In this document: positions 1 to 64,000 of the stretch, one piece after another
Layout: every line of letters starts with the position of its first letter
Position numbering within the stretch: the stretch's first letter is position 1
From: an uncultured Draconibacterium sp.
GTDB lineage: Bacteria > Bacteroidota > Bacteroidia > Bacteroidales > Prolixibacteraceae
NCBI RefSeq assembly: GCF_913060805.1
Contig: NZ_CAJXTC010000004.1
Coordinates: forward strand, 62,001-126,000
Direction of reading: 5' to 3'
Length of the DNA: 64,000 bases
Made by a program: the position numbers and the translations under genes
Notes under the pieces: model-generated
What the model was told of the DNA's origin: nothing
The model's database searches: none
What the model saw: only the letters and a program-made list of their open reading frames with translations

Positions 1-207
1 ATGTATGGCGACAAATTAAAGTTGGCGCCAAAGGGTTTCCCGAAAGATCATGAGCACATCGAATTGCTGAAACACAAATCGTATATTTATTCAAAAACAC
101 TGGAAGAGAAGGTAGTAACCAGCGATAACTACATTAAAGAAGTGGTGCAGCTTTACGAGCAGCTTCAGCCGGTAAATGTATTTTTATACGAGGCCCTGGC
201 AGAGTAA
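1..207 (+). CDS. DUF2461 (TIGR02453-like) protein, C-terminal part
   Basis: This is the last 68 codons of a gene that begins left of the window; the ATG at position 1 is probably an internal Met. The phrases LKLAPKGFPKDHEHI, LLKHKSYIYSK and a closing amphipathic stretch ending FLYEALAE match what I recall of the end of the DUF2461 family, whose members are normally a little over 200 residues. The function of the family is not established. A rho-independent terminator lies about 110 nt downstream, so this looks like the last gene of its transcript. Confidence 0.6.
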   Translation: MYGDKLKLAPKGFPKDHEHIELLKHKSYIYSKTLEEKVVTSDNYIKEVVQLYEQLQPVNVFLYEALAE

Positions 208-315
208 TTATTTTTATTGCATCTTAATAAAGCTTGGCAGGGTTACTTTTTTCGGTTCTAAGGAATATTATAATATAAGACCCTTATTTTTTATCTTCCC
301 GATTTCAATGAAATG

Positions 316-347
316 CCCCGGTTGTTCTGACCGGGGTTCTTTTATTT
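316..347 (+). terminator. Rho-independent terminator after the DUF2461 gene
   Basis: A 7-bp G+C-rich stem (CCCCGGT paired with ACCGGGG) with a 7-nt loop is followed by a T-rich tail (TTCTTTTATTT). It separates the DUF2461 gene from the nucleobase-uptake genes. Confidence 0.75.
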
Positions 348-409
348 ATAACGGATCAATACTGAGGGGGTTAGCACCATATTTTGTTTTTCAAAATGGA
401 AAGAATAAT

Positions 410-417
410 TACTTTTG
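410..417 (+). promoter_or_regulatory. Bacteroidota -7 promoter motif (TACTTTTG) before the DUF5020 gene
   Basis: TACTTTTG fits the TAnnTTTG -7 consensus of Bacteroidota primary sigma factors and lies 37 nt before the ATG. A TTTG occurs upstream at 383-386, but its spacing of 23 nt is longer than ideal, so only the -7 element is convincing. Confidence 0.5.
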
Positions 418-454
418 CTGCCATTAAATATCAAATTCTTATAATTTAACGACT

Positions 455-1135
455 ATGAAAAAAGTACTACTTGCAATGGCTTTTGTTGCATTTATGTTTT
501 CTGTTAATGCCCAAAATGTACAGTTACACTACGATTTCGGTGAAGGCCGAAAAATGCTGACCTCAACAGTTGAGATGTTCCGTCCCGACAAATATGGATC
601 AACATTCTTTTTCGTTGATATGGATTACGGTTCGGACGAGAGTGGCATCGACAATGGAATTTCGCTGGGTTACTGGGAAATTGCACGTGCTTTTAAATGG
701 AGCGAAACGCAGAAGTATATGCCGCGTGTTGAATACAACGGTGGAGCAATGAGTATTGGCGAAGGCGTTTGGATTCCGATTGAAAACTGCTGGTTGGCCG
801 GTGTGGAACGTACCTGGGCTTCGGCCGATTTTTCAAAAATTCTGACTTTGCAGGCCAACTACAAATACATCAAAGATAAAGAAGATGCAGCGTTTCAGTT
901 AACAGCTGTATGGACCGTGCAAATGGCTGAAGGAAAAGTAACTTTCACAGGTTTTGCTGATTTCTGGAAAGAAGAAATGTTCTGGGGAACTGACTACCGT
1001 TTCTTAACCGAGCCACAATTGTGGTACAACCCATGTAAAAACTTCTCGTTTGGTACTGAGATTGAATTGAGCAACAACTTTGTTGGCGATGAATTTGCTG
1101 TGAAGCCAACACTGGCAGTGAAATACACATTCTAA
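455..1135 (+). CDS. DUF5020 family outer-membrane protein, Tsx-like
   Basis: The 226-residue protein has a clear Sec signal peptide (MKKVLLAMAFVAFMFSVNAQ) and then alternating aromatic and polar strands typical of a small beta-barrel, ending in an aromatic residue (VKYTF), as outer-membrane barrels do. Phrases such as MLTSTVEMFRPDKYGSTFFFVD resemble the DUF5020 family, which is related to the nucleoside channel Tsx. The NCS2 purine permease gene starts 10 nt downstream, so the pair probably forms a two-membrane route for nucleosides or nucleobases: this barrel at the outer membrane, the permease at the inner. Family assignment is good; the substrate is inferred from the neighbour. Confidence 0.75.
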   Translation: MKKVLLAMAFVAFMFSVNAQNVQLHYDFGEGRKMLTSTVEMFRPDKYGSTFFFVDMDYGSDESGIDNGISLGYWEIARAFKWSETQKYMPRVEYNGGAMSIGEGVWIPIENCWLAGVERTWASADFSKILTLQANYKYIKDKEDAAFQLTAVWTVQMAEGKVTFTGFADFWKEEMFWGTDYRFLTEPQLWYNPCKNFSFGTEIELSNNFVGDEFAVKPTLAVKYTF

Positions 1136-1145
1136 AACCTGAATT

Positions 1146-2438
1146 ATGATCGATAAATATTTTAATATCAGCGGCCGTGGTTCTTCTTTCAAAAAGGAGA
1201 TCATTGGTGGGGCAACCACCTTTTTAACTATGGCCTACATCATTTTTGTAAACCCATCGATTTTGGGCGATGCAGGAATGGATAGAAATGCACTGATCAC
1301 AGTTACGATTGTAGCCTCTCTTATTGGTACGCTTTTGGCTGGTGTTTGGGCAAAAGTGCCTTATGCAATGGCTCCGGGAATGGGATTGAATGCCTTTTTT
1401 ACCTACACGCTTGTGTTGGGTGCCGGTGTTGACTGGCAGACAGCTCTTGGAGTGGTATTTATTTCGGGTGTAATATTTTTGGCGCTTACTGTTACCGGTA
1501 TTCGAACCAAGATTATCCATACTATTCCGCTGGCACTGCGTTTAGCAACCGGAGCAGGTATTGGATTGTTTATCTCGTTCATCGGTTTTAAAAACATGGG
1601 ACTGGTTGTTGCCAATCCTGCAACTTATGTTGGTTTAGGTGAGTTCACACCGACCTTGTTGATCGGTTTGGCCGGTTTACTTATTACTGCCATTTTGGAA
1701 GTGAAAAAAGTACGCGGCGGAATCTTCTACGGAATTATTATCACTACAATAATTGCGATAGTTGCCGGAGAAGTTCAGGCACCTGAATCGGTTGTTTCTA
1801 TGCCTCCATCGATGAGTCCGCTTCTATTGAAACTGGATATTCTTTCGGCGCTTAGCCTGGGATTGATCGGTGCGATTTTCTCGTTTATGTTTGTCGACCT
1901 TTTTGATTCGGTAGGAACAATTGTAGCGTGTTCGTACGAAGCTGGTTTTGTGGATAAAGATGGTAAAGTAGAGAATGTTGACCGTATTCTGGAAGCTGAT
2001 GCGATTGCAACTGTTGCCGGTACACTGTTGGGAACAAGTACAACAACAACTTATATCGAATCTGCTTCGGGTATCGCCAACGGTGCTAAAACAGGTTTTG
2101 CTTCTATTATTACAGCAGGTTTGTTCTTTTTGGCGTTGTTCTTTGCGCCACTTATTGGTATTGTGCCAAGTTACGCAACGGCACCTGCACTGGTAATCGT
2201 TGGGGTTTACATGTTCAAGAATATCAAACAAATTGATTTTGCCGATTTCTCTGAAGCTATCCCAGCTTTCCTGACCATTATTTTAATGCCATTAACATAC
2301 AGTATTTCCATCGGTTTATCGTTTGGTTTTATCTCGTATGTTGTATTGAAAGCAGTAGCCGGTAAATCCAAAGAGGTTTCGTGGCTGATGTGGCTTATTG
2401 CCGTGTTATCAGTACTGAACCTGTGGTTTGGAGTATAA
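1146..2438 (+). CDS. NCS2 family nucleobase (purine) permease
   Basis: A 430-residue, strongly hydrophobic protein with about 12-14 membrane helices. The N-terminal KKEIIGGATTFLTMAYIIFVNP, the MAPGMGLNAFFTY motif near residue 80 and the FVDLFDSVGTIV stretch are hallmarks of the AzgA/GhxP branch of the NCS2 transporters, which import adenine, guanine or hypoxanthine with protons. Length is normal for the family. It is the second gene of a likely bicistron with the DUF5020 porin and is followed by a strong terminator. The exact purine cannot be read from the sequence. Confidence 0.9.
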   Translation: MIDKYFNISGRGSSFKKEIIGGATTFLTMAYIIFVNPSILGDAGMDRNALITVTIVASLIGTLLAGVWAKVPYAMAPGMGLNAFFTYTLVLGAGVDWQTALGVVFISGVIFLALTVTGIRTKIIHTIPLALRLATGAGIGLFISFIGFKNMGLVVANPATYVGLGEFTPTLLIGLAGLLITAILEVKKVRGGIFYGIIITTIIAIVAGEVQAPESVVSMPPSMSPLLLKLDILSALSLGLIGAIFSFMFVDLFDSVGTIVACSYEAGFVDKDGKVENVDRILEADAIATVAGTLLGTSTTTTYIESASGIANGAKTGFASIITAGLFFLALFFAPLIGIVPSYATAPALVIVGVYMFKNIKQIDFADFSEAIPAFLTIILMPLTYSISIGLSFGFISYVVLKAVAGKSKEVSWLMWLIAVLSVLNLWFGV

Positions 2439-2461
2439 AATATTCTAATCAAAAAATAGTG

Positions 2462-2493
2462 AAAAGGATTGTCGGAGGGCAATCCTTTTTTTG
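2462..2493 (+). terminator. Rho-independent terminator after the NCS2 permease
   Basis: AAAAGGATTG pairs with CAATCCTTTT around an 8-nt loop (TCGGAGGG) and runs into a T-tract. It ends the porin-permease transcript 18 nt before the tRNA gene. Confidence 0.85.
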
Positions 2494-2510
2494 TACTTTT
2501 ATTTTGCAAT

Positions 2511-2585
2511 GAGGCATTAGCTCAGCTGGTTCAGAGCATTACCTTGACAGGGTAGGGGTCACTGGTTCGAATCCAGTATGCCTCA
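2511..2585 (+). tRNA. tRNA-Val (anticodon GAC)
   Basis: A 75-nt cloverleaf can be folded by eye. The acceptor stem is GAGGCAT with ATGCCTC, the D stem GCTC with GAGC, the anticodon arm TTACC-TTGACAG-GGTAG, the variable loop 5 nt, and the T arm ACTGG-TTCGAAT-CCAGT. Loop position 34-36 reads GAC, so it decodes GUC (valine). The discriminator base is A and the 3' CCA is not encoded. Its own terminator follows directly. Confidence 0.93.
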
Positions 2586-2586
2586 C

Positions 2587-2624
2587 AAAAAAAGGAAGCA
2601 ATCGAAAAGAATGCTTCCTTTTTT
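2587..2624 (+). terminator. Terminator after tRNA-Val
   Basis: AAAAAAAGGAAGCA pairs with TGCTTCCTTTTTT around an 11-nt loop. The T-rich 3' arm serves the tRNA transcript; the A-rich 5' arm makes it equally usable by the convergent NTF2-like gene. Confidence 0.8.
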
Positions 2625-2641
2625 ACACCGTATATAGAGCT

Positions 2642-3556
2642 TTAATCTGTTACATGGTTCGTGCTAAAATAAGCCATTTCCTGAACGATCTTTCCATCAT
2701 CGTTAAATGAATGAGAGAGCATTAACGGCATGGTTACTTTCTTTCCGCTTTCTTCGTCGGTGTAAGAATAATTCCACCACGAATAAACTACATAACCGGC
2801 GTTCAGTTGATAGTAAATACAATCGGGGTAGCCAACCTGCTCGAAGTGAATATCTTTCCGGGTGGCAAAATGTTCGGCAACATCTGCGGCTCTTTCTTCC
2901 AGGTTTTGGCTTATATCGAAGCCCCCGGCCAAACTGCTGAAAGTTGCATCTTCAGTAAAGAAATCTTTTAAGCCATCTACATCCTCGGCAGAGTAGGTGT
3001 TAAGCAATTTTCTTAAAGTGGCAATGTAAGGGTGGTTAATATAAACTTTTCCATTTTCGCGGGTAGTTTGTGCATCGCGAATATCTTCGAAAACATTATT
3101 GTTATAGTATTGAATAAAAGCTGCAATTTTTCCGTCGTCGTCAAAAGCGTATAAACAGTGCATCTGCAGATCTAAATTAATACCGGTTTTTTCATGTGTT
3201 CCGGTGAGCAATAGCCAGTCCTGAACCCACATTTTCCCGTCTTTGTATTCAATGGCATCGGGATACGCACCGGGTGAATCTTCAACATTAAAATTGGTAA
3301 AGTTGTTCTTCCAAAAATTCGTGTTTCCACTAAAATTATCGGCTGAGGTTTTCCAGTCGTTACCGTTTCGTACAATTACTACTGAGTCGGCAAAAAAGGT
3401 CCTCACTTTTTCGGTGTCGCCATTTTTAACGGCATCCCAAAAGGCTTTTGTTACGTCTATGGTTTCGTGTTCGTTAAACACGGTTCCATTTTTCTTTTGT
3501 GCGAATGATGTGGTTGCAATGAGGGTTACAATCAGCAATACAGCAAAATTTTTCAT
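2642..3556 (-). CDS. Secreted protein with two NTF2-like (SnoaL-type) domains
   Basis: I chose the Met that gives a clean Sec signal peptide (MKNFAVLLIVTLIATTSFAQ); an upstream in-frame start would add 16 residues that spoil it. The mature part of the 304-residue protein holds two similar halves, each opening with a helix like VTKAFWDAVKNGDTEKVRTFFAD or LRKLLNTYSAEDVDGLKDFFTED and continuing into strand-rich sequence with WxWxY-type aromatics, the pattern of SnoaL/NTF2 cone folds. Such domains bind small hydrophobic molecules or act as cyclases, hydrolases or plain binding modules. No catalytic residues can be assigned, so the function is unknown. It stands alone, convergent to the tRNA. Confidence 0.7.
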   Translation of the reverse strand: MKNFAVLLIVTLIATTSFAQKKNGTVFNEHETIDVTKAFWDAVKNGDTEKVRTFFADSVVIVRNGNDWKTSADNFSGNTNFWKNNFTNFNVEDSPGAYPDAIEYKDGKMWVQDWLLLTGTHEKTGINLDLQMHCLYAFDDDGKIAAFIQYYNNNVFEDIRDAQTTRENGKVYINHPYIATLRKLLNTYSAEDVDGLKDFFTEDATFSSLAGGFDISQNLEERAADVAEHFATRKDIHFEQVGYPDCIYYQLNAGYVVYSWWNYSYTDEESGKKVTMPLMLSHSFNDDGKIVQEMAYFSTNHVTD

Positions 3557-3928
3557 AATGTAATCTTTAGTTAATTGTTTAGAAAAATTCTGGCTATAAA
3601 TCACTTAACTCAATTGGTATGTATATACAATTTACACAATACTGAATTAAAATGAAAATTATATTTGATATAAAGTGCAGAAATACAGCGTAATACAAGG
3701 TTTTTGAAGTGCTGTGATTTACATTCTGAGCAACTAAAAAGTTGATAATGAGTGCTATAAAAGAAATAAAGGTCCGAAAATATATGAATGAAAAATTAAT
3801 CAATTTATTTTCAGACAACTAGCTTTATTCTGTCATTTACCTGAATTTGACACGCGACCAGGCTTATTTCCGATTTTTTAGTCCAACATTTTCCTTTATT
3901 TTTAGAGAGGTATTAAATCAACTGAACT
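3557..3928. other. 372-bp divergent intergenic region
   Basis: This separates the divergently transcribed NTF2-like and ThuA-domain genes, so it should hold both promoters. A TATATTTG on the plus strand at 3660-3667 fits the -7 consensus but lies 260 nt before the ThuA start. No convincing gene is present; a 74-codon minus-strand reading frame here is very hydrophobic and A+T-rich and I do not accept it. Confidence 0.5.
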
Positions 3929-4738
3929 ATGTTAAACAATTCTCGAAGAAATTTTATAAAGACCTCCACTTTGGTGGGAGCCGGTTTACTATTCTTAACA
4001 CCAAAAAGTTACGCCTTGGGGAAAATGCAAAATAATAACACATTGAAAGGAAAAAAAGTACTATTTGTTTATGGCGGCTGGAGTAGCCACGAGCCAAAAC
4101 AATCGGTTGATGTTTTTGTGCCGTGGTTAAAAGCCGAAGGTGCAGAGGTTACCGTTTCGGATAGCTTGGATAGTTATTTGGATGAAGATTTGATGGGATC
4201 AGTTGATTTGATTATCCAAACCTGGACAATGGGAACCATTTCAAACGAACAGGAAAGAGGCCTCTTGAAAGCTATACGGAACGGAGCAGGCCTGGCCGGC
4301 TGGCACGGTGGAATTGGCGATTCATTCCGAAATAATCCGGAATACCAGTTTATGGTTGGCGGTCAGTGGGTAGCGCATCCAGGCGGAGTGATTGACTACT
4401 CGGTGCAAATCACGGATAAGAATGATCCTGTAACGAAAGGTTTAAGTAATTTCAGGATGCATTCGGAGCAGTACTACATGCACATCGATCCGAATGTAAA
4501 AGTGCTGGCAACAACAGAATTTACGTCAGAATATTCTTCGTGGATCGATGATTGTGTAATGCCGGTTGTTTGGAAAAAATATTACGGTAATGGTCGTGTG
4601 TTTTACAGTTCTGTGGGGCACGTTATGACTGATTTTGAAGTACCGGAAGCACTCGAAATTATGAAGCGAGGAATCCGTTGGGCAGCAGAAAGCAAATATG
4701 CTCCAAAAGAAAAATGGGTGAGTCCGGTTTATAAATAA
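3929..4738 (+). CDS. ThuA-domain protein exported by the Tat pathway
   Basis: The 269-residue protein starts with a twin-arginine signal ([19 protein letters not shown]), so it is probably folded in the cytoplasm and exported. The rest matches the ThuA (trehalose-utilisation) fold, a glutamine-amidotransferase-like domain: [15 protein letters not shown] near residue 45, then [34 protein letters not shown], the [11 protein letters not shown] stretch and [18 protein letters not shown]. ThuA proteins are linked to carbohydrate catabolism in Bacteroidota and Planctomycetes; no biochemical activity is firmly assigned. The upstream phrase AGAGAGGTATTAAATC offers a weak ribosome-binding site. The unknown secreted protein starts 15 nt downstream and may be co-transcribed. 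Confidence 0.85.
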
Positions 4739-4753
4739 ACGTTAATTTCAAAT

Positions 4754-5410
4754 ATGAGTAACTTCAAACACATTCTTTTTATTCTGGTTTTATTTTTACT
4801 GTCGCATTCTGTTGAGGGCCAGAATAGTAACGCGCAAGCAAGATTTGAAACGGTTTTTGGACAAAAGAATTCAGCAGCTTTAACGATGTTAGTTGATTCG
4901 TTTGAATTAGCACTTCAGGAAAAATACGCGACAAATTTTGAGGAGGCTTTTCTAGCTTATCTTTCAGAGGTGTTAGCAGGCAAGAGACCTGAAGTCTGGC
5001 GGAATGAACAAAAGAATAAATTGGTAAGAAAGTACCTGGAGGATTCTGAGGTGTGGAATGAGATCTGGTTAAAGGCTGATTCTTCCTGGATGGAAGGAAA
5101 CGATTGTTGTTGCAGGTATCGTTACAAAGATTTTACAACAGAGACGAGGTTAATTTCTGATGGCGACATTGATTCGTTCTGTGGCATTCTGCCTAATAAA
5201 TATGGCTCATATTTCGATGCATTGAAAGCTGCTTCTGAATATGAAGAGAATGTTCGGGATTATCTCGAAGTCGTTGAAATAGCCGGGGTAATTTCTCCTA
5301 CTTTATTGGCTTCAGGGTTATCTTTAGAGAATAAGGAATATTATCGTAATTACTTCGGGAAACGATTTCTTCTACTCGATATCTATTTAAGAGGCTACAG
5401 AAGCGAATAA
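4754..5410 (+). CDS. Secreted protein of unknown function with a Cys triplet
   Basis: I do not recognise this 218-residue protein. It has a Sec signal peptide (FILVLFLLSHSVEGQ, cut near residue 23) and an otherwise helical, charged mature part. The centre carries an unusual CCC triplet followed by RYRYKDF and a further Cys in DSFCGILPNK, four cysteines within about 35 residues that could bind metal or form disulfides. It lies 15 nt behind the ThuA gene, suggesting co-expression, and ends at a bidirectional terminator shared with atpG. Confidence 0.6.
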   Translation: MSNFKHILFILVLFLLSHSVEGQNSNAQARFETVFGQKNSAALTMLVDSFELALQEKYATNFEEAFLAYLSEVLAGKRPEVWRNEQKNKLVRKYLEDSEVWNEIWLKADSSWMEGNDCCCRYRYKDFTTETRLISDGDIDSFCGILPNKYGSYFDALKAASEYEENVRDYLEVVEIAGVISPTLLASGLSLENKEYYRNYFGKRFLLLDIYLRGYRSE

Positions 5411-5411
5411 A

Positions 5412-5439
5412 AAACCGCTCTTTTTCCAAAGAACGGTTT
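5412..5439. terminator. Bidirectional terminator between convergent genes
   Basis: AAACCGCTCTTT pairs with AAAGAACGGTTT (one C/A mismatch) around TTCC. Read on the minus strand it is followed by a run of T and lies 22 nt after the atpG stop, so it probably ends the ATP synthase operon; on the plus strand it follows the unknown secreted gene within a few bases. Confidence 0.7.
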
Positions 5440-5461
5440 CCCAATATTTTTATAAAACGAT

Positions 5462-6337
5462 TTATCCGTTTAATGCCTCGGCACCACTTACAATTTCCAG
5501 AATTTCTCCGGTGATTGATGCCTGGCGTGCTTTATTGTATTCCAAGGTAAGCGAACCAATCAAATCAGTAGCATTATCAGTTGCCTGGTGCATCGCCGTC
5601 ATGCGGGCACCGTGCTCTGCAGCGTTCGAATCAAGTAAAGCCTTATAAAACTGAATTTTTAACGAACGTGGAATCAATTCCTCGATAATGTGCTCTTTCG
5701 ATGGTTCGTAAATAAAATCGAAATTGCCATCGTCATCGCTATCCTCCATTTCAACCGGAAGAAATTGCTCGGCCGCTTGTTCCTGAACAGCCGCATTTTT
5801 AAACTGGTTGTATACCAATTCAATGCGGTCGTAATGTTTATCGGCAAAAGAATTCATACATTCTTCGGCAACTCTCAAGACATTCTCGAAAGTAAGCGAA
5901 TCGAACAATTCATTTTCGTCGGCTACAACCTTATATCCGCGGTGTTTTAGCTGGCGTGCTCCCTGTTTCCCAATACACATAAAATCCAGGTTGCCTAATT
6001 GCAGTTGTTGTGCATATTTTGTGGTGGCTACTTCAACCGCTTTTTTAGAGATATTGCTGTTAAAACCACCACATAACCCACGATTCGACGATACCAAAAT
6101 CAGAAGTACCTTTTTAGGTTCGCGATTTTGCGTGTAAACCGAGTCTTCAACATTTTCGAGGCTGGCACTCAACGACGTAAGAATCTCGTGCAGTTTTTCT
6201 GCATACGGTCTGATCTGCAAAATGGCATCCTGTGCTTTTTTTAACTTGGCAGCCGAAACCATTTTCATGGCACTGGTTACCTGCCGCGTGGTTTTTACCG
6301 ATGCTATTCGAGTGCGTATTTCTTTTAATCCAGCCAT
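5462..6337 (-). CDS. atpG: F-type ATP synthase gamma subunit
   Basis: The 291-residue protein is the central-stalk subunit that turns inside the alpha3beta3 head. Both ends carry the conserved coiled-coil segments: MAGLKEIRTRIASVKTTRQV with TSAMKMVSAAKL at the N-terminus, and TAMHQATDNATDLIGSLTLEYNKARQASIT at the C-terminus. A mid-protein SSNRGLCGGFNSNI is the usual Rossmann-like core signature. An acidic insert around EMEDSDDDGNFDF resembles that of other Bacteroidota. It is the last gene of the atp operon here, 77 nt after atpA. Confidence 0.97.
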   Translation of the reverse strand: MAGLKEIRTRIASVKTTRQVTSAMKMVSAAKLKKAQDAILQIRPYAEKLHEILTSLSASLENVEDSVYTQNREPKKVLLILVSSNRGLCGGFNSNISKKAVEVATTKYAQQLQLGNLDFMCIGKQGARQLKHRGYKVVADENELFDSLTFENVLRVAEECMNSFADKHYDRIELVYNQFKNAAVQEQAAEQFLPVEMEDSDDDGNFDFIYEPSKEHIIEELIPRSLKIQFYKALLDSNAAEHGARMTAMHQATDNATDLIGSLTLEYNKARQASITGEILEIVSGAEALNG

Positions 6338-6414
6338 TTTTAGTGAATGTGTTATTAAGTTAATGAGTTATTGAGGATGTACCTCATTTACCCATTCCCT
6401 CATTTACTCAATTA

Positions 6415-7992
6415 CTATTTATATTTCTCTGCTGTTTCTGCAGCTACTTTTCTAATTGTCTCCTCAATTTCAGGAGTAAGTTTACCGGTTTTCAGCTCAT
6501 CAAGAACAGGGCGGTGCGACATTTCCATTGTTTCCAGGAAGTCGGCTTCAAACTCTTTAACTTTATCGATCGGTACACTACGAAGCAGCTCGTTTGTTCC
6601 GCAATAAATGATAGCTGCCTGGTGCTCAACTTTTACCGGAGAATACTGACCTTGTTTCAGGATCTCCACGTTTTTACGTCCTTTATCGAGTACACGCATA
6701 GTAGCGGCATCAAGATCAGAACCAAACTTGGCAAATGCTTCCAGTTCGCGGAACTGTGCCTGGTCGAGTTTTAATGTACCCGAAATCTTTTTCATCGATT
6801 TGATCTGCGCACTACCACCAACACGCGATACCGAGATACCCACGTTAATCGCCGGACGAATACCCGAGTTAAACAGGTTCGACTCCAGGAAGATCTGTCC
6901 GTCGGTAATTGAAATTACGTTGGTTGGAATATATGCAGAAACGTCGCCGGCCTGCGTTTCAATAATAGGAAGTGCAGTTAACGAACCACCACCTTTTACT
7001 TTGTCTTTTAAACATTCCGGCAAGTCGTTCATGTCTTTTGCAACTTCATCCGATTCGATGATTTTTGCAGCACGTTCCAAAAGGCGTGAGTGCAAATAGA
7101 AAACGTCACCCGGATAAGCTTCGCGGCCCGGTGGACGACGAAGCAACAGCGACACCTCACGATACGAAACAGCTTGTTTCGAAAGATCATCGTAAATAAT
7201 CAACGCGTGACGACCGGTATCGCGGAAATACTCGCCGATAGCAGCACCTGCATAAGGCGCGTAAAACTGCAATGCAGCAGGATCTGAAGCGGTTGCCGTT
7301 ACAATAACCGAATAGGCCATTGCACCCGCTTTTTCAAGCGTAGCTGCGATGTTTGCAACAGTAGAACCTTTTTGTCCAACTGCTACATATATACAGTAAA
7401 CAGGATTTCCCTGCTCGTAGAATTCACGTTGGTTAATAATGGTATCGATGGCTACTGCAGTTTTTCCTGTCTGACGGTCGCCAATGATCAACTCACGCTG
7501 ACCACGGCCAATCGGAATCATTGCATCAACAGCTTTCAAACCTGTTTGCAACGGTTCTTTTACCGGCTGACGGAAAATTACACCAGGTGCTTTTCTTTCC
7601 AAAGGCATTTCGAAAAGTTCGCCACTTATTGCCCCTTTTCCATCAATTGCTTCACCAATGGTATTTACCACACGGCCAAGCAAGCCTTCGCCAACATTAA
7701 TTGAAGCAATACGACGCGTACGTTTTACGGTATCACCTTCTTTAATTTCTTCTGTAGGACCTAAAAGTACAGCACCAACATTGTCTTCTTCAAGGTTCAA
7801 TACAATGCCTTTCATTCCGTTTTCGAATTCGATCATCTCATTCGATTCCACGTTCGAAAGTCCGTAAATACGGGCAATGCCGTCGCCGACTTGCAGAACG
7901 GTACCAACTTCTTCGAGTTCGGCTACCGATTTAAATCCTTCGAGTTGTTGCTTTAGAATTGCAGATACTTCAGCAGGTTTTATATTAGCCAT
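6415..7992 (-). CDS. atpA: F-type ATP synthase alpha subunit
   Basis: The 525-residue protein has the full alpha-subunit layout: N-terminal beta-barrel, nucleotide-binding core with the P-loop GDRQTGKT at residues 171-178, the [21 protein letters not shown] segment, and a helical C-terminal domain. Alpha binds nucleotide at the non-catalytic sites and shapes the catalytic sites on beta. The catalytic partner beta (atpD) is absent from this operon. Start [14 protein letters not shown] is the usual one. Confidence 0.98.
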
Positions 7993-8022
7993 CTTTTATT
8001 ATTTTTTGCTTGTCGCTTTCGT

Positions 8023-8568
8023 TTATAATTCGGTTTCTAACAAGGTTTGTTTAACCTTGCGTAATTGGGTTGCCACGCTGGCATCGTACTGTTTATCATC
8101 CAATCGCAATACGAGGCCTCCAAGAATTTCGGGATTTACCTGAGCCGCCAACTCAATAGTAGCATTCAGTTCTTTGCCCAACAGTTCTTCCACTTTTTTT
8201 AGTGTAGAAGCATCCACTTCGGAGGCGGTGGTAAGAACTGCCGATTTAATATTGAGGTCTTTACGTGTGAGATCGAGAAAATTGCGGCAGATACCCGGAA
8301 TGTGTACTTCGCGTTTGTTTTGAACAATCAGCAATAAAAAGTTAAGGCTGATCTCTTCAATTTTGCCTTCGAAAATACTGGTTACCAAGGCTGCCTTTTT
8401 TGATGATTTTACGATCGGGCTTTCCAGCAAAAGGATAAAATCTTTCGATGAGTTGCAGACATCCATAACTAACTGGATATCGGCTTTTAGCTTATCGAGC
8501 AGGTTTTTCTCTTTGGCTGTTGAAAAGAAAGCTTTGGCGTATCGTACAGTTATTGCGCTCTGGTCCAT
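8023..8568 (-). CDS. atpH: F-type ATP synthase delta subunit (OSCP)
   Basis: A 181-residue OSCP/delta protein linking the peripheral stalk (subunit b) to the top of the catalytic head. The N-terminal helical bundle (RYAKAFFSTAKEKNLLDKL) and the C-terminal beta-containing part with NPEILGGLVLRLDDKQYDAS and the closing VATQLRKVKQTL are the family hallmarks. It lies 2 nt after atpF and 30 nt before atpA in the operon. Confidence 0.95.
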   Translation of the reverse strand: MDQSAITVRYAKAFFSTAKEKNLLDKLKADIQLVMDVCNSSKDFILLLESPIVKSSKKAALVTSIFEGKIEEISLNFLLLIVQNKREVHIPGICRNFLDLTRKDLNIKSAVLTTASEVDASTLKKVEELLGKELNATIELAAQVNPEILGGLVLRLDDKQYDASVATQLRKVKQTLLETEL

Positions 8569-8570
8569 AC

Positions 8571-9065
8571 TTAATTCAGCTTGATGTCGTCGATTAATCC
8601 GTCAACCATTTTTTCCTGTTCGGCCTTGTTGCTCAATTCTTTGCGAATCACTTTTTCAGCAATACTTACCGAAAGTTCGGCTACCTGCTTTTTAATGTCG
8701 CTAATGGCAGCTGTTTTTTCAGCTTCGATTTGCTGACGTGCCTGTGCAATGGTTTTTTGTGCTTCTTCAACCGCTTTATCCTTGGCTTCGGCAACAATTT
8801 TATCTTTTAGCTCTTTGGCCTCTTTCAGAATCGCTTCTTTTTCGCGGCGTGCTTCAGCAATAACTTTTTCGTTATCGGCTTTTAATCCGGCTACCTCTTT
8901 TTTAGCTTCTTCGGCCGAGCTCAAAGCAGTTGCAATAGAATCTTCGCGCTCTTTTAAAGCGGTAAGAATTGGTTTCCACGCAAACTTCTTCAATACAAAA
9001 AGTACGATTCCAAAAATGATGAGCATCCAAAAAATGGTGCCCGGATTCGGCATTACTAATCCCAT
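8571..9065 (-). CDS. atpF: F-type ATP synthase subunit b
   Basis: This 164-residue peripheral-stalk subunit has one N-terminal membrane helix ([22 protein letters not shown]) and then a long, highly charged helix rich in Ala, Glu and Lys that dimerises as a right-handed coiled coil. Its C-terminus contacts delta. It is encoded between atpE and atpH, as usual in Bacteroidota. Confidence 0.95.
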
Positions 9066-9132
9066 GATTTAAAATTTTAAAGTGGCAACAGCATCCCGGG
9101 CAATCCCCGGGATGGCTGCCAAAGTTCTTTTG

Positions 9133-9414
<282 letters not shown>

Positions 9415-10569
9415 TTAATGATGTTCTGAGGTCGCCATTCCGAAATAGAGTGCCGACAACAGAGTAAAAACATACGCTTGAATAAATGATACCAAAACAT
9501 CGAGCAGCAGAATGAACACCGAGAACAGAATGGAAATAGGACTGGCTCCTAATCCAACTGCCGGGCCAAACAGGCTGCCGAATACAAAAATAAGGCTCAC
9601 AAACACCATTACAATGAGGTGACCCGCCATCATGTTGGCAAAGAGTCGGACCATGAGTACAAATGGTTTTGTAATTACGCCTGAAAGTTCAACGATTGGC
9701 ATTAACGGAATTGGGAATTTTAACCACCACGGAACGTCCGGGTTGTAAATTTCTTTCCAGTAATGTTTGTTACCGTTAATTGTTGTTACTGCAAAAGTAA
9801 ACAGTGCCAGTACCATTGTAACCCCAATATTTCCTGTAACGTTTGCTCCAAATGGCGGAATTGGTATTAATCCCATGAAGTTGTTAATCAGGATAAAAAA
9901 GAACAGAGTTAAAAGGAACGGCATGAACTTCTCGTATTTATGTTCGCCAATGGCAGGTTTTGCCACTTCGTCGCGAATAAAAAAGATAATCGGCTCCAAA
10001 GCATTTTGTACGCCTGTTGGCGCTTTTCCTTTGTTCTTTTTAGCCAGCTTAGCCGTTGCAAAAACCAGCCACAATAAAATAACCACCGATGCCAAAATAC
10101 CGGCAATTGTTTTTGTTATAGAAATATCGATTGGTGTTCCAATTTCGTGTCCTGCGGCATCCAGCTCAACTACTTTGCCTTTAAATTCTTCACTTTCTGA
10201 AATACGAAAACCTTTGTATGCGCTGTGTCCGTGATGAAATTTCGACGACATAAAAACATGGAAAGCTTTTCCTTCGTGCAATTCCGGTTGTTTGCTGTAA
10301 ACAATTATCGGAAGTGGAATACTAACGTGCTTGTCGCCAAACGATGTAATGTGCCAGTCGTAGGAATCGGATACGTGATCGATTACAAATTCTCCGGCAT
10401 TAAATCCTTCTTCAGCCTCTGCGTCTGAAGCATGCGCATCGCTTTCACCCGAGTGACTTTCTGTTGCGTGTGTCTTTTCTTCCTCCTGCCCGTGCTGAGC
10501 CTGAAGCTGGCCAAAACTTAATAACGAAAAGGCAAAGAATATAAAGATGGCTTTAGTAAGCTTAAGCAT
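9415..10569 (-). CDS. atpB: F-type ATP synthase subunit a with periplasmic extension
   Basis: From the Met that opens a clean signal peptide (MLKLTKAIFIFFAFSLLSFG) the protein is 384 residues, far longer than the E. coli homologue of about 270. The first 150 or so residues after the signal form a His- and Glu-rich extracytoplasmic region (HGQEEEKTHATESHSGES, later KFHHGHSAYKGF). The membrane part follows, with the essential proton-channel arginine in LMVRLFANMMAGHL. An upstream in-frame start would add 24 residues that hide the signal, so I rejected it. The long a subunit is a known Bacteroidota feature. Confidence 0.94.
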   Translation of the reverse strand: MLKLTKAIFIFFAFSLLSFGQLQAQHGQEEEKTHATESHSGESDAHASDAEAEEGFNAGEFVIDHVSDSYDWHITSFGDKHVSIPLPIIVYSKQPELHEGKAFHVFMSSKFHHGHSAYKGFRISESEEFKGKVVELDAAGHEIGTPIDISITKTIAGILASVVILLWLVFATAKLAKKNKGKAPTGVQNALEPIIFFIRDEVAKPAIGEHKYEKFMPFLLTLFFFILINNFMGLIPIPPFGANVTGNIGVTMVLALFTFAVTTINGNKHYWKEIYNPDVPWWLKFPIPLMPIVELSGVITKPFVLMVRLFANMMAGHLIVMVFVSLIFVFGSLFGPAVGLGASPISILFSVFILLLDVLVSFIQAYVFTLLSALYFGMATSEHH

Positions 10570-10622
10570 GGTTAATCTTTTTTCTTGTTGTAACAAGTCT
10601 GAAACTAAAATAAAAACACATT

Positions 10623-10683
10623 TTGGTAAGAGTTTTACCAAGGTGTTAAAACGAATTATCTCTTTCTAAGGTTCACAAATTTA
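10623..10683 (-). promoter_or_regulatory. Probable internal atp promoter and leader hairpin
   Basis: On the minus strand TAAATTTG (10676-10683) fits the TAnnTTTG -7 motif and lies about 107 nt before atpB. The leader between them contains a 7-bp hairpin (TTGGTAA with TTACCAA, 10623-10641). It would let atpB-atpG be transcribed apart from the bactofilin/AtpZ genes. No good -33 element is seen. Confidence 0.4.
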
Positions 10684-10782
10684 TAAGATTTTTTGGAGCG
10701 TGCGTGGAATTTGAGATTTTTCATCAGAATATTAACAATGTTTAAAAACCTGTTTTTGATGAAAGAGGGGGGAATTGCTGAA

Positions 10783-11163
10783 TTATTTTTTGTCGGCCGA
10801 CTTTGTGATTTTTGTAATCTCGGTTACTTCAAAAAAGGTAAAAATCAGGTAAAGAAGCATTAAGCAGATTACAAACGGAACAGCATTTTCTTTGTCGATG
10901 GCAATGTAAACGACAGCTACCACCGAGTACAAAACAAGTTTGAAAAAGGTGATGAGCATGTTACTGCGTGTAAATTTTCCGATATCTTTTTGGGCCATTT
11001 TTAGCTGATAGGCATGAATACCCAGGGTAGTCAAATAAAAGAAAAGTAACAGAAACGGAAGTACCGGCAGATAATATTCGGGGAATGCCAACGAAAATAC
11101 CAACCAGCCAATTACAGCAATGGCCAATGTTATGCCTGTAAGTTTTGCGATGAAAGCCTTCAT
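10783..11163 (-). CDS. Small four-helix membrane protein upstream of atpB (AtpI-like position)
   Basis: A 126-residue integral membrane protein with four predicted helices (ITLAIAVIGWLVFSLAF, LPVLPFLLLFFYLTTLGIH, NMLITFFKLVLYSVVAVVYIAI, VPFVICLMLLYLIFTFF) and a Lys-rich tail. I know of no named domain, but the position directly before atpB and the size match the UncI/AtpI-type proteins that help c-ring assembly, so a role in ATP synthase assembly is a reasonable inference. Its start overlaps the AtpZ-like stop by 4 nt (ATGA), which suggests translational coupling. Confidence 0.7.
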   Translation of the reverse strand: MKAFIAKLTGITLAIAVIGWLVFSLAFPEYYLPVLPFLLLFFYLTTLGIHAYQLKMAQKDIGKFTRSNMLITFFKLVLYSVVAVVYIAIDKENAVPFVICLMLLYLIFTFFEVTEITKITKSADKK

Positions 11164-11411
11164 TTACTCTTTGGTTTTTTCGATTTGTTATCCGGTTTCA
11201 ACAGGTTTTTTACACCATATATAATAGATGCAATTACTCCAAATATAACCAGCGCCAGCGTAAAACCTTTAAACTCGTTATTCATCCATTGGTCGATTTT
11301 GTAGCCCAGAAAAGTAAAACCTCCGATAATGGCCATCATCTCGAAACCGAGGCTGGAATAGCGAATAAACGAATTAGTTTTTTTGGTTGTATAAGGTTTT
11401 TTCTTTTGCAT
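11160..11411 (-). CDS. AtpZ/AtpI family protein
   Basis: An 83-residue protein with two membrane helices: FEMMAIIGGFTFLGYKIDQWM followed by LALVIFGVIASIIYGVKNLL. The GYKIDQW turn between them is characteristic of the AtpZ/AtpI family, small proteins encoded at the head of ATP synthase operons and implicated in c-ring assembly or cation supply. The start codon lies inside the bactofilin gene (38-nt overlap), and the stop overlaps the next gene by 4 nt. Confidence 0.8.
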   Translation of the reverse strand: MQKKKPYTTKKTNSFIRYSSLGFEMMAIIGGFTFLGYKIDQWMNNEFKGFTLALVIFGVIASIIYGVKNLLKPDNKSKKPKSK

Positions 11412-11796
11412 CTTCTTTTACTGGAGCACTCGCTGCACTGGCTCCTCCCATCGAGCAGGTTCCGGTAAAAGTTGCGCCCGGTTCAACGGCTAATTTTCCG
11501 GCAATAATATCGCCTTCAATTTTTGCCGAGGCTTTCATATTCAAAAGCTCATCAACAGTAACTTTGCCTTTTATAAAACCGGCGATCTCCACATTGTTGC
11601 ATTTTACCTTGCCATCGATTTTTCCTTTCGGCCCGATAACAACTCTGCCTTTTGCTTCCAGGTTTCCAATTAGCTCACCATCAATACGAATGTCGCTGTT
11701 GGCAACAATATCGCCTTTAATGATAGTGCCTTCACCTAAAATGTTAATCGCTTGATCGGGGGTTTCGCCAAACGTTCTTCCGTTTTGTTTTGCCAT
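11374..11796 (-). CDS. Bactofilin (polymer-forming cytoskeletal protein)
   Basis: The 140-residue protein has the short bactofilin beta-helix core. It shows repeated IxGDIxxxxxIxIDGxxxGNIxxxGxVxIGxxGxIxGxIxCxxxxIxG turns, seen as IIKGDIVANSDIRIDGELIG and VVIGPKGKIDGKVKCNNVEI, with disordered tails on both sides. Bactofilins self-assemble without nucleotide and scaffold cell-shape or envelope proteins. It is the first gene of the atp cluster and overlaps the AtpZ-like gene by 38 nt, an arrangement I recall from other Bacteroidota. No direct link to ATP synthase is shown. Confidence 0.88.
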   Translation of the reverse strand: MAKQNGRTFGETPDQAINILGEGTIIKGDIVANSDIRIDGELIGNLEAKGRVVIGPKGKIDGKVKCNNVEIAGFIKGKVTVDELLNMKASAKIEGDIIAGKLAVEPGATFTGTCSMGGASAASAPVKEDAKEKTLYNQKN

Positions 11797-11922
11797 GGTT
11801 TATAACTTCTTAACTGTCCTTAAAATTGGGTGCTTGAAGATACAATAAAATGAATCTTCAGCAAAAAAATGAAATAGAATCGCTAAAACAAAACGGGAAA
11901 GTGTTGCTTCTATTGTTCGGTT

Positions 11923-12921
11923 TTATTCCGAATCGTACGCCCACTTTAAGTAGGTACTACCCCAGGTAAATCCGGCACCAAAAGCTGCGAGAATAATATT
12001 GTCGCCTTTTTTCAGTTGCTTTTCGTAATCCCACAAACAAAGCGGAATTGTAGCTGCTGTGGTATTTCCGTATTTGCGGATATTGATCATTACCTGTTTT
12101 TTGCTGATTCCCATGCGGCGGGCAGTAGCTTCAATAATGCGCATGTTGGCCTGGTGTGGAACGAGCCACGCAACATCTTCGGAACTGATGTTGTGCTTTT
12201 CCATAATTTCAACTGCAACATCGGCCATGCTCGATACGGCAGCTTTAAAAACCGCTTGTCCTTCCTGGTATAAATAGTGCTCTTTGTTTTTTACAGTTTC
12301 CTCAGATGCAGGTTTTAACGATCCGCCAGCTTTTATATGCAGGTGATGACGTCCCAAACCATCAACACGGTTAATGTAATCTACAACTCCAAGATCTTCG
12401 GTAGTAGGTTCAACCAGTACCGCCGCTGCGCCATCGCCAAAAAGCGGGCAGGTGGTACGGTCTTCGTAATTAATAATAGCCGACATTTTTTCGGCGGCAA
12501 CAATTACTACTTTTTTGTAGCGGCCCGATTCGATGAATTGTGTTGCTGTTGACAATGAAAAAATAAACCCTGAGCAAGCAGCATTTAAATCGAAACTCCA
12601 GGCGTTGTGAATATTTGTTTTGTGTGCGATAATATTGGCTGTGGCCGGAAGGTTCATGTCGGGCGTAATGGTAGCACAAATCAACATGTCGACTTCCTCG
12701 GGCGATGTGCCGGTTTTTTCCAGCAAATTCTCCACTGCACGCGCTCCCATGTCACTGGTTGCTTTTCCTTCTTCCTTTAAAATCCTTCGCTCCTTAATCC
12801 CGATACGCTGCATGATCCACTCGTCCGATGTGTCGACCATTTTGCTGATTTCTTCGTTTGTTAACCGGTATTCCGGGAGGTAGGCTCCAACTCCTGTAAT
12901 TGCTGCCCTGATGTTAGCCAT
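11923..12921 (-). CDS. fabH: Beta-ketoacyl-ACP synthase III
   Basis: A 332-residue condensing enzyme that starts fatty-acid synthesis by joining acetyl-CoA (or a branched acyl-CoA) to malonyl-ACP. The Cys-His-Asn triad is intact: Cys116 in NAACSGF, His256 in VPHQANMRI and Asn286 in KYGNTTAA. The [10 protein letters not shown] stretch is typical. Length and start are normal. The plsX gene often found next to fabH is not present; a strong hairpin separates it from rpmF upstream. Confidence 0.96.
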
Positions 12922-13124
12922 TATTCAAATACTAATTTTTGTTTACTGAAAATATAAGTTGCGGTCTTTTTTTACCGGGGTTAAATGTAGAGCGATTTAC
13001 AGGAGACAGCAAAGAAAAGCCAATAGATATGGTGTGCGGAGGTGAAAAAATGTTCTTGATAGCTGAACAATTTATAACATTGTTCGAAAAATCAGAAAAT
13101 GGAAAATGGGAGTGGACGTGCATA

Positions 13125-13162
13125 AAAAATCCATCTTCGGAAGATACCAAAGATGGATTTTT
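13125..13162. terminator. Bidirectional hairpin between rpmF and fabH
   Basis: A perfect 13-bp stem (AAAAATCCATCTT with AAGATGGATTTTT) around a 12-nt loop, with T-runs in both directions. It lies 36 nt after the rpmF stop on the minus strand, so it should end the DUF177-rpmF transcript and give fabH its own promoter. Confidence 0.8.
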
Positions 13163-13198
13163 GTTAGTTAATGCCGGAAATTCCGGATGCTTATTTAA

Positions 13199-13384
13199 CT
13201 ATAATGCAATTTCTTTTTCAATTACTTGTTTTCCTCTGTAGTAACCACATTCAGGACATACTGTGTGGTATTTTACAGTTGTTCCACAGTTTGAACAAGT
13301 AGCCAGAGTAGGGGCAACTGCTTTGTAATGCGTACGTCTTTTATCCCTTCTCGCTTTCGATGTTTTATGCTTTGGATGTGCCAT
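13199..13384 (-). CDS. rpmF: Ribosomal protein bL32
   Basis: A 61-residue large-subunit ribosomal protein. It starts MAHPKHKTSKARRDKRRTH and carries two Cys pairs (CSNCG and CPECG), so it is the zinc-binding C+ form. It is encoded 12 nt after the DUF177 gene, the usual pairing in bacteria. Confidence 0.97.
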   Translation of the reverse strand: MAHPKHKTSKARRDKRRTHYKAVAPTLATCSNCGTTVKYHTVCPECGYYRGKQVIEKEIAL

Positions 13385-13396
13385 TGTTATGTATTT

Positions 13397-13939
13397 TTAA
13401 TTATTATTCTTTAAATTTTTTAATGCAGCCCAGCGCGGATCAATTTCTTCTTCTTCATCGTCGTCCGCATCGAACTGTGTAATATTGTTTAATCTATCAA
13501 TCATTTCCTGGTTACAGCCGTTTTCTCCGCTTTCCTCCGGATGAACATGCCGCAACGGAATACTCAGTGTAACGTATTCGTAAATAATTTGAGCCAGGTT
13601 GATGGCGTGTTCTTCGGGTAAAACCCAAATTACATTGTCGCCTTCTTCAAACTCATCTTCTTCGCCAAATTTTACAAATAATTCGGTTTCTAAAGACACG
13701 TCTTGTTGGTAGTTGTCGAGGCAGCGGTCGCAAACAAGCTCTAACCATCCTTCTAGTGCAAAGCTTAATTTCAGAAATGCACTTCGTTTTTCAAGTTTAA
13801 CTTCTACGTTAACTTCCCCGTTGTCAACCAGACTCTCTTCAAAATGCTCAAAGAACTTATCGTTTACCTCAAATTGGTAATCGTGCAGGCCTTCTTTAAG
13901 ACCTTTAAACTCAATATTATATTTGCTTTTCAAGCTCAC
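13397..13939 (-). CDS. YceD/DUF177 family protein
   Basis: The 180-residue protein has the DUF177 core: a basic/hydrophobic N-terminal part, then LELVCDRCLDNYQQDVSLE around residues 65-85 and a very acidic second half ending in DDDEEEEIDPRWAALKNLK, where DPRWAALKxL is a well conserved closing motif. YceD proteins are linked to rRNA (23S) processing or ribosome assembly, and the gene almost always precedes rpmF, as it does here. Confidence 0.9.
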   Translation of the reverse strand: MSLKSKYNIEFKGLKEGLHDYQFEVNDKFFEHFEESLVDNGEVNVEVKLEKRSAFLKLSFALEGWLELVCDRCLDNYQQDVSLETELFVKFGEEDEFEEGDNVIWVLPEEHAINLAQIIYEYVTLSIPLRHVHPEESGENGCNQEMIDRLNNITQFDADDDEEEEIDPRWAALKNLKNNN

Positions 13940-13958
13940 GATTCCAAAAAAGTGGATG

Positions 13959-13966
13959 CAAAAGTA
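13959..13966 (-). promoter_or_regulatory. -7 promoter motif for the DUF177-rpmF unit
   Basis: On the minus strand TACTTTTG matches TAnnTTTG about 20 nt before the DUF177 start, giving a short leader. No clear -33 element. Confidence 0.5.
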
Positions 13967-14095
13967 TAAATTTTTTATTAACAGTTAAAGAAATCATAGA
14001 AATATTTCAAATTTCTTTGCAAATCAAAACAGTTAAACCTGAGCTATTTGCATTACTGCGTTGTATTGTATTTCTGTTCCCGCTTTTGTTGTTTA

Positions 14096-15559
14096 TTATT
14101 CGCGTTGTGCAACGTTGGTTCCCTCAGTGTTGGCTAAATGTTCAACCGTGCGTACGTTCAGTTCCACTTCTTTGTTTATAAACTCGGGAATATTGTACGA
14201 GAAAAGCAGCTCTTCGTAGTATTCCGGATTTTTTTGCGGTAACAAAAAAGCTTTGCTTGCTTGCCCGTTTTCATCGAGATGGGAAATATAAGGGCGCGTA
14301 TACAGGCCATTTATGCGTCGACTACTAAAAACAAACCAGCGTGAGTTGGACGACCACGAATGGTAACTTTCGGTGTCGTCGCTGTTGGCTGCTTCCAATG
14401 GTTGTACATCACCGCTTTCCAAATCCAACAAATAGAGATCTGCTTCTTTGTGCCAGATAGAGAAATTTCCATAATCCACCAGCGTGAACATGATGTACTT
14501 TCCATCGGGTGAAGGGCGCGGAAATGTTATGCTTTTTTCGATAGCTGCTGCATTAAAAAGTGTATCTACTTCGTTGCCAAATGTTCCGGTTGCCGGATCG
14601 AAATCAATGCTGCAGAGGTTGTAGCGCACATCCTGATATTGCATTGGCATTTGTTTGGCTTCGGCAGCACAGAAATATAGTTTTTTCCCATCGGGCGAAA
14701 AAGAAGGGAATGTTTCAAAATGATCTTTGGTCATTATTTTATCGCAGTACAATGTTTCATTTTTATTTACATCGTAAACTATCAGGTCCGATTCGGAATC
14801 GATCACTTCAACACGTTTGTCCTTAGTTTCGTGAAATACCTGCTGAATGTTGTTAACCGAATAGGTGAGGTAATCGCCGCTCGGGTGCCAAAAAGGGTAA
14901 ACAAAGTTGGAAATGGTTTTGGGCGTTTTAGTGTTGAGGATTTTTACATCGCCATCGGTAGCCAGAATAGTACCACCTTTTTGCCCGCGTATGTGCAAAC
15001 TCATATCGTCAGGATCGGTCAACCGGAAAGAATGACAATTTATGCAGCTTCCGGTAAGCAAAGTATTTTCGATAATTGTTTCCTGGTTGTATGAAGCCAG
15101 TTCACGCTGATAGATTCCCATTTTGCTGTACAGTTCGTATCCCGGTGCAATAAGTCGGTAGGCAATTCCGTAATCAATCGGATCGGCACTAACAGATACC
15201 GGGAAAGGTTTATACTCCACCCATTTGTCGTTTTCTTTGGCAAAAACGGTAAAACTTATTTCCGAACCTTTTGACAGCTCAAGCAAATTTGACCAGTTTT
15301 TAGCAGGGATACTAATATGATCTGTGCCTTTGACCGCTATGTAGTTTCCACTTTTGTTTTCAATACGCAGCGCAATTCCATCAACATTACCTTGCATTTT
15401 AAAATTTAAAGGAGCGATGTTATATGGTATCGTAACGTTTTTATAATCAGGGAATATTTCCGGCAGTTCATCTTTTACTGAATCTGAATTTGTATTGGGA
15501 GAACACGAATAAAAGGCGATTGCCAAGCCGGTAAGAAATATATAGATGTACTTTAACAT
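14096..15559 (-). CDS. Heme-c lipoprotein with TolB-like propeller, array copy A1
   Basis: This 487-residue protein starts with a lipoprotein signal (lipobox AFYSC, Cys19). An N-terminal beta-sandwich-like region of about 120 residues (PDYKNVTIPYNIAPLNFK) leads to a conserved RLIAPGYELYSKMGIYQREL segment. A single c-type heme motif CINCH follows at 172-176, then HIRGQKGGT, whose His is a candidate sixth ligand. The rest is a TolB/WD40-type beta-propeller with repeated FSPDGKKLYF and PSPDGKYIMF blades and a closing WSSNSRWFVFSSRR. It is the last gene of the array, 12 nt after copy B1. Heme binding is strongly suggested by CxxCH; the role is unknown. Confidence 0.8.
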   Translation of the reverse strand: MLKYIYIFLTGLAIAFYSCSPNTNSDSVKDELPEIFPDYKNVTIPYNIAPLNFKMQGNVDGIALRIENKSGNYIAVKGTDHISIPAKNWSNLLELSKGSEISFTVFAKENDKWVEYKPFPVSVSADPIDYGIAYRLIAPGYELYSKMGIYQRELASYNQETIIENTLLTGSCINCHSFRLTDPDDMSLHIRGQKGGTILATDGDVKILNTKTPKTISNFVYPFWHPSGDYLTYSVNNIQQVFHETKDKRVEVIDSESDLIVYDVNKNETLYCDKIMTKDHFETFPSFSPDGKKLYFCAAEAKQMPMQYQDVRYNLCSIDFDPATGTFGNEVDTLFNAAAIEKSITFPRPSPDGKYIMFTLVDYGNFSIWHKEADLYLLDLESGDVQPLEAANSDDTESYHSWSSNSRWFVFSSRRINGLYTRPYISHLDENGQASKAFLLPQKNPEYYEELLFSYNIPEFINKEVELNVRTVEHLANTEGTNVAQRE

Positions 15560-15571
15560 ACTCGATTGTTT

Positions 15572-17350
15572 TTAATTTCTAAAATGCAGATAGTACCAGT
15601 AAGTGTCGCCAAAATTTTTCTTCATTATGGCAGCATTTCGTGTGTTGTCATACTGGTTGTTATACTTTTTTAAACGTGTTCGAATTGAATTACTTATCGA
15701 AGACGTAATTTCTTCTTCCGTATGTTCATTGGTTGTTTCCCAAACGTATAACAACGCCTCCTGAAAATGTTTTGGGATAACTTTGTAATTCAGCGAACTT
15801 GACAATGGAAAATACCGCATAAAAAGTTGCAGGTTTTTGTCTAAAAGTGTTGCCGAAACCAGGTATTCAAAAGCGATCATATTTCGGTTGTTATTCATAA
15901 AAAGCAGCCCGATCATATTTAACTTTTCCTGTTCGCTAAACAGAAAATCTTTTTGAATTCGCGCTTTTCTCAGCCAGCCCCATTCAATATGTTGTTCTAC
16001 CCTTTTTTCGTCTTTTATGATTTCCAGCGAATTGCTAGCCCATTTTCTGTAATAAAGTGTTTTTTGCAGTAAATGGAGGTATTTTGCAGCCAGTGCGTAT
16101 TCTCCGTTAATAATATTGGTTTCGGCCAGGCGTTTTATCGATCGCACACTTTTTTGATATTCGGGCAAAGCTTCCATCGTTTCGAAGGCAAAACGTTGCG
16201 CCGTGTTTATAAGTCCGAGGTGATAATACACTTCGCCGGCAGTTGCCGGAATTGTGGCGTTGCTTGTAAAATCAGGAATGAGTCCGCCTATCCCGTTCTG
16301 ATAATATTCAAACATTTTTTCACCCAATTGTCCTGTTTCAGCCAGCGCCAGGTTCAAACAGGCTATAGAAATAGGATTGGTAGGTTCTTTTTTGTCAGCC
16401 ATTGTAATAACACGATCCCACCTCCGCATACGAATTTGAAAATCGTAAGCCATCATTTCTTCTTTCTCGAAATCGGCAGAATTATAGATAAACCCGAATG
16501 TAACAGCACTTAGCAACAAGGTTAGAATGGAAAGAAGAAGCCCGGCTTTTTTGATGGTAAGTATTTTTGAAAGAAACCACAAAGCAAACGGAATAAGAAT
16601 GATTAGTAAAGCTATTACTGGTAATACTATCGGGTAATTTTCCGGGAAACGGAAATAGTTAACACCGATCCAAAACTTTTGCATGGGGTATTGTAAAACA
16701 ACCATTTTTGCAAGGTGAGGTAAAATCAGCGTAATCAGCATCAGGGCAATTGCGTAGAAAAGATCGTTTTTGCCGATCTTACTTTTTCCAGTGAATTTTG
16801 TGAAAAGGATAAACAGGGTAAGTAAAACAAACAGGCCGCCAGCTGACCAGTATAAAATGATGAGCAGAAGTATTCCTGTTATCATTTGGCCGGTACCGCG
16901 TTTGGTTTTTAGATAAATCAGGCTGAATAATGCAAGCAAGATCATTGCGATCAGTCCACCAAGCATGTAGTTTTCATCACAAAGCAGACTCCAATAAAGT
17001 ATTGATGGAAGAAATGTTATCGGCATCCAGTGTTTTGGAATCCCTAATTTTATTGTAGTAGCCAGTATAAGTCGTTGCAACAGTACCAACATTGCAGCCA
17101 GTATTAATGCTCCATTTCTTGAGTAGAAATAGAATTGGGTAAAAAAGTTTCCCAGGTAATCGCTCAATCCTCCCGGATGATCAACAAAATCGAGCAGGTA
17201 ACGTGGTGTAAACAAAAACAGCTGATACTGTTCCTGGTAGTTGAGGTGAAAGGAATAATAAAAGCCAAAAAATATAAATGCGGCAACACCAAACACCAGC
17301 GAAAACACGGTGTCGACACCTATGATTTTGGGAAATAAATTTTGCTTCAT
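15572..17350 (-). CDS. DUF6057-like polytopic membrane protein, array copy B1
   Basis: A 592-residue protein. Residues 15-300 hold about ten membrane helices; the first extracytoplasmic loop carries the conserved YQEQYQLFLF and a later one LYWSLLCDENYML. Residues 310-592 form a soluble helical, TPR-like domain (LNLALAETGQLGEKMFEYY, GEVYYHLGLINTAQRFAFE, KRLAETNIINGEYALAAKYL) ending FGDTYWYYLHF. From memory this is the DUF6057 family of Bacteroidota. The layout recalls GT-C-type membrane transferases, but no catalytic residue is proven. It forms a module with the heme lipoprotein 12 nt downstream. Confidence 0.75.
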   Translation of the reverse strand: MKQNLFPKIIGVDTVFSLVFGVAAFIFFGFYYSFHLNYQEQYQLFLFTPRYLLDFVDHPGGLSDYLGNFFTQFYFYSRNGALILAAMLVLLQRLILATTIKLGIPKHWMPITFLPSILYWSLLCDENYMLGGLIAMILLALFSLIYLKTKRGTGQMITGILLLIILYWSAGGLFVLLTLFILFTKFTGKSKIGKNDLFYAIALMLITLILPHLAKMVVLQYPMQKFWIGVNYFRFPENYPIVLPVIALLIILIPFALWFLSKILTIKKAGLLLSILTLLLSAVTFGFIYNSADFEKEEMMAYDFQIRMRRWDRVITMADKKEPTNPISIACLNLALAETGQLGEKMFEYYQNGIGGLIPDFTSNATIPATAGEVYYHLGLINTAQRFAFETMEALPEYQKSVRSIKRLAETNIINGEYALAAKYLHLLQKTLYYRKWASNSLEIIKDEKRVEQHIEWGWLRKARIQKDFLFSEQEKLNMIGLLFMNNNRNMIAFEYLVSATLLDKNLQLFMRYFPLSSSLNYKVIPKHFQEALLYVWETTNEHTEEEITSSISNSIRTRLKKYNNQYDNTRNAAIMKKNFGDTYWYYLHFRN

Positions 17351-17381
17351 TCGCTAAAGATACTTTTTTAGCAAGTATGGC

Positions 17382-18833
17382 TCAATGAACCTGTTCAATT
17401 TTTGTGTCGTTATAAATTTTCTCAATATCCATCGCATCAAACGGAACCTGACCTGTTGACAGCTCGGGAATATTGAATGATTTAAGCATAAAATCGTACT
17501 TCTCCGGGTCTTTTTGTGGAAGCACAAAAGGTTTGTGTGCTTTTCCGTTTTCATCGACATACGAAAAGTAAGGTTTGCCATACAACCCATTATCACGTTT
17601 ACTGGCAAAAACAAACCAGCGGCTGTTCGACGACCAACTGTGATAGGTGTCGGAGTTTGGACCGTTCACATCTTTCAAAATATCGATTTCGCCGGTTTGC
17701 AGGTTTAGCATTTGCAAGTCGGCCTCGCGATGCCAGATAGGAAAAGTACCATAATTGGCTACGGTGAAAAGCAGGTGTTTTCCGTCGGGTGATGTTTTTA
17801 AATGACATGCCGATCCATGCTGAGTTTCGGAATTCCAAACCGTATCAACTTCTGTTCCCAGTGTTCCGTTTTCCGGATCGAAATCGATTCGATGAATGCT
17901 GTAACGAAGCGACTTGATGCTGTCGGGTAGCGGTTTATAAGGAGCTGAGCAATAATAAATTGATTTTCCGTCGGCAGAAAATACAGGGAAAGTTTCAAAA
18001 GTTGCAGTGTCGCTTAAAAAGGGGTGAGTGTTCACTTTGTCGTTGTCGAAATCAATCACGATAAGATCCGAAGCACTGTCGTAAACTTCCAGCCGTTTGC
18101 TTTGGCTCGAATGAAATTCCGGAATTACAATATTAGATGAAAATACACCAAAACGTCCCGACGGGTGCAAGTTTCCGTAGGTTGCATTCGCAATCATTTT
18201 ATTGTTGCGGGTGTTTATTTTGCGCAATTCTCCGTCGCGATTCAATATGGTACCACCATTGGGGCCGCGCATGTGGAAGAACGATAATTCCGGGTTGTTA
18301 TTCCCGTAAATATGGCAGTTCATGCAACTGTTTTTGGTGAGGTTGTTGTCGGCCAAAACGCGTTCGTCAAACGTTTCAATGCTGCGTTCAACCAACTGAA
18401 TTTTATTCCACACTTCGTAACCCGGCTCAATTAACCGGTAACTCACGAATCCATCTATTTCATCCGGTTTTACTGTCCATGAAAACGGTTTGTACTGTGT
18501 CCACTCCTCATTTGTCAGGCAAGTTACGGTAACCGAAATTGTTTGTTCTCCGGCCGCAAGCAATTCCTTCCATTTCTTTATTGGTATTTGTATTTTCTGT
18601 TCTCCGGAAACAGTTAAACTCCCTTCTTTTCCTTCGATTGTAACAACTGTGTTTTTCGCTGAATCAGTCAGCATAAAATTCAAAGGAGCGATGTTTTCAG
18701 GAATCGTGACATTAATATAATCCGGGTAAATGGCCGGGAATGTATCGACTGTTTTTGCATTTTGCGGCGACTGTTTACACGAAATCAAAAACAGCAAAAC
18801 CAAAACTCCAAGTATCATCAAGCGCTTCTTCAT
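17382..18833 (-). CDS. Heme-c lipoprotein with TolB-like propeller, array copy A2
   Basis: I start at the Met of MKKRLMILGVLVLLFLISCK, which gives a proper lipoprotein signal (Cys19) and an ATGA overlap with the stop of copy B2; the earlier in-frame start adds 14 unsuitable residues. The 483-residue protein keeps the family layout: PDYINVTIPENIAPLNF, heme motif CMNCH at 170-174, FHMRGPNGGT after it and a propeller with ending WSSNSRWFVFASKR. It is the most divergent A copy: the YSKMGIYQR segment reads WNKIQLVER and the residues after the heme motif are IYGNNN instead of a SF-type pair. Confidence 0.78.
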   Translation of the reverse strand: MKKRLMILGVLVLLFLISCKQSPQNAKTVDTFPAIYPDYINVTIPENIAPLNFMLTDSAKNTVVTIEGKEGSLTVSGEQKIQIPIKKWKELLAAGEQTISVTVTCLTNEEWTQYKPFSWTVKPDEIDGFVSYRLIEPGYEVWNKIQLVERSIETFDERVLADNNLTKNSCMNCHIYGNNNPELSFFHMRGPNGGTILNRDGELRKINTRNNKMIANATYGNLHPSGRFGVFSSNIVIPEFHSSQSKRLEVYDSASDLIVIDFDNDKVNTHPFLSDTATFETFPVFSADGKSIYYCSAPYKPLPDSIKSLRYSIHRIDFDPENGTLGTEVDTVWNSETQHGSACHLKTSPDGKHLLFTVANYGTFPIWHREADLQMLNLQTGEIDILKDVNGPNSDTYHSWSSNSRWFVFASKRDNGLYGKPYFSYVDENGKAHKPFVLPQKDPEKYDFMLKSFNIPELSTGQVPFDAMDIEKIYNDTKIEQVH

Positions 18834-20434
18834 CCTTCTCCTACTTTTATAGTTGCAAAATGATAATAAAACCAATACGAACTTTTAAATTCTTCTCCCA
18901 ACGATTTGGAATCTCTTTTCTTGTACAACTCAGTGTACTTCCAAAAATCGTCCACCAACGATTTGTCCAGTTTGTAGGCAAGATATTCTTTCGGGCCGGC
19001 ATTATTTCTTGCCAACGAAATCAGCAGCGCCTGCGTGTAAAGTTCGCAGGGAGCGGTGCCCAAAGGTTTGGCATAAGCATTATAATCGGCAACAAAACCG
19101 TCGATATTTTTCGAAAGCAGCTGAAAACAAAGTAAATAATCGCGGGCTGCTTTGTTGGTGGGATTATGATCCAGCAGATTTCTTAGCGACGCTACCACAT
19201 CGTTATTGGCGCGAAGCGTATCTACCGAAGAACAGTTAAGTCTTTTGCGAATGATCCACTTTTTAAATGCTTCCGATTGGTTTTCCGGTCTTCGGTTTTG
19301 TGCCCACTTTCGGTAGCATAAAGTGTGCTCCAACATGGTCAGGTATTTATCGGCTGCTTTTTCTTCTCCGGCAATTAGATTGATTTCGGCCATGCGTTTC
19401 ACCATTCGACTGCTTCGCTGGTTATACGAAAAAATTTGTCCCAGCACTGTAGAGTGTTCTGACATGGTTAAATCGCCCACCCAAAACCAGGCTTGGTTGC
19501 TAAATAGTATCGACAAAAAAGAAGACCGATAGCTAAGTTTAAGGAAAAGTCCATATTCTCCGGGCTGATAATAATCCAGAAGATTCTCGGGTAATTGATT
19601 TAAATGACTGCTGGCCAAATTGTAATAATACGTTGCATTTTGGTCGTTTTGATCATATTTCCGTGCCGTTTTTAGCACCTCGTCCCAATTGCCCCGATCA
19701 CTTTCAATACTCATTGCAAATATCTCCTCTTCGTGCAAATCGGGCGTATTCCAAAACAAATTCATCGGATATTGAAACGCATCGCGAAGTGGCACCAAAT
19801 AATGCGGACGCAAAAGAAAAGGCAAAATCAGTACCGCAAAATATACTACAGAAATGATCTTAAAATGATTTTTGAACTCGCCGGTCAGAAGAAGTAAAAG
19901 TGCTACCCAGGCTCCGTAACCAAATATCCAGTAGCCGATTAGCAGAAGTAATAAATTCACAAAAACCCTGGGCGTTTGTTTCAGTTTTAGCGATAGGCCA
20001 ATTCCGGCAATCGCGAAGCCGCCAATTAATGCCACTGTTGCCGACAATGGATATACCACCCCGGTATTTCGAAGCGCTTCCCAGCTTGCAATCAGCAGGA
20101 TAATTGTAAAGGCCGGCAATCCTGAGAATAGCTTTTTTAGCGACCAGAATCCTGTTGCGATCAATACAAGAAGCGTTAATGTAATTGTTACTGCTCCTCC
20201 ACCGATGTAATAGAAAAACTGGGTAAGGAAATCACCCAAAAGGGAGGCCAGCCAGGCCGGTTTGTTGAAGTACGAAAACAAGTAGCCCGGTTCGAATAAA
20301 AACAGCTGCATTTGCTCGCGGTGAAACAAATGATAAGGATAGAAAAACTGAAAAAACAGGAAACAAATAATTCCCCAGAGCAGCGCCACTGCTATTCCAA
20401 TTTTTCGTGATTTTATCATTCCTCTGTTCACCAT
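18830..20434 (-). CDS. DUF6057-like membrane protein, array copy B2 (short, divergent)
   Basis: At 534 residues this is about 60 shorter than the other B copies and the least similar. It keeps FHREQMQLFLFEPGYLF in the first loop, LGDFLTQFFYY and the C-terminal helical repeats (MAEINLIAGEEKAADKYLTML), but the LLCDENYML motif is not recognisable and the ending is SSYWFYYHF instead of GDTYWYYLHF. Its start overlaps the A3 stop by one base (TAATG) and its stop overlaps the A2 start by four (ATGA), so it is tightly coupled to both neighbours. An alternative start is Met6. It pairs with A2, the most divergent A copy, which suggests that partners evolve together. Confidence 0.72.
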   Translation of the reverse strand: MVNRGMIKSRKIGIAVALLWGIICFLFFQFFYPYHLFHREQMQLFLFEPGYLFSYFNKPAWLASLLGDFLTQFFYYIGGGAVTITLTLLVLIATGFWSLKKLFSGLPAFTIILLIASWEALRNTGVVYPLSATVALIGGFAIAGIGLSLKLKQTPRVFVNLLLLLIGYWIFGYGAWVALLLLLTGEFKNHFKIISVVYFAVLILPFLLRPHYLVPLRDAFQYPMNLFWNTPDLHEEEIFAMSIESDRGNWDEVLKTARKYDQNDQNATYYYNLASSHLNQLPENLLDYYQPGEYGLFLKLSYRSSFLSILFSNQAWFWVGDLTMSEHSTVLGQIFSYNQRSSRMVKRMAEINLIAGEEKAADKYLTMLEHTLCYRKWAQNRRPENQSEAFKKWIIRKRLNCSSVDTLRANNDVVASLRNLLDHNPTNKAARDYLLCFQLLSKNIDGFVADYNAYAKPLGTAPCELYTQALLISLARNNAGPKEYLAYKLDKSLVDDFWKYTELYKKRDSKSLGEEFKSSYWFYYHFATIKVGEG

Positions 20435-21906
20435 TAATTGCTTTTAAAAGAAAACGATGGTTTCTCTTCCTGCATCAACTGTTCTTCAATTTCAGGGATG
20501 TTCAGCTTTACGGGGGCGTTGCTAAATTCAGGAATATTGTACGAGAATAATAACTCTTTGTAAAAGTTAACCGGATCTTTCTGTGGCAATAAAAATGCCT
20601 TGTCAGCCTCACCGTTTTCGTTAATATGCGCAATGTACGGGCGGGTGTATAATCCATCACCACGCCGGCTGCTAAACACTGTCCAGCGAGAATTGCTGCT
20701 CCATGAATGGTAACTTTCGGTATCGTTGCTGTTTATTCCATCCAGCGGTTTTGCCTCTCCGGTAGCCAGGTCTAGCATCCACAAATCCGCTTCTTTGTGC
20801 CAAATCGAAAATTGCCCAAAATCTATAAGTGTAAACATGATAAAACGACCGTCGTAACTTGGTCGCGGAAATGTAACCGATTTATTCATTCCTTCAGCAT
20901 AAAACAGCGTGTCGATGTGGTTGCCAAACGAACCGGTTGCCGGATCAAAATCAATCGCACACAAATTATATTGAATGTCGCGAAACTCGGCAGGCATATT
21001 TTTCGGTCCGGCACAAGTAAAGTACAAGCGTTTTCCATCGGGTGAAAATGACGGGAAAGTCTCAAAATTCTCCGTTTTCAGCAATGGCGAAGTAATGATT
21101 TCGTTCGTTTTTACGTTATAAACCGTAACATCCGATTTAAAATCGAACACTTCAATACGCTCCGATTCCCTTGTGTGAAAGGTTTGCCGGGTCATGTTAT
21201 TCGAGTAGGCAATGTAGTCGCCCGAAGGATGCCAGTATGGATAAACGCTAGGCGAAAGTGTACTGTCGGTTTTGGTTGAATAAGCCGTAATTTCTTTGTC
21301 GGGCGTTGCTACAAAGGTGGCTCCGTGATCTCCTCTCACATGAAAAGTAAGGTACGAGGGGTCGGTTTGTTTGAACGAATGACAGTTGACACAACTACCC
21401 GACACCAAGGTGTTTTCAAGGATTGCATCCTGTTTAAAATCGGCTAAAGTACGCTGGTAAATTCCCATTTTACTGTACACTTCATAGCCGGGCGCAATAA
21501 GCCGGTAACAAATACTTTCGTCAATCGGATCCGCGCTTACATGAATGAAAAACGGCAGGTACGATAACCACTGATTTTCCGTTTTTACACTTACCTCAAC
21601 TTTTATACTATCGCCAATATTTTCGCTCAATAAATCCTTCCATTTATTAATAGGAATTTCGGGTGTGCTGCTGCTTTGCAAATGAATTGTAGTGTTCCCT
21701 TTTCCTGAGAAAACGAAGTCTGTAAGTTCAAAATTATCGGCCATCGAGAAATTCAAAGGAGCAATTACCGATGGAACTGTAACTCCAATATAATCAGGTT
21801 GAATATCAGGCAGTGATGAAACTTGCTGCGAGTTGCTCACCTCTTCTTTCGACGAACAGGAAAACAGCACCAGCAAAAGGAATATATAACTTAAATAGAG
21901 TCTCAT
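20434..21906 (-). CDS. Heme-c lipoprotein with TolB-like propeller, array copy A3
   Basis: The chosen start gives MRLYLSYIFLLLVLFSC, a lipoprotein signal with Cys17; the longer in-frame version would add 18 residues with no signal character. The 490-residue protein is close to A1: ADPIDESICYRLIAPGYEVY, heme motif CVNCH at 172-176, FHVRGDHGAT, blades FSPDGKRLYF and PSYDGRFIMF, and WSSNSRWTVFSSRR. The residues after the lipid Cys (SSKEE) are partly like a surface-export signal. It lies 19 nt after B3. Confidence 0.8.
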   Translation of the reverse strand: MRLYLSYIFLLLVLFSCSSKEEVSNSQQVSSLPDIQPDYIGVTVPSVIAPLNFSMADNFELTDFVFSGKGNTTIHLQSSSTPEIPINKWKDLLSENIGDSIKVEVSVKTENQWLSYLPFFIHVSADPIDESICYRLIAPGYEVYSKMGIYQRTLADFKQDAILENTLVSGSCVNCHSFKQTDPSYLTFHVRGDHGATFVATPDKEITAYSTKTDSTLSPSVYPYWHPSGDYIAYSNNMTRQTFHTRESERIEVFDFKSDVTVYNVKTNEIITSPLLKTENFETFPSFSPDGKRLYFTCAGPKNMPAEFRDIQYNLCAIDFDPATGSFGNHIDTLFYAEGMNKSVTFPRPSYDGRFIMFTLIDFGQFSIWHKEADLWMLDLATGEAKPLDGINSNDTESYHSWSSNSRWTVFSSRRGDGLYTRPYIAHINENGEADKAFLLPQKDPVNFYKELLFSYNIPEFSNAPVKLNIPEIEEQLMQEEKPSFSFKSN

Positions 21907-21925
21907 AATCAAAGTAATTTTGCAT

Positions 21926-23731
21926 TTATTCAAAATGTAAATAGTACCAAAATGTATCACCGTAACGCGATTTTAGCAACTGCTTGGCAGCTCCGCGTTG
22001 TTTGGTGTAAATTGTTGCGTAATCAACAACAGCCCTGCGAATAACCGGGTTTATCGGCCACGGCATTCCATTAAAAGTTCCGTTTTTTTGGGTCCACATA
22101 AAAACCAGCGCCTCCTGAAAATGCCTTGGGATTTCGGTATAATTCAGGTTGCGACCCACACTAAAATAATTTACAAAATGCTGCAAATCCTTTCGCAAAA
22201 GACAGTAGGCCATTAAATATTCGAAAGCCATTTTATTGTGGTAATCGTGTTCGTACAACAAACCAAGCATCATGTCTTTTTCCTGCGGGCTGTATACAAA
22301 CTCATCGGTTGTGCGAATTTGTCTCAAATAAACCCAGTCTTTATGTTGGTTGAATTTCGTACTGTCGTCGATGCAACTCAGTGCTTCGTTGGCCCAGTCT
22401 TTATAAAACTGCGTGTGTTGCAGCAGGTAAAGGTATTTTTTAGCCACGGCATACTGATGGTTCAGCAAATTGGTTTCGGCCAGACGTTGCATAATTCGTA
22501 CACTTTTTTGCTTGTCGGAAATCGATTCCATCGCTTCAAAAGCATGTGCCTGCCCAATATTTATCAACCCTAAATGGTAATAGATTTCAGACGAAACCAG
22601 CGCCCCAACATAGTGTTTTGCAAACTCCGGGATCAGTCCGTTGGCATCGTGCTGGTAATAATGAAACATGCGCGTTCCCAACTGACCGGTTTCGCCCAAA
22701 GCCAGGTTTAAATAAGCAACCGTGTATGGCGTGTGCGGCGTGTTTTCATCGGCCATTTTAATGATCTCTTTCCAGTTGTTGTGGCGCACGTAATAATCGT
22801 AAGCCATGTATTCTTCGGTTTCAAGATCGTTAAATTTGTTGATGGAAGAATATCCGATGAACACAACCAGTAAGAATGAAACTACTGCGAATATTTTTGT
22901 ATGCACACTCTTTTTTAGAGTTGGAATGAAAACATAAAGTGCAATTATAAGTGCAAAACTCAATCCGCCCCAAACCTGTAGAAAAGGCGCTTCAACGGGT
23001 AAGCGGAAAAGACCGATACCGGTTAACATTTCAGTGATGGGATATTGAACCAAAAAGTTGAAGCTAATTAAAACTGACGCGATAGAAAGCAGAATTCCCG
23101 CAGCTAACCAAATAATAAGCTTTGTAATTGAAAAAGCCTTATCGTGAACTATGCGTTCCGAAAGCAGGATCACTAAAAACGGCAGCCAGAACATTCCTCC
23201 CGACAACCAAAACAGCACTGGAAGAGAAACCAGTGCACTGCCCAATCGAATTGTTTTACGCGGAATCAATAAAATGATCCAGGTGGTGAAAACGATAAAA
23301 AGTAGTGAAACGAGGCCTGTCAGCATAAAGTTTTCGTCGCAAAGAAAAGCCCAGTACAATACCGACGGCAAAAAGCTCAGCGGATAAAGAAAGTGTTTGA
23401 CTTTTTTGTCGGGCGATGCCAAAACCAAAATTCGCCAGCTTAGGCGTTGCAAGAGAACTAGCAATAACGCAATAATTAGAGCGCCTGCCCAGCGGTAATA
23501 ATAAAACTGGGTAAGAAAGCGTGCAATATAATCGGCAAGTCCGGTTGGTCTTGAAATTAAATCAACAAAATAAGACTTCAAATACAGGAAAAATTGGTAT
23601 TGTTCCTGGTGACTCAGTAAGTTGGGCCGAATCTGCAACCAAAAGAAAAACACGCCAATTCCGAGTAGAAATGTTAAGCCCCATTCCAGCAAACGGACGT
23701 TTAGTATTTTCGTTTTCGATGGTTCTTTCAT
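21926..23731 (-). CDS. DUF6057-like membrane protein, array copy B3
   Basis: A 601-residue full-length copy. The conserved first loop reads LSHQEQYQFFLYLKSYF, the second motif LYWAFLCDENFMLTG, and about ten membrane helices precede the soluble helical half (LNLALGETGQLGTRMFHYY, SEIYYHLGLINIGQAHAFE, QRLAETNLLNHQYAVAKKYL), which ends YGDTFWYYLHFE. It starts in a 4-nt overlap with the DUF4369 gene and is followed by its A3 partner. Confidence 0.75.
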   Translation of the reverse strand: MKEPSKTKILNVRLLEWGLTFLLGIGVFFFWLQIRPNLLSHQEQYQFFLYLKSYFVDLISRPTGLADYIARFLTQFYYYRWAGALIIALLLVLLQRLSWRILVLASPDKKVKHFLYPLSFLPSVLYWAFLCDENFMLTGLVSLLFIVFTTWIILLIPRKTIRLGSALVSLPVLFWLSGGMFWLPFLVILLSERIVHDKAFSITKLIIWLAAGILLSIASVLISFNFLVQYPITEMLTGIGLFRLPVEAPFLQVWGGLSFALIIALYVFIPTLKKSVHTKIFAVVSFLLVVFIGYSSINKFNDLETEEYMAYDYYVRHNNWKEIIKMADENTPHTPYTVAYLNLALGETGQLGTRMFHYYQHDANGLIPEFAKHYVGALVSSEIYYHLGLINIGQAHAFEAMESISDKQKSVRIMQRLAETNLLNHQYAVAKKYLYLLQHTQFYKDWANEALSCIDDSTKFNQHKDWVYLRQIRTTDEFVYSPQEKDMMLGLLYEHDYHNKMAFEYLMAYCLLRKDLQHFVNYFSVGRNLNYTEIPRHFQEALVFMWTQKNGTFNGMPWPINPVIRRAVVDYATIYTKQRGAAKQLLKSRYGDTFWYYLHFE

Positions 23732-24390
23732 TTCTCGTTTGTTTTAAACAGCGAATCTATTTCTGCTTTTTTGTCGTCGGGAACCGCAACTTTAACCTGG
23801 TTGTACAAAAAGTTGCCCAGCGTATTGTCGCCCATTTCTTTTAAAATCCCATAATTAAAAGCTTTCGATTCGTTTTTGAACTTTTCAATAAGCACCTCCG
23901 ATTCCAATGCGCGGGTTGAATCTTTTTGTGCCAATTCTCGTGCACTTAGAAGTTTGGTTAAGGTTTCTCCACGATACGTTTTCCACTTTTGCAAAGCATC
24001 GTTCTGAGCGGTTCCTCCGCCATTACTAACCGAATCCAATGTCACATCAATTTGGCCGGGTTCGGTAACAACAAGCAATTCCTGAACTTGCATCCGCTGC
24101 TTCATAGGCATCCTGATTACCGCAACACGTTCAATATCTCCATGGAAAACAAAACTACTGTTTTCAATTAAAACCGAGTCGACATCGTTTACAGTGTGTG
24201 GTTCTGTCGGTACAAGATATATCCATTCGCCGTTAAACTGCGAATCCGGTAATTCTCCTTTTATTTCAAAAGCAGGTTGCTTGCACGACGTTGCAAAAAC
24301 GAAAAACAGAGCACCAAGTAGAACCCAATTCTTTTTAATAAATGTAAATATGCTATCTGATTTTTTCACCAATTTCATCTTGTAAAACAT
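23728..24390 (-). CDS. DUF4369-type lipoprotein without thioredoxin domain
   Basis: A 220-residue protein with a hydrophobic segment ending in a lipobox (FVFATSC, Cys36), followed by a DUF4369-like domain: FEIKGELPDSQFNGEWIYLVP, then VLIENSSFVFHGDIERVAVIRM and LLVVTEPGQIDVTLDS. In Bacteroidota this domain usually precedes an AhpC/TlpA thioredoxin domain, but here only a helical tail follows (KLLSARELAQKDSTRALESE ... LGNFLYNQV), so no CxxC redox site exists. Start is uncertain between Met1 and Met5. It is the only gene in the array outside the A/B pattern, set between A4 and B3 and overlapping B3 by 4 nt. Confidence 0.65.
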   Translation of the reverse strand: MFYKMKLVKKSDSIFTFIKKNWVLLGALFFVFATSCKQPAFEIKGELPDSQFNGEWIYLVPTEPHTVNDVDSVLIENSSFVFHGDIERVAVIRMPMKQRMQVQELLVVTEPGQIDVTLDSVSNGGGTAQNDALQKWKTYRGETLTKLLSARELAQKDSTRALESEVLIEKFKNESKAFNYGILKEMGDNTLGNFLYNQVKVAVPDDKKAEIDSLFKTNEK

Positions 24391-24417
24391 CCTTAAATCT
24401 TCTCCAATATATTTAAA

Positions 24418-25887
24418 TTATTTTCTTTCGAAAAGCATTTCCTCACGATCGGGCTGCATTAACTCTTTTTCAACTTTTCGGGCGTTAAACGGTACTTTTC
24501 CGGTAACAAACTCAACCGTGTTATAGGCATAAAACAAATCCTGATAATATTCGTCGGGATTTTGCTGAGGCAGCATAAACGGTTTTCCAACATTGCCATT
24601 TTCATCGATGTGCGAAAAATAGGGGCGGGCAAATAAATCACCGTCGCGCCGGCTTTCAAAAACAAACCAACGCGAGTTTGAACTCCAGTTGTGGTATCCG
24701 TCAGAATACGCACTGTTAACTTCATTCAGCGGCCTTGTTTCGCCACTATTTAAATCGAGCAGCCACAAATCGGCATCGGTATGGTACATCGGGAAACTAC
24801 CGTAATTTATTTTGTTATACATCAAATATTTACCGTCGTACGAAGCCCGTGGAAGTGTGGCGCTTTTCCGGTCGATGGCGAGATTTACGACCGTATCCAC
24901 TTTGTTGCCGAAAATACCGGTTTCCGGGTCGAAGGAAATACTGCAAATATTATAGAACGTTTCTTTTAATTCGCGGGGCAGATCTTTATGAGCTGCCGAG
25001 GCAAAATACAGTGTTTTTCCATCGGCAGAAAAGGCCGGGAAAGTTTCGAATGAACTGCCTGAAATCAAATCGGAGGTGAGCAGTGTGTTGTTTTCAATGT
25101 CGTAAACCAAAAGATCAGAAGCTTCGTCGAAAGTCTCGATTAAATCGGTGGCAGTGGTGTGAAAAGTCTGCCTGACTTTGTTGGTTGAATAGGCAATGTA
25201 TTTTCCCGAAGGATGCCAGAACGGATACATGCACGACGCCAAAATCGAATCGTTTGCTGATTCCAGAATCTTTGTTTCTCCGTTGGTTTTTATAATCGTA
25301 GCTCCTTGTGCGCCGCGAATATGTATGCTTTGCTGTTGCGGATTTCCGCGATTAAATGTGTGGCAGTTTACACAGCTTTTAGTAACCTGTGTATTCTCAA
25401 ATAATGGTCGTTGGTTGTAGCCCGACAACTCACGTTCGTAAATTCCCATTTTGCTGTAGGTTTCGTAACCCGGAGAGATGAGGCGATACACGATTCCATA
25501 GTCAATCGAATCGGGGCTCACATACATCGAAAACGGTTTGTACTGAAACCACTGATCGGCTTTTTTTACACTTACCTCGAATTGGATTGAATCGCTACAA
25601 TTTTTTGCCAGCAAATCCTGCCAGGCGGACTGCGGAATATCGATGTTGTTTTTGTATTCTTCTTGAAAAGCTACTTCGTTGCCTGCTAGGATTTTCAGTT
25701 CCAAAGAACTGTAATCCGAACTGTCGACGGTGAAGTTTAGCGGAGCAATATTCATCGGAATTGTAACGCCAATGTAATCCGGGTAAATCTCAGGATAACT
25801 ATCGATTTTTTCGGCATGTTGAATGTCTTCTTTGCACGAAAAGAGCAACAGGGAGAATATGGCTATGTAGATTAATCGTTTCATCAT
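24418..25887 (-). CDS. Heme-c lipoprotein with TolB-like propeller, array copy A4
   Basis: A 489-residue protein with lipobox LLFSC (Cys18) followed by KEDIQ, which resembles the K-acidic signal that sends Bacteroidota lipoproteins to the cell surface. Family landmarks are PDYIGVTIPMNIAPLNF, VYRLISPGYETYSKMGIYER, heme motif CVNCH at 172-176, then IHIRGAQGAT and a propeller with FSADGKTLYF, ASYDGKYLMY and WSSNSRWFVFESRR. Met1 or Met2 may be the start; the 4-nt overlap with the stop of B4 favours Met1. Confidence 0.8.
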   Translation of the reverse strand: MMKRLIYIAIFSLLLFSCKEDIQHAEKIDSYPEIYPDYIGVTIPMNIAPLNFTVDSSDYSSLELKILAGNEVAFQEEYKNNIDIPQSAWQDLLAKNCSDSIQFEVSVKKADQWFQYKPFSMYVSPDSIDYGIVYRLISPGYETYSKMGIYERELSGYNQRPLFENTQVTKSCVNCHTFNRGNPQQQSIHIRGAQGATIIKTNGETKILESANDSILASCMYPFWHPSGKYIAYSTNKVRQTFHTTATDLIETFDEASDLLVYDIENNTLLTSDLISGSSFETFPAFSADGKTLYFASAAHKDLPRELKETFYNICSISFDPETGIFGNKVDTVVNLAIDRKSATLPRASYDGKYLMYNKINYGSFPMYHTDADLWLLDLNSGETRPLNEVNSAYSDGYHNWSSNSRWFVFESRRDGDLFARPYFSHIDENGNVGKPFMLPQQNPDEYYQDLFYAYNTVEFVTGKVPFNARKVEKELMQPDREEMLFERK

Positions 25888-27671
25888 TTGTTATCTTTTT
25901 CACACAACAAATAGTACCAGTAGGTATCGCCAAATTTATCGGCCAACAGTTTTTTGTCGGTAACCGAATTGTATTCTGCAATAAACGCTTTCATATTGTT
26001 CGAAATCCGGGTGTCGATCTCCCATGGAATTTCGTTAAGCGGTTTGTTCTGCGACGACCACAACACTGTCAAGGCTTCCTGAAAATGAACAGGAATTGAA
26101 AAATAGGAAATTCCATCGCCAAGACTAAAGAACTTTATAAATCCGGTGATGTCGCGCTCAAGCAGTTTGTATGCCATTAAATATTCGAAAGCAACCCGGT
26201 TTGTGGAATTCTTTTTTAACAGCAATGCCAGAATGATATCCTGTTCGTCGGCATTAAAAAAGAAATCTTCGTCGATGCGGTTTTTTCGCAAGCTTCCAAA
26301 TTCAGGATGTTTGTTTACGGATTCATCGTTAAATAAAAGTGTTTCCGCTCGTTTTGCCCACTTTCGGTAAAACAGGGTTTCTTCTAAAACGTTGAGATAT
26401 TTTCGGGCCGTTTTGTAGTTGCCGTTAATAATGCTGACTTCTGCAATTCGTTTATAACAGCGCGCACTTTTTTGGTAATCGGGAATCGATTCCATGGCTT
26501 CAACTGCCAGGCGGTGCGCTGTGTTAACCATTCCCAGGTGATAATAAACTTCGCCGGCAAACAGGGGAGTCATCATATCTCGTTGGTATTTTGGCAGCAG
26601 CGATTCCAGTTTGTCGTACTGCGGAAACTGAAACATGTGATTGCCCAACTGTCCGGTTTTTGCCAAAGCAAGATTCACGCATGTTGATGCCAGCGATGAT
26701 ACCGGAGGATTTTTCTCCGCTTTCTGAATAATTGCATTCCATTGATGCATCCGGGCCATATAGTTGTAGGCAAAAGCTTCTTCTTTGGCGGTATCAACCT
26801 TTGAAATTATTAAACCGGTTCCGCCTCCAAATACCAGCAGGAATAAAACGATAGATGCCCAGATCATTTGTTCTTTTTTAATCACCCGGTGAATGAGAAT
26901 GGTTAAAAAGGAAATTGAAACGAATAGGAGCAAGGCAACATTTTTGATGAATGGCATGAAGTCGGGGTAGCGGTAATAATTGATGCCATTTAAAACCCTC
27001 GATAACGGATAGCTGACCAGAAGTTGGGATGCGAGAAGAACAGCGTAAACATACAGGACAAAAACCGAAAAAACAGCGATCCATTTAGGAATTGAGAATT
27101 TATACTGGTTGAGTAAAATTTCGTGCAAAAGAAGTAAGGCAACAAAAATGATTGACGCGCTGCCTGCAATCCAGAATAAAACAGGAAATAGTAGTACTCC
27201 GCAAATGGAGCGTGTTGTGTTTTTCGGAATCTGCATGCAAGTTAATGACGCGGATAGTGCGAATAACAGTGCTATCGGGAGACTTAACATCGCGTTTTCG
27301 TCGCATAAAAATGCCATTATAGCAATTGACGGCACAAACGAAACGATTGTGTTAACAAGTGAGTTGGAGTGTGTAAATAGTCGAATGATTCTCAGGAACA
27401 GGATTTGGATGAGGGTGAGCACAGAAGCAATAATTCCTGCTCCCAACCATGGAAACAAAAAGAACTGAGTTAAGAAGCGGGCAATGTAATCGGCGCCTCC
27501 TCCGGGAATTGAAAGTAGTTCGATAAAATATTGCCCCGAAAACAGGAACAATTGATATTGTTCGTGAAATGCCACATGATAAGGATATACAAGCCCAAAG
27601 AATAAAACAACAATTCCCCAAAAGGCAAGTCCGGGGAAAAATTTGAAAATTCGTTTTGGCTTTGTCATCAT
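25884..27671 (-). CDS. DUF6057-like membrane protein, array copy B4 (first of the array)
   Basis: A 595-residue copy and the first gene of the array in transcription order. The first loop has AFHEQYQLFLFSGQYF, the second motif is FLCDENAMLSL, followed by more membrane helices and a helical soluble half (VNLALAKTGQLGNHMFQF, GEVYYHLGMVNTAHRLAVE, KRIAEVSIINGNYKTARKYL) ending FGDTYWYYLLCEKD. It overlaps A4 by 4 nt. Upstream, 168 nt with a perfect hairpin separate it from the SusCD-linked lipoprotein gene. Confidence 0.75.
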   Translation of the reverse strand: MMTKPKRIFKFFPGLAFWGIVVLFFGLVYPYHVAFHEQYQLFLFSGQYFIELLSIPGGGADYIARFLTQFFLFPWLGAGIIASVLTLIQILFLRIIRLFTHSNSLVNTIVSFVPSIAIMAFLCDENAMLSLPIALLFALSASLTCMQIPKNTTRSICGVLLFPVLFWIAGSASIIFVALLLLHEILLNQYKFSIPKWIAVFSVFVLYVYAVLLASQLLVSYPLSRVLNGINYYRYPDFMPFIKNVALLLFVSISFLTILIHRVIKKEQMIWASIVLFLLVFGGGTGLIISKVDTAKEEAFAYNYMARMHQWNAIIQKAEKNPPVSSLASTCVNLALAKTGQLGNHMFQFPQYDKLESLLPKYQRDMMTPLFAGEVYYHLGMVNTAHRLAVEAMESIPDYQKSARCYKRIAEVSIINGNYKTARKYLNVLEETLFYRKWAKRAETLLFNDESVNKHPEFGSLRKNRIDEDFFFNADEQDIILALLLKKNSTNRVAFEYLMAYKLLERDITGFIKFFSLGDGISYFSIPVHFQEALTVLWSSQNKPLNEIPWEIDTRISNNMKAFIAEYNSVTDKKLLADKFGDTYWYYLLCEKDNK

Positions 27672-27780
27672 CGCAAATATTGTTTTTTATGCGAGCATTT
27701 GCAGCTACTTCCGATAAACTTAAAAAATGCAGCCCGGCAAAAATACAAAAAGGAAATTATGATAGGCTACTGGTAGGAAG

Positions 27781-27811
27781 ACGAAAGGGATTCAATTTGA
27801 ATCCCTTTCGT
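27781..27811. promoter_or_regulatory. Perfect 14-bp hairpin between the susCD part and the array
   Basis: ACGAAAGGGATTCA and TGAATCCCTTTCGT form a perfect stem with a 3-nt loop. On the minus strand the 3' side is not followed by T-residues, so it is not a classic intrinsic terminator. It may stabilise the 3' end of the susCD-lipoprotein mRNA or tune read-through into the module array. Confidence 0.6.
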
Positions 27812-27839
27812 TATAAGTGTTATGAACTTATTAGAATCA

Positions 27840-28682
27840 TTATTCAGGGCTTGTGCCTTCAGCTCTGAAACACCAGAACCATGCAGCACCCCATGAACCG
27901 GCTCCTGGCTCAGGAGCAGACAACCATAATTCGTCGTCGTTAAGTTTCAGGATGCTGTATTCATAATATGGCTCATCACCATTGTTATGGTTAACGCCTA
28001 ACAGTACGTTAGTTCCTGAAGTATAAAAAGCACCGATGTCCCAACCCGGGCTAACCATTTGCGACATGTCGAAGTCGAAAGATCCCTGGTTACCATTACT
28101 TTTTGTCAGTGTTAAACCGTTAAGGCTGAATGTCATCGAAGCGTCTTTACCGTCGCCTTCACTGTTCATTCCTGTAGCTTGTTCGTCAAGTCCGTCCATG
28201 CCTACAAGCCACCATCCCGGGCCAATATTTCCCATGTATCCACCGTTTCCGAATGGTGCAGGTGCATATTCGTCCCAAACCCAAACTTTTTCACCGTCGC
28301 CACAGAAATAACCATATTCTGCTTCAACCGGATAGTTATCTGAGATTTTATCAATCTGTACAGTAAATTCTTTCGAGATCTCGGTTCCGTCAGGATTTAA
28401 TCCCAGCAAAGTAACCGTTTGTTCGCCGGTGGCAAACATTTTAAGTTCGGCATATGTACTTGCTTTGCTCAAAATACCATTGGTCCATTTGGTAGTAATT
28501 GGGCTCGAGCATTCGCAAATTACATAGTTTACGTTTTGGCCATCTTCCTGAACAACAGTTACTGTTGCTTCAATTTCATCAGCACTAATTGCGCCCCCCA
28601 TCTCGTAACGATCTTCGATGGGATCGCAAGCTGTAAAGAAAATGGCAGCTATAAAAGTTAGTCCTAAAAATATCTTTTTCAT
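27840..28682 (-). CDS. Surface-type lipoprotein of the SusCD locus (SusE-position)
   Basis: A 280-residue lipoprotein (lipobox FFTAC, Cys19) whose Cys is followed by DPIED, an acidic stretch typical of surface-exposed Bacteroidota lipoproteins. An N-terminal Ig/PKD-like part (VNYVICECSSPITTKW, GEQTVTLLGLNPDGTEIS) precedes a beta-rich C-terminal domain with many aromatics (GEKVWVWDEYAPAPFGNGGY, GPGWWLVGMDG, WGAAWFWCFRAEG) that looks like a ligand-binding jelly roll. It lies 22 nt after susD and is the likely extra binding protein of the uptake complex. The ligand cannot be named. Confidence 0.75.
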   Translation of the reverse strand: MKKIFLGLTFIAAIFFTACDPIEDRYEMGGAISADEIEATVTVVQEDGQNVNYVICECSSPITTKWTNGILSKASTYAELKMFATGEQTVTLLGLNPDGTEISKEFTVQIDKISDNYPVEAEYGYFCGDGEKVWVWDEYAPAPFGNGGYMGNIGPGWWLVGMDGLDEQATGMNSEGDGKDASMTFSLNGLTLTKSNGNQGSFDFDMSQMVSPGWDIGAFYTSGTNVLLGVNHNNGDEPYYEYSILKLNDDELWLSAPEPGAGSWGAAWFWCFRAEGTSPE

Positions 28683-28704
28683 TGTATAATCTTTTTACAA
28701 TTAA

Positions 28705-30483
28705 TTACTTCCACATCGAAGTATCATATGTTTTATTATCTCCATCTCCCCAGCCGGCATTCTGCTCAAGATATTCAGAAAGCTCGATTTGTGCCTGAGG
28801 AATAGGCCAGAATCCCTGTGTTGCCTGGTAACGTCCAACAAGTCCGTCGCCCAGGTCGGGCATGTTAGTCCATACAGTTTCGTGGTTTACGCGTACGCCA
28901 ACTTGTTTTGCCAGTGCTTGTTCGGCAATGTGCCAGCGGCGAATATCAGCCCAGCGACGACCTTCGCCAACTAACTCCCAACGGCGTTCGTTTTGTAAGG
29001 CTTCTTCAGAGTAACCAACAGGTTCTAACCCGGCGCGTTCGCGAACCTGGTTCATGTATGTTGCATCTTTGGTTAACTCCGATTGCATAAGCAGGATATC
29101 GGCAAATCGCATCAGAATTAAATCCTGGTAGTGAGCTCCCTGCATGTGGTTTCCATTGTGGCTTGAAGTATAACCTTCAAGGAATGTCCAGAAAATGTTG
29201 TTGGTATCAAAAGTTACTGCGTTTCCTTCAGCATCTTTTTTAGTAGTTACAGGCTGCATTTTTTTCAATGCGTAACCTGAATCCTCATCACAGTCAGAAA
29301 CGAAAACGTAACCTTCCAGTTCGTTTTGGCAGTCAACAATAGAAGCTGTTTTACGAATGTCGGTAACACCGTTAGCTGATTCCCATTGTGTCCAATCGTT
29401 CCAAAGGTTGGTTGAAACAGCAGCCTGTCCCCAGCCTTGTCCGAATGGGAATGTATTTTCGTAACCATTGTCGCCGGTACGCAAGCCCTGGTATAAAATG
29501 TACTGGTTTGAATAACCCATTTGGTGAGGATCGCTCCATCCTGCATAGTTCATATACTGAACAGAAAACATCTCTTCCTGGTTACCGTTTCCGGCCCATG
29601 CCAAAGGATTTCCATCAACACCTGTTTTTACAACACCGCTATCAGAAGTAAACGAATAATCGTCAACAGTAAGCGAGTTTGTGTATGGCCATAAATTACG
29701 GAAATCGCCAAGCAGACTGTGACCTGAGTTGGCAATACAATCGTTAAGGAAGCCAATTACATCGTCTTTTGTTACGCTTCCGCTTTCAACAGTTGGTAAC
29801 GCATCTTTGCTGTAGAATCCGGTGTAGAAAAGGAAGTTACGAGCCATCATACCTTCAGCATCCCATTTTGTAGCGTGACCTGATTCGTAAGCGGTATAAG
29901 GCTGGTCTTTCATTAAGTCGATCGCCAATAATAAGTCGCTTGCAATTTGCGCATAAATTTCGTCAGCAGTAGCAGCAGGCATATCGGTAACCGATGTTGA
30001 AACAACCAGTGGCACCTCGCCAAACATTTCGGCTAATTGCTGATAGAAGAAAGCACGAAGGAAATAAGCTTCACCCAGTGCCTGATTACGGTTTTCTTCG
30101 CTACTCCATTCGCAGTTGTCAATGGTTTCAATAACTGTATTAGCGCGGAAAACGCCCATATACATTATCTGCCAGAAGTTATCGAACATCGTACTCTTGT
30201 TTTGCAACAAGTGTCCAATTGCAGTAATTTCAACGTCACCTGTACCACCTGCACCAAAACGGTCGTCAGAAGCCAGTTCCGAAACCATATAATAACTTTC
30301 GGTAGGGTAACAAGTCATCTTGTTTAATATAGAGTACACCGCAGTAACTGCCATTTGTACGTCGCTTTCAGTTTTAGGAAAGTTCGACGTGTTGGACTTT
30401 GTGTAGTTCTCGGTATCCAACATGTCTTCACATCCAACAAAGAAGACTGCAAGAGCTATAACTAAATAAAATATCTTTTTCAT
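28705..30483 (-). CDS. SusD/RagB family outer-membrane lipoprotein
   Basis: The 592-residue protein has a lipoprotein signal (AVFFVGC, Cys18, followed by EDMLDTE) and the SusD layout: TPR-like helices in the first half (ALGEAYFLRAFFYQQLAEMFGEVPLV) and the closing part with YQDLILMRFADILLMQSE, MNQVRERAGLEPVGYSEE and NERRWELVGEGRRWADIRRW. SusD proteins form a lid on their SusC partner and catch the nutrient. It lies 12 nt after susC. Substrate class (glycan or peptide) is not readable; no glycoside hydrolase or peptidase is encoded nearby. Confidence 0.95.
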   Translation of the reverse strand: MKKIFYLVIALAVFFVGCEDMLDTENYTKSNTSNFPKTESDVQMAVTAVYSILNKMTCYPTESYYMVSELASDDRFGAGGTGDVEITAIGHLLQNKSTMFDNFWQIMYMGVFRANTVIETIDNCEWSSEENRNQALGEAYFLRAFFYQQLAEMFGEVPLVVSTSVTDMPAATADEIYAQIASDLLLAIDLMKDQPYTAYESGHATKWDAEGMMARNFLFYTGFYSKDALPTVESGSVTKDDVIGFLNDCIANSGHSLLGDFRNLWPYTNSLTVDDYSFTSDSGVVKTGVDGNPLAWAGNGNQEEMFSVQYMNYAGWSDPHQMGYSNQYILYQGLRTGDNGYENTFPFGQGWGQAAVSTNLWNDWTQWESANGVTDIRKTASIVDCQNELEGYVFVSDCDEDSGYALKKMQPVTTKKDAEGNAVTFDTNNIFWTFLEGYTSSHNGNHMQGAHYQDLILMRFADILLMQSELTKDATYMNQVRERAGLEPVGYSEEALQNERRWELVGEGRRWADIRRWHIAEQALAKQVGVRVNHETVWTNMPDLGDGLVGRYQATQGFWPIPQAQIELSEYLEQNAGWGDGDNKTYDTSMWK

Positions 30484-30495
30484 AATCTCTTTCTG

Positions 30496-33400
30496 TTAAA
30501 ATTTTAAGTTAACACCCATAAGGAAGGTACGAGGACTTGGATAGTAACCAAGATCGATACCCTGAACCCAGCTCTGCTCAGCACCGTAACCAATTTCAGG
30601 ATCAAGACCGCCGTAGTTTGTAAATGTATACAAGTTGTTTACAGCAACGTAAAGTCTCATTTGCGATAGTGGTACTGATGGTAATAGTTTTTTAAAGTCG
30701 TAACCAAATGTTACGTTCTGAATTTTTAAATAATCTCCGTCTTCAATGTATCGGTCAGAAATCCACTGATTGTTGGTATGACTACCGGCTGATATACGAG
30801 GGAACGTGTTAGAAGTTCCTTCGCCGTGCCAACGTTGGAAAACGTCGGTAGTGTAGTTTTGCCAGTAACTATCAACAAACGAACGGTACGATTTTGCAAT
30901 TTGCTGGCCAAGTGCTCCGTAAGTACTTACAGCAAAATCAAAACCTTTGTACGACATGTTGAAATTTAAACCGATGTTATAATCAGGGTGAGGATCACCA
31001 ATCATTGTGCGGTCGTCGTTGTTAATCGTTCCGTCGTTATTGGTGTCAACCCAAATCAGGTCACCTGGTTGTACATCAGAAAGTACAGGGTTCCCGGCTG
31101 CCATGTAATCTTCAATCTCTTGTTGGTTTTGGAAAACACCAGCTGTTTTAAAACCGTAGAAATATCCGATTGGGTAACCTTCCTGTGCGCGGTACATTTC
31201 GTCAGTTCCCTGTGATAATACGTTCGACGAACCGTGAATAATACCTTCGCCGTTTGCAATACGGGTTACTTCGTTTTTGTTGTACGACAGGTTAAAGTTT
31301 ACACCGTACGAGAAGTCGCTATTGATACGATCGTTCCATCCTAACGAAACTTCGTAACCGGTATTTTCAACATCACCACCATTAATATATGGTGCAGATG
31401 TACCGTAAATAGCCAGTGTTGGTGCAACAACTAACCAGTCTTTGGTTGTTTTCTTGTACCAGTCGAAAGTAAGGTTCAAGCGTGAATCCAGGAAGTGAGC
31501 ATCGAAACCAAAGTCAAGCTGCTCTGATGTTTCCCATGTGATATCGGGGTTAGGAAGGATGTCTGCGTATCCGCCTGTTGCCGGACTTGTTACACTTGTG
31601 GTGGCAGTAACGTCATCCGAAAATTTGTACACGTTATATACGTCGAATGAAACGGTTGCCAAATACTGGAATGGAGAAATAGCGCTGTTACCGTTCTGTC
31701 CCCAGCTGGCACGTAGTTTAAAGTAATCCATCCACGAGCTGGTAGATTCCATAAAGTCTTCGCTACTTACTACCCATCCTGCTGATACTGATGGGAAATA
31801 ACCCCAGCGGTGATCAGGAGCAAAGTTTGAAGAACCATCAGCACGCATGGTTACTGTGGCCATATATTTTTCCTGGTAGTCCCAACTGGCACGACCGAAG
31901 AACGACAATAAACGTCCTTCGCCCCAAGGTGAACCACCAATTGAAACGTTAGAAGTATTGTTTGCAACGTTGGTTAAGAAAGCATAATCGAAACCCTGAA
32001 GTGTTGATAATGCATCGTCGGCAGCAATACTGTTACTTGCATTTACCGACTCGCCATAACCGTGAGATTCGATTGACTGACCTACCAATACATTAATATT
32101 GTGTCCGCTTAATTCAGGCAAAATATACGACAATGTATTTTCGAAAGTGTACGAGTGGCCGGTACTTGCCGACTGCGAAACAGAATAGTTGGTACTGCTT
32201 GACGTACTACTTGAGCTATAAGGCTGAGAGAACGAGCGGTAGCTATTACTGTTTTGGCGGTAGTTAAACTGCGAACGTAGGTTTAATCCTTTAATTGGTT
32301 GAATAACCAGGTAAGCAGTAGCATTTAAACCGTAGCTGTTGCTCAGGTTCAAACCTCTTGATGTTGAAGCCATTTCAATGTATGGGTTACCCAAGCTCGA
32401 GTTAATGATGTTTCCATCGGCTACACGGTCGGTGTACGAATAAAACGAACCGTCTTCGTTGTAGGCAGGAATCAGTGGCGAAGCAACCATGGCATTGTGA
32501 ACGTCGTTCCAGTAAATGTTTCCTTTACCAATACCGTTGTTGGTTACGCGGTTGAAATTCAGGTTTTCACCAAATTTAATGATATCAAGATCATTGTCGT
32601 TGCGGTAAATTACATGTTCCGAATTGATACGAGCTGTGTAACGTTCATAATCCGAAGCATAATCGGCTCCAAAAATACCATCTTGTGCAGTGTACGAAAA
32701 TCCCATCGAGAAATTCGATACATCGCTACCACCGGTAATGTTTACAGCGTGGTTTTGAGTTGGAGCTTCATCGTTTGCCATTTCGTCGAACCAGTTAGTT
32801 CCCTTGAACGAACCATCCATAATCGAACTGTACAGTTCAGGAGACATCAACGATTCCCAGTCTTTCTGAGAACTTGAAACGCCAAAATCGTATTCATCAA
32901 GGAATGTAATGTATTCCTGTGCATTCAACAAAGAAGGTTTTTTGTAAATTCTTTGAATACCGTAGTAACCATCGTACGAAACCTGGATTTTACCGGCCGA
33001 ACCCTGTTTTGTAGTAACAAGTACAACACCGTTGGCTGCACGTGCACCGTAAATAGCAGATGAAGCCGCATCTTTAAGGATGTCAACTGATTCAATATCA
33101 GATGGGTTTAAGCTGTTAATATCGCCTCCGGCTACACCATCGATTACATAAAGTGGCGATGCGTTACCGGTAGTTCCTAAACCACGAATGGTAATTTTAT
33201 AACCACTGCCAGGCTCTCCGTTGTTCTGTGTTAACTGAACCCCAGGAGTTTGTCCCTGCAAAGCAGTTAAACTTGAAGTAGTACTTAATTTGGCCAGGGC
33301 TTCACCTTTTACAGCTACTGTTGCTCCTGTTACCAATTTCTTTTTCTGCACACCATAACCAATTACAACCACTTCGTCGAGGTCGGTTACGTCTTGCTCT

Positions 33401-33756
33401 AAACTAATGTTGATTGTAGTCTGATCTTCTACCGGAATTAGTTGATTTTTGTATCCGATAAAAGAGATTACGAGAACATCGCTTGCGTCAACGCTAAGTG
33501 AGAACTTACCATCGATGTCGGTTACAGTACCATTGGTTGTACCCTGAACGCTGACAGTTGCACCAATAACCGGTACATTGTCCTCAGCATCAACCACTGT
33601 TCCTGTAACTGTCTTTTTTTGCTGGCCGTCAGCCGAATTGGCATTGGCATACAAACTAGTCGACAGCATTAATACCATACTTAGCCCAAAAGCCAGCATG
33701 ATTTTTAACTTAGAAAAATTCCATAAGAATTTTCTGCTAACTTTCATTTTTCTCAT
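30496..33756 (-). CDS. SusC/RagA family TonB-dependent transporter
   Basis: A 1086-residue outer-membrane transporter. After the signal region (AFGLSMVLMLSTSLYANA) comes a CarboxypepD_reg-like domain (VTGTVVDAEDNVPVIGATVS), the TonB-box-like DLDEVVVIGYG, the plug (GLGTTGNASPLYVIDGV, DILKDAASSAIYGARAANGV) and a large barrel ending SPRTFLMGVNLKF. It lacks the extra N-terminal STN domain that would signal to an anti-sigma factor, so control is probably by another route. First gene of the cluster. MRKMKVSRK leaves a choice between Met1 and Met4. Confidence 0.96.
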   Translation of the reverse strand: MRKMKVSRKFLWNFSKLKIMLAFGLSMVLMLSTSLYANANSADGQQKKTVTGTVVDAEDNVPVIGATVSVQGTTNGTVTDIDGKFSLSVDASDVLVISFIGYKNQLIPVEDQTTINISLEQDVTDLDEVVVIGYGVQKKKLVTGATVAVKGEALAKLSTTSSLTALQGQTPGVQLTQNNGEPGSGYKITIRGLGTTGNASPLYVIDGVAGGDINSLNPSDIESVDILKDAASSAIYGARAANGVVLVTTKQGSAGKIQVSYDGYYGIQRIYKKPSLLNAQEYITFLDEYDFGVSSSQKDWESLMSPELYSSIMDGSFKGTNWFDEMANDEAPTQNHAVNITGGSDVSNFSMGFSYTAQDGIFGADYASDYERYTARINSEHVIYRNDNDLDIIKFGENLNFNRVTNNGIGKGNIYWNDVHNAMVASPLIPAYNEDGSFYSYTDRVADGNIINSSLGNPYIEMASTSRGLNLSNSYGLNATAYLVIQPIKGLNLRSQFNYRQNSNSYRSFSQPYSSSSTSSSTNYSVSQSASTGHSYTFENTLSYILPELSGHNINVLVGQSIESHGYGESVNASNSIAADDALSTLQGFDYAFLTNVANNTSNVSIGGSPWGEGRLLSFFGRASWDYQEKYMATVTMRADGSSNFAPDHRWGYFPSVSAGWVVSSEDFMESTSSWMDYFKLRASWGQNGNSAISPFQYLATVSFDVYNVYKFSDDVTATTSVTSPATGGYADILPNPDITWETSEQLDFGFDAHFLDSRLNLTFDWYKKTTKDWLVVAPTLAIYGTSAPYINGGDVENTGYEVSLGWNDRINSDFSYGVNFNLSYNKNEVTRIANGEGIIHGSSNVLSQGTDEMYRAQEGYPIGYFYGFKTAGVFQNQQEIEDYMAAGNPVLSDVQPGDLIWVDTNNDGTINNDDRTMIGDPHPDYNIGLNFNMSYKGFDFAVSTYGALGQQIAKSYRSFVDSYWQNYTTDVFQRWHGEGTSNTFPRISAGSHTNNQWISDRYIEDGDYLKIQNVTFGYDFKKLLPSVPLSQMRLYVAVNNLYTFTNYGGLDPEIGYGAEQSWVQGIDLGYYPSPRTFLMGVNLKF

Positions 33757-33841
33757 AGATTAATTATTTGATTATTTATTGAGTAATATTGAGTTTTGCT
33801 TGTGTTAGCGCTGAAAAATGAAGTATGGCAGGGATGGAATA

Positions 33842-33854
33842 TGCCTGTCAGGCA
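33842..33854. promoter_or_regulatory. 13-bp palindrome in the susC leader
   Basis: TGCCTG-T-CAGGCA is a perfect 6+1+6 inverted repeat about 86 nt before susC, notably G+C-rich in an A+T-rich region. Confidence 0.35.
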
Positions 33855-33912
33855 CCAAAGATTTTTCGAATCCTGATCTGTTCATAATTTGATAGTTTTA
33901 GTTTAATTGCCT

Positions 33913-33931
33913 TATTGTATATGATACAATA
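33913..33931. promoter_or_regulatory. 19-bp palindrome (operator-like) upstream of susC
   Basis: TATTGTAT-ATG-ATACAATA is a perfect 8+3+8 inverted repeat about 157 nt before the susC start. A+T-rich palindromes of this size are typical operators for dimeric regulators; no regulator gene is adjacent apart from the sensor kinase. Confidence 0.5.
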
Positions 33932-34097
33932 TTGGGGCAATGTTATATAAATTCTGTTAAATTTCCTAGACCATAATAGAAAAGAATAGACTAGAACAGT
34001 TGTGTGTTGTAAAAACTACAATAAGAGGTATTAATTAACTGATTGGTTGATAATTGTATAGGGGTTATTTAAAATGAAGATAAATTGGATTTAGAGC

Positions 34098-35279
34098 CTA
34101 TTTATTCAGAATAATTCTAAATGTAGTTCCTTTTCCTATTTCCGATGATTTGATAAAAATTTTGCCATTGTGGTAAATTTCAACAATTCGTTTGGCCAGT
34201 GAAAGGCCTAATCCCCAGCCGCGTTTTTTGGTTGAGAAGCCGGGATGGAAAATTGATTTCTGATGATTTTTTGAGATACCGCAGCCGGTGTCGGTAAGGT
34301 CGATATTTACCTGCTTTTCTTTGTCTTTTACATTGATGCTGATAGTGCCGTTGTTGCCCATCGCATCAATGGCATTTTTGCACAGGTTCTCGATTACCCA
34401 AGAGAACAGGGCTCCATTTAATGGCGTTTCAATGTAGGCGTTGGTATCGTAATTCAGTTCAAATTTTACCTTGTCCGAGGAGCGTCGTTTCAGGTACGAA
34501 ACTGCAGAATTTAAAACCTCGATGAGGTTAACGCGCAGCAGCTCCGGTTTCGATCCGATTTTAGAAAAACGTTCGGTAATACGTTCCAGGCGCGAAGTAT
34601 CTTGCTCCAGTTCTTTTATCAAATTTGGGTCAACGTCTTTCAATTTTAGCAGCTCAATCCATGCCATTAACGACGAGATAGGAGTTCCCAGCTGGTGTGC
34701 TGTTTCTTTCGACATGCCCACCCACACCTGGTTTTGCTCGGCGCGGTTAGTAGCCAAAAACGCAAAGTAGGCAACCAGTATAAATATTACTATAACAATT
34801 AACTGGATAATGGGGTATAATCGCAGGTTTCGTACAATGCTCGATTCGCGGTAGTACAACATCAGTTCGTAACCGTCGCCTAAATCAATGGGAATAGGAG
34901 CGGAATAATCTTTCATTTTTTCCAGTTCGCGTTGCAGCACTTCTTCTTTTTTGTCTTCGCGATATTTAATATTCCGGTCGGTATTATAAGTGCCGTCGGG
35001 GTTTAAAATAAGGATAGGAATGGTCGTGTTTTTCTCGCTAACCATACCCAGAAATTGCAGGTAACGTGTTTGAAGCTGGGTCATTTCAGGAGTGGTGACT
35101 TCCAGTGTAGCATTGTTGATTCCTTTTATCGCTTCAGCCCAAATTTCAACTTTGTTGCGTTCTTCGCTGGCCATTTTTTTGGTTAGCCAGTTGGTGTACA
35201 GCATCGAAGCCACTCCGATAAGAACAGCAATTATGAGCAATAAAATTTTTCCTCGTCGTCGTTTAAGATAGATGTCCAA
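34098..35279 (-). CDS. Membrane sensor histidine kinase (orphan)
   Basis: The 393-residue protein has a helix at residues 10-28, an extracytoplasmic sensor region of about 125 residues, a second helix at about 155-175 and a cytoplasmic kinase. The phosphorylated His is His195 in KETAHQLGTPISS; N-box ENLCKNAIDAMG, G1 DTGCGIS and G2 GWGLGLSLAKRIV are intact, so the kinase should be active. No response regulator is adjacent; the membrane-anchored receiver protein 3 kb away is one possible partner. It is transcribed toward susC with a 341-bp gap, so control of the susCD cluster is possible but unproven. Confidence 0.88.
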   Translation of the reverse strand: MDIYLKRRRGKILLLIIAVLIGVASMLYTNWLTKKMASEERNKVEIWAEAIKGINNATLEVTTPEMTQLQTRYLQFLGMVSEKNTTIPILILNPDGTYNTDRNIKYREDKKEEVLQRELEKMKDYSAPIPIDLGDGYELMLYYRESSIVRNLRLYPIIQLIVIVIFILVAYFAFLATNRAEQNQVWVGMSKETAHQLGTPISSLMAWIELLKLKDVDPNLIKELEQDTSRLERITERFSKIGSKPELLRVNLIEVLNSAVSYLKRRSSDKVKFELNYDTNAYIETPLNGALFSWVIENLCKNAIDAMGNNGTISINVKDKEKQVNIDLTDTGCGISKNHQKSIFHPGFSTKKRGWGLGLSLAKRIVEIYHNGKIFIKSSEIGKGTTFRIILNK

Positions 35280-35404
35280 TGCAAATGGTTTTTAAGTACA
35301 CTTTCAGAACGACCTAAAGTTAAAAATATTATGCCGATAAACGGAATTACAGAACCTAGGAGTGTTCGAATAAAGGAATAATAGAATGGAGGAGGATTTA
35401 ATGT

Positions 35405-37324
35405 TTATGCGATTTTCGTTTTACCAACCAATTCTTTAACGGTTTTAACAATGCCTTTTGCATCGATACCACATTCCTGGTACAATTCATCGGGTGTTCC
35501 GTGTTCGATAAATTTATCGGGAATTCCCAAAATTTTGATTTTGTTGGTGTAGCCATTCTCTGCCATAAATTCAAGAATTGCACTTCCAAAACCGCCTTGA
35601 ATGCTGCCGTCTTCAATGGTTACAATCTGATCGAAGTTCTCCATTATTTCGGTGAGCATTTCGGTATCGAGTGGTTTCACGAAACGCATATCGTAGTGAG
35701 CTGTTGAAATATCGTTTTTGGCCAGACTTTTTACTGCACGTTGAGCAAAGATTCCGGTCTTTCCTATCGACAGCAAAGCAATGTCGCTACCATCGCTTAA
35801 TTTTCGGCCTTTACCAATTTCAATCTTTTCAAACTCCTTTTGCCAGTCGGAAATTATGCCGCAACCACGTGGGTAGCGGATCGAAAATGGCTGGTTAATT
35901 TCTTCCAGCTGTGCTGTGTACATTAGGTTGCGCAGCTCAATTTCGTCCATTGGTGCCGATACGATCATATTAGGGACCGAACGCATATACGCAATATCAA
36001 AAACACCATGATGTGTAGGTCCGTCTTCTCCCACCAATCCACCGCGGTCGAGACAGAAAATAACGGGTAAATTCTGGATGGCAACATCGTGAATCACCTG
36101 GTCGTAAGCGCGTTGCATAAATGTTGAGTAGATATTACAAAACGGAACCATTCCTTGCGCGGCCAATCCGGCCGAAAAAGTAACAGCGTGCTGCTCTGCA
36201 ATTCCCACATCAAAAGCACGCCCCGGCATTTGTGCTATCATTTTATTCATGGAGCAGCCGGAAGGCATTGCAGGCGTTATTCCCACAATTTTATCGTTTT
36301 TCTCTGCCAGTTCAACCAAAGTATCTCCAAACACATTTTGGAATTTTGGTGCCTGATCAACATTGCAATCGCACTTGTAAATTTCGCCGGTTTCTTTATC
36401 GAAAATACCCGGCGCATGCCATTTTGTTTGATCCAACTCGGCTTGTTTAAAACCTTTACCTTTTTGGGTGATTACATGTAATATTTTTGGTCCCGGAATA
36501 TCTTTCAGGTCATTTAATGCATTGGTTAAATATTGCACATCATGTCCGTCAATCGGGCCAAAATACCTGAAGTTGAAGGCCTCGAAAAGGTTGTTCTCTT
36601 TCAGGATCATATTTTTTAGTGCGTGCTGGTTTTTCTGAATAAACCGGCGTGTTTTCTTACCAAATCCATCCAATTTTCCCAGTCCTTCCCAAACATCGTG
36701 TTTCATCCGGTTGTAGGTGTCCGACTTGGAGATGTTGAGCAGGTATTTATTTAAACCACCAACACTTGGGTCGATGGCCATATTGTTGTCGTTCAGAATT
36801 ACCAGGATATCGGCATTTTCGCCTCCGGCGTTGTTCAGCGCTTCAAAAGCCATTCCGCCGGTCATCGCGCCATCGCCAATTACGGCAACCACTTTGCGCT
36901 CTTCTTCACCTTTAATTCTGGAAGCAATGGCCATTCCTAAGGCAGCAGAAATAGATGTTGACGAGTGTCCGACACCAAATGCATCGTACTCGCTTTCTGT
37001 GCGTTTTGGGAATCCGCTAAGTCCTTTAAATTTCCGGTTGGTATCGAATTGGTTTCTTCGCCCGGTAAGTATTTTGTGTCCGTAAGCCTGGTGACCAACA
37101 TCCCAAACCAACTGATCGTAAGGCGTATTGTAAACATAATGCAAGGCAACTGTCAACTCAACAACACCCAGACTGGCACCGAAGTGCCCCGGATTGGTTG
37201 AAACCACGTCGATAATATAATCGCGCAACTCCTGACAAACGTCCTCGAGTTGTTCAACCGGTATTTTTTTTAGATCGTCGGGATTGTTAATTGATTCAAG
37301 CAGCTTCCCCTTCGCGTCTTCCAT
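35405..37324 (-). CDS. dxs: 1-deoxy-D-xylulose-5-phosphate synthase
   Basis: A 639-residue thiamine-diphosphate enzyme that joins pyruvate and glyceraldehyde-3-phosphate in the first step of the MEP isoprenoid route. Visible landmarks are [18 protein letters not shown] near the N-terminus, the ThDP/Mg motif [18 protein letters not shown] starting at residue 150, [26 protein letters not shown] and the C-terminal transketolase-like domain ending near [15 protein letters not shown]. Length is normal. It follows coaX by about 100 nt on the same strand. Confidence 0.97.
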
Positions 37325-37423
37325 TTTTCCAATAATTACTGAAACAATAACAACTGTTCTGCCACAGTTTGTTCACTGCAAAAGAAATAAAATTACTCGT
37401 AATATAATATGAGATATTCGATG

Positions 37424-38188
37424 TTATATAAATGAATTGATTTGAACGAGGCCTTCGAGCGTGAGCATAGGCTCGCTGGCTTTAATATTTTTTGTTAACG
37501 GAGCAATTACCGCACTTAGCCCACCGGTGGCTACAACGTTAAGCGATTCGCCCAATTCTTTTTCGGTACGTTCTATCATCGAATCAACTAATCCGGTGTA
37601 GCCAAAAATAATTCCCGACTGAATGGCATGAATAGTGTTTTCGCCCAAAACCGATGGCGGAGGAGCGATATGAATTTGTGGTAATTGTGCTGTTTTTCCG
37701 GCAAGGGCACCAACAGCTGTGCGCAAACCGGGAGCAATGGCAACTCCTAAAATTGCTGAATTTTTACCGATAGTGGTGAACGTTAATGCAGTGCCAAAAT
37801 CGATTACCATAGTATTATTGCCATATTTCTGATAGGCAGCTGTGGCATTGGCAACCAGGTCGGCCCCAATTTCGTATGGGTTGAGAACTTTTATAGGCAG
37901 TCGATCGTAAATGTCGGGATTAATGTGGTTGATTACCGCATTGTCGAATAGCCCCGATAACATTTCGCGAAACGGGTGAACTAGCGAAGGTACCACACTG
38001 CTTAAAATGATCCGCGATATTTCTGTGCGGCAGATTTTCCCTGCCGTTAGCAGCGACCGGAAAATAACCTCGTATTCATCGGCAGTTTTCAGCTGATCGG
38101 TTTGAATGCGCCAGTGGTTTACCCATTCTTCATCTTTGTGAATTCCAAAAACTATATTCGTGTTTCCTATGTCGATTGCCAGTAACAT
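37424..38188 (-). CDS. coaX: Type III pantothenate kinase
   Basis: A 254-residue kinase for the first step of coenzyme A synthesis. ASKHA-fold motifs are clear: LLAIDIGNTNIVFGI at the start, the EIGADLVANATAAY stretch with the catalytic Asp, VIDFGTALTFTTI in the middle and NVVATGGLSAVIAP near the end. It uses no known feedback by CoA. Its start faces the receiver-domain gene divergently, and a -7 motif lies just upstream. Confidence 0.95.
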   Translation of the reverse strand: MLLAIDIGNTNIVFGIHKDEEWVNHWRIQTDQLKTADEYEVIFRSLLTAGKICRTEISRIILSSVVPSLVHPFREMLSGLFDNAVINHINPDIYDRLPIKVLNPYEIGADLVANATAAYQKYGNNTMVIDFGTALTFTTIGKNSAILGVAIAPGLRTAVGALAGKTAQLPQIHIAPPPSVLGENTIHAIQSGIIFGYTGLVDSMIERTEKELGESLNVVATGGLSAVIAPLTKNIKASEPMLTLEGLVQINSFI

Positions 38189-38207
38189 AATTCGTGTATT
38201 AAAATTT

Positions 38208-38215
38208 CAAAAGTA
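38208..38215 (-). promoter_or_regulatory. -7 promoter motif for coaX
   Basis: TACTTTTG on the minus strand, 19 nt before the coaX start, fits TAnnTTTG. It is the same octamer as before the DUF5020 and DUF177 genes. Confidence 0.5.
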
Positions 38216-38331
38216 CCTTTTTCTGTCGTCAGTTGCGAATGATTACGGGATTTTTGAGCATTTCGGGCCTGTTGTTTTCTAAAAAAATTAGTGTTAATTT
38301 TAGAGCTAGTGCTAACACTATTTCTAAAATT

Positions 38332-38817
38332 ATGCAAGAGACAAAAAATCCTTTAATTTTTCTGATCGAAGACAGCACCGTTTACAAAGATCTAATTGTT
38401 GGTTATTTGCAATCGAAAAAGTATTCGAATCTGAAAGTTTTTAAAAACGGGGAAGAATGTCTCAAACACATCCACTTAAAACCTGATGTAATTATTCTTG
38501 ATTATGCGTCGGAAGGAGTTAACGGCTTAGAGTTTATGCTTCATGTGGAGCGCGACCACAGCCATATTGATTTTATTTTTCTGAGTGCGCAAAACAAAGT
38601 GGATATTGCGGTGAAAATTATGAAACTGGGTGCCGGCGATTACATTATTAAGAATGAACAGGCACCGAAAAAACTGGTTGAAGCCATCGAGCGTTTGAAA
38701 GATTCGACAAAACGCGAAAAACAAACTTTTGGATTCAGACTGGGCGTAATCGGTTTTTTTATTTTGCTGTTCCTTATCATTATGATCATCACATTTGTAT
38801 CCGTATTTTTGACCTAG
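38332..38817 (+). CDS. Receiver-domain protein with C-terminal membrane anchor
   Basis: I take the start at MQETKNPLIFLIEDS because the receiver fold begins there; the longer in-frame version adds 33 residues unlike any domain. The 161-residue protein is one CheY-like receiver with all key residues: Glu13 and Asp14, phospho-acceptor Asp57 (VIILDYAS), Ser85 and Lys107. It is followed by a charged linker and one hydrophobic helix (residues about 136-160, LGVIGFFILLFLIIMIITFV) at the very end. No output domain exists. So it should be a membrane-tethered phosphate acceptor, an uncommon design. An 8-bp inverted repeat (TAGTGTTA/TAACACTA, 38289-38320) precedes it. Confidence 0.8.
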   Translation: MQETKNPLIFLIEDSTVYKDLIVGYLQSKKYSNLKVFKNGEECLKHIHLKPDVIILDYASEGVNGLEFMLHVERDHSHIDFIFLSAQNKVDIAVKIMKLGAGDYIIKNEQAPKKLVEAIERLKDSTKREKQTFGFRLGVIGFFILLFLIIMIITFVSVFLT

Positions 38818-39013
38818 GGCTGTGATTCTAATTACCACCTTAGGCACATAGAAATCATTCGGTTTTATTACCTCTGTTAAATTGTTCTATTGTCAAATGG
38901 TAAAACTGAAAACTGCGAATGAAAACTTGCTACCCGCTTCTGCAATCTGATATCGTTAATCTTTATTCGAAATTCATTTTTTAGCTGATTTTTTATGCGA
39001 TATGTCAGCTCTG

Positions 39014-39021
39014 TAGGTTTG
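39014..39021 (+). promoter_or_regulatory. -7 promoter motif before the POT-like transporter
   Basis: TAGGTTTG fits TAnnTTTG, 60 nt before the ATG. A 6-bp inverted repeat (AGCTGA/TCAGCT) lies over the -33 region. Confidence 0.4.
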
Positions 39022-39081
39022 AGGTGACGAACGTATTTCGAAAAATGTTACCTTACGAGCTTCATCAAAATTTATCAAAAA

Positions 39082-40524
39082 ATGGCATTTGTTTCGGTAT
39101 TAAAAGGATACAGCAAAAGTTTCTGGACTTCTAACACTATTGAGTTATTCGAGCGTTGGGCATGGTATGGTTTTTACCTGGCTTTTCCGCTGTTTTTAGT
39201 AGGATCAACCGATACAGGTGCACTTGGTTTTTCAAATGCAGAAAAGGGAGCCATTATGGGAACCAGTTCGGCGTTGTTGTATTTTCTGCCGGTAATAACC
39301 GGAGCCATTGCCGATAAAATTGGCTACAAAAAAATATTGTTGCTCGCCTTTACCATTTACATTTCGGGTTTTTTGATGATTAACAGTTTTAATGGCTACT
39401 GGCCGGTTTATTTTGCATTTATGTGGACCTGTGTGGGTGGTGCATTTTTTAAACCAATTATTTCGGCCATGATTGCGAAAACAACCAATGAAAAAACTGC
39501 CTCAATTGGTTTTGGTATTTTTTATATGATGATCAATATCGGAGGATTCATTGGGCCTTTCCTTGCAGGGGCATTACTAAAATTAAGTTGGGCGATGGTT
39601 TTCTATATGTCGGTTGCAGCAATCGGTGTAAACGTTTTGCTTACCTTGTTCCTGTTCCGCGAGCCGGGAGTTGAAAAAGATGGAACTTCATTAGTACAAA
39701 ATATTGGTCAGGCTTTCAAAAATATATGGATCACGCTGCAGAACTGGAAATATGTATTGTTCCTCGTGATCATGATTTTGTTCTGGACAGCTTTTAATCA
39801 ACTTTATTATTCGTTTCCAATATTTGTCGATCAGTGGATTGACACAACTTCAGTGTACAATGGTTTACATGCTGTTTGGCCATGGCTTGCTGAAGCTATT
39901 GGTGATAACGGAACGATCAGTGCCGTATCGATGACAAGTATGGACTCCTTTTTTATTATTGTATTCCAGTTAATGGTTTCGGCATTTGTTATGCGCTTCC
40001 GTCCGCTGGCTGCAATGATGGGTGGAATTTTAGTTCTTTCCGGCGGAATTGGATTAATGTTCTCAACACAAAGCGGCTGGTTGATTTTATTGGGTATTTT
40101 AATTTTCTCACTTGGAGAAATGGGAAGTTCTCCAAAGTTTACCGAATATGTGGGAAAAATTGCTCCCGCCGATCAGAAAGCACTGTATATGGGAACTTCA
40201 TTTTTGCCAATTGCTGCAGCCCATAAATTGGCAGGTTGGCTTTCGGGTGATTTCTATGAAGGAATTGCCGATAAATATTTCTTGCTGCAAAAGGAAGTGG
40301 TTGAACGTGGAATGCAGTTTCCGGCTGAATATTCTACCGAATTTACTAAAAACGACTTTTTTGCGCAGGCAGCCGACAAGATGAACATGACTCAGGTGGA
40401 ACTGACCAATTATTTATGGCAAAACTATAACCCATCAAATATTTGGATGGCTTTTTCGGGCATTGCAATTTCTGCCGTTGTTTTCTTGTGGTTGTACGAT
40501 AGGTTTGTAATGAGGGGAAATTAG
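39082..40524 (+). CDS. POT-like MFS transporter
   Basis: A 480-residue transporter with about 12-14 helices. Near the N-terminus NTIELFERWAWYGFY contains the ExxER motif (Glu21, Glu24, Arg25) typical of proton-coupled oligopeptide transporters of the POT/PTR family, followed by an MFS-type GAIADKIGYKKILL loop. A peptide or peptide-like substrate is therefore likely but the branch is not the classical one. It stands alone, and its last bases overlap the convergent glycosylase gene by 4 nt. Confidence 0.8.
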   Translation: MAFVSVLKGYSKSFWTSNTIELFERWAWYGFYLAFPLFLVGSTDTGALGFSNAEKGAIMGTSSALLYFLPVITGAIADKIGYKKILLLAFTIYISGFLMINSFNGYWPVYFAFMWTCVGGAFFKPIISAMIAKTTNEKTASIGFGIFYMMINIGGFIGPFLAGALLKLSWAMVFYMSVAAIGVNVLLTLFLFREPGVEKDGTSLVQNIGQAFKNIWITLQNWKYVLFLVIMILFWTAFNQLYYSFPIFVDQWIDTTSVYNGLHAVWPWLAEAIGDNGTISAVSMTSMDSFFIIVFQLMVSAFVMRFRPLAAMMGGILVLSGGIGLMFSTQSGWLILLGILIFSLGEMGSSPKFTEYVGKIAPADQKALYMGTSFLPIAAAHKLAGWLSGDFYEGIADKYFLLQKEVVERGMQFPAEYSTEFTKNDFFAQAADKMNMTQVELTNYLWQNYNPSNIWMAFSGIAISAVVFLWLYDRFVMRGN

Positions 40525-41045
40525 ATCTCTGCGATATATCTCCATGGTTTGCTAATCCATGGTTCGCCGGCATATTCAATCCCAACTCGGGGAGCAGTTG
40601 TGAATTGTGGTTTCGATCCCGAATCTTCAATCCATATTCTTTGTGAAGTTTCGAGGTTTTCACCATAAAAAGACTTGTCGAGTTGTAGCGCCCGGCCAAC
40701 TCTTCCCGGCCCTGAAATACCTTCCACGCCGCGAATCAAGACTGCGGAAGAATCTCCCGGTTTTCCGGTGACAAAATTTAGCATCCAGTACATTCCGTAA
40801 ATCAGGTAAACGTATACTAGACCACCTTCGTCGAACATCACTTTGGTTCGTTCAGTTAATCCTTTGTTGGCGTGACAGGCTTTGTCTTCGCCTCCGCGAT
40901 AGGCTTCTGTTTCGGTAATCTTATATTTTTCAATTGTGCCATCCTCAAAACGCCGTACTAGTATTTTACCGAGTAAATTGGGTGCAACTTCGGTTACATC
41001 GCGCAGAAAGAAAGAATTCGATATTCGACTGGAATCTGTTATCAT
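40521..41045 (-). CDS. 3-methyladenine DNA glycosylase (AAG/MPG family)
   Basis: The 174-residue protein belongs to the eukaryote-type alkyladenine glycosylase family that removes alkylated and deaminated purines in base excision repair. LLGKILVRRF, the active-site region ITETEAYRGGEDKACHA with its catalytic Glu, TERTKVMFDEGGLVYVYLIYGMYWMLN and GPGRVGRAL are all typical. It is slightly short at the C-terminus but the closing WRYIAEI is normal. Confidence 0.93.
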   Translation of the reverse strand: MITDSSRISNSFFLRDVTEVAPNLLGKILVRRFEDGTIEKYKITETEAYRGGEDKACHANKGLTERTKVMFDEGGLVYVYLIYGMYWMLNFVTGKPGDSSAVLIRGVEGISGPGRVGRALQLDKSFYGENLETSQRIWIEDSGSKPQFTTAPRVGIEYAGEPWISKPWRYIAEI

Positions 41046-41612
41046 ATTTTATATCTATCGGGTCGGAAATGTGCAAAATAAAAAACGTTTGACTTATTCT
41101 GTGCACTAAATTTATACTTTCTTTATTAGGAATAGTATTCTTCAATACGAATCAATAAGAGCACTGGATGAACTAATGCTGGCAAAAGCAGAAGTCAACT
41201 AGATTTTAAGGCTTGATTCAAAAGACTTGCCGGAAGTGACAAAGCACGCCGGTGCACGAACCTATCGTTTCATAATAATTGATAGCAACAAAGTTGAAAG
41301 GAATGGGTCTGGTGTTGAGGATGTGGGGAGAGTGTTCGGTTGACAGAGCGTATTTGCAAGACCGAGGAGTTTTTCCAATGTGATTACTTTTGTTTTGCAA
41401 CATTGATATGGAGATTGTGTAGTTTGCCAAATATTCGTACAGTGTTGGTTGTGAAATACTGAAAAGGGTAAATTTTCTACTGTTCTTCTGTATTATTGAA
41501 AGGGAATCGGTTAAGTTTATAAAATCATACATTGGTTCATTTTATAAAAATTATTCCAAGTGCTTTTTTTTCTTTTATATTTGTATGCAATTCATAAATC
41601 TAATCTGAAAAG
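41046..41612. other. 567-bp region before the polysaccharide locus
   Basis: Only a promoter at the right end is supported. A 104-codon minus-strand frame (41218-41532) has no recognisable domain and no signal; its C-terminal half lies in DNA that is more G+C-rich than its surroundings. On the plus strand a short open stretch ending at 41200 (SIRALDELMLAKAEVN) may be the tail of a lost gene. This looks like a junction with debris. Confidence 0.4.
41576..41583 (+). promoter_or_regulatory. -7 promoter motif at the head of the polysaccharide locus
   Basis: TATATTTG fits TAnnTTTG exactly, 29 nt before the ATG of the 200-residue membrane protein. The upstream -33 position is not conserved. Confidence 0.55.
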
Positions 41613-42215
41613 ATGAGACAATCGGCGAAAAGAAAGGCCAAACAAAAGAAAAAAGACAGTCAATTATCAAAGTATGAATTTCTAAAGCGACCTCCCAGAA
41701 GTTGGCTGGGATTTTTGTTTCGTAATCTACTAATTGGATTGTTTTTCTTTTTACTGTTTTCTAAAATCTATAATTCACCAAAGTTTAGAGGGTATCCATG
41801 GTTATGGAATAACTTTATTGTTGCGAATTGGAAAGTGATGGAGGAGCACCCTGATTTTACATTTGAACAAAAGCAACAGATGAAAATGGGTTATTTTGCA
41901 GCTTATTTACAATATATCAATAAAAACACCCCTGATTCTGCCGTTATTCTGATGCCAACGCCCGACATCGTGAATGAAATAGGTGAGAAAGATAAGAAGC
42001 GAGATATAAAATGGTTACGTTCAAAAAGACATACTACTTACATGATTTATCCCCGAAAAGCGGTTTATGAAAATTCACCTCGGGATTCAATTTATTTGGA
42101 TAAAATAACCCACGTTGCTATTGTGGGAGGGCAGCGTTATGATAAACTCCCATATCGTATTAAAAATAGACCAGCGTATACTGTTTTACCTTTAAATCCC
42201 GATGATCTAAAATGA
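41613..42215 (+). CDS. Single-pass membrane protein of unknown function
   Basis: A 200-residue protein with a very basic N-terminus (MRQSAKRKAKQKKKD), one membrane helix (FLFRNLLIGLFFFLLFSKIY, residues about 38-57) and an extracytoplasmic part of about 140 residues with WKVMEEHPDFTFEQKQQMKMG and TPDSAVILMPTPD. The mature part, with a residue pattern like -PDSAVIL- followed by a late -HVAIVGG-, resembles periplasmic parts of some GT-C-associated proteins but I cannot name the family. It overlaps the next gene by 4 nt (ATGA), so the two are likely partners. Confidence 0.65.
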   Translation: MRQSAKRKAKQKKKDSQLSKYEFLKRPPRSWLGFLFRNLLIGLFFFLLFSKIYNSPKFRGYPWLWNNFIVANWKVMEEHPDFTFEQKQQMKMGYFAAYLQYINKNTPDSAVILMPTPDIVNEIGEKDKKRDIKWLRSKRHTTYMIYPRKAVYENSPRDSIYLDKITHVAIVGGQRYDKLPYRIKNRPAYTVLPLNPDDLK

Positions 42216-43603
42216 GTTATTTAAGTATTTTATTAGCATTTCTACTAGGATTTAGTTTTTTAAGATTCGTTGCGGGCCGGTTTTCTTTTATTGAAATACT
42301 TGGCCTGTCATTTCCAGTGGGTATAGGTGTAGTTACCTTTGTAATGTTCTTGTTAAATATATTGGGAATAACTTTAAGCCGAACTAACCTGATAACTGCA
42401 ATAGTGCTGATTACCGTTGCGTTTTATTATAAATTGATAATGAAACCAAAGCTTATTGTCGAAGGATATAATACGATCAGTAAAAAAACTTTTTGGCAGG
42501 TTGGACGATTCAATCTGATATGGTTTGTATTTGTTCTGGCTGTAGTTGGTGTATTGTTTTTTGTGACTAAGAAAAGTCTTTACACGCCAACATTTTCAAC
42601 CGATTCCGTTAGTTCTTTTGATTTGTATGCAAAAGCAATTGCACATGAAGGCACACTCCTAAACTCTCTGATTTATGATAAAGCAGTTGGATTCGGAGCT
42701 GCATATCCTCCATTAACAGCATTTAGCTTATCTTATGTCTATATTTTTGGTTTTCAATCCTCGAAGATTATACCTGCTTTGTTGTTTATATCTTTTATTG
42801 TTTCTTTTTATTCGTTAATTCTTAAAAATATATCATCTACCCCAGCGATAATAGCCACATTTGGATTGGTTGTTGCTCCGGAATTACTAGCGCAAAGTGC
42901 ACTAAATACTACAAGTGTTCCTAATGCCATGTATGCTTCATTGGGGCTCATGGCTTTATTTACATGGTATAAAAGAAATGAGATGAAGTATTTTTATCTA
43001 TCAATTATTCTTCTTTCGTTTAATGGTTGGATAAGGAGTGAAGGGATTGTGTATATTCTAACGGGATTATTATTTGTGTTTTATGTACAACTACCAAAAA
43101 GGCAGTTCAAAAAAATGTACTTATATATTTTGTGCTTAGTCCCTTTTGTAGCGTGGCAATTATTTTTGAAAATGAATGCTGCTTTAATGGAGCCATTCGT
43201 ACAAGTTAATATCAGTCTAGTTCCGCATCTTGATCCCGAATATTTTTCTAAAATAATTAGGGGTGCTTTGAAAAACTTTTTTCATCCGAGTTATTATGGT
43301 ATAACTTTTTATACATTAATAGTGGTTGGGATAGTTAATATTTATGGTGTTATCAAAAAGAAAGAATCTTTTCTTCTTCTGGCCTTGGTAGTTTTGCCTA
43401 TAGTTGCTTATTTGATCTTATTAAATCAATTGCATCTAAAAGCTGATTCTATAGAGGCTATTATGAGTGCATCTGCAAAACGGTTTTTCTTCGGTACTGT
43501 AGCCATGATATGGTTTTATGTTTTCCAGATTTATCCTTTTAATAAGGTTTTCAACGGACTGGAAACTTTTTTGAGTGTACCTGTAAAATCGAAAGGAGAT
43601 TAA
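42212..43603 (+). CDS. Polytopic membrane protein, GT-C-like
   Basis: A 463-residue membrane protein with about 11-12 helices. After helix 3 or 4, a long extracytoplasmic loop reads TDSVSSFDLYAKAIAHEGT and FGAAYPPLTAFSLSYVYIFG. The Asp-containing first loop and the YPP phrase are as in GT39/ArnT-type lipid-linked sugar transferases. It may be a glycosyltransferase that works outside the membrane or, less likely, the Wzy polymerase missing from the locus. Translationally coupled to the 200-residue protein upstream. Confidence 0.6.
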   Translation: MSYLSILLAFLLGFSFLRFVAGRFSFIEILGLSFPVGIGVVTFVMFLLNILGITLSRTNLITAIVLITVAFYYKLIMKPKLIVEGYNTISKKTFWQVGRFNLIWFVFVLAVVGVLFFVTKKSLYTPTFSTDSVSSFDLYAKAIAHEGTLLNSLIYDKAVGFGAAYPPLTAFSLSYVYIFGFQSSKIIPALLFISFIVSFYSLILKNISSTPAIIATFGLVVAPELLAQSALNTTSVPNAMYASLGLMALFTWYKRNEMKYFYLSIILLSFNGWIRSEGIVYILTGLLFVFYVQLPKRQFKKMYLYILCLVPFVAWQLFLKMNAALMEPFVQVNISLVPHLDPEYFSKIIRGALKNFFHPSYYGITFYTLIVVGIVNIYGVIKKKESFLLLALVVLPIVAYLILLNQLHLKADSIEAIMSASAKRFFFGTVAMIWFYVFQIYPFNKVFNGLETFLSVPVKSKGD

Positions 43604-43675
43604 ATTTATTTTCTTATTTATTACAGGATTTCTTTTTAGTATTAACAATATATAAACACCGATAATAATTCGAAT

Positions 43676-44629
43676 ATGAAGGTAGCTGTTATTATACCGG
43701 CCTATAAAGTAAAAAAACACATTCTTGAATTACTTGGAGAAATCGGCGAGGAGGTGGACTTCGTTATAGTGGTTGATGATTGCTGCCCTGAACAAAGTGG
43801 AAAATATGTTGAAGAATCGTGCACTGACCTGCGCGTAAAAGTGGCCTACAACAAAGAAAATCTGGGCGTTGGTGGAGCCGTAAAAACCGGATTTAAGCTG
43901 GCACTACAGGAAGGGTATGATATATGTGTTAAACTTGATGGTGATGGTCAAATGTCACCTCATTTGATAAAGCGCCTCATTGATCCAATAACTAAAAAAG
44001 AGGCAGATTATGCCAAAGGGAACAGGTTTTATAACTTAGAATCATTAAATAAAATGCCTGCGCTTCGTTTGTTTGGAAACAGCGCACTGTCGCTTATTAA
44101 TAAATTTGTTAACGGATATTGGAACATAATGGATCCGACCAACGGATTTATTGCCATTCATAAAAATGCATTGCGTTTGTTACCGCTGGATAAAATAGAG
44201 AATCGATATTTTTTTGAAAGCGATATGTTGTTCCGCTTGTCAACGATCAATGCAGTAGTTACCGATATGCCAATGGATGCTATTTACGAAGATGAAGAAA
44301 GCAATCTAAGCATATCACGTACTGCTCTTAGTTTTCCTTCTAAGTATTTAAATCGTTTCCTGAAAAGAATATTCTACAATTACTTTCTTCGCGATTTCAA
44401 CATCGCCACGCTAGAAATCATATTTGGAACAATTTTTCTTTGTTTTGGGGTAATAGCGGGCACTCATTTTTGGATAAAAAGTTCTGTTTACGGAATTTTG
44501 GCCACCACCGGACAGGTAATGATTGCTTCGCTACCCATATTAATCGGGTTTATTCTGTTAATGTTGGCTGCCCATGTCGATGTGGCATCAACGCCAAAAA
44601 AGCCGTTGTGCCTGGTTGAAATGGATTAG
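43676..44629 (+). CDS. GT2 glycosyltransferase with two C-terminal membrane helices
   Basis: The 317-residue protein has a GT-A domain of the dolichol-phosphate-mannose-synthase type: VAVIIPAYKVKKHILELL, VIVVDDCCPE, NLGVGGAVKTGFKLAL, the metal-binding KLDGDGQMSP and DPTNGFIAIHK. Two helices follow (LEIIFGTIFLCFGVIAG and MIASLPILIGFILLMLA). Such enzymes load a sugar onto undecaprenyl phosphate, the donor used by GT-C enzymes, which fits the GT-C-like gene just upstream. Confidence 0.88.
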   Translation: MKVAVIIPAYKVKKHILELLGEIGEEVDFVIVVDDCCPEQSGKYVEESCTDLRVKVAYNKENLGVGGAVKTGFKLALQEGYDICVKLDGDGQMSPHLIKRLIDPITKKEADYAKGNRFYNLESLNKMPALRLFGNSALSLINKFVNGYWNIMDPTNGFIAIHKNALRLLPLDKIENRYFFESDMLFRLSTINAVVTDMPMDAIYEDEESNLSISRTALSFPSKYLNRFLKRIFYNYFLRDFNIATLEIIFGTIFLCFGVIAGTHFWIKSSVYGILATTGQVMIASLPILIGFILLMLAAHVDVASTPKKPLCLVEMD

Positions 44630-44841
44630 TATTTAGGAGCAAAAACCGGAGATGAATTATTTTCTTAATAAGAGTATCCGAAATAGCATTTTTATAATAT
44701 GTAGTTTGCATTTTTTAACTCCACACTTCGTTGATAGAATTGCAGGATATACGGGTAGAGATTCTGCGGGTTTTGAAGGATGATTAATTGTTTGTCTATT
44801 TCTTTTTTGCAAGCTCAAGTGCTAAGGAAATAATTCTCCCT

Positions 44842-44871
44842 TTTGTAGTTGTGCCATTAATTGTACATTTG
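44842..44871 (+). promoter_or_regulatory. Complete Bacteroidota promoter before fnlA
   Basis: TTTG (44842-44845) and TACATTTG (44864-44871) are separated by 18 nt, the expected spacing of the -33 and -7 elements. The ATG follows 35 nt later. This is the best promoter in the window and should drive the FucNAc genes. Confidence 0.7.
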
Positions 44872-44906
44872 CGTTGTTCAGCATAATTTAAGAAAATTCA
44901 TATAGT

Positions 44907-45926
44907 ATGTTTAAAGATAAAGTGTTGTTAATCACCGGGGGTACCGGTTCGTTTGGGAATGCTGTATTAGATCGTTTCCTGAGTGAAGATATTAAGGAAA
45001 TTAGGATTTTTTCGCGCGATGAAAAGAAACAAGACGATATGCGCGTTAAATATCAAAACAGTAAGATTAAATTTTATATCGGTAATACAAGAGATTACAA
45101 TAGTATTTTGCATGCAACGGTAGGAGTGGATTTTGTTTTTCAGGCAGCAGCATTAAAACAAGTTCCATCTTGTGAGTTCTTTCCGCAGGAAGCGACTTAT
45201 ACAAATGTTATTGGTACTTCTAATGTAATAAAGGCTTCTGTTGCCAATGGCGTTAAAAAAGTGATCTGCCTGAGTACGGATAAGGCAGCATATCCTATTA
45301 ATGCAATGGGAATGACCAAAGCATTAATGGAGAAAATTGCCATTGCTGAGTCAAGAAATATACCCGGAGATAAAACAGTTATATGCTGTACCAGGTATGG
45401 AAACGTAATGGCATCAAGAGGTTCTGTTATACCATTGTTTTTTAAACAAGCACAGGGATCAGGTGATATTACTGTAACTGATCCAAATATGACTCGCTTT
45501 ATGATGTCGCTTGACGAGGCTGTAGATCTTGTATTATATGCTTTTAAAAATGGAAGACAAGGAGATTTGTTCGTTCAAAAGTCTCCGGCCTCGACTGTAG
45601 AAGATGTTGCAAAGGCGGTGAAAATGATTGTAAATTCTGATAATGAAATAAAAGTGATAGGTACACGGCATGGGGAAAAACTTTATGAAACACTTTTAAC
45701 AAAAGAAGAAAAAATTAAAGCTGAAGATTTAGGGGACTATTATCGTGTTCCTGCTGATAACCGGGATTTGAATTATTCTAAATATGAAAAAAGTGGTGAG
45801 GATTATTCACTGGCCAATATTGTTGATTACAATTCTCATAATACCCGAAGGCTTACTTTAGAGGAGACAACGCAAAAAATATTGTCTTTGAGGAATATTA
45901 AAGAAATAATTAACGGAAATAATTGA
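44907..45926 (+). CDS. fnlA: UDP-GlcNAc 4,6-dehydratase/5-epimerase (FnlA/WbjB/CapE type)
   Basis: A 339-residue short-chain dehydrogenase with the Rossmann motif GGTGSFGNAVL, ending of strand 4 FQAAALKQVPSCEF, STDKAAYPINAMGMTK in place of the usual YxxxK region, and RYGNVMASRGSVIP. These are signatures of the enzymes that turn UDP-GlcNAc into UDP-2-acetamido-2,6-dideoxy-L-arabino-hexulose, first step to UDP-L-FucNAc. The next two genes match steps two and three, which fixes the pathway. It overlaps the next gene by 4 nt. Confidence 0.9.
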   Translation: MFKDKVLLITGGTGSFGNAVLDRFLSEDIKEIRIFSRDEKKQDDMRVKYQNSKIKFYIGNTRDYNSILHATVGVDFVFQAAALKQVPSCEFFPQEATYTNVIGTSNVIKASVANGVKKVICLSTDKAAYPINAMGMTKALMEKIAIAESRNIPGDKTVICCTRYGNVMASRGSVIPLFFKQAQGSGDITVTDPNMTRFMMSLDEAVDLVLYAFKNGRQGDLFVQKSPASTVEDVAKAVKMIVNSDNEIKVIGTRHGEKLYETLLTKEEKIKAEDLGDYYRVPADNRDLNYSKYEKSGEDYSLANIVDYNSHNTRRLTLEETTQKILSLRNIKEIINGNN

Positions 45927-47053
45927 AAATTTTGAAAATTAAGGTAGGAATAACCGGACAGTCTGGCTTCATTGGAACACATCTATTCAATTTAATCGGG
46001 ACAATAGACCAATTTGAGAGAATTTATTTTAGTGACGAATTCTTTCAAAATGAAAAGATTTTATGTGAGTTTGTAGAACAATGTGATGTTATTGTTCATC
46101 TCGCTGCAATCAACAGATCCGAGAATCAGGAAGAACTTTATAATATAAATATAGATTTAGTTGTGAAATTAATTGGGGCCTTACAAAAGACAAAGTCTAA
46201 AGCACATGTTATTTTTTCGTCTTCAATACAAGAAAAGATTGATAATTTTTATGGTAAGTCTAAATTTGAAGGAGGAAGATTATTGGAAAAATGGTCAAAT
46301 AGTGTTTGTGCTCGATTAACAAATTTGGTAATCCCAAATATCTTTGGACCTTATGGAAGACCTTATTATAATTCTTTTATAGCAACATTTTGTCATCAAT
46401 TAAATAATTACGAACAACCAAAGATTTTTGCAGATAGTAATGTTAAATTGAAATATGTTGGGTCGTTATGTGAAGAGATAATTGAATGTATTCAAAATCC
46501 GAATGAAGATAGTGAAAAACGATATGTGGAACCCGATTTCGAGATGAAAGTTTCAGAAATTCTTCATCAATTGCAGATTTATAAAAATGAGTATTTGGAG
46601 TTAGGTATTATTCCAGCTTTAAAGGATAAAAATGAAGTTAATCTTTTTAATACATTCCTTTCCTTTATTGCTAAAAAAGAATTTTATCCCAAACTTTATA
46701 ATAAACATACCGATGATAGGGGTGATTTTGTAGAGCTATTAAAAATAAAAAGTGGAGGTCAGATTTCTTTTTCAACAACCAAACCAGGAGTGGAAAGAGG
46801 AAATCATTTCCACACCAGAAAAATTGAAAGATTTTCCGTAATCAAAGGAGAAGCCATAATAGAACTACGCAAAATAGGAACAGAGGATAAAATTACATAT
46901 CAGATTAATGGTGATTTGCCATCGTATGTTGATATTCCGATTTGGTATACACACAATATTAAAAATATAGGGGATGATGATTTATATACTGTTTTTTATA
47001 TAAATGAATTTTTTAATCAAGAAGATCCCGATACATATTTTGAAAAGGTATGA
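45923..47053 (+). CDS. fnlB: Bifunctional epimerase/reductase (FnlB/WbjC/CapF type)
   Basis: The 376-residue protein joins an N-terminal SDR domain (VGITGQSGFIGTHLF, VIVHLAAINRSENQEELY, SSSIQEKIDNFYGKSK) with a C-terminal cupin (from about residue 250: HTDDRGDFVELLKI, GVERGNHFHTRKIERFSVI), where His residues of GNHFHTRK bind metal. This two-domain layout is specific to CapF/WbjC, which epimerises C3 and reduces C4 on the way to UDP-L-6-deoxytalosamine. The start appears to be TTG, overlapping the fnlA stop (TTGA); a second TTG three codons on is an alternative. Markedly A+T-rich. Confidence 0.9.
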   Translation: MKILKIKVGITGQSGFIGTHLFNLIGTIDQFERIYFSDEFFQNEKILCEFVEQCDVIVHLAAINRSENQEELYNINIDLVVKLIGALQKTKSKAHVIFSSSIQEKIDNFYGKSKFEGGRLLEKWSNSVCARLTNLVIPNIFGPYGRPYYNSFIATFCHQLNNYEQPKIFADSNVKLKYVGSLCEEIIECIQNPNEDSEKRYVEPDFEMKVSEILHQLQIYKNEYLELGIIPALKDKNEVNLFNTFLSFIAKKEFYPKLYNKHTDDRGDFVELLKIKSGGQISFSTTKPGVERGNHFHTRKIERFSVIKGEAIIELRKIGTEDKITYQINGDLPSYVDIPIWYTHNIKNIGDDDLYTVFYINEFFNQEDPDTYFEKV

Positions 47054-47088
47054 TACTTTGTTATTCTAACTCAAATAAAATTTAGATA

Positions 47089-48228
47089 ATGAAAAAAATG
47101 AAAATAATGACCGTAGTTGGCACCAGACCTGAGATTATAAGGTTGTCTGCGGTAATTGATAAATTGGAAAGAGAGGATAGTATAAAGCATATATTGGTAC
47201 ATACAGGTCAGAATTATGATTATGAACTAAATGAAATTTTTTTTGAAGATTTTGGAATTAAAAAGCCAAATTATTTTTTGAATTCGGTTGGAGAGAATGC
47301 GATTAAAACAATTGGAAACATTTTTATTAATGTTGATGATGTTTTAGAGAAAGAAAATCCAGATGCATTGTTGGTGTTGGGAGATACCAATAGCTGCCTG
47401 GTAGCTATTCCTGCCAAAAGAAGAAAAATACCCATATTCCATATGGAAGCCGGTAATCGTTGTTTTGATTTTAGAGTTCCCGAGGAGTCAAACAGGCGCA
47501 TTATTGATCATGTTAGCGATATTAACCTGGCTTATAGCGATATTGCAAAAGAAAATTTGTTAAGAGAAGGTCTTCCGATGGATAGGGTTTTTAAAACAGG
47601 AAGCCCAATGAAAGAGGTTCTTATGAAGAATCTGCATAAGATCAGTCAAAGTGATGTTCTTAGTAGATTGAAGTTAGAAAGAGAAAAATACTTTGTTGTA
47701 TCATCGCACAGGGAAGAAAACATTGAAAGCGATAATTTTTTGAAATTAATAGATGTATTAAACGGTCTTTCTCAACAGTTTAATTATCCAATTATTGTAT
47801 CCACTCATCCACGAACAAGAAATAAAATAAATGAACTTGGTATCAAGGTTGATAGTAATATCAATTTTATGAAACCATTAGGTTTTATTGATTATGTATT
47901 CTTACAAATAAATGCATTTGTAACCTTATCGGATAGCGGGACCATATCTGAAGAATCATCAATACTAAATTTCCGGGCATTAAATCTTAGAGAAACACAC
48001 GAAAGGCAGGAGGCAATGCAGGAAGGTTCTGTAATTATGGTTGGCATGAATAAGGAGAGGATTTATCAGGCTATCGAGATATTAAAACATCAACCTTTTG
48101 GACAACAAAGAACCTTAAAGTTAGCTCCTGATTATGATGTGGATAATGTTTCAGTAAAAGTGGTAAATATAATTTTATCGTACATTGATTACGTGAACAG
48201 GGTTATATGGCAAAAAAAATCTTCATAA
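47089..48228 (+). CDS. fnlC: UDP-N-acetyl-hexosamine 2-epimerase (FnlC/WbjD/CapG type)
   Basis: A 379-residue non-hydrolysing 2-epimerase of the WecB superfamily: MTVVGTRPEIIRLS at the start, HTGQNYDYELNEIFFEDF, LVLGDTNSCL, HMEAGNRCFDFRVPEESNRRIIDH and SDSGTISEESSIL. GNRCFD rather than GLRSFN and the neighbours point to the FucNAc branch, which makes UDP-L-FucNAc from the talosamine form, rather than to plain ManNAc synthesis. It ends inside the next gene (22-nt overlap). Confidence 0.88.
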   Translation: MKKMKIMTVVGTRPEIIRLSAVIDKLEREDSIKHILVHTGQNYDYELNEIFFEDFGIKKPNYFLNSVGENAIKTIGNIFINVDDVLEKENPDALLVLGDTNSCLVAIPAKRRKIPIFHMEAGNRCFDFRVPEESNRRIIDHVSDINLAYSDIAKENLLREGLPMDRVFKTGSPMKEVLMKNLHKISQSDVLSRLKLEREKYFVVSSHREENIESDNFLKLIDVLNGLSQQFNYPIIVSTHPRTRNKINELGIKVDSNINFMKPLGFIDYVFLQINAFVTLSDSGTISEESSILNFRALNLRETHERQEAMQEGSVIMVGMNKERIYQAIEILKHQPFGQQRTLKLAPDYDVDNVSVKVVNIILSYIDYVNRVIWQKKSS

Positions 48229-49253
48229 TAACTCCGGAAAGTAGCCCGGGAGCAGCATTTTATAGATTAAAATTGTGGCAAAGTGGATTAATTCAAGCTG
48301 GGATTAATCTGGAAATTATATACCTCTCTACTAAAACTAAGAATAGGATGCTAAAGAAGGTGTTCGGATTAATTCAATTAATTCGAGTGTTGTTGATTCA
48401 TCCTTCGAATATTATTTGGATTTATGGGCATATTTCCGGTAAGTCGGCTATTATTTTGCGGTTTAAAAAGTTTATTATAGAAAGAACAGAATACCCTTAT
48501 CATATAATTATTGACAAGTATTCGAAAAAACAAGACCTTACCTATTATATAAACGCATCAGGATTTATAACATGTTCTGATGCTTTGATAGAATATTACA
48601 GCTCGTTTACAAATAAAGACTGTGGTTTCTTAAATGCTTCGCTATTGGTAGATTATGATAGATTTGCAAATGAGAAATACGTAAATCCCATAAAAGGCAA
48701 AAGATATATTGCTTACTGTGGTTATATGGGAAATAATAAAGATGGTCTTTATGATTTACTTGAGGCCTTTAAATTGGTGAGTAACAAAGTCAAAGACTTA
48801 ACACTTTGTTTGATTGGTGGAGCAGAAGAATCAGAGATGAATAAGATAAGGAGATATACTGCTAAGCTTGGTTTAGAAAATGATGTTGTTTTTACAGGTT
48901 ATGTGGAACATGAAAAAATTCCGGAATATTTGAAATTTGCTGAAGTATTATTGCTGTCAAGACCAGCCAATAAACAAGCAGAAGGTGGTTTCCCAAGTAA
49001 ATTGGGAGAATATTTAGCTACAGGAAATCCAGTATTGGTTACTGCTGTTGGGGATATTCCAAATTATATTAAAGCACGTAAAAATGGATTCATTGTAACT
49101 CCGGGTAATCCGAAGCTTTTCGCAGATGAGTTATATTATATTTTGACAAACAAAGAAGTTGCAAAGAGAGTTGGAAAAGAGGGGCAGGCTTTAGCAAAGA
49201 GAGAATTTGATTATAAAGTTCAAGCCGAAAGATTAATCAATTTTTTAGATTAA
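48207..49253 (+). CDS. GT4-type glycosyltransferase (possible FucNAc transferase)
   Basis: A 348-residue GT-B enzyme. The N-terminal half starts KKIFIITPESSPGAAFYRLKL and the C-terminal half has YIAYCGYMGNNKDGLYDLLEAF, LIGGAEESEMNKI, GYVEHEKIPEYLKFAEVLLLSRP and the EGGFPSKLGEYLATGNPV motif that binds the nucleotide sugar. Position directly after fnlABC resembles wbuB in E. coli O-antigen loci, a FucNAc transferase, so that role is possible but only by context. Confidence 0.82.
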   Translation: MAKKIFIITPESSPGAAFYRLKLWQSGLIQAGINLEIIYLSTKTKNRMLKKVFGLIQLIRVLLIHPSNIIWIYGHISGKSAIILRFKKFIIERTEYPYHIIIDKYSKKQDLTYYINASGFITCSDALIEYYSSFTNKDCGFLNASLLVDYDRFANEKYVNPIKGKRYIAYCGYMGNNKDGLYDLLEAFKLVSNKVKDLTLCLIGGAEESEMNKIRRYTAKLGLENDVVFTGYVEHEKIPEYLKFAEVLLLSRPANKQAEGGFPSKLGEYLATGNPVLVTAVGDIPNYIKARKNGFIVTPGNPKLFADELYYILTNKEVAKRVGKEGQALAKREFDYKVQAERLINFLD

Positions 49254-49261
49254 ATAGAAGT

Positions 49262-51202
49262 ATGGTTAAGTATGCTTATACCGGAGACTTGGTCTTGCAG
49301 CAAACACAAGATTTTAATGAAGAGGAGCTTCTTTCAAGGCTCCGAAAAACTTTAGAGAAAGAGAATGCCAAATTGATAGTTAATTTGGAATCTGCCTTTG
49401 TTCAGAAAAATAAAATAAAAGAAAAAGACAAAATTTGTCTTGGTGCAAACGATACTTCTCTACGTTTTTTAAAAAAGTTAAATCCTTTACTTATTAATCT
49501 CTCGAATAATCATATTAATGATTATGGGGTAGAGTCATGTGAATATACATTTCAATTGTTAAAAAATGCGGGATTAGAACATTTTGGAGTTGGGACTATA
49601 GCTGAAAAAAGCAAACACATAGTTGTTAGCGATGATTCTAAAACAATCAATATTGCTTATGTTACCCGTTCTGCTGATCTCACAGGAACGAAATTATTTG
49701 CCGATACTGGATTTGTTGGCGGCTATGAAGTCGATTTGCAGGAGATCGTTGATGTTAAAAAAAAATATCCCGATTATCATTTAATAGTGAATATTCACTG
49801 GGGAATAGAAGATATAAAATTTCCAGAACCGGAAAAAATTGACTTAGCCCATAATATTATTGATGCAGGAGCTGATTTAATCATAGGGCATCATCCACAT
49901 ATAATTCAACCAGTTGAAAGTTATAAAGGAAAGCTAATTTTTTACTCATTAGGTAATTTTTATTTCCCTGATATTGACTATGAGTACAGGGGGTTAATTA
50001 AAAGTAAAAAAGCTCTTAAGCATCAGCGAAAAGGACTTGTGCCGATAATAGATTTTACCGAAGAATCTATTGTGGTAAAGAAAATTCTTTTAATCGAGAG
50101 AAATGTAAGAGGAAATAAATTACGAATCAAAGAATCAAAATTGTCTGGTATTTCTTCTATGAAACCTTATTCTGAAAATTGGTGGTTAGGATATTATAAA
50201 AGATTACTTTTTCAGAGGAAGATTAGAAATCTTATTAATAATCCTGATATTATAATTAAAGGGATTAGGGATCGTCTTTCTCCAGATTACAAAGAGAAAA
50301 GAAATATATTTTGGGTACTATTAGCATTTCTGTTTAAAATTTATCTATCCATAAGGTATTTCTATCGTGAACGTATTCTTTCTGAGAAAGCATATATAAT
50401 AAAAAAATACAAACGAGTTTTTGGCAAATATCCCGACTTGAAAAATCCTCAATTGTTTACAGAGAAGATACAATGGATGAAACTTAATGATCGTACAACA
50501 ATGCATACGATTTGTGCAGATAAATTTAAAGTACGTGATTATGTGCAAGAACGAGCTGGCGAGAAATACTTGATTCCTCTTGTGTTCGAAACTAAAAATG
50601 TGGATGAAATTATTATTGAAAATATACCCAACTGTCCAGTGATAATAAAAACTAATCATGATAGCAGTGGAGGTATCATCATTAAAGATAAAGGGAGTGC
50701 TGATTTTGAACAAATTCGTAAGGTTTTACGATCAAGACTTAAAAAAAATTACTATTACACCCAAAAGGAATGGGAATATAAGAATATTCAACCACGAGTA
50801 ATTGTAGAAAAACTGTTAAAAGATAAAAGCGGGAATAATCTACTAAATGATTATAAGATATATTGTTTTGGGGGAAAGCCTAAATATATTCAAACTCTTT
50901 TCGATAGAGAAACAGATATTAAAGAAACCTGGTTTGATACAAATTGGATAGAGCAAGAATTCTTCTATTTTTCGAATGAAAGGAAAAAAGTTGAACGTCC
51001 AGTAAAATTAGAAGAGATGCTTGAAGTGGCTAGAAAGCTTTCGGAACCATTTTACTATGTAAGAGTTGATTTATACGATGTGAATAATGTTATTTATTTT
51101 GGAGAGTTAACTTTTCACCCATATGGGGGATTTATGAAGTGGAATCCCGAAAAAATGGACTTAAAATTAGGACAGAAGTTGAAGCTACCGATTGATGAAT
51201 AA
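49262..51202 (+). CDS. CapA-type phosphoesterase-like domain fused to TupA-like ATP-grasp domain
   Basis: The 646-residue protein is a clear two-domain fusion. Residues 1-290 are a CapA/PgsA domain: YAYTGDLVL, IVNLESAF, LSNNHINDYG, IHWGIEDIKFPEPEK, GADLIIGHHPHIIQPVE and YSLGNFYFPD, the calcineurin-like fold of poly-gamma-glutamate capsule proteins. A hydrophobic stretch follows at about 345-365. Residues 375-640 match TupA-like ATP-grasp proteins: LFTEKIQWMKLNDR, ADKFKVRDYV, IIKTNHDSSGG, LNDYKIYCFGGKPK and ELTFHPYGGFMKW. Both families are tied to amino-acid-containing surface polymers, so this may add an amino acid or peptide to the glycan. I know of no named fusion. Confidence 0.88.
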   Translation: MVKYAYTGDLVLQQTQDFNEEELLSRLRKTLEKENAKLIVNLESAFVQKNKIKEKDKICLGANDTSLRFLKKLNPLLINLSNNHINDYGVESCEYTFQLLKNAGLEHFGVGTIAEKSKHIVVSDDSKTINIAYVTRSADLTGTKLFADTGFVGGYEVDLQEIVDVKKKYPDYHLIVNIHWGIEDIKFPEPEKIDLAHNIIDAGADLIIGHHPHIIQPVESYKGKLIFYSLGNFYFPDIDYEYRGLIKSKKALKHQRKGLVPIIDFTEESIVVKKILLIERNVRGNKLRIKESKLSGISSMKPYSENWWLGYYKRLLFQRKIRNLINNPDIIIKGIRDRLSPDYKEKRNIFWVLLAFLFKIYLSIRYFYRERILSEKAYIIKKYKRVFGKYPDLKNPQLFTEKIQWMKLNDRTTMHTICADKFKVRDYVQERAGEKYLIPLVFETKNVDEIIIENIPNCPVIIKTNHDSSGGIIIKDKGSADFEQIRKVLRSRLKKNYYYTQKEWEYKNIQPRVIVEKLLKDKSGNNLLNDYKIYCFGGKPKYIQTLFDRETDIKETWFDTNWIEQEFFYFSNERKKVERPVKLEEMLEVARKLSEPFYYVRVDLYDVNNVIYFGELTFHPYGGFMKWNPEKMDLKLGQKLKLPIDE

Positions 51203-52292
51203 AGATAATAAGAAGAAAATACTTTTTGTTATTCCTGAATTACGCGAGGGGGGGGCAGAAAGGATAATGACATACCTTGTTAACCACATTAGCAGGGATA
51301 AATACATTCCGCAACTGTTATTGATTTTCAAGGCCGAACATTCGTATTTAGCGAATCTTCGTGAAGATGTGGAGGTGGTTTATTTAAATATTCCTTCAAC
51401 GGTGAAGTATTTCTTCTTTCAAACATTAAGAGGAATACTTCGGCAGAAACCCGATATTGTTTTTGTGGGATTAAGTGGTATTAACGTTCTTTTGTCGCCT
51501 TTTATCCCGTTTTTTAGAAGCATAAAGTGGTTTGCCCGCGAAACCAACACAGTTAGTCAGCATGTACGAAATAAACGAATGTTGTTTTTATACCGGAACT
51601 TTTATAAAAACTACAATCAAATTATTGCCCAGTGTAATGATATGAAGGATGATTTGGTCGATAATTTTAAGATCCCTGAGAAGAACGTAACAGTAATAAA
51701 TAATCCGATTGATACCAGTTTTATTGAGAAACAATTAAAAAAGGAGGAGAAAGATCTTTATCCTAAAGGAAAAATTAATGTCCTGGCCTGTGGCCGTTTA
51801 TCGCATCAAAAAGGATTTGATATGCTTTTAAAAGCTTTTTCGGCGGTAAAAGCAAATAATAAATTTCATTTAACTATAGTTGGAGATACAAAGGATGAAG
51901 AATATAAAAAAGAACTAAAATCGCTGGCTACTGATTTAGGGCTGAATGATTTAGTAACTTTTGCAGGTTATCAGTCGAATATTTATCACTTTTACCAGCA
52001 GGCCGATGTATTTGTACTAAGCAGTCGATACGAAGGTTTTCCCAATGTAGTATTGGAAGCTTTGTATTGTGGCACACCAGTGCTGGCAAACAACTGCAAA
52101 GGTGGAATTTCAGAAATAATCACAGATGCAAAAAATGGCTTTATTTTTGATTTTGAAAAGAACAATTTTGAGAAAAGACTTAAAGAAGTAATTGGCTCGA
52201 AATTTCAGGAGCAAGAGATAAAAGGAGACGCTATAAGCCGTTTTGCGCTAAAAAATATAATTCGGAAATATGAAAGTATTATTGATGCTTAA
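51195..52292 (+). CDS. GT4 glycosyltransferase
   Basis: A 365-residue GT-B enzyme starting at an ATG that overlaps the end of the CapA-TupA gene by 8 nt; a TTG just upstream is less likely. It opens ILFVIPELREGGAERIM and carries LACGRLSHQKGFDMLLKAF, GYQSNIYHFYQQADVFVLSSRYEGFPNVVLEALYCGTPVL with the EX7E donor-binding motif. The GGAER start is common to capsule transferases. Its acceptor and donor cannot be told. Confidence 0.9.
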   Translation: MNKDNKKKILFVIPELREGGAERIMTYLVNHISRDKYIPQLLLIFKAEHSYLANLREDVEVVYLNIPSTVKYFFFQTLRGILRQKPDIVFVGLSGINVLLSPFIPFFRSIKWFARETNTVSQHVRNKRMLFLYRNFYKNYNQIIAQCNDMKDDLVDNFKIPEKNVTVINNPIDTSFIEKQLKKEEKDLYPKGKINVLACGRLSHQKGFDMLLKAFSAVKANNKFHLTIVGDTKDEEYKKELKSLATDLGLNDLVTFAGYQSNIYHFYQQADVFVLSSRYEGFPNVVLEALYCGTPVLANNCKGGISEIITDAKNGFIFDFEKNNFEKRLKEVIGSKFQEQEIKGDAISRFALKNIIRKYESIIDA

Positions 52293-52304
52293 TAGGTAAA
52301 ATTG

Positions 52305-53807
52305 ATGTTACAGGATATAAAAAAAACGACAAGACATAGTTCGGTTTATGCAATTGGCAACATTAGTATAAAAGTTATAGGATTAATATTATTACCTCTC
52401 TATACCAATGAGGCTTTTTTGTCGAAAGATGATTTTGGAATGCTTGCCATTTTGGAAGCAACGGCCCAGGTACTAACGGTGCTTTTGGCATTTGCACTAA
52501 GCAGTAGCCTTATTCGATGGTATTGGGATGAAGATTATAAGGAGAAACAAAAGAGTATTGTATTTACCATTTTTTCATTTTTGTTGGTTATCAATACGCC
52601 GGTTTGTGGGGCTTTACTAATAAACGCAGACCATTTTTCCAAACTTATTTTTGGTTCTATCTCATTTGGTTATCTTCTGCAGCTAACTTTCATTACTGTT
52701 TTTTTTCGGGTACTTAACAGTATTACATTGCAATTATTACAAATTCAATCAAGATCTGTTTTTTATACTGTTATTAATGTTGTCAAATTATTGGTGGTAT
52801 TATTGCTTACCGTATTTGCAATCACTAAAATGGGGCGCGGATTAAATGGTATTTGGGAAGCAAGTGTTATTGGAGAAATTCTTATGCTTTTGCTAACTCT
52901 TCCTTATATTTTGAAAAACGTGCGTTACTCTTTCGAGTGGAAAGTTTTTAAGGAAATGTTTGTTTTTGGCTATCCGTTGGTATTGTCAAATCTTGCCGTT
53001 ATTACACTTACAGTTACTGACCGATATATGCTTAATTTTATTTCGGGATTGGCCGCTGCAGGTATATATAGTTTAGGTTTGCGGCTTGCTAATACGCTCA
53101 AGATTGTTATTACCGATTCCGTAATGGCTGCTTTGGCCCCAATACGACTTAAAAAGTTTAACGATCCCAATAATCATCGTTTTTTTTCAAAAATATTGAC
53201 CTATACAAGCTTCCTGTTTATTCTGGTTATGCTTGTTGTATCACTATTTTCGCTTGAAGCCATAAAATTAATTACAAAAACAACCGATTATTGGAGAGCT
53301 GCAGGTATAATTGGGGTTTTATCATTTGCATTTTTATTTTCATTAATACGAATAAATTTAACCACTGGATTAATGATAACAAAAAAAAGTAATGTTTTAG
53401 GAGTTTTAACCGTTTTAACAGCAGTCCTGAATTTTGGGTTAAATATATTATTTATACCCTTATGGGATATTTATGGGGCTGCTGCTGCAACATTAATCTC
53501 GCAATTTATTTATATGTGTGTGACCTATTATGCAGCACAAAATCAATATAAAATTCCTTATGAAGTAAATAAGTTAGTAATTGCGATATTAGTTGCTGGA
53601 ACGATTACTTTTGTTGGTATCCTTATTAAAGATATACAAATTCTATGGCGGCTATCACTTAAAATTATCCTGTTGGGTAGTTTTCCGTTTATTTTATTAC
53701 TTTTTAACTTTTATGAAAAAGTGGAGATCGAGAGCATAAAAAATATTTTTGCCTCATGGAGGAATCCAAAGATGCTTAAAGAAAATCTTAAGCGTTTTTT
53801 GAAATAG
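52305..53807 (+). CDS. wzx: Wzx-type oligosaccharide flippase
   Basis: A 500-residue membrane protein with about 12-14 helices of the MATE/MOP superfamily: an N-terminal KTTRHSSVYAIGNISIKVIGLILLPL, YPLVLSNLAVITLTVTDRYML mid-protein and repeated LxFxxNILFIPLWDIYGAAAATLI. It should flip the lipid-linked repeat unit across the inner membrane. I take the ATG three bases after a TTG. A flippase implies a Wzy polymerase and chain-length proteins, which are not recognisable here and may lie outside the window. Confidence 0.9.
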   Translation: MLQDIKKTTRHSSVYAIGNISIKVIGLILLPLYTNEAFLSKDDFGMLAILEATAQVLTVLLAFALSSSLIRWYWDEDYKEKQKSIVFTIFSFLLVINTPVCGALLINADHFSKLIFGSISFGYLLQLTFITVFFRVLNSITLQLLQIQSRSVFYTVINVVKLLVVLLLTVFAITKMGRGLNGIWEASVIGEILMLLLTLPYILKNVRYSFEWKVFKEMFVFGYPLVLSNLAVITLTVTDRYMLNFISGLAAAGIYSLGLRLANTLKIVITDSVMAALAPIRLKKFNDPNNHRFFSKILTYTSFLFILVMLVVSLFSLEAIKLITKTTDYWRAAGIIGVLSFAFLFSLIRINLTTGLMITKKSNVLGVLTVLTAVLNFGLNILFIPLWDIYGAAAATLISQFIYMCVTYYAAQNQYKIPYEVNKLVIAILVAGTITFVGILIKDIQILWRLSLKIILLGSFPFILLLFNFYEKVEIESIKNIFASWRNPKMLKENLKRFLK

Positions 53808-53949
53808 GTATTTATATGACCTGCTACAGTGGAAAAATGGTCAAATATACTACCTTGGCCACACTGCTGACCACTCTTCACAAAAGATTGATTTTACTTC
53901 TATCGAAGCTATAATTTCTTATTGATTTAAAACAAATTAATATGAAAGT

Positions 53950-54065
53950 GTGGCTAATAAATTAATCGCCATGAGTAAAGTAAGAAAAGTCATTCATTTG
54001 CACCACTGGGAAAAACAATATGATTTATCAGTAGATACTTGGATCTGTCACGTCGCTGTCCATAG
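53950..54065 (+). pseudogene. IS21-family istA remnant (5' fragment, frameshifted)
   Basis: Translation from a GTG gives ANKLIAMSKVRKVIHLHH, very like the start of Bacteroidota IS21 transposases IstA. After a one-base shift at about 54024 the frame continues ISRYLDLSRRCP, matching the helix-turn-helix region usually read as ISxYLGLSRNTVKKY. Then stop codons appear. The 130 bp upstream contain repeated TGGTCA/TGGCCA/TGACCA blocks like IS21 terminal repeats. The rest of istA and all of istB are missing. Confidence 0.6.
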
Positions 54066-54329
54066 TTCTTCTAATTTAAACACAAGGTTTTGCTGTTTTT
54101 TTATAAAATATTTTCTAATTAGGATAAAAATTTTAATGAGATAAAGATGTAAGATATGTCTCTATTCAGTTGAATTATATCGAAGTCTATATAACACCAG
54201 TGTACATTATGTTGATAATTCACATATTTTTCAGATAATTTTCGTAAAAATTTTGAATATAGATACTTGGCTTTTAATGTTTCTAAACTCGTCAACGTTA
54301 ATAAGCTATTTTAATTTTAAAAACAGAGG

Positions 54330-54337
54330 TATATTTG
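54330..54337 (+). promoter_or_regulatory. -7 promoter motif before the 410-residue glycosyltransferase
   Basis: TATATTTG fits TAnnTTTG, 59 nt before the ATG; the spacing and an absent -33 TTTG leave it moderate. Confidence 0.4.
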
Positions 54338-54396
54338 ATTAAGATTGCATAGGTTTACATGTAATCATTTGTTTTGGTTTTATTAATTCATTAGAC

Positions 54397-55629
54397 ATGG
54401 CAGAACTGGTAATATTTACAACGAGTTATCCCTATGGGGAAGGAGAAACATTTTTGGAGACTGAAATTAAATTTTTAAACCAGAAATTCTCCACCATTCA
54501 TATATTTCCATTAACTGTTGGGAAGGGTGATAAAGTGAGGATGGTGCCTGATGGAGTAACTTATTCAAAACCTTTTTTTCGATTTGATATCAATCAGGAA
54601 AAAATGAGAACGGTTTTAGACGGAATTTTCAATATTGCTCCCGTTAGTTTTGTTTTTAAAGAATTTTTACAAAAGAAAGTATACAAAAGCAAAAGAAAAT
54701 TAAAAAATTTGCTGGAAACGACATGTGCCGTTCGAAAGATTTTGGCACCTCATAATTGGAAGGAGATATTGGCGAAAATTGATAAGATAACTATAATTTA
54801 TTTTTATTGGGGTGATAAAGCAACAGGAATTATTCCTTTTATTTCGAAGAATTATTCTAATGTAACAGTAGCCAGATTTCATAATTCGGATCTTTATGAA
54901 GATTTGAAAGGAGGTTACATCCCTTTCCGTGAAGAATTATTGAAGAACTTAGAATACTCTGTTTTTATATCAGAAAAAGGCAAAGCTTATCTAACTAAGA
55001 AATATCACAATTTGAATTTTAAGACAAAGTTATTTCGTTTGGGAGTCCCGGATTTACAGATGACTTCCAGAAGTGAAGATGATGTTTTGCGTATAATTAG
55101 TTGTTCGTACGTTGTTCCAGTAAAAAGATTGGACTTGATTGTGAAAGCATTGACGCATGTAAAGTGCAAGGTGAAATGGACTCATCTTGGTGGAGGGAAA
55201 TTATTGCCGAGTATAAAGGATATGATTAAAAGTCTACCTCCAAATGTAAACGTAAGTCTGCTAGGACAAGTAAGCAATATAGATGTGATTAATTATTACC
55301 AACATAATTCTGTGGATTTATTTGTTAATGTTAGTGCCTCGGAAGGAATTCCTGTTTCTATTATGGAGGCAATTTCATCGGGAATACCTATTATTGCAAC
55401 AAATGTTGGTGGTACGTCTGAAATAGTTGACAATAGTTTTGGAACTTTGCTGCATAAAGACTTTGAGGAGAGTCAATTAGCAACTTTGTTTGATGATTAC
55501 TATTTAAAGAATGAAGACCAAAAAATGATAATGAGACGTAGTGCAAAAGAGTTTTGGTTTAAACATTTTAATTCAGAATTAAACTATAAAAACTATACAG
55601 CTTTTTTGAAGGGATTAACTAATGATTAA
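54397..55629 (+). CDS. GT4 glycosyltransferase
   Basis: A 410-residue GT-B enzyme. The N-terminal half begins LVIFTTSYPYGEGETFLETEI, a phrase seen in many capsule transferases, and the C-terminal half has ISCSYVVPVKRLDLIVKAL, THLGGGKLLPSIKDMI, and ASEGIPVSIMEAISSGIPIIATNVGGTSEIV with the EX7E motif. It follows the IS21 remnant, has its own likely promoter, and is very A+T-rich. Confidence 0.9.
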   Translation: MAELVIFTTSYPYGEGETFLETEIKFLNQKFSTIHIFPLTVGKGDKVRMVPDGVTYSKPFFRFDINQEKMRTVLDGIFNIAPVSFVFKEFLQKKVYKSKRKLKNLLETTCAVRKILAPHNWKEILAKIDKITIIYFYWGDKATGIIPFISKNYSNVTVARFHNSDLYEDLKGGYIPFREELLKNLEYSVFISEKGKAYLTKKYHNLNFKTKLFRLGVPDLQMTSRSEDDVLRIISCSYVVPVKRLDLIVKALTHVKCKVKWTHLGGGKLLPSIKDMIKSLPPNVNVSLLGQVSNIDVINYYQHNSVDLFVNVSASEGIPVSIMEAISSGIPIIATNVGGTSEIVDNSFGTLLHKDFEESQLATLFDDYYLKNEDQKMIMRRSAKEFWFKHFNSELNYKNYTAFLKGLTND

Positions 55630-55667
55630 AGCATTGTTTATATGCCAAATGTATTAAAATTGTACGC

Positions 55668-55769
55668 GTGTTCATAGTTGAAGAAGTGGATTATGTTGAG
55701 CTGTCTTATAAACGTATCGGTAAAGTTTCCAGGAATGGAGATGTTCCCCAATATATTATAGAGAATTGA
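55668..55769 (+). pseudogene. Possible C-terminal gene remnant
   Basis: A frame free of stops from 55626 reads on to VFIVEEVDYVELSYKRIGK and ends PQYIIEN with TGA. It has coding-like residue composition but no ATG; the only start is a GTG. It may be the tail of a gene lost when the locus was reassembled. I cannot name the family. Confidence 0.25.
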
Positions 55770-55795
55770 AAAAAATATAGTTTAAAAGCTGAATT

Positions 55796-56920
55796 ATGCA
55801 AACCATACACATGTGCGACCTCTACGGTCAATACTTTACAATGAAAGAGGAAATTGATTCGGCCATGCAGGAAGTAATAAAATCAACAAAATTTATAAAA
55901 AGCGGAAAAGTAGTCGATTTTGAAGAAAAATTAGCTGCATATTTAAATACAAATGTAATTACCTGTGGTAATGGTACAGATGCACTTCAAATGGCCTATA
56001 TGGCACTTGGGTTAAAACCGGGTGATGAGGTAATTACAACACCGTTTACCTTTGTGGCTACAGTTGAAACAGCTGTTTTAATGGGCCTAAAACCTGTTTT
56101 TGTAGATGTTTGTCAGGGAACATATAATATGGATGTCTCGCAACTGGAAGATGTGATCACCCCAAATACGAAAGCGATTGTTCCTGTACATTTATTTGGG
56201 CAGTGTGCTAATATGGAAGAAATAATGGCGATTGCCCCAAAACACAATCTGTATGTAATCGAAGATGCTTGCCAGGCACTGGGAACAGATTATATTTTTA
56301 AAGACGGAACTAAACAAAAAGCCGGCACCATCGGAGATATTGGATGTAACTCGTTTTTCCCCTCGAAAAACCTGGGTTGTTTTGGCGATGGAGGGGCTGT
56401 TTTTGCAAAAGATGACAAGTTAGCCGGTACCATTCGGTCGATTGCAAACCATGGCATGAAAGCTAAATACCAATATGAACGGATTGGAGTAAATTCGCGT
56501 TTAGACAGTATTCAGGCTGCTATTCTGGAGGTGAAATTAAAATATTTCGATAAACATATACAAGCCAGACAGAAGGCAGCGGCATACTATGATATGCATC
56601 TTGCAGAGCTGGCTTGGATTGAAATCCCTCGGCGGGTAGAATACAGTACACATACTTTTCATCAGTATACCTTGAAAACAGATAGGAGGGATGAATTACA
56701 GGCTTTTTTGAAAACAAAGGGAATTCCTTCGATGGTCTACTATCCTGAGGTTTTTCATTTACAGGAAGCATATAAATTTTTAGGCTATCAGGAAGGTGAT
56801 TTCCCGGTAAGTGAAAAGCTGGTAAAAACAGTTTTGTCGCTGCCTATGCATACCGAGCTGGATGAGGAGCAACTGGAGTATATAGTAATTTCTCTAAAAG
56901 AATTTTTTTACAATATATAA
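55796..56920 (+). CDS. wbpE: DegT/DnrJ/EryC1/StrS aminotransferase (WbpE-like)
   Basis: A 374-residue PLP enzyme. [44 protein letters not shown] and the PLP lysine in [15 protein letters not shown] (Lys191) are all present, as is [10 protein letters not shown]. It belongs with the three following genes (wbpD, wbpA, wbpB types) and should aminate the 3-keto sugar to UDP-GlcNAc(3NH2)A. The EDAB order differs from P. aeruginosa but the set is complete. Confidence 0.9.
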
Positions 56921-56922
56921 CC

Positions 56923-57488
56923 ATGAGTAAAGAATATTACGCACACGAAACAGCGATCATCGATAAAGGAGCAAAGATTGGAGAGGGCTCAAAGATCTGG
57001 CATTTTTGTCATGTTATGGGGAGTGCAGCTATTGGAAATAACTGCATTTTAGGTCAAAATGTTTTTGTTGGCAACAATGTAAAACTTGGCAATAATGTTA
57101 AGGTGCAAAATAATGTATCGTTATACGAAGGTGTAATCTGTGAGGATGATGTTTTTTGCGGGCCATCTATGGTTTTTACTAATGTCATCAATCCGCGAAG
57201 TGCTGTTGAGCGAAAAACAGAATTTAGGCCAACACTTGTTAGGAAAGGTGCTAGTATTGGTGCCAATGCAACTATTGTGTGTGGAGCTACTTTAGGAGAA
57301 TATTGTTTTATCGGAGCCGGCGCAGTAATTACAAAAGATGTTAAGCCCTTTGCATTGATGGTAGGTGTTCCGGCATTACAAAAGGGATGGGTGAGCAGAA
57401 GCGGAGCAATTTTGGGAGCAGACCTGATTTGTCCTGAAACCGGAGAAAAGTATAAATTAGCAGGCGATAATTTAGAATTAGTAAAATA

Positions 57489-57489
<1 letters not shown>
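56923..57489 (+). CDS. wbpD: Left-handed beta-helix N-acetyltransferase (WbpD-like)
   Basis: A 188-residue hexapeptide-repeat acyltransferase: [21 protein letters not shown] then [57 protein letters not shown]. The phrase NPRSxxxRKxEfxxTLVxxGASIGANxTIVCG is close to WbpD/WlbB, which N-acetylates UDP-GlcNAc(3NH2)A to UDP-GlcNAc(3NAc)A. It starts 2 nt after wbpE and ends in a TAATG overlap with wbpA. Confidence 0.9.
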
Positions 57490-59791
<2,302 letters not shown>

Positions 59792-59794
59792 GAG

Positions 59795-61738
59795 TTAGTT
59801 GGAGAAATACTCGTTAAGATCAAATTGCTGCTTCTCAAAGTTATTCGTTTCGATAAACATCTTTTGCCAAATGGCAATGCCCATGACTATCCAAAGGTAA
59901 TTATAATGCCAACGTAATTTGGGATGTGGTTTGTAGTTTATAATTTTATCGATATACTGATAATTAAAAATGCCTTGTTGTTCAACAAATTCTTTGGTGA
60001 GTATTTTCCGAGCAACTTCTTTTAAGTCTTTTTTAAACTGCAGGTAAGGATTTACGGTAAAGCCCCATTTCTTTTTGGTAATAATTTTCGGAGGCAAATG
60101 GTTTTCCATGGCTTTCCTGAACAGGTACTTGGTTTGGTTTTGTTTTATTTTAAGGTGTAAAGGAATTGAGTTAGCAAAATTAACAAGGTCGAGATCAAGG
60201 AAAGGTACACGTTCTTCTACTGAGTTCGACATCGACATTCTATCTTCTACCAGCAAATAATCATTTACCATTTTGCTTTGCATCTCAACAAACAGAACCT
60301 GTTCAAGGGCTTTTAAATTGTTTGCTCTGTCGAATAGGCTGTCGAAGTATTGGTGAACCTTATTTAAACGTAGCGCTTCTCCCAGAGAATTGGATGTATA
60401 AATGTTTTGGTAAAACCTGTCGTCGTAATCCCATGCATTTCGTATTATGAGGTAGAATTTTTCGACATTGCCCAATGCCAGCAGCATTTGCATTCCTCGC
60501 CGGTATTCGTCGGTTGACAAAATGCCTGATGCATTTTGCAGGCGAAACAGGATTTGAGATTTAAACTGTCCTACTTTCTTCATCCAACGTGGCATGTTTT
60601 TATGCAGGTTGTTAAACGGATTTGTGAAACGGTGAATATCGTAACCAGCAAACAGCTCGTCGCCTCCCAGGCCTCCCAATACTACTTTAACGTGCTGACG
60701 AACAAAATTCGACATATTGTAACCCTGTAAGAGGTTTATTTTTGGTTCTTCAGCATGCCACAGTACTTCAGGGAATTTCTCCAGCGGATTCATTTGAAGA
60801 CTAAGTGTGTGGTGGTTGGTGTTAAAGTGTGTGGCAATACGCTCAGCATCAGGAAATTCGTCAGTGGGTTCATTAAATCCAAGGGTGAAGGTATTGATTT
60901 GTTCCGCTCCAAGCTCGTGCATTTTTTGTACTATGGTTGATGAATCGAGCCCTCCTGAAAGATAAACTCCTATTGGAACATCACTGATGAGTTGTCTTTC
61001 TATCGCCTGTTTCATGTAGAAATGCATGCCGTCGATGGCTTCTGCTTCTGTAATACTTTGATTAACATTGTTGTATTTAAGTTCCCAGAATTTTTTTATT
61101 TCAATGTTTCCCTTTGAGAATTTCAGGTAATGGGCGGGAGGTAAGCGTTTAATATGTTTAAACAAAGTTTCGTCGCCCTGTGTATATCTTAAATTTAGTT
61201 GCAGGTGTAAAGCTTGTTTGTTTAGTTGGCGAGGAACTTTTGGATGGAGCAGAATACTTTTCTGTTCGGACCCAAATACAAGCAATTTGCTGTTGTGGTA
61301 GTAATGTAAAGGTTTTATCCCGAAATGGTCGCGAGCTAAAAAGAGTGTGTCGTTGACAATATCCAAGAGGGCAAAGGCAAAAATTCCGTTCATCCGGCTA
61401 AAAAATGTTGTGCCGTATTCCTCAAATCCGTGAAGGATTACCTCGGTGTCTGTTTGTGTGCTAAAAATATGTCCCTTGGCCATTAACTCCTGACGTAATT
61501 CTTTAAAATTATAGATTTCGCCATTGAAAACGATACAAAGTGTTTCGTCTTCGTTGTAAATGGGTTGGTCACCGGTATTTAGGTCAATAATGGCCAGCCT
61601 GCGATGCCCAAGAGTATAGTTGTTATGTGTTATTTGTTTGGCTCCATCCGGACCGCGGTGGGCAATTATTTCCAGCATCCTGTCCATTAAAATTTTATTG
61701 CTGGTATTATATTCATGTATTCCGGCTATTCCACACAT
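59795..61738 (-). CDS. asnB: Asparagine-synthase-type glutamine amidotransferase
   Basis: A 647-residue class II amidotransferase. The N-terminal nucleophile Cys2 (MCGIAGIHEY), RGPDG near 29 and FNGEIYNFKELR near 71 define the glutaminase domain; the synthetase domain has the PP-loop SGGLDSS at 261-267 and LGGLGGDELFAGYD. Asparagine synthases in polysaccharide loci often amidate uronic acids (as proposed for WbpS in Pseudomonas). With GlcNAc3NAcA made next door, amidation of that sugar is the likely role. It has a 1-nt gap after the epimerase-like gene. Confidence 0.88.
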   Translation of the reverse strand: MCGIAGIHEYNTSNKILMDRMLEIIAHRGPDGAKQITHNNYTLGHRRLAIIDLNTGDQPIYNEDETLCIVFNGEIYNFKELRQELMAKGHIFSTQTDTEVILHGFEEYGTTFFSRMNGIFAFALLDIVNDTLFLARDHFGIKPLHYYHNSKLLVFGSEQKSILLHPKVPRQLNKQALHLQLNLRYTQGDETLFKHIKRLPPAHYLKFSKGNIEIKKFWELKYNNVNQSITEAEAIDGMHFYMKQAIERQLISDVPIGVYLSGGLDSSTIVQKMHELGAEQINTFTLGFNEPTDEFPDAERIATHFNTNHHTLSLQMNPLEKFPEVLWHAEEPKINLLQGYNMSNFVRQHVKVVLGGLGGDELFAGYDIHRFTNPFNNLHKNMPRWMKKVGQFKSQILFRLQNASGILSTDEYRRGMQMLLALGNVEKFYLIIRNAWDYDDRFYQNIYTSNSLGEALRLNKVHQYFDSLFDRANNLKALEQVLFVEMQSKMVNDYLLVEDRMSMSNSVEERVPFLDLDLVNFANSIPLHLKIKQNQTKYLFRKAMENHLPPKIITKKKWGFTVNPYLQFKKDLKEVARKILTKEFVEQQGIFNYQYIDKIINYKPHPKLRWHYNYLWIVMGIAIWQKMFIETNNFEKQQFDLNEYFSN

Positions 61739-61739
61739 A

Positions 61740-62744
61740 TTATAATCTGTTCAGTTTTTTTAATGATTTGTATTTGAGTTGGTACATTCTGAAAATATTA
61801 ACCGATTTATCCACCTGGATTGTTTTTTGATAGAATTTCTCCAACTCAGGATGCTTTGTAATATTGATAAGTATCTTTAGCTGCGTTTGGATTAGTCTCA
61901 GGTAACCATATGTACAGGGATCGTCGGCAGGATAACCCGGCACTTCAGACAGCGAGTATCGGATCCAGAATCCAAGATCGAGTTTTTGCCATTGATTGGC
62001 TAGACCTTCCACACCCTCATTAAATAATTTTTTTGCCAATTGGTGTGCTTCTTTATCGAGTTCTTCAGGGACGGCTCTGACAAAGTCGTATAAACCAAAG
62101 AGTGAAAAGATATGCCCGTCTATTACCCTTGTTGGATATTGGGCCACATATTCTTCATAAAATGTTTCTCCTTTTATGCGGCGAATGGCAACTCCTCCTT
62201 CTTTTATGTCTTTGGTGAAGGGGATTAAGGCTTTTTTACAGCAATCTAAATATTTGTCTTCGGAGGTGATCTGCCAGGCACGAAGCATTACAGATAAAGC
62301 CCTGCTTTGGGCAAAGGCGGATTTCCAAGGGGATGTTATATGGTGCTCTGGTTTTGGAACATCAGTAAGCCAATAGGTTCCTGATTGTTCATTTTCAAAT
62401 TTGTTATTAAAAAACCATTCAGCAATTCTAAGAAAATGTGCTCCTTTCTCCTGATTCCCTGATCGTAGCCAAGTATGGTAGACTGATAGAGCGAACTGAC
62501 CTATAGAGATTGGATAGTAGTGAAGTTTTTTTTCTTCCACATCAATATAAGTCGTATTTAATGGAATTCCTTCTTCATCAAATTCTGCTATCAGGCGATT
62601 GAGTTTCTTCGGATCTTCCTCAAAGAGCAGATAATATTCTCTAAGTTCCGACTCCGTATCGGTGGATATTTTGAGGGACGATTTACTGAAAAGATCTCTT
62701 TTCAGTTTTTGTAACATGAAAAATATTTTTTTTATCTTACTCAT
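61740..62744 (-). CDS. D-glucuronyl C5-epimerase-like protein
   Basis: A 334-residue protein resembling the C-terminal (alpha/alpha-barrel) domain of heparan sulfate glucuronyl C5-epimerase: YPISIGQFALSVYHTWLR, GTYWLTDVPKPEHH, WKSAFAQSRALSVMLRAWQIT, FYEEYVAQYPTRVIDGHIFSLFGLYDF and GFWIRYSLSE. Such enzymes invert C5 of a uronic acid within a glycan. No signal peptide, so it would act in the cytoplasm, on the lipid-linked repeat. It sits between a glycosyltransferase and the amidotransferase with 0-1 nt gaps. Substrate is inferred from the wbp-type genes. Confidence 0.72.
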   Translation of the reverse strand: MSKIKKIFFMLQKLKRDLFSKSSLKISTDTESELREYYLLFEEDPKKLNRLIAEFDEEGIPLNTTYIDVEEKKLHYYPISIGQFALSVYHTWLRSGNQEKGAHFLRIAEWFFNNKFENEQSGTYWLTDVPKPEHHITSPWKSAFAQSRALSVMLRAWQITSEDKYLDCCKKALIPFTKDIKEGGVAIRRIKGETFYEEYVAQYPTRVIDGHIFSLFGLYDFVRAVPEELDKEAHQLAKKLFNEGVEGLANQWQKLDLGFWIRYSLSEVPGYPADDPCTYGYLRLIQTQLKILINITKHPELEKFYQKTIQVDKSVNIFRMYQLKYKSLKKLNRL

Positions 62745-64000
62745 TTAAACAGAAGTGTTGAAAATTGTTGCCAACTCTTTGGTTATGTGTTTTCTGGAGT
62801 ATTGTAGGATTTCATCTGTACTGGGATCATGTCCACCATGTCTTTTCCATAATTTAATTCGTTCAATCAATATTTCTAACAAGTTGGCTTCATAATTAAA
62901 TGTCAGGCCTGCATTACATTTTTCCAAAATGCTATTTATGTCATTGTTCGTTGGAGCTAAAGCCAAAATAAAATTGTTTGTGGCTAAATATTCGAACAAT
63001 TTACCAGTAATAATTCCTTCACTTTTTCGGGGAATTAATAGTAATAATAGCTCAGAATTAATAATTTTATTTATGGCCTCTGAATGAGGGATATAATTGT
63101 AAAAGTTTGTATTTGCACCATGTGAATCGGAACTCTTTTTAACTTCGTCGTCGAACTTACCATAAAAATTAATGTCTAATAATTGTTTGTATTTATTTGG
63201 GAGCTGTTCTACTGCTTTAAAAAAATTTTCAGGATTCTGTGAATTGGAGATACTGCCAACATATGTTATTCTAAATTTCTTGGAAGCAGCAGTATTTTTT
63301 GGGAAAAAATCACTCTCGTCAAATCCGTTAAAGATAAGATGAAATGATTTTGTTTTTTGTTTATCAAGAAGACTTGCACAACCTTTCCCAACAGTTATGA
63401 GTTCATCCGCAGATGACAATATTTTTTTTTCAAGTTTAAGATTATACTTCTGCAAAACTTCTAACCTTGGCAGTTCTTTATCCCAGAAAGCATCAGTCCA
63501 GGGATCACGGAAATCAGCCACCCATTTTATACCTGTCTTTTTCTTTAATTTATGGCCGATTAGCTGCAGAGAATGTGGAGGTGAAGATGTAAAGATCAGG
63601 TCTGGTTTTTCTTCTTTTATTATCTTTAGTCCCTGTTTAACAGCAGCACGATTCCAACCTTTTCTTGCATCCGGTATAAAAAAGTTGGCGCGAATCCATT
63701 TTGTGAGTTTAAAGCCAAGTCCGCCATCTTTTTTTGTGAGCTCAAAAGAACTGATTTCTCTTTTCCCGCCTTTTAATTTTTTGTATAAATCCAACGCAGA
63801 AAAGGAACCTGCTTTGTAAATCTTAATACCTTTTGGTATATCTTTTTGTAAAGATGCATCGATGGCGTGAAAGTCGCCATTATCAATCGTTAGAATAATT
63901 GGTTCCCACCCGAACTCAGGCAGGTACTTGGCAAATTTAAGTACCCGTTGTACACCAGGCCCTCCTGCAGGAGGCCAGTAATAGGTTATTATGAGGACTT
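62745..64000 (-). CDS. GT4 glycosyltransferase, N-terminus beyond the window
   Basis: The reading frame stays open to the right edge of the window and begins there with LIITYYWPPAGGPGVQRVLK, the usual N-terminal strand and loop of a GT4 enzyme, so only the first few residues are missing; a TTG at 63794 is not the real start. The visible 418 residues include PDLIFTSSPPHSLQLIG, KWVADFRDPWTDAFWDKE, RITYVGSISNSQNPENFFKAV and the EGIITGKLFEYLATNN donor-binding motif. FRDPW is common in Bacteroidota capsule transferases. It is followed without a gap by the C5-epimerase-like gene. Confidence 0.88.
   Translation of the reverse strand, partial: VLIITYYWPPAGGPGVQRVLKFAKYLPEFGWEPIILTIDNGDFHAIDASLQKDIPKGIKIYKAGSFSALDLYKKLKGGKREISSFELTKKDGGLGFKLTKWIRANFFIPDARKGWNRAAVKQGLKIIKEEKPDLIFTSSPPHSLQLIGHKLKKKTGIKWVADFRDPWTDAFWDKELPRLEVLQKYNLKLEKKILSSADELITVGKGCASLLDKQKTKSFHLIFNGFDESDFFPKNTAASKKFRITYVGSISNSQNPENFFKAVEQLPNKYKQLLDINFYGKFDDEVKKSSDSHGANTNFYNYIPHSEAINKIINSELLLLLIPRKSEGIITGKLFEYLATNNFILALAPTNNDINSILEKCNAGLTFNYEANLLEILIERIKLWKRHGGHDPSTDEILQYSRKHITKELATIFNTSV

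Follow-up and report, generated by a model that had tools for sequence, protein, structure and literature searches.

A DUF6057 membrane protein and a cognate CxNCH propeller lipoprotein form a conserved envelope pair of Bacteroidota with a likely chorismatase-type partner

Introduction

Glycosyltransferases of the GT-C fold transfer sugars that are bound to polyprenyl-phosphate carriers, acting at the outer face of the membrane, and their first outer loop contains an acidic residue. Pmt4, Pmt1-Pmt2 and the TMTC-type proteins are the described systems with which the membrane protein of this study is compared; the TMTC-type proteins, which join a GT-C part to TPR repeats, are presumably a close system. 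Surface lipoproteins of the Bacteroidota carry negative charge directly after the lipid-bearing Cys. In the chorismatase Hyg5, a Cys and a Glu near the C-terminus have roles, and one known chorismatase of the Hyg5/FkbO kind serves, judging from a title, depsipeptide biosynthesis.

Propellers are found in TolB of the Tol-Pal system and in the alpha subunit of hydrazine synthase (HZS-alpha), where the propeller is followed by a middle domain of its own that holds the active-site heme (PMC12758564). In Bacteroides thetaiotaomicron, genes BT2473-2482 are reported to rise 63- to 324-fold in low iron, and the excerpted account of the induced locus names CcsA, a porin, a thiol oxidoreductase and an M75 peptidase (PMC10434189). 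No paper on DUF6057, or on the combination of PD40, CXXCH and tetratricopeptide, was found in the literature searched, and neither protein of the pair described below is mentioned in the titles and abstract openings of the related literature.

Results

Gene order in the Draconibacterium locus

The window, a stretch of 64,000 nucleotides from an uncultured Draconibacterium sp. (contig NZ_CAJXTC010000004.1, positions 62,001 to 126,000), encodes on its minus strand, at 14096-27671, the genes B1-A1-X-B2-A2-B3-A3-B4-A4, where B is a DUF6057 membrane protein and A a propeller lipoprotein. An original prediction, made from these letters alone, had described the four B and four A genes as an alternating array; this holds, with the addition of a ninth gene, X, which lies between A1 and B2 and had not been listed. 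The transcription order is SusC, SusD, lipoprotein L and then B1 through A4, all features below being on the minus strand. The SusC-type TonB-dependent transporter (30496..33756; TIGR04056, E 1.9e-275; PF07715) is followed by a SusD-type surface lipoprotein (28705..30483; PF14322, PF07980) and by L (27840..28682), which has no Pfam match above cut-off. Between L and B1 there is a hairpin with a 14-bp stem (27781..27811), a possible terminator or attenuator; the 66 nt from 27765 to 27830 fold with a minimum free energy of -21.4 kcal/mol (z -6.45). Given this strong hairpin, a single transcript of the locus is not assured.

The modules are, in order, of the types alpha, alpha, beta and alpha. 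B1 (25884..27671; PF19529, E 2.5e-171) and A1 (24418..25887; PF07676, E 6e-14; translated CVNCH motif at 25360..25374) precede X, a DUF4369 lipoprotein (23728..24390; PF14289, E 5e-11). The second alpha module consists of B2 (21926..23731; PF19529, E 1.1e-167) and A2 (20434..21960; PF07676, E 7e-9; translated CVNCH at 21379..21393), and the beta module of B3 (18830..20434; PF19529, E 8e-126), whose membrane part is shortened, and A3 (17382..18875; PF07676, E 4e-12; translated CMNCH at 18312..18326). The last alpha module is made of B4 (15572..17350; PF19529, E 1.6e-174) and the PD40 propeller lipoprotein A4 (14096..15559; translated CINCH at 15032..15046). A2 and A3 probably start inside their longest open reading frames, at the ATG codons at 21906 and 18833. 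With these probable starts, there are 4-bp overlaps at B1/A1, X/B2 and B3/A3 and a 1-bp overlap at A2/B3, and the remaining junctions of the run are gaps of 12-31 bp.

Downstream of A4, the next genes scanned encode YceD-like and KAS III-like proteins and a bactofilin. No match to a Bacteroides-type promoter pattern was found in the window, and sigma-70-like sites were near chance (39 vs 32.4). A palindrome upstream of susC occurs once in the genome and is absent from the 175 loci compared, so that no regulon was inferred from it. The source genome encodes six B and six full A, which form six adjacent pairs; two of these are on other contigs, and one of the six is in the reverse order, A-B. 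The closest named locus is that of Draconibacterium aestuarii, at 56% to the query B. As a side observation, the neighbours of a further module copy of the source genome (L014) look, by their sequence starts, like a polysaccharide-utilisation locus.

A GT-C-like membrane half and a TPR half are predicted for B

All four B proteins match PF19529 (DUF6057) with 422-582 bits against a cut-off of 29.8 (E 8e-126 to 2e-174), in agreement with the family named in the original prediction, and the later copies are 30-41% identical to the first. The AlphaFold2 model of B4 (pLDDT 95, pTM 0.92) appears to combine a membrane half of GT-C-like fold, found by VIA, with a second half of TPR repeats. The Foldseek matches listed for B consisted of TPR proteins and repeat proteins of other kinds, the GT-C likeness being shown by VIA only. 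The prediction suggests a GT-C-fold membrane half joined to a TPR half, and we regard the predicted folds, this one and that of A described below, as fairly supported. A weak match of B4 to Wzy_C (E 0.033) was also seen.

The predicted GT-C-like half of B resembles Pmt4, Pmt1-Pmt2 and the TMTC-type proteins, as does the acidic residue in its first outer loop (E40), which is kept in 96 of the 100 aligned B, and the TPR domain would lie on the outer side, as in the TMTC-type proteins. In contrast to these systems, B has no match in a sequence search of the PDB, its partner is a CxNCH propeller lipoprotein, and its acidic set is incomplete in the beta and gamma types: gamma-type B has His or Gln in place of E40, and B3 lacks the acidic pair of the second outer loop along with approximately 50 residues of the membrane region.

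A is a propeller lipoprotein with a single conserved CxNCH motif

Each of A1-A4 has PD40 propeller repeats, a lipobox-like Cys and one CxxCH motif of the form CxNCH, in agreement with the TolB-like propeller lipoproteins with CxxCH motifs first described; the copies are 42-53% identical to the first. For the wider comparison, 166 A and 166 B were kept at 75% profile coverage, and reduction to non-redundant sets at 70% left 97 A and 119 B; the structure alignments took 80 A and 100 B and left out 17 and 19, respectively. Exactly one CxxCH was found in 164/166 A, and CxNCH in 163/166 (94/97 of the non-redundant set), the copies of L033 and L036 being without CxxCH. It should be noted that the motif count of 80/80 refers to the aligned subset and not to all A, as these two motif-less copies are among the 17 left out.

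The predicted structure of A is a TolB-like propeller, and a PDB sequence search with A gave weak propeller matches only, mostly to TolB. Membership in the TolB family of Tol-Pal was rejected: A reaches at best 34.9 bits with TIGR02800, against a cut-off of 343.15, and differs from TolB in having a lipobox, CxNCH and the partner B. A also matched HZS-alpha, which at first looked like membership, but it was likewise rejected as a member of that family, because the PF18582 middle domain of that family was not found in any of the 80 A (E up to 0.01).

Heme-based redox, which the original prediction had proposed, is plausible. ResB matches are present in the source genome and, counted by eye from match lists, in 26/27 module genomes against 145/220 others (p 6e-4, not corrected for shared ancestry); the single module genome without ResB is 61% complete. 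The conserved motif, this enrichment and the neighbourhoods of R described below favour a c heme on A, if not strongly, and we consider its attachment at CxNCH reasonably probable. The model of A, built without heme, has a strand conformation at CxNCH.

B and A are fixed partners

Eighty loci were picked by B alone and read for B, A and the other window genes. A directly follows B, on the same strand and within 400 bp, for 152 of the 159 B with at least 1.3 kb downstream, and B directly precedes A for 148 of the 154 A with room upstream. The remaining seven B comprise five with a gene in between (R in L035, L041 and L048, other long open reading frames in L078 and L092), one with no A (L042) and one with A on the opposite strand (L057). 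The distance matrices of B and A correlate with r = 0.90 over 155 pairs, while 1000 rounds of swapping partners only within loci gave r = 0.25 on average and never more than 0.44. Both the succession of B and A in other genomes and the mirrored distances that would be expected of fixed partners were thus found, and the pairing is well supported.

Separate clustering of B and A, with class cuts set by us, gave four main classes that map one to one without crossing, namely alpha (99 pairs), beta (37), gamma (9) and delta (3). The other 7 pairs belong to small classes; two of them, those of B class 4 (L014, L097), share the A class of alpha. The strongly diverged duplicates noticed in the window are therefore recurring types. 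In the original prediction, each module might handle a different ligand. Among loci with two or more modules, 47/54 hold at least one alpha module and one of another type, which hints that the types may be complementary within one machine rather than independent modules.

B exceeded the family cut-off in 6/395 genomes sampled across the phylum and in 27/247 genomes of the order sample. Strong A matches (E below 1e-100) occurred in 5/395 phylum-sample genomes, each of which also has B, and in the one remaining genome with B (G351) that gene looks broken. In the phylum sample, at most 3 candidates were scored per genome for B and for A. By their titles, DUF6057 records come from gut, rumen and environmental Bacteroidota.

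Four relatives of A in other genomes, two in G160 and one each in G196 and G314, align over the N-terminal domain, CxNCH and the propeller, and all four have CANCH or CGNCH. They end in TPR repeats, seen by domain scan in two and by alignment in the other two. The source genome has a shortened member, with the propeller end and TPRs, at the start of contig C49. Propeller and TPR thus share a single chain in these proteins but are divided between two in B-A, which suggests docking of A on B's TPR half.

A chorismatase-type protein, R, accompanies the pair

One family, R, dominated the unassigned genes found no more than two genes away from A or B, being present in 25/87 sources (24/80 loci). 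R has an FkbO_Hyg5-like N domain and a RidA-like C domain; PF21168 was found above 27 bits in two of six scanned proteins, with one further match below. R aligns at E 2e-25 to 5ag3, which we take to be the Hyg5 structure, and the Cys and Glu near the C-terminus of 5ag3 are kept in 24/24 aligned R; of the 25 loci, L023 and L038 were not part of this alignment. R thus shares with the Hyg5/FkbO chorismatases both domains and these two residues, but it sits among B-A modules and gene groups of CxxCH proteins and ResB.

In the order sample, full-length R was present in 23/27 genomes with B and in 14/220 without (Fisher p 6e-19, shared ancestry uncorrected; counted by eye from match lists, broken or partial matches in G230 and G416 excluded). 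R was found at E up to 1e-30 in 9/395 genomes of the phylum sample: five are those with B and A, one (G230) has a broken R, and the other three (G160, G196 and G314) are exactly those with the next best A matches. R adjoins one of the A relatives of G160; in G196 and G314 it is found on a different contig from the A relative. Two genomes from outside the class of the window have the three genes contiguous, as B-A-R in L184 and R-B-A in L185. A B-A-R unit is also present in a Bacteroides fragilis record (L037). A protein search of the source genome gave a single R match, which is on contig C49 and does not adjoin a module.

In at least eight order-sample genomes, R and a ResB match are no more than 10 kb apart, with CxxCH proteins around R. 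Within these loci, chosen for that distance, a domain scan of three showed a di-heme oxidoreductase, an imelysin and a ResB-plus-CcsA protein around R in L167, a porin in L165, and an HZS-alpha-domain protein and a propeller/di-heme protein in L170. This imelysin/di-heme oxidoreductase/porin/CcsBA gene group resembles BT2473-2482 as described in the excerpt of PMC10434189. R is likely a functional partner of the B-A core. Neither R as a third component nor the GT-C-like fold predicted for the membrane half had been part of the original prediction.

Cellular location and the link to SusCD

The charge after the Cys was compared in proteins with a lipobox (45/62 SusD, 43/48 L relatives, 152/166 A and 35/43 X relatives). 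It averaged -2.29 in SusD, with 87% at -2 or below, and -2.0 in the L relatives (74%), as for surface proteins, against -0.06 in A (1%) and +0.23 in the X relatives (0%). A probably faces the periplasm and X most likely does so, since both are without the surface-export charge. A surface location for A was rejected on this test, and the idea of A as a surface partner of SusCD, which the original prediction had left room for, is unlikely for the same reason.

In the 55 loci whose sequence extends 5.5 kb or more upstream of the first B, SusD was found upstream in 42, an L relative in 37 and SusC in 25, within 6.5 kb and on the same strand; SusC can lie beyond 6.5 kb. The proposed SusCD link therefore holds for most loci, with SusD absent upstream in 13/55 and no SusCD in the 17-18 kb read around L184 and L185, which makes SusCD look like a companion, common but dispensable, rather than part of the core. 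The window shares with polysaccharide-utilisation loci the SusC, SusD and surface-type lipoprotein upstream; it differs in having no glycoside hydrolase or other glycan-degrading enzyme among the window genes scanned for domains, and the modules are also found without SusCD nearby.

Discussion

The B-A core is a real, conserved envelope system, and an undescribed one as far as the literature was searched. As a best explanation, which we hold tentatively, the pair is a periplasmic, probably heme-c-linked module that modifies a lipid-linked or chorismate-derived molecule. Each B-A pair would be a two-protein envelope module, in which B is an integral inner-membrane protein with a GT-C fold in its first half and a periplasmic TPR arm in its second. 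This arm would dock the A that belongs to it, a lipoprotein that faces the periplasm and has a TolB-type propeller and probably one c-type heme at CxNCH. R, of chorismatase type and presumably cytosolic, would probably supply an aromatic, hydroxybenzoate-type compound for the work of the module, which would most likely be a redox-linked modification of the lipid-linked or chorismate-derived substrate in the periplasm; glycosyl transfer by B may be part of it. In the Bacteroidales, the module would mostly stand behind SusC-SusD and be multiplied into complementary alpha and beta types.

A bolder version, to which we give rather little credence, makes B-A-R a new periplasmic system in which the aromatic made by R is, or joins, a lipid-linked carrier or cofactor that is handled by the GT-C-fold B and reduced or oxidised by the cognate propeller cytochrome. 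Such an aromatic redox branch of the Bacteroidota envelope would also serve iron-starvation c-cytochrome operons, with alpha and beta modules in one hetero-assembly.

The predicted GT-C and TPR architecture of B and the strict partnership with A would also suit a rather unlikely reading without redox chemistry, in which B is a TMTC-like protein or a lipid glycosyltransferase, A its acceptor-binding or targeting subunit and CxNCH a structural motif. The strand conformation at the motif and the two motif-less A copies fit that reading, but the full CxNCH is conserved rather than CxxC alone, and the ResB enrichment and the position of R among CxxCH proteins point toward heme. We consider it unlikely that CxNCH is instead a site for a non-heme metal, like those of propeller metalloenzymes, or a disulfide, and that the module is a metalloenzyme with B as a membrane anchor: none of the His in question is kept in all types of A (H400 is Pro in gamma, and H225 is Ser in 16/37 beta), the conserved Arg 135, 191 and 415 would be suitable partners for heme propionates, and the links to ResB and R speak against it as well.

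In a further reading, iron would be acquired, with SusCD importing a ferric chelate, R making a hydroxybenzoate-type chelator or reductant and A reducing periplasmic iron. R does occur in a gene group resembling the iron-induced BT2473-2482, as the excerpt of PMC10434189 describes them, and the window genes scanned hold no glycoside hydrolase; however, this reading leaves the GT-C fold unexplained and relies on SusCD, which is dispensable (13/55 loci without SusD upstream), and we think it quite improbable. R as a siderophore maker is kept as a rival only. Finally, modules duplicated by chance as accessories of ordinary polysaccharide-utilisation loci, with no dedicated common function, would fit SusD upstream in 42/55 loci and the surroundings of L014 as judged by sequence starts, but are very improbable given the lack of a glycoside hydrolase among the window genes scanned, the B-A-R arrangements of another class, which have no SusCD in the stretches read, the class pairing and the alpha plus non-alpha combination in 47/54 multi-module loci.

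Returning to the proposed heme-c-linked module, the single folds are already known, and the novelty appears to be in their combination and linkage. If A is a heme protein, its c heme would be unusual in being held by a TolB-fold propeller that pairs with a glycosyltransferase-like membrane protein. R, which also occurs in a gene group similar to one that iron starvation strongly induces in B. thetaiotaomicron, gains a possible shared role. With DUF6057, its cognate propeller and the chorismatase-type R, an orphan family of the Bacteroidota becomes a testable three-part system.

Features around susC and the first B–A module

Immediately upstream of susC lies a histidine-kinase-like gene (34098-35279) with HATPase_c and HisKA domains, which may encode a regulator. 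A perfect inverted repeat, TATTGTAT-N3-ATACAATA (33913-33931), is also found upstream of susC; it occurs only once in the genome when up to one mismatch is allowed, and it was not found in the comparison set of 175 loci. By-eye reading of the sequence also picked out a candidate short leader ORF of 26 codons (33805-33885, minus strand), located between susC and the kinase gene. Downstream, a strong hairpin (27781-27811) separates the lipoprotein gene L from that of B1, the first DUF6057 membrane protein, and could mark an end or attenuation point of the susCD transcript.

Relatives and variants of the B–A pair

The genome of the window also encodes a truncated propeller-TPR relative of the propeller lipoprotein A at the start of contig C49 (L157:1-1305), with SusC- and SusD-like genes about 2.8 kb beyond it. 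Two other loci encode proteins of about 1330 residues with two CxxCH motifs (L170:7273-11268 and L169:6502-10494), each near the chorismatase-type protein R and a match to the cytochrome c maturation protein ResB. A domain scan of the L170 protein, the one of the two that was scanned, detected an HZS-alpha middle domain together with NPCBM and FGE-sulfatase domains.

Among the B–A modules themselves, the gamma type is represented by L050, L052, L054, L061, L065, L086, L088, L089, and L096, most of them from ruminant Prevotellaceae. In all nine, E40 of B is replaced by His or Gln and H400 of A by Pro. Such modules may accompany the adjoining alpha module as partners that have lost their activity or been put to another use.

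An intact alpha module adjoins each of two A copies (L033:8646-9965 and L036:8619-9920) that have lost the entire CxNCH stretch while retaining the propeller. These motif-less copies represent natural test cases for the role of CxNCH.
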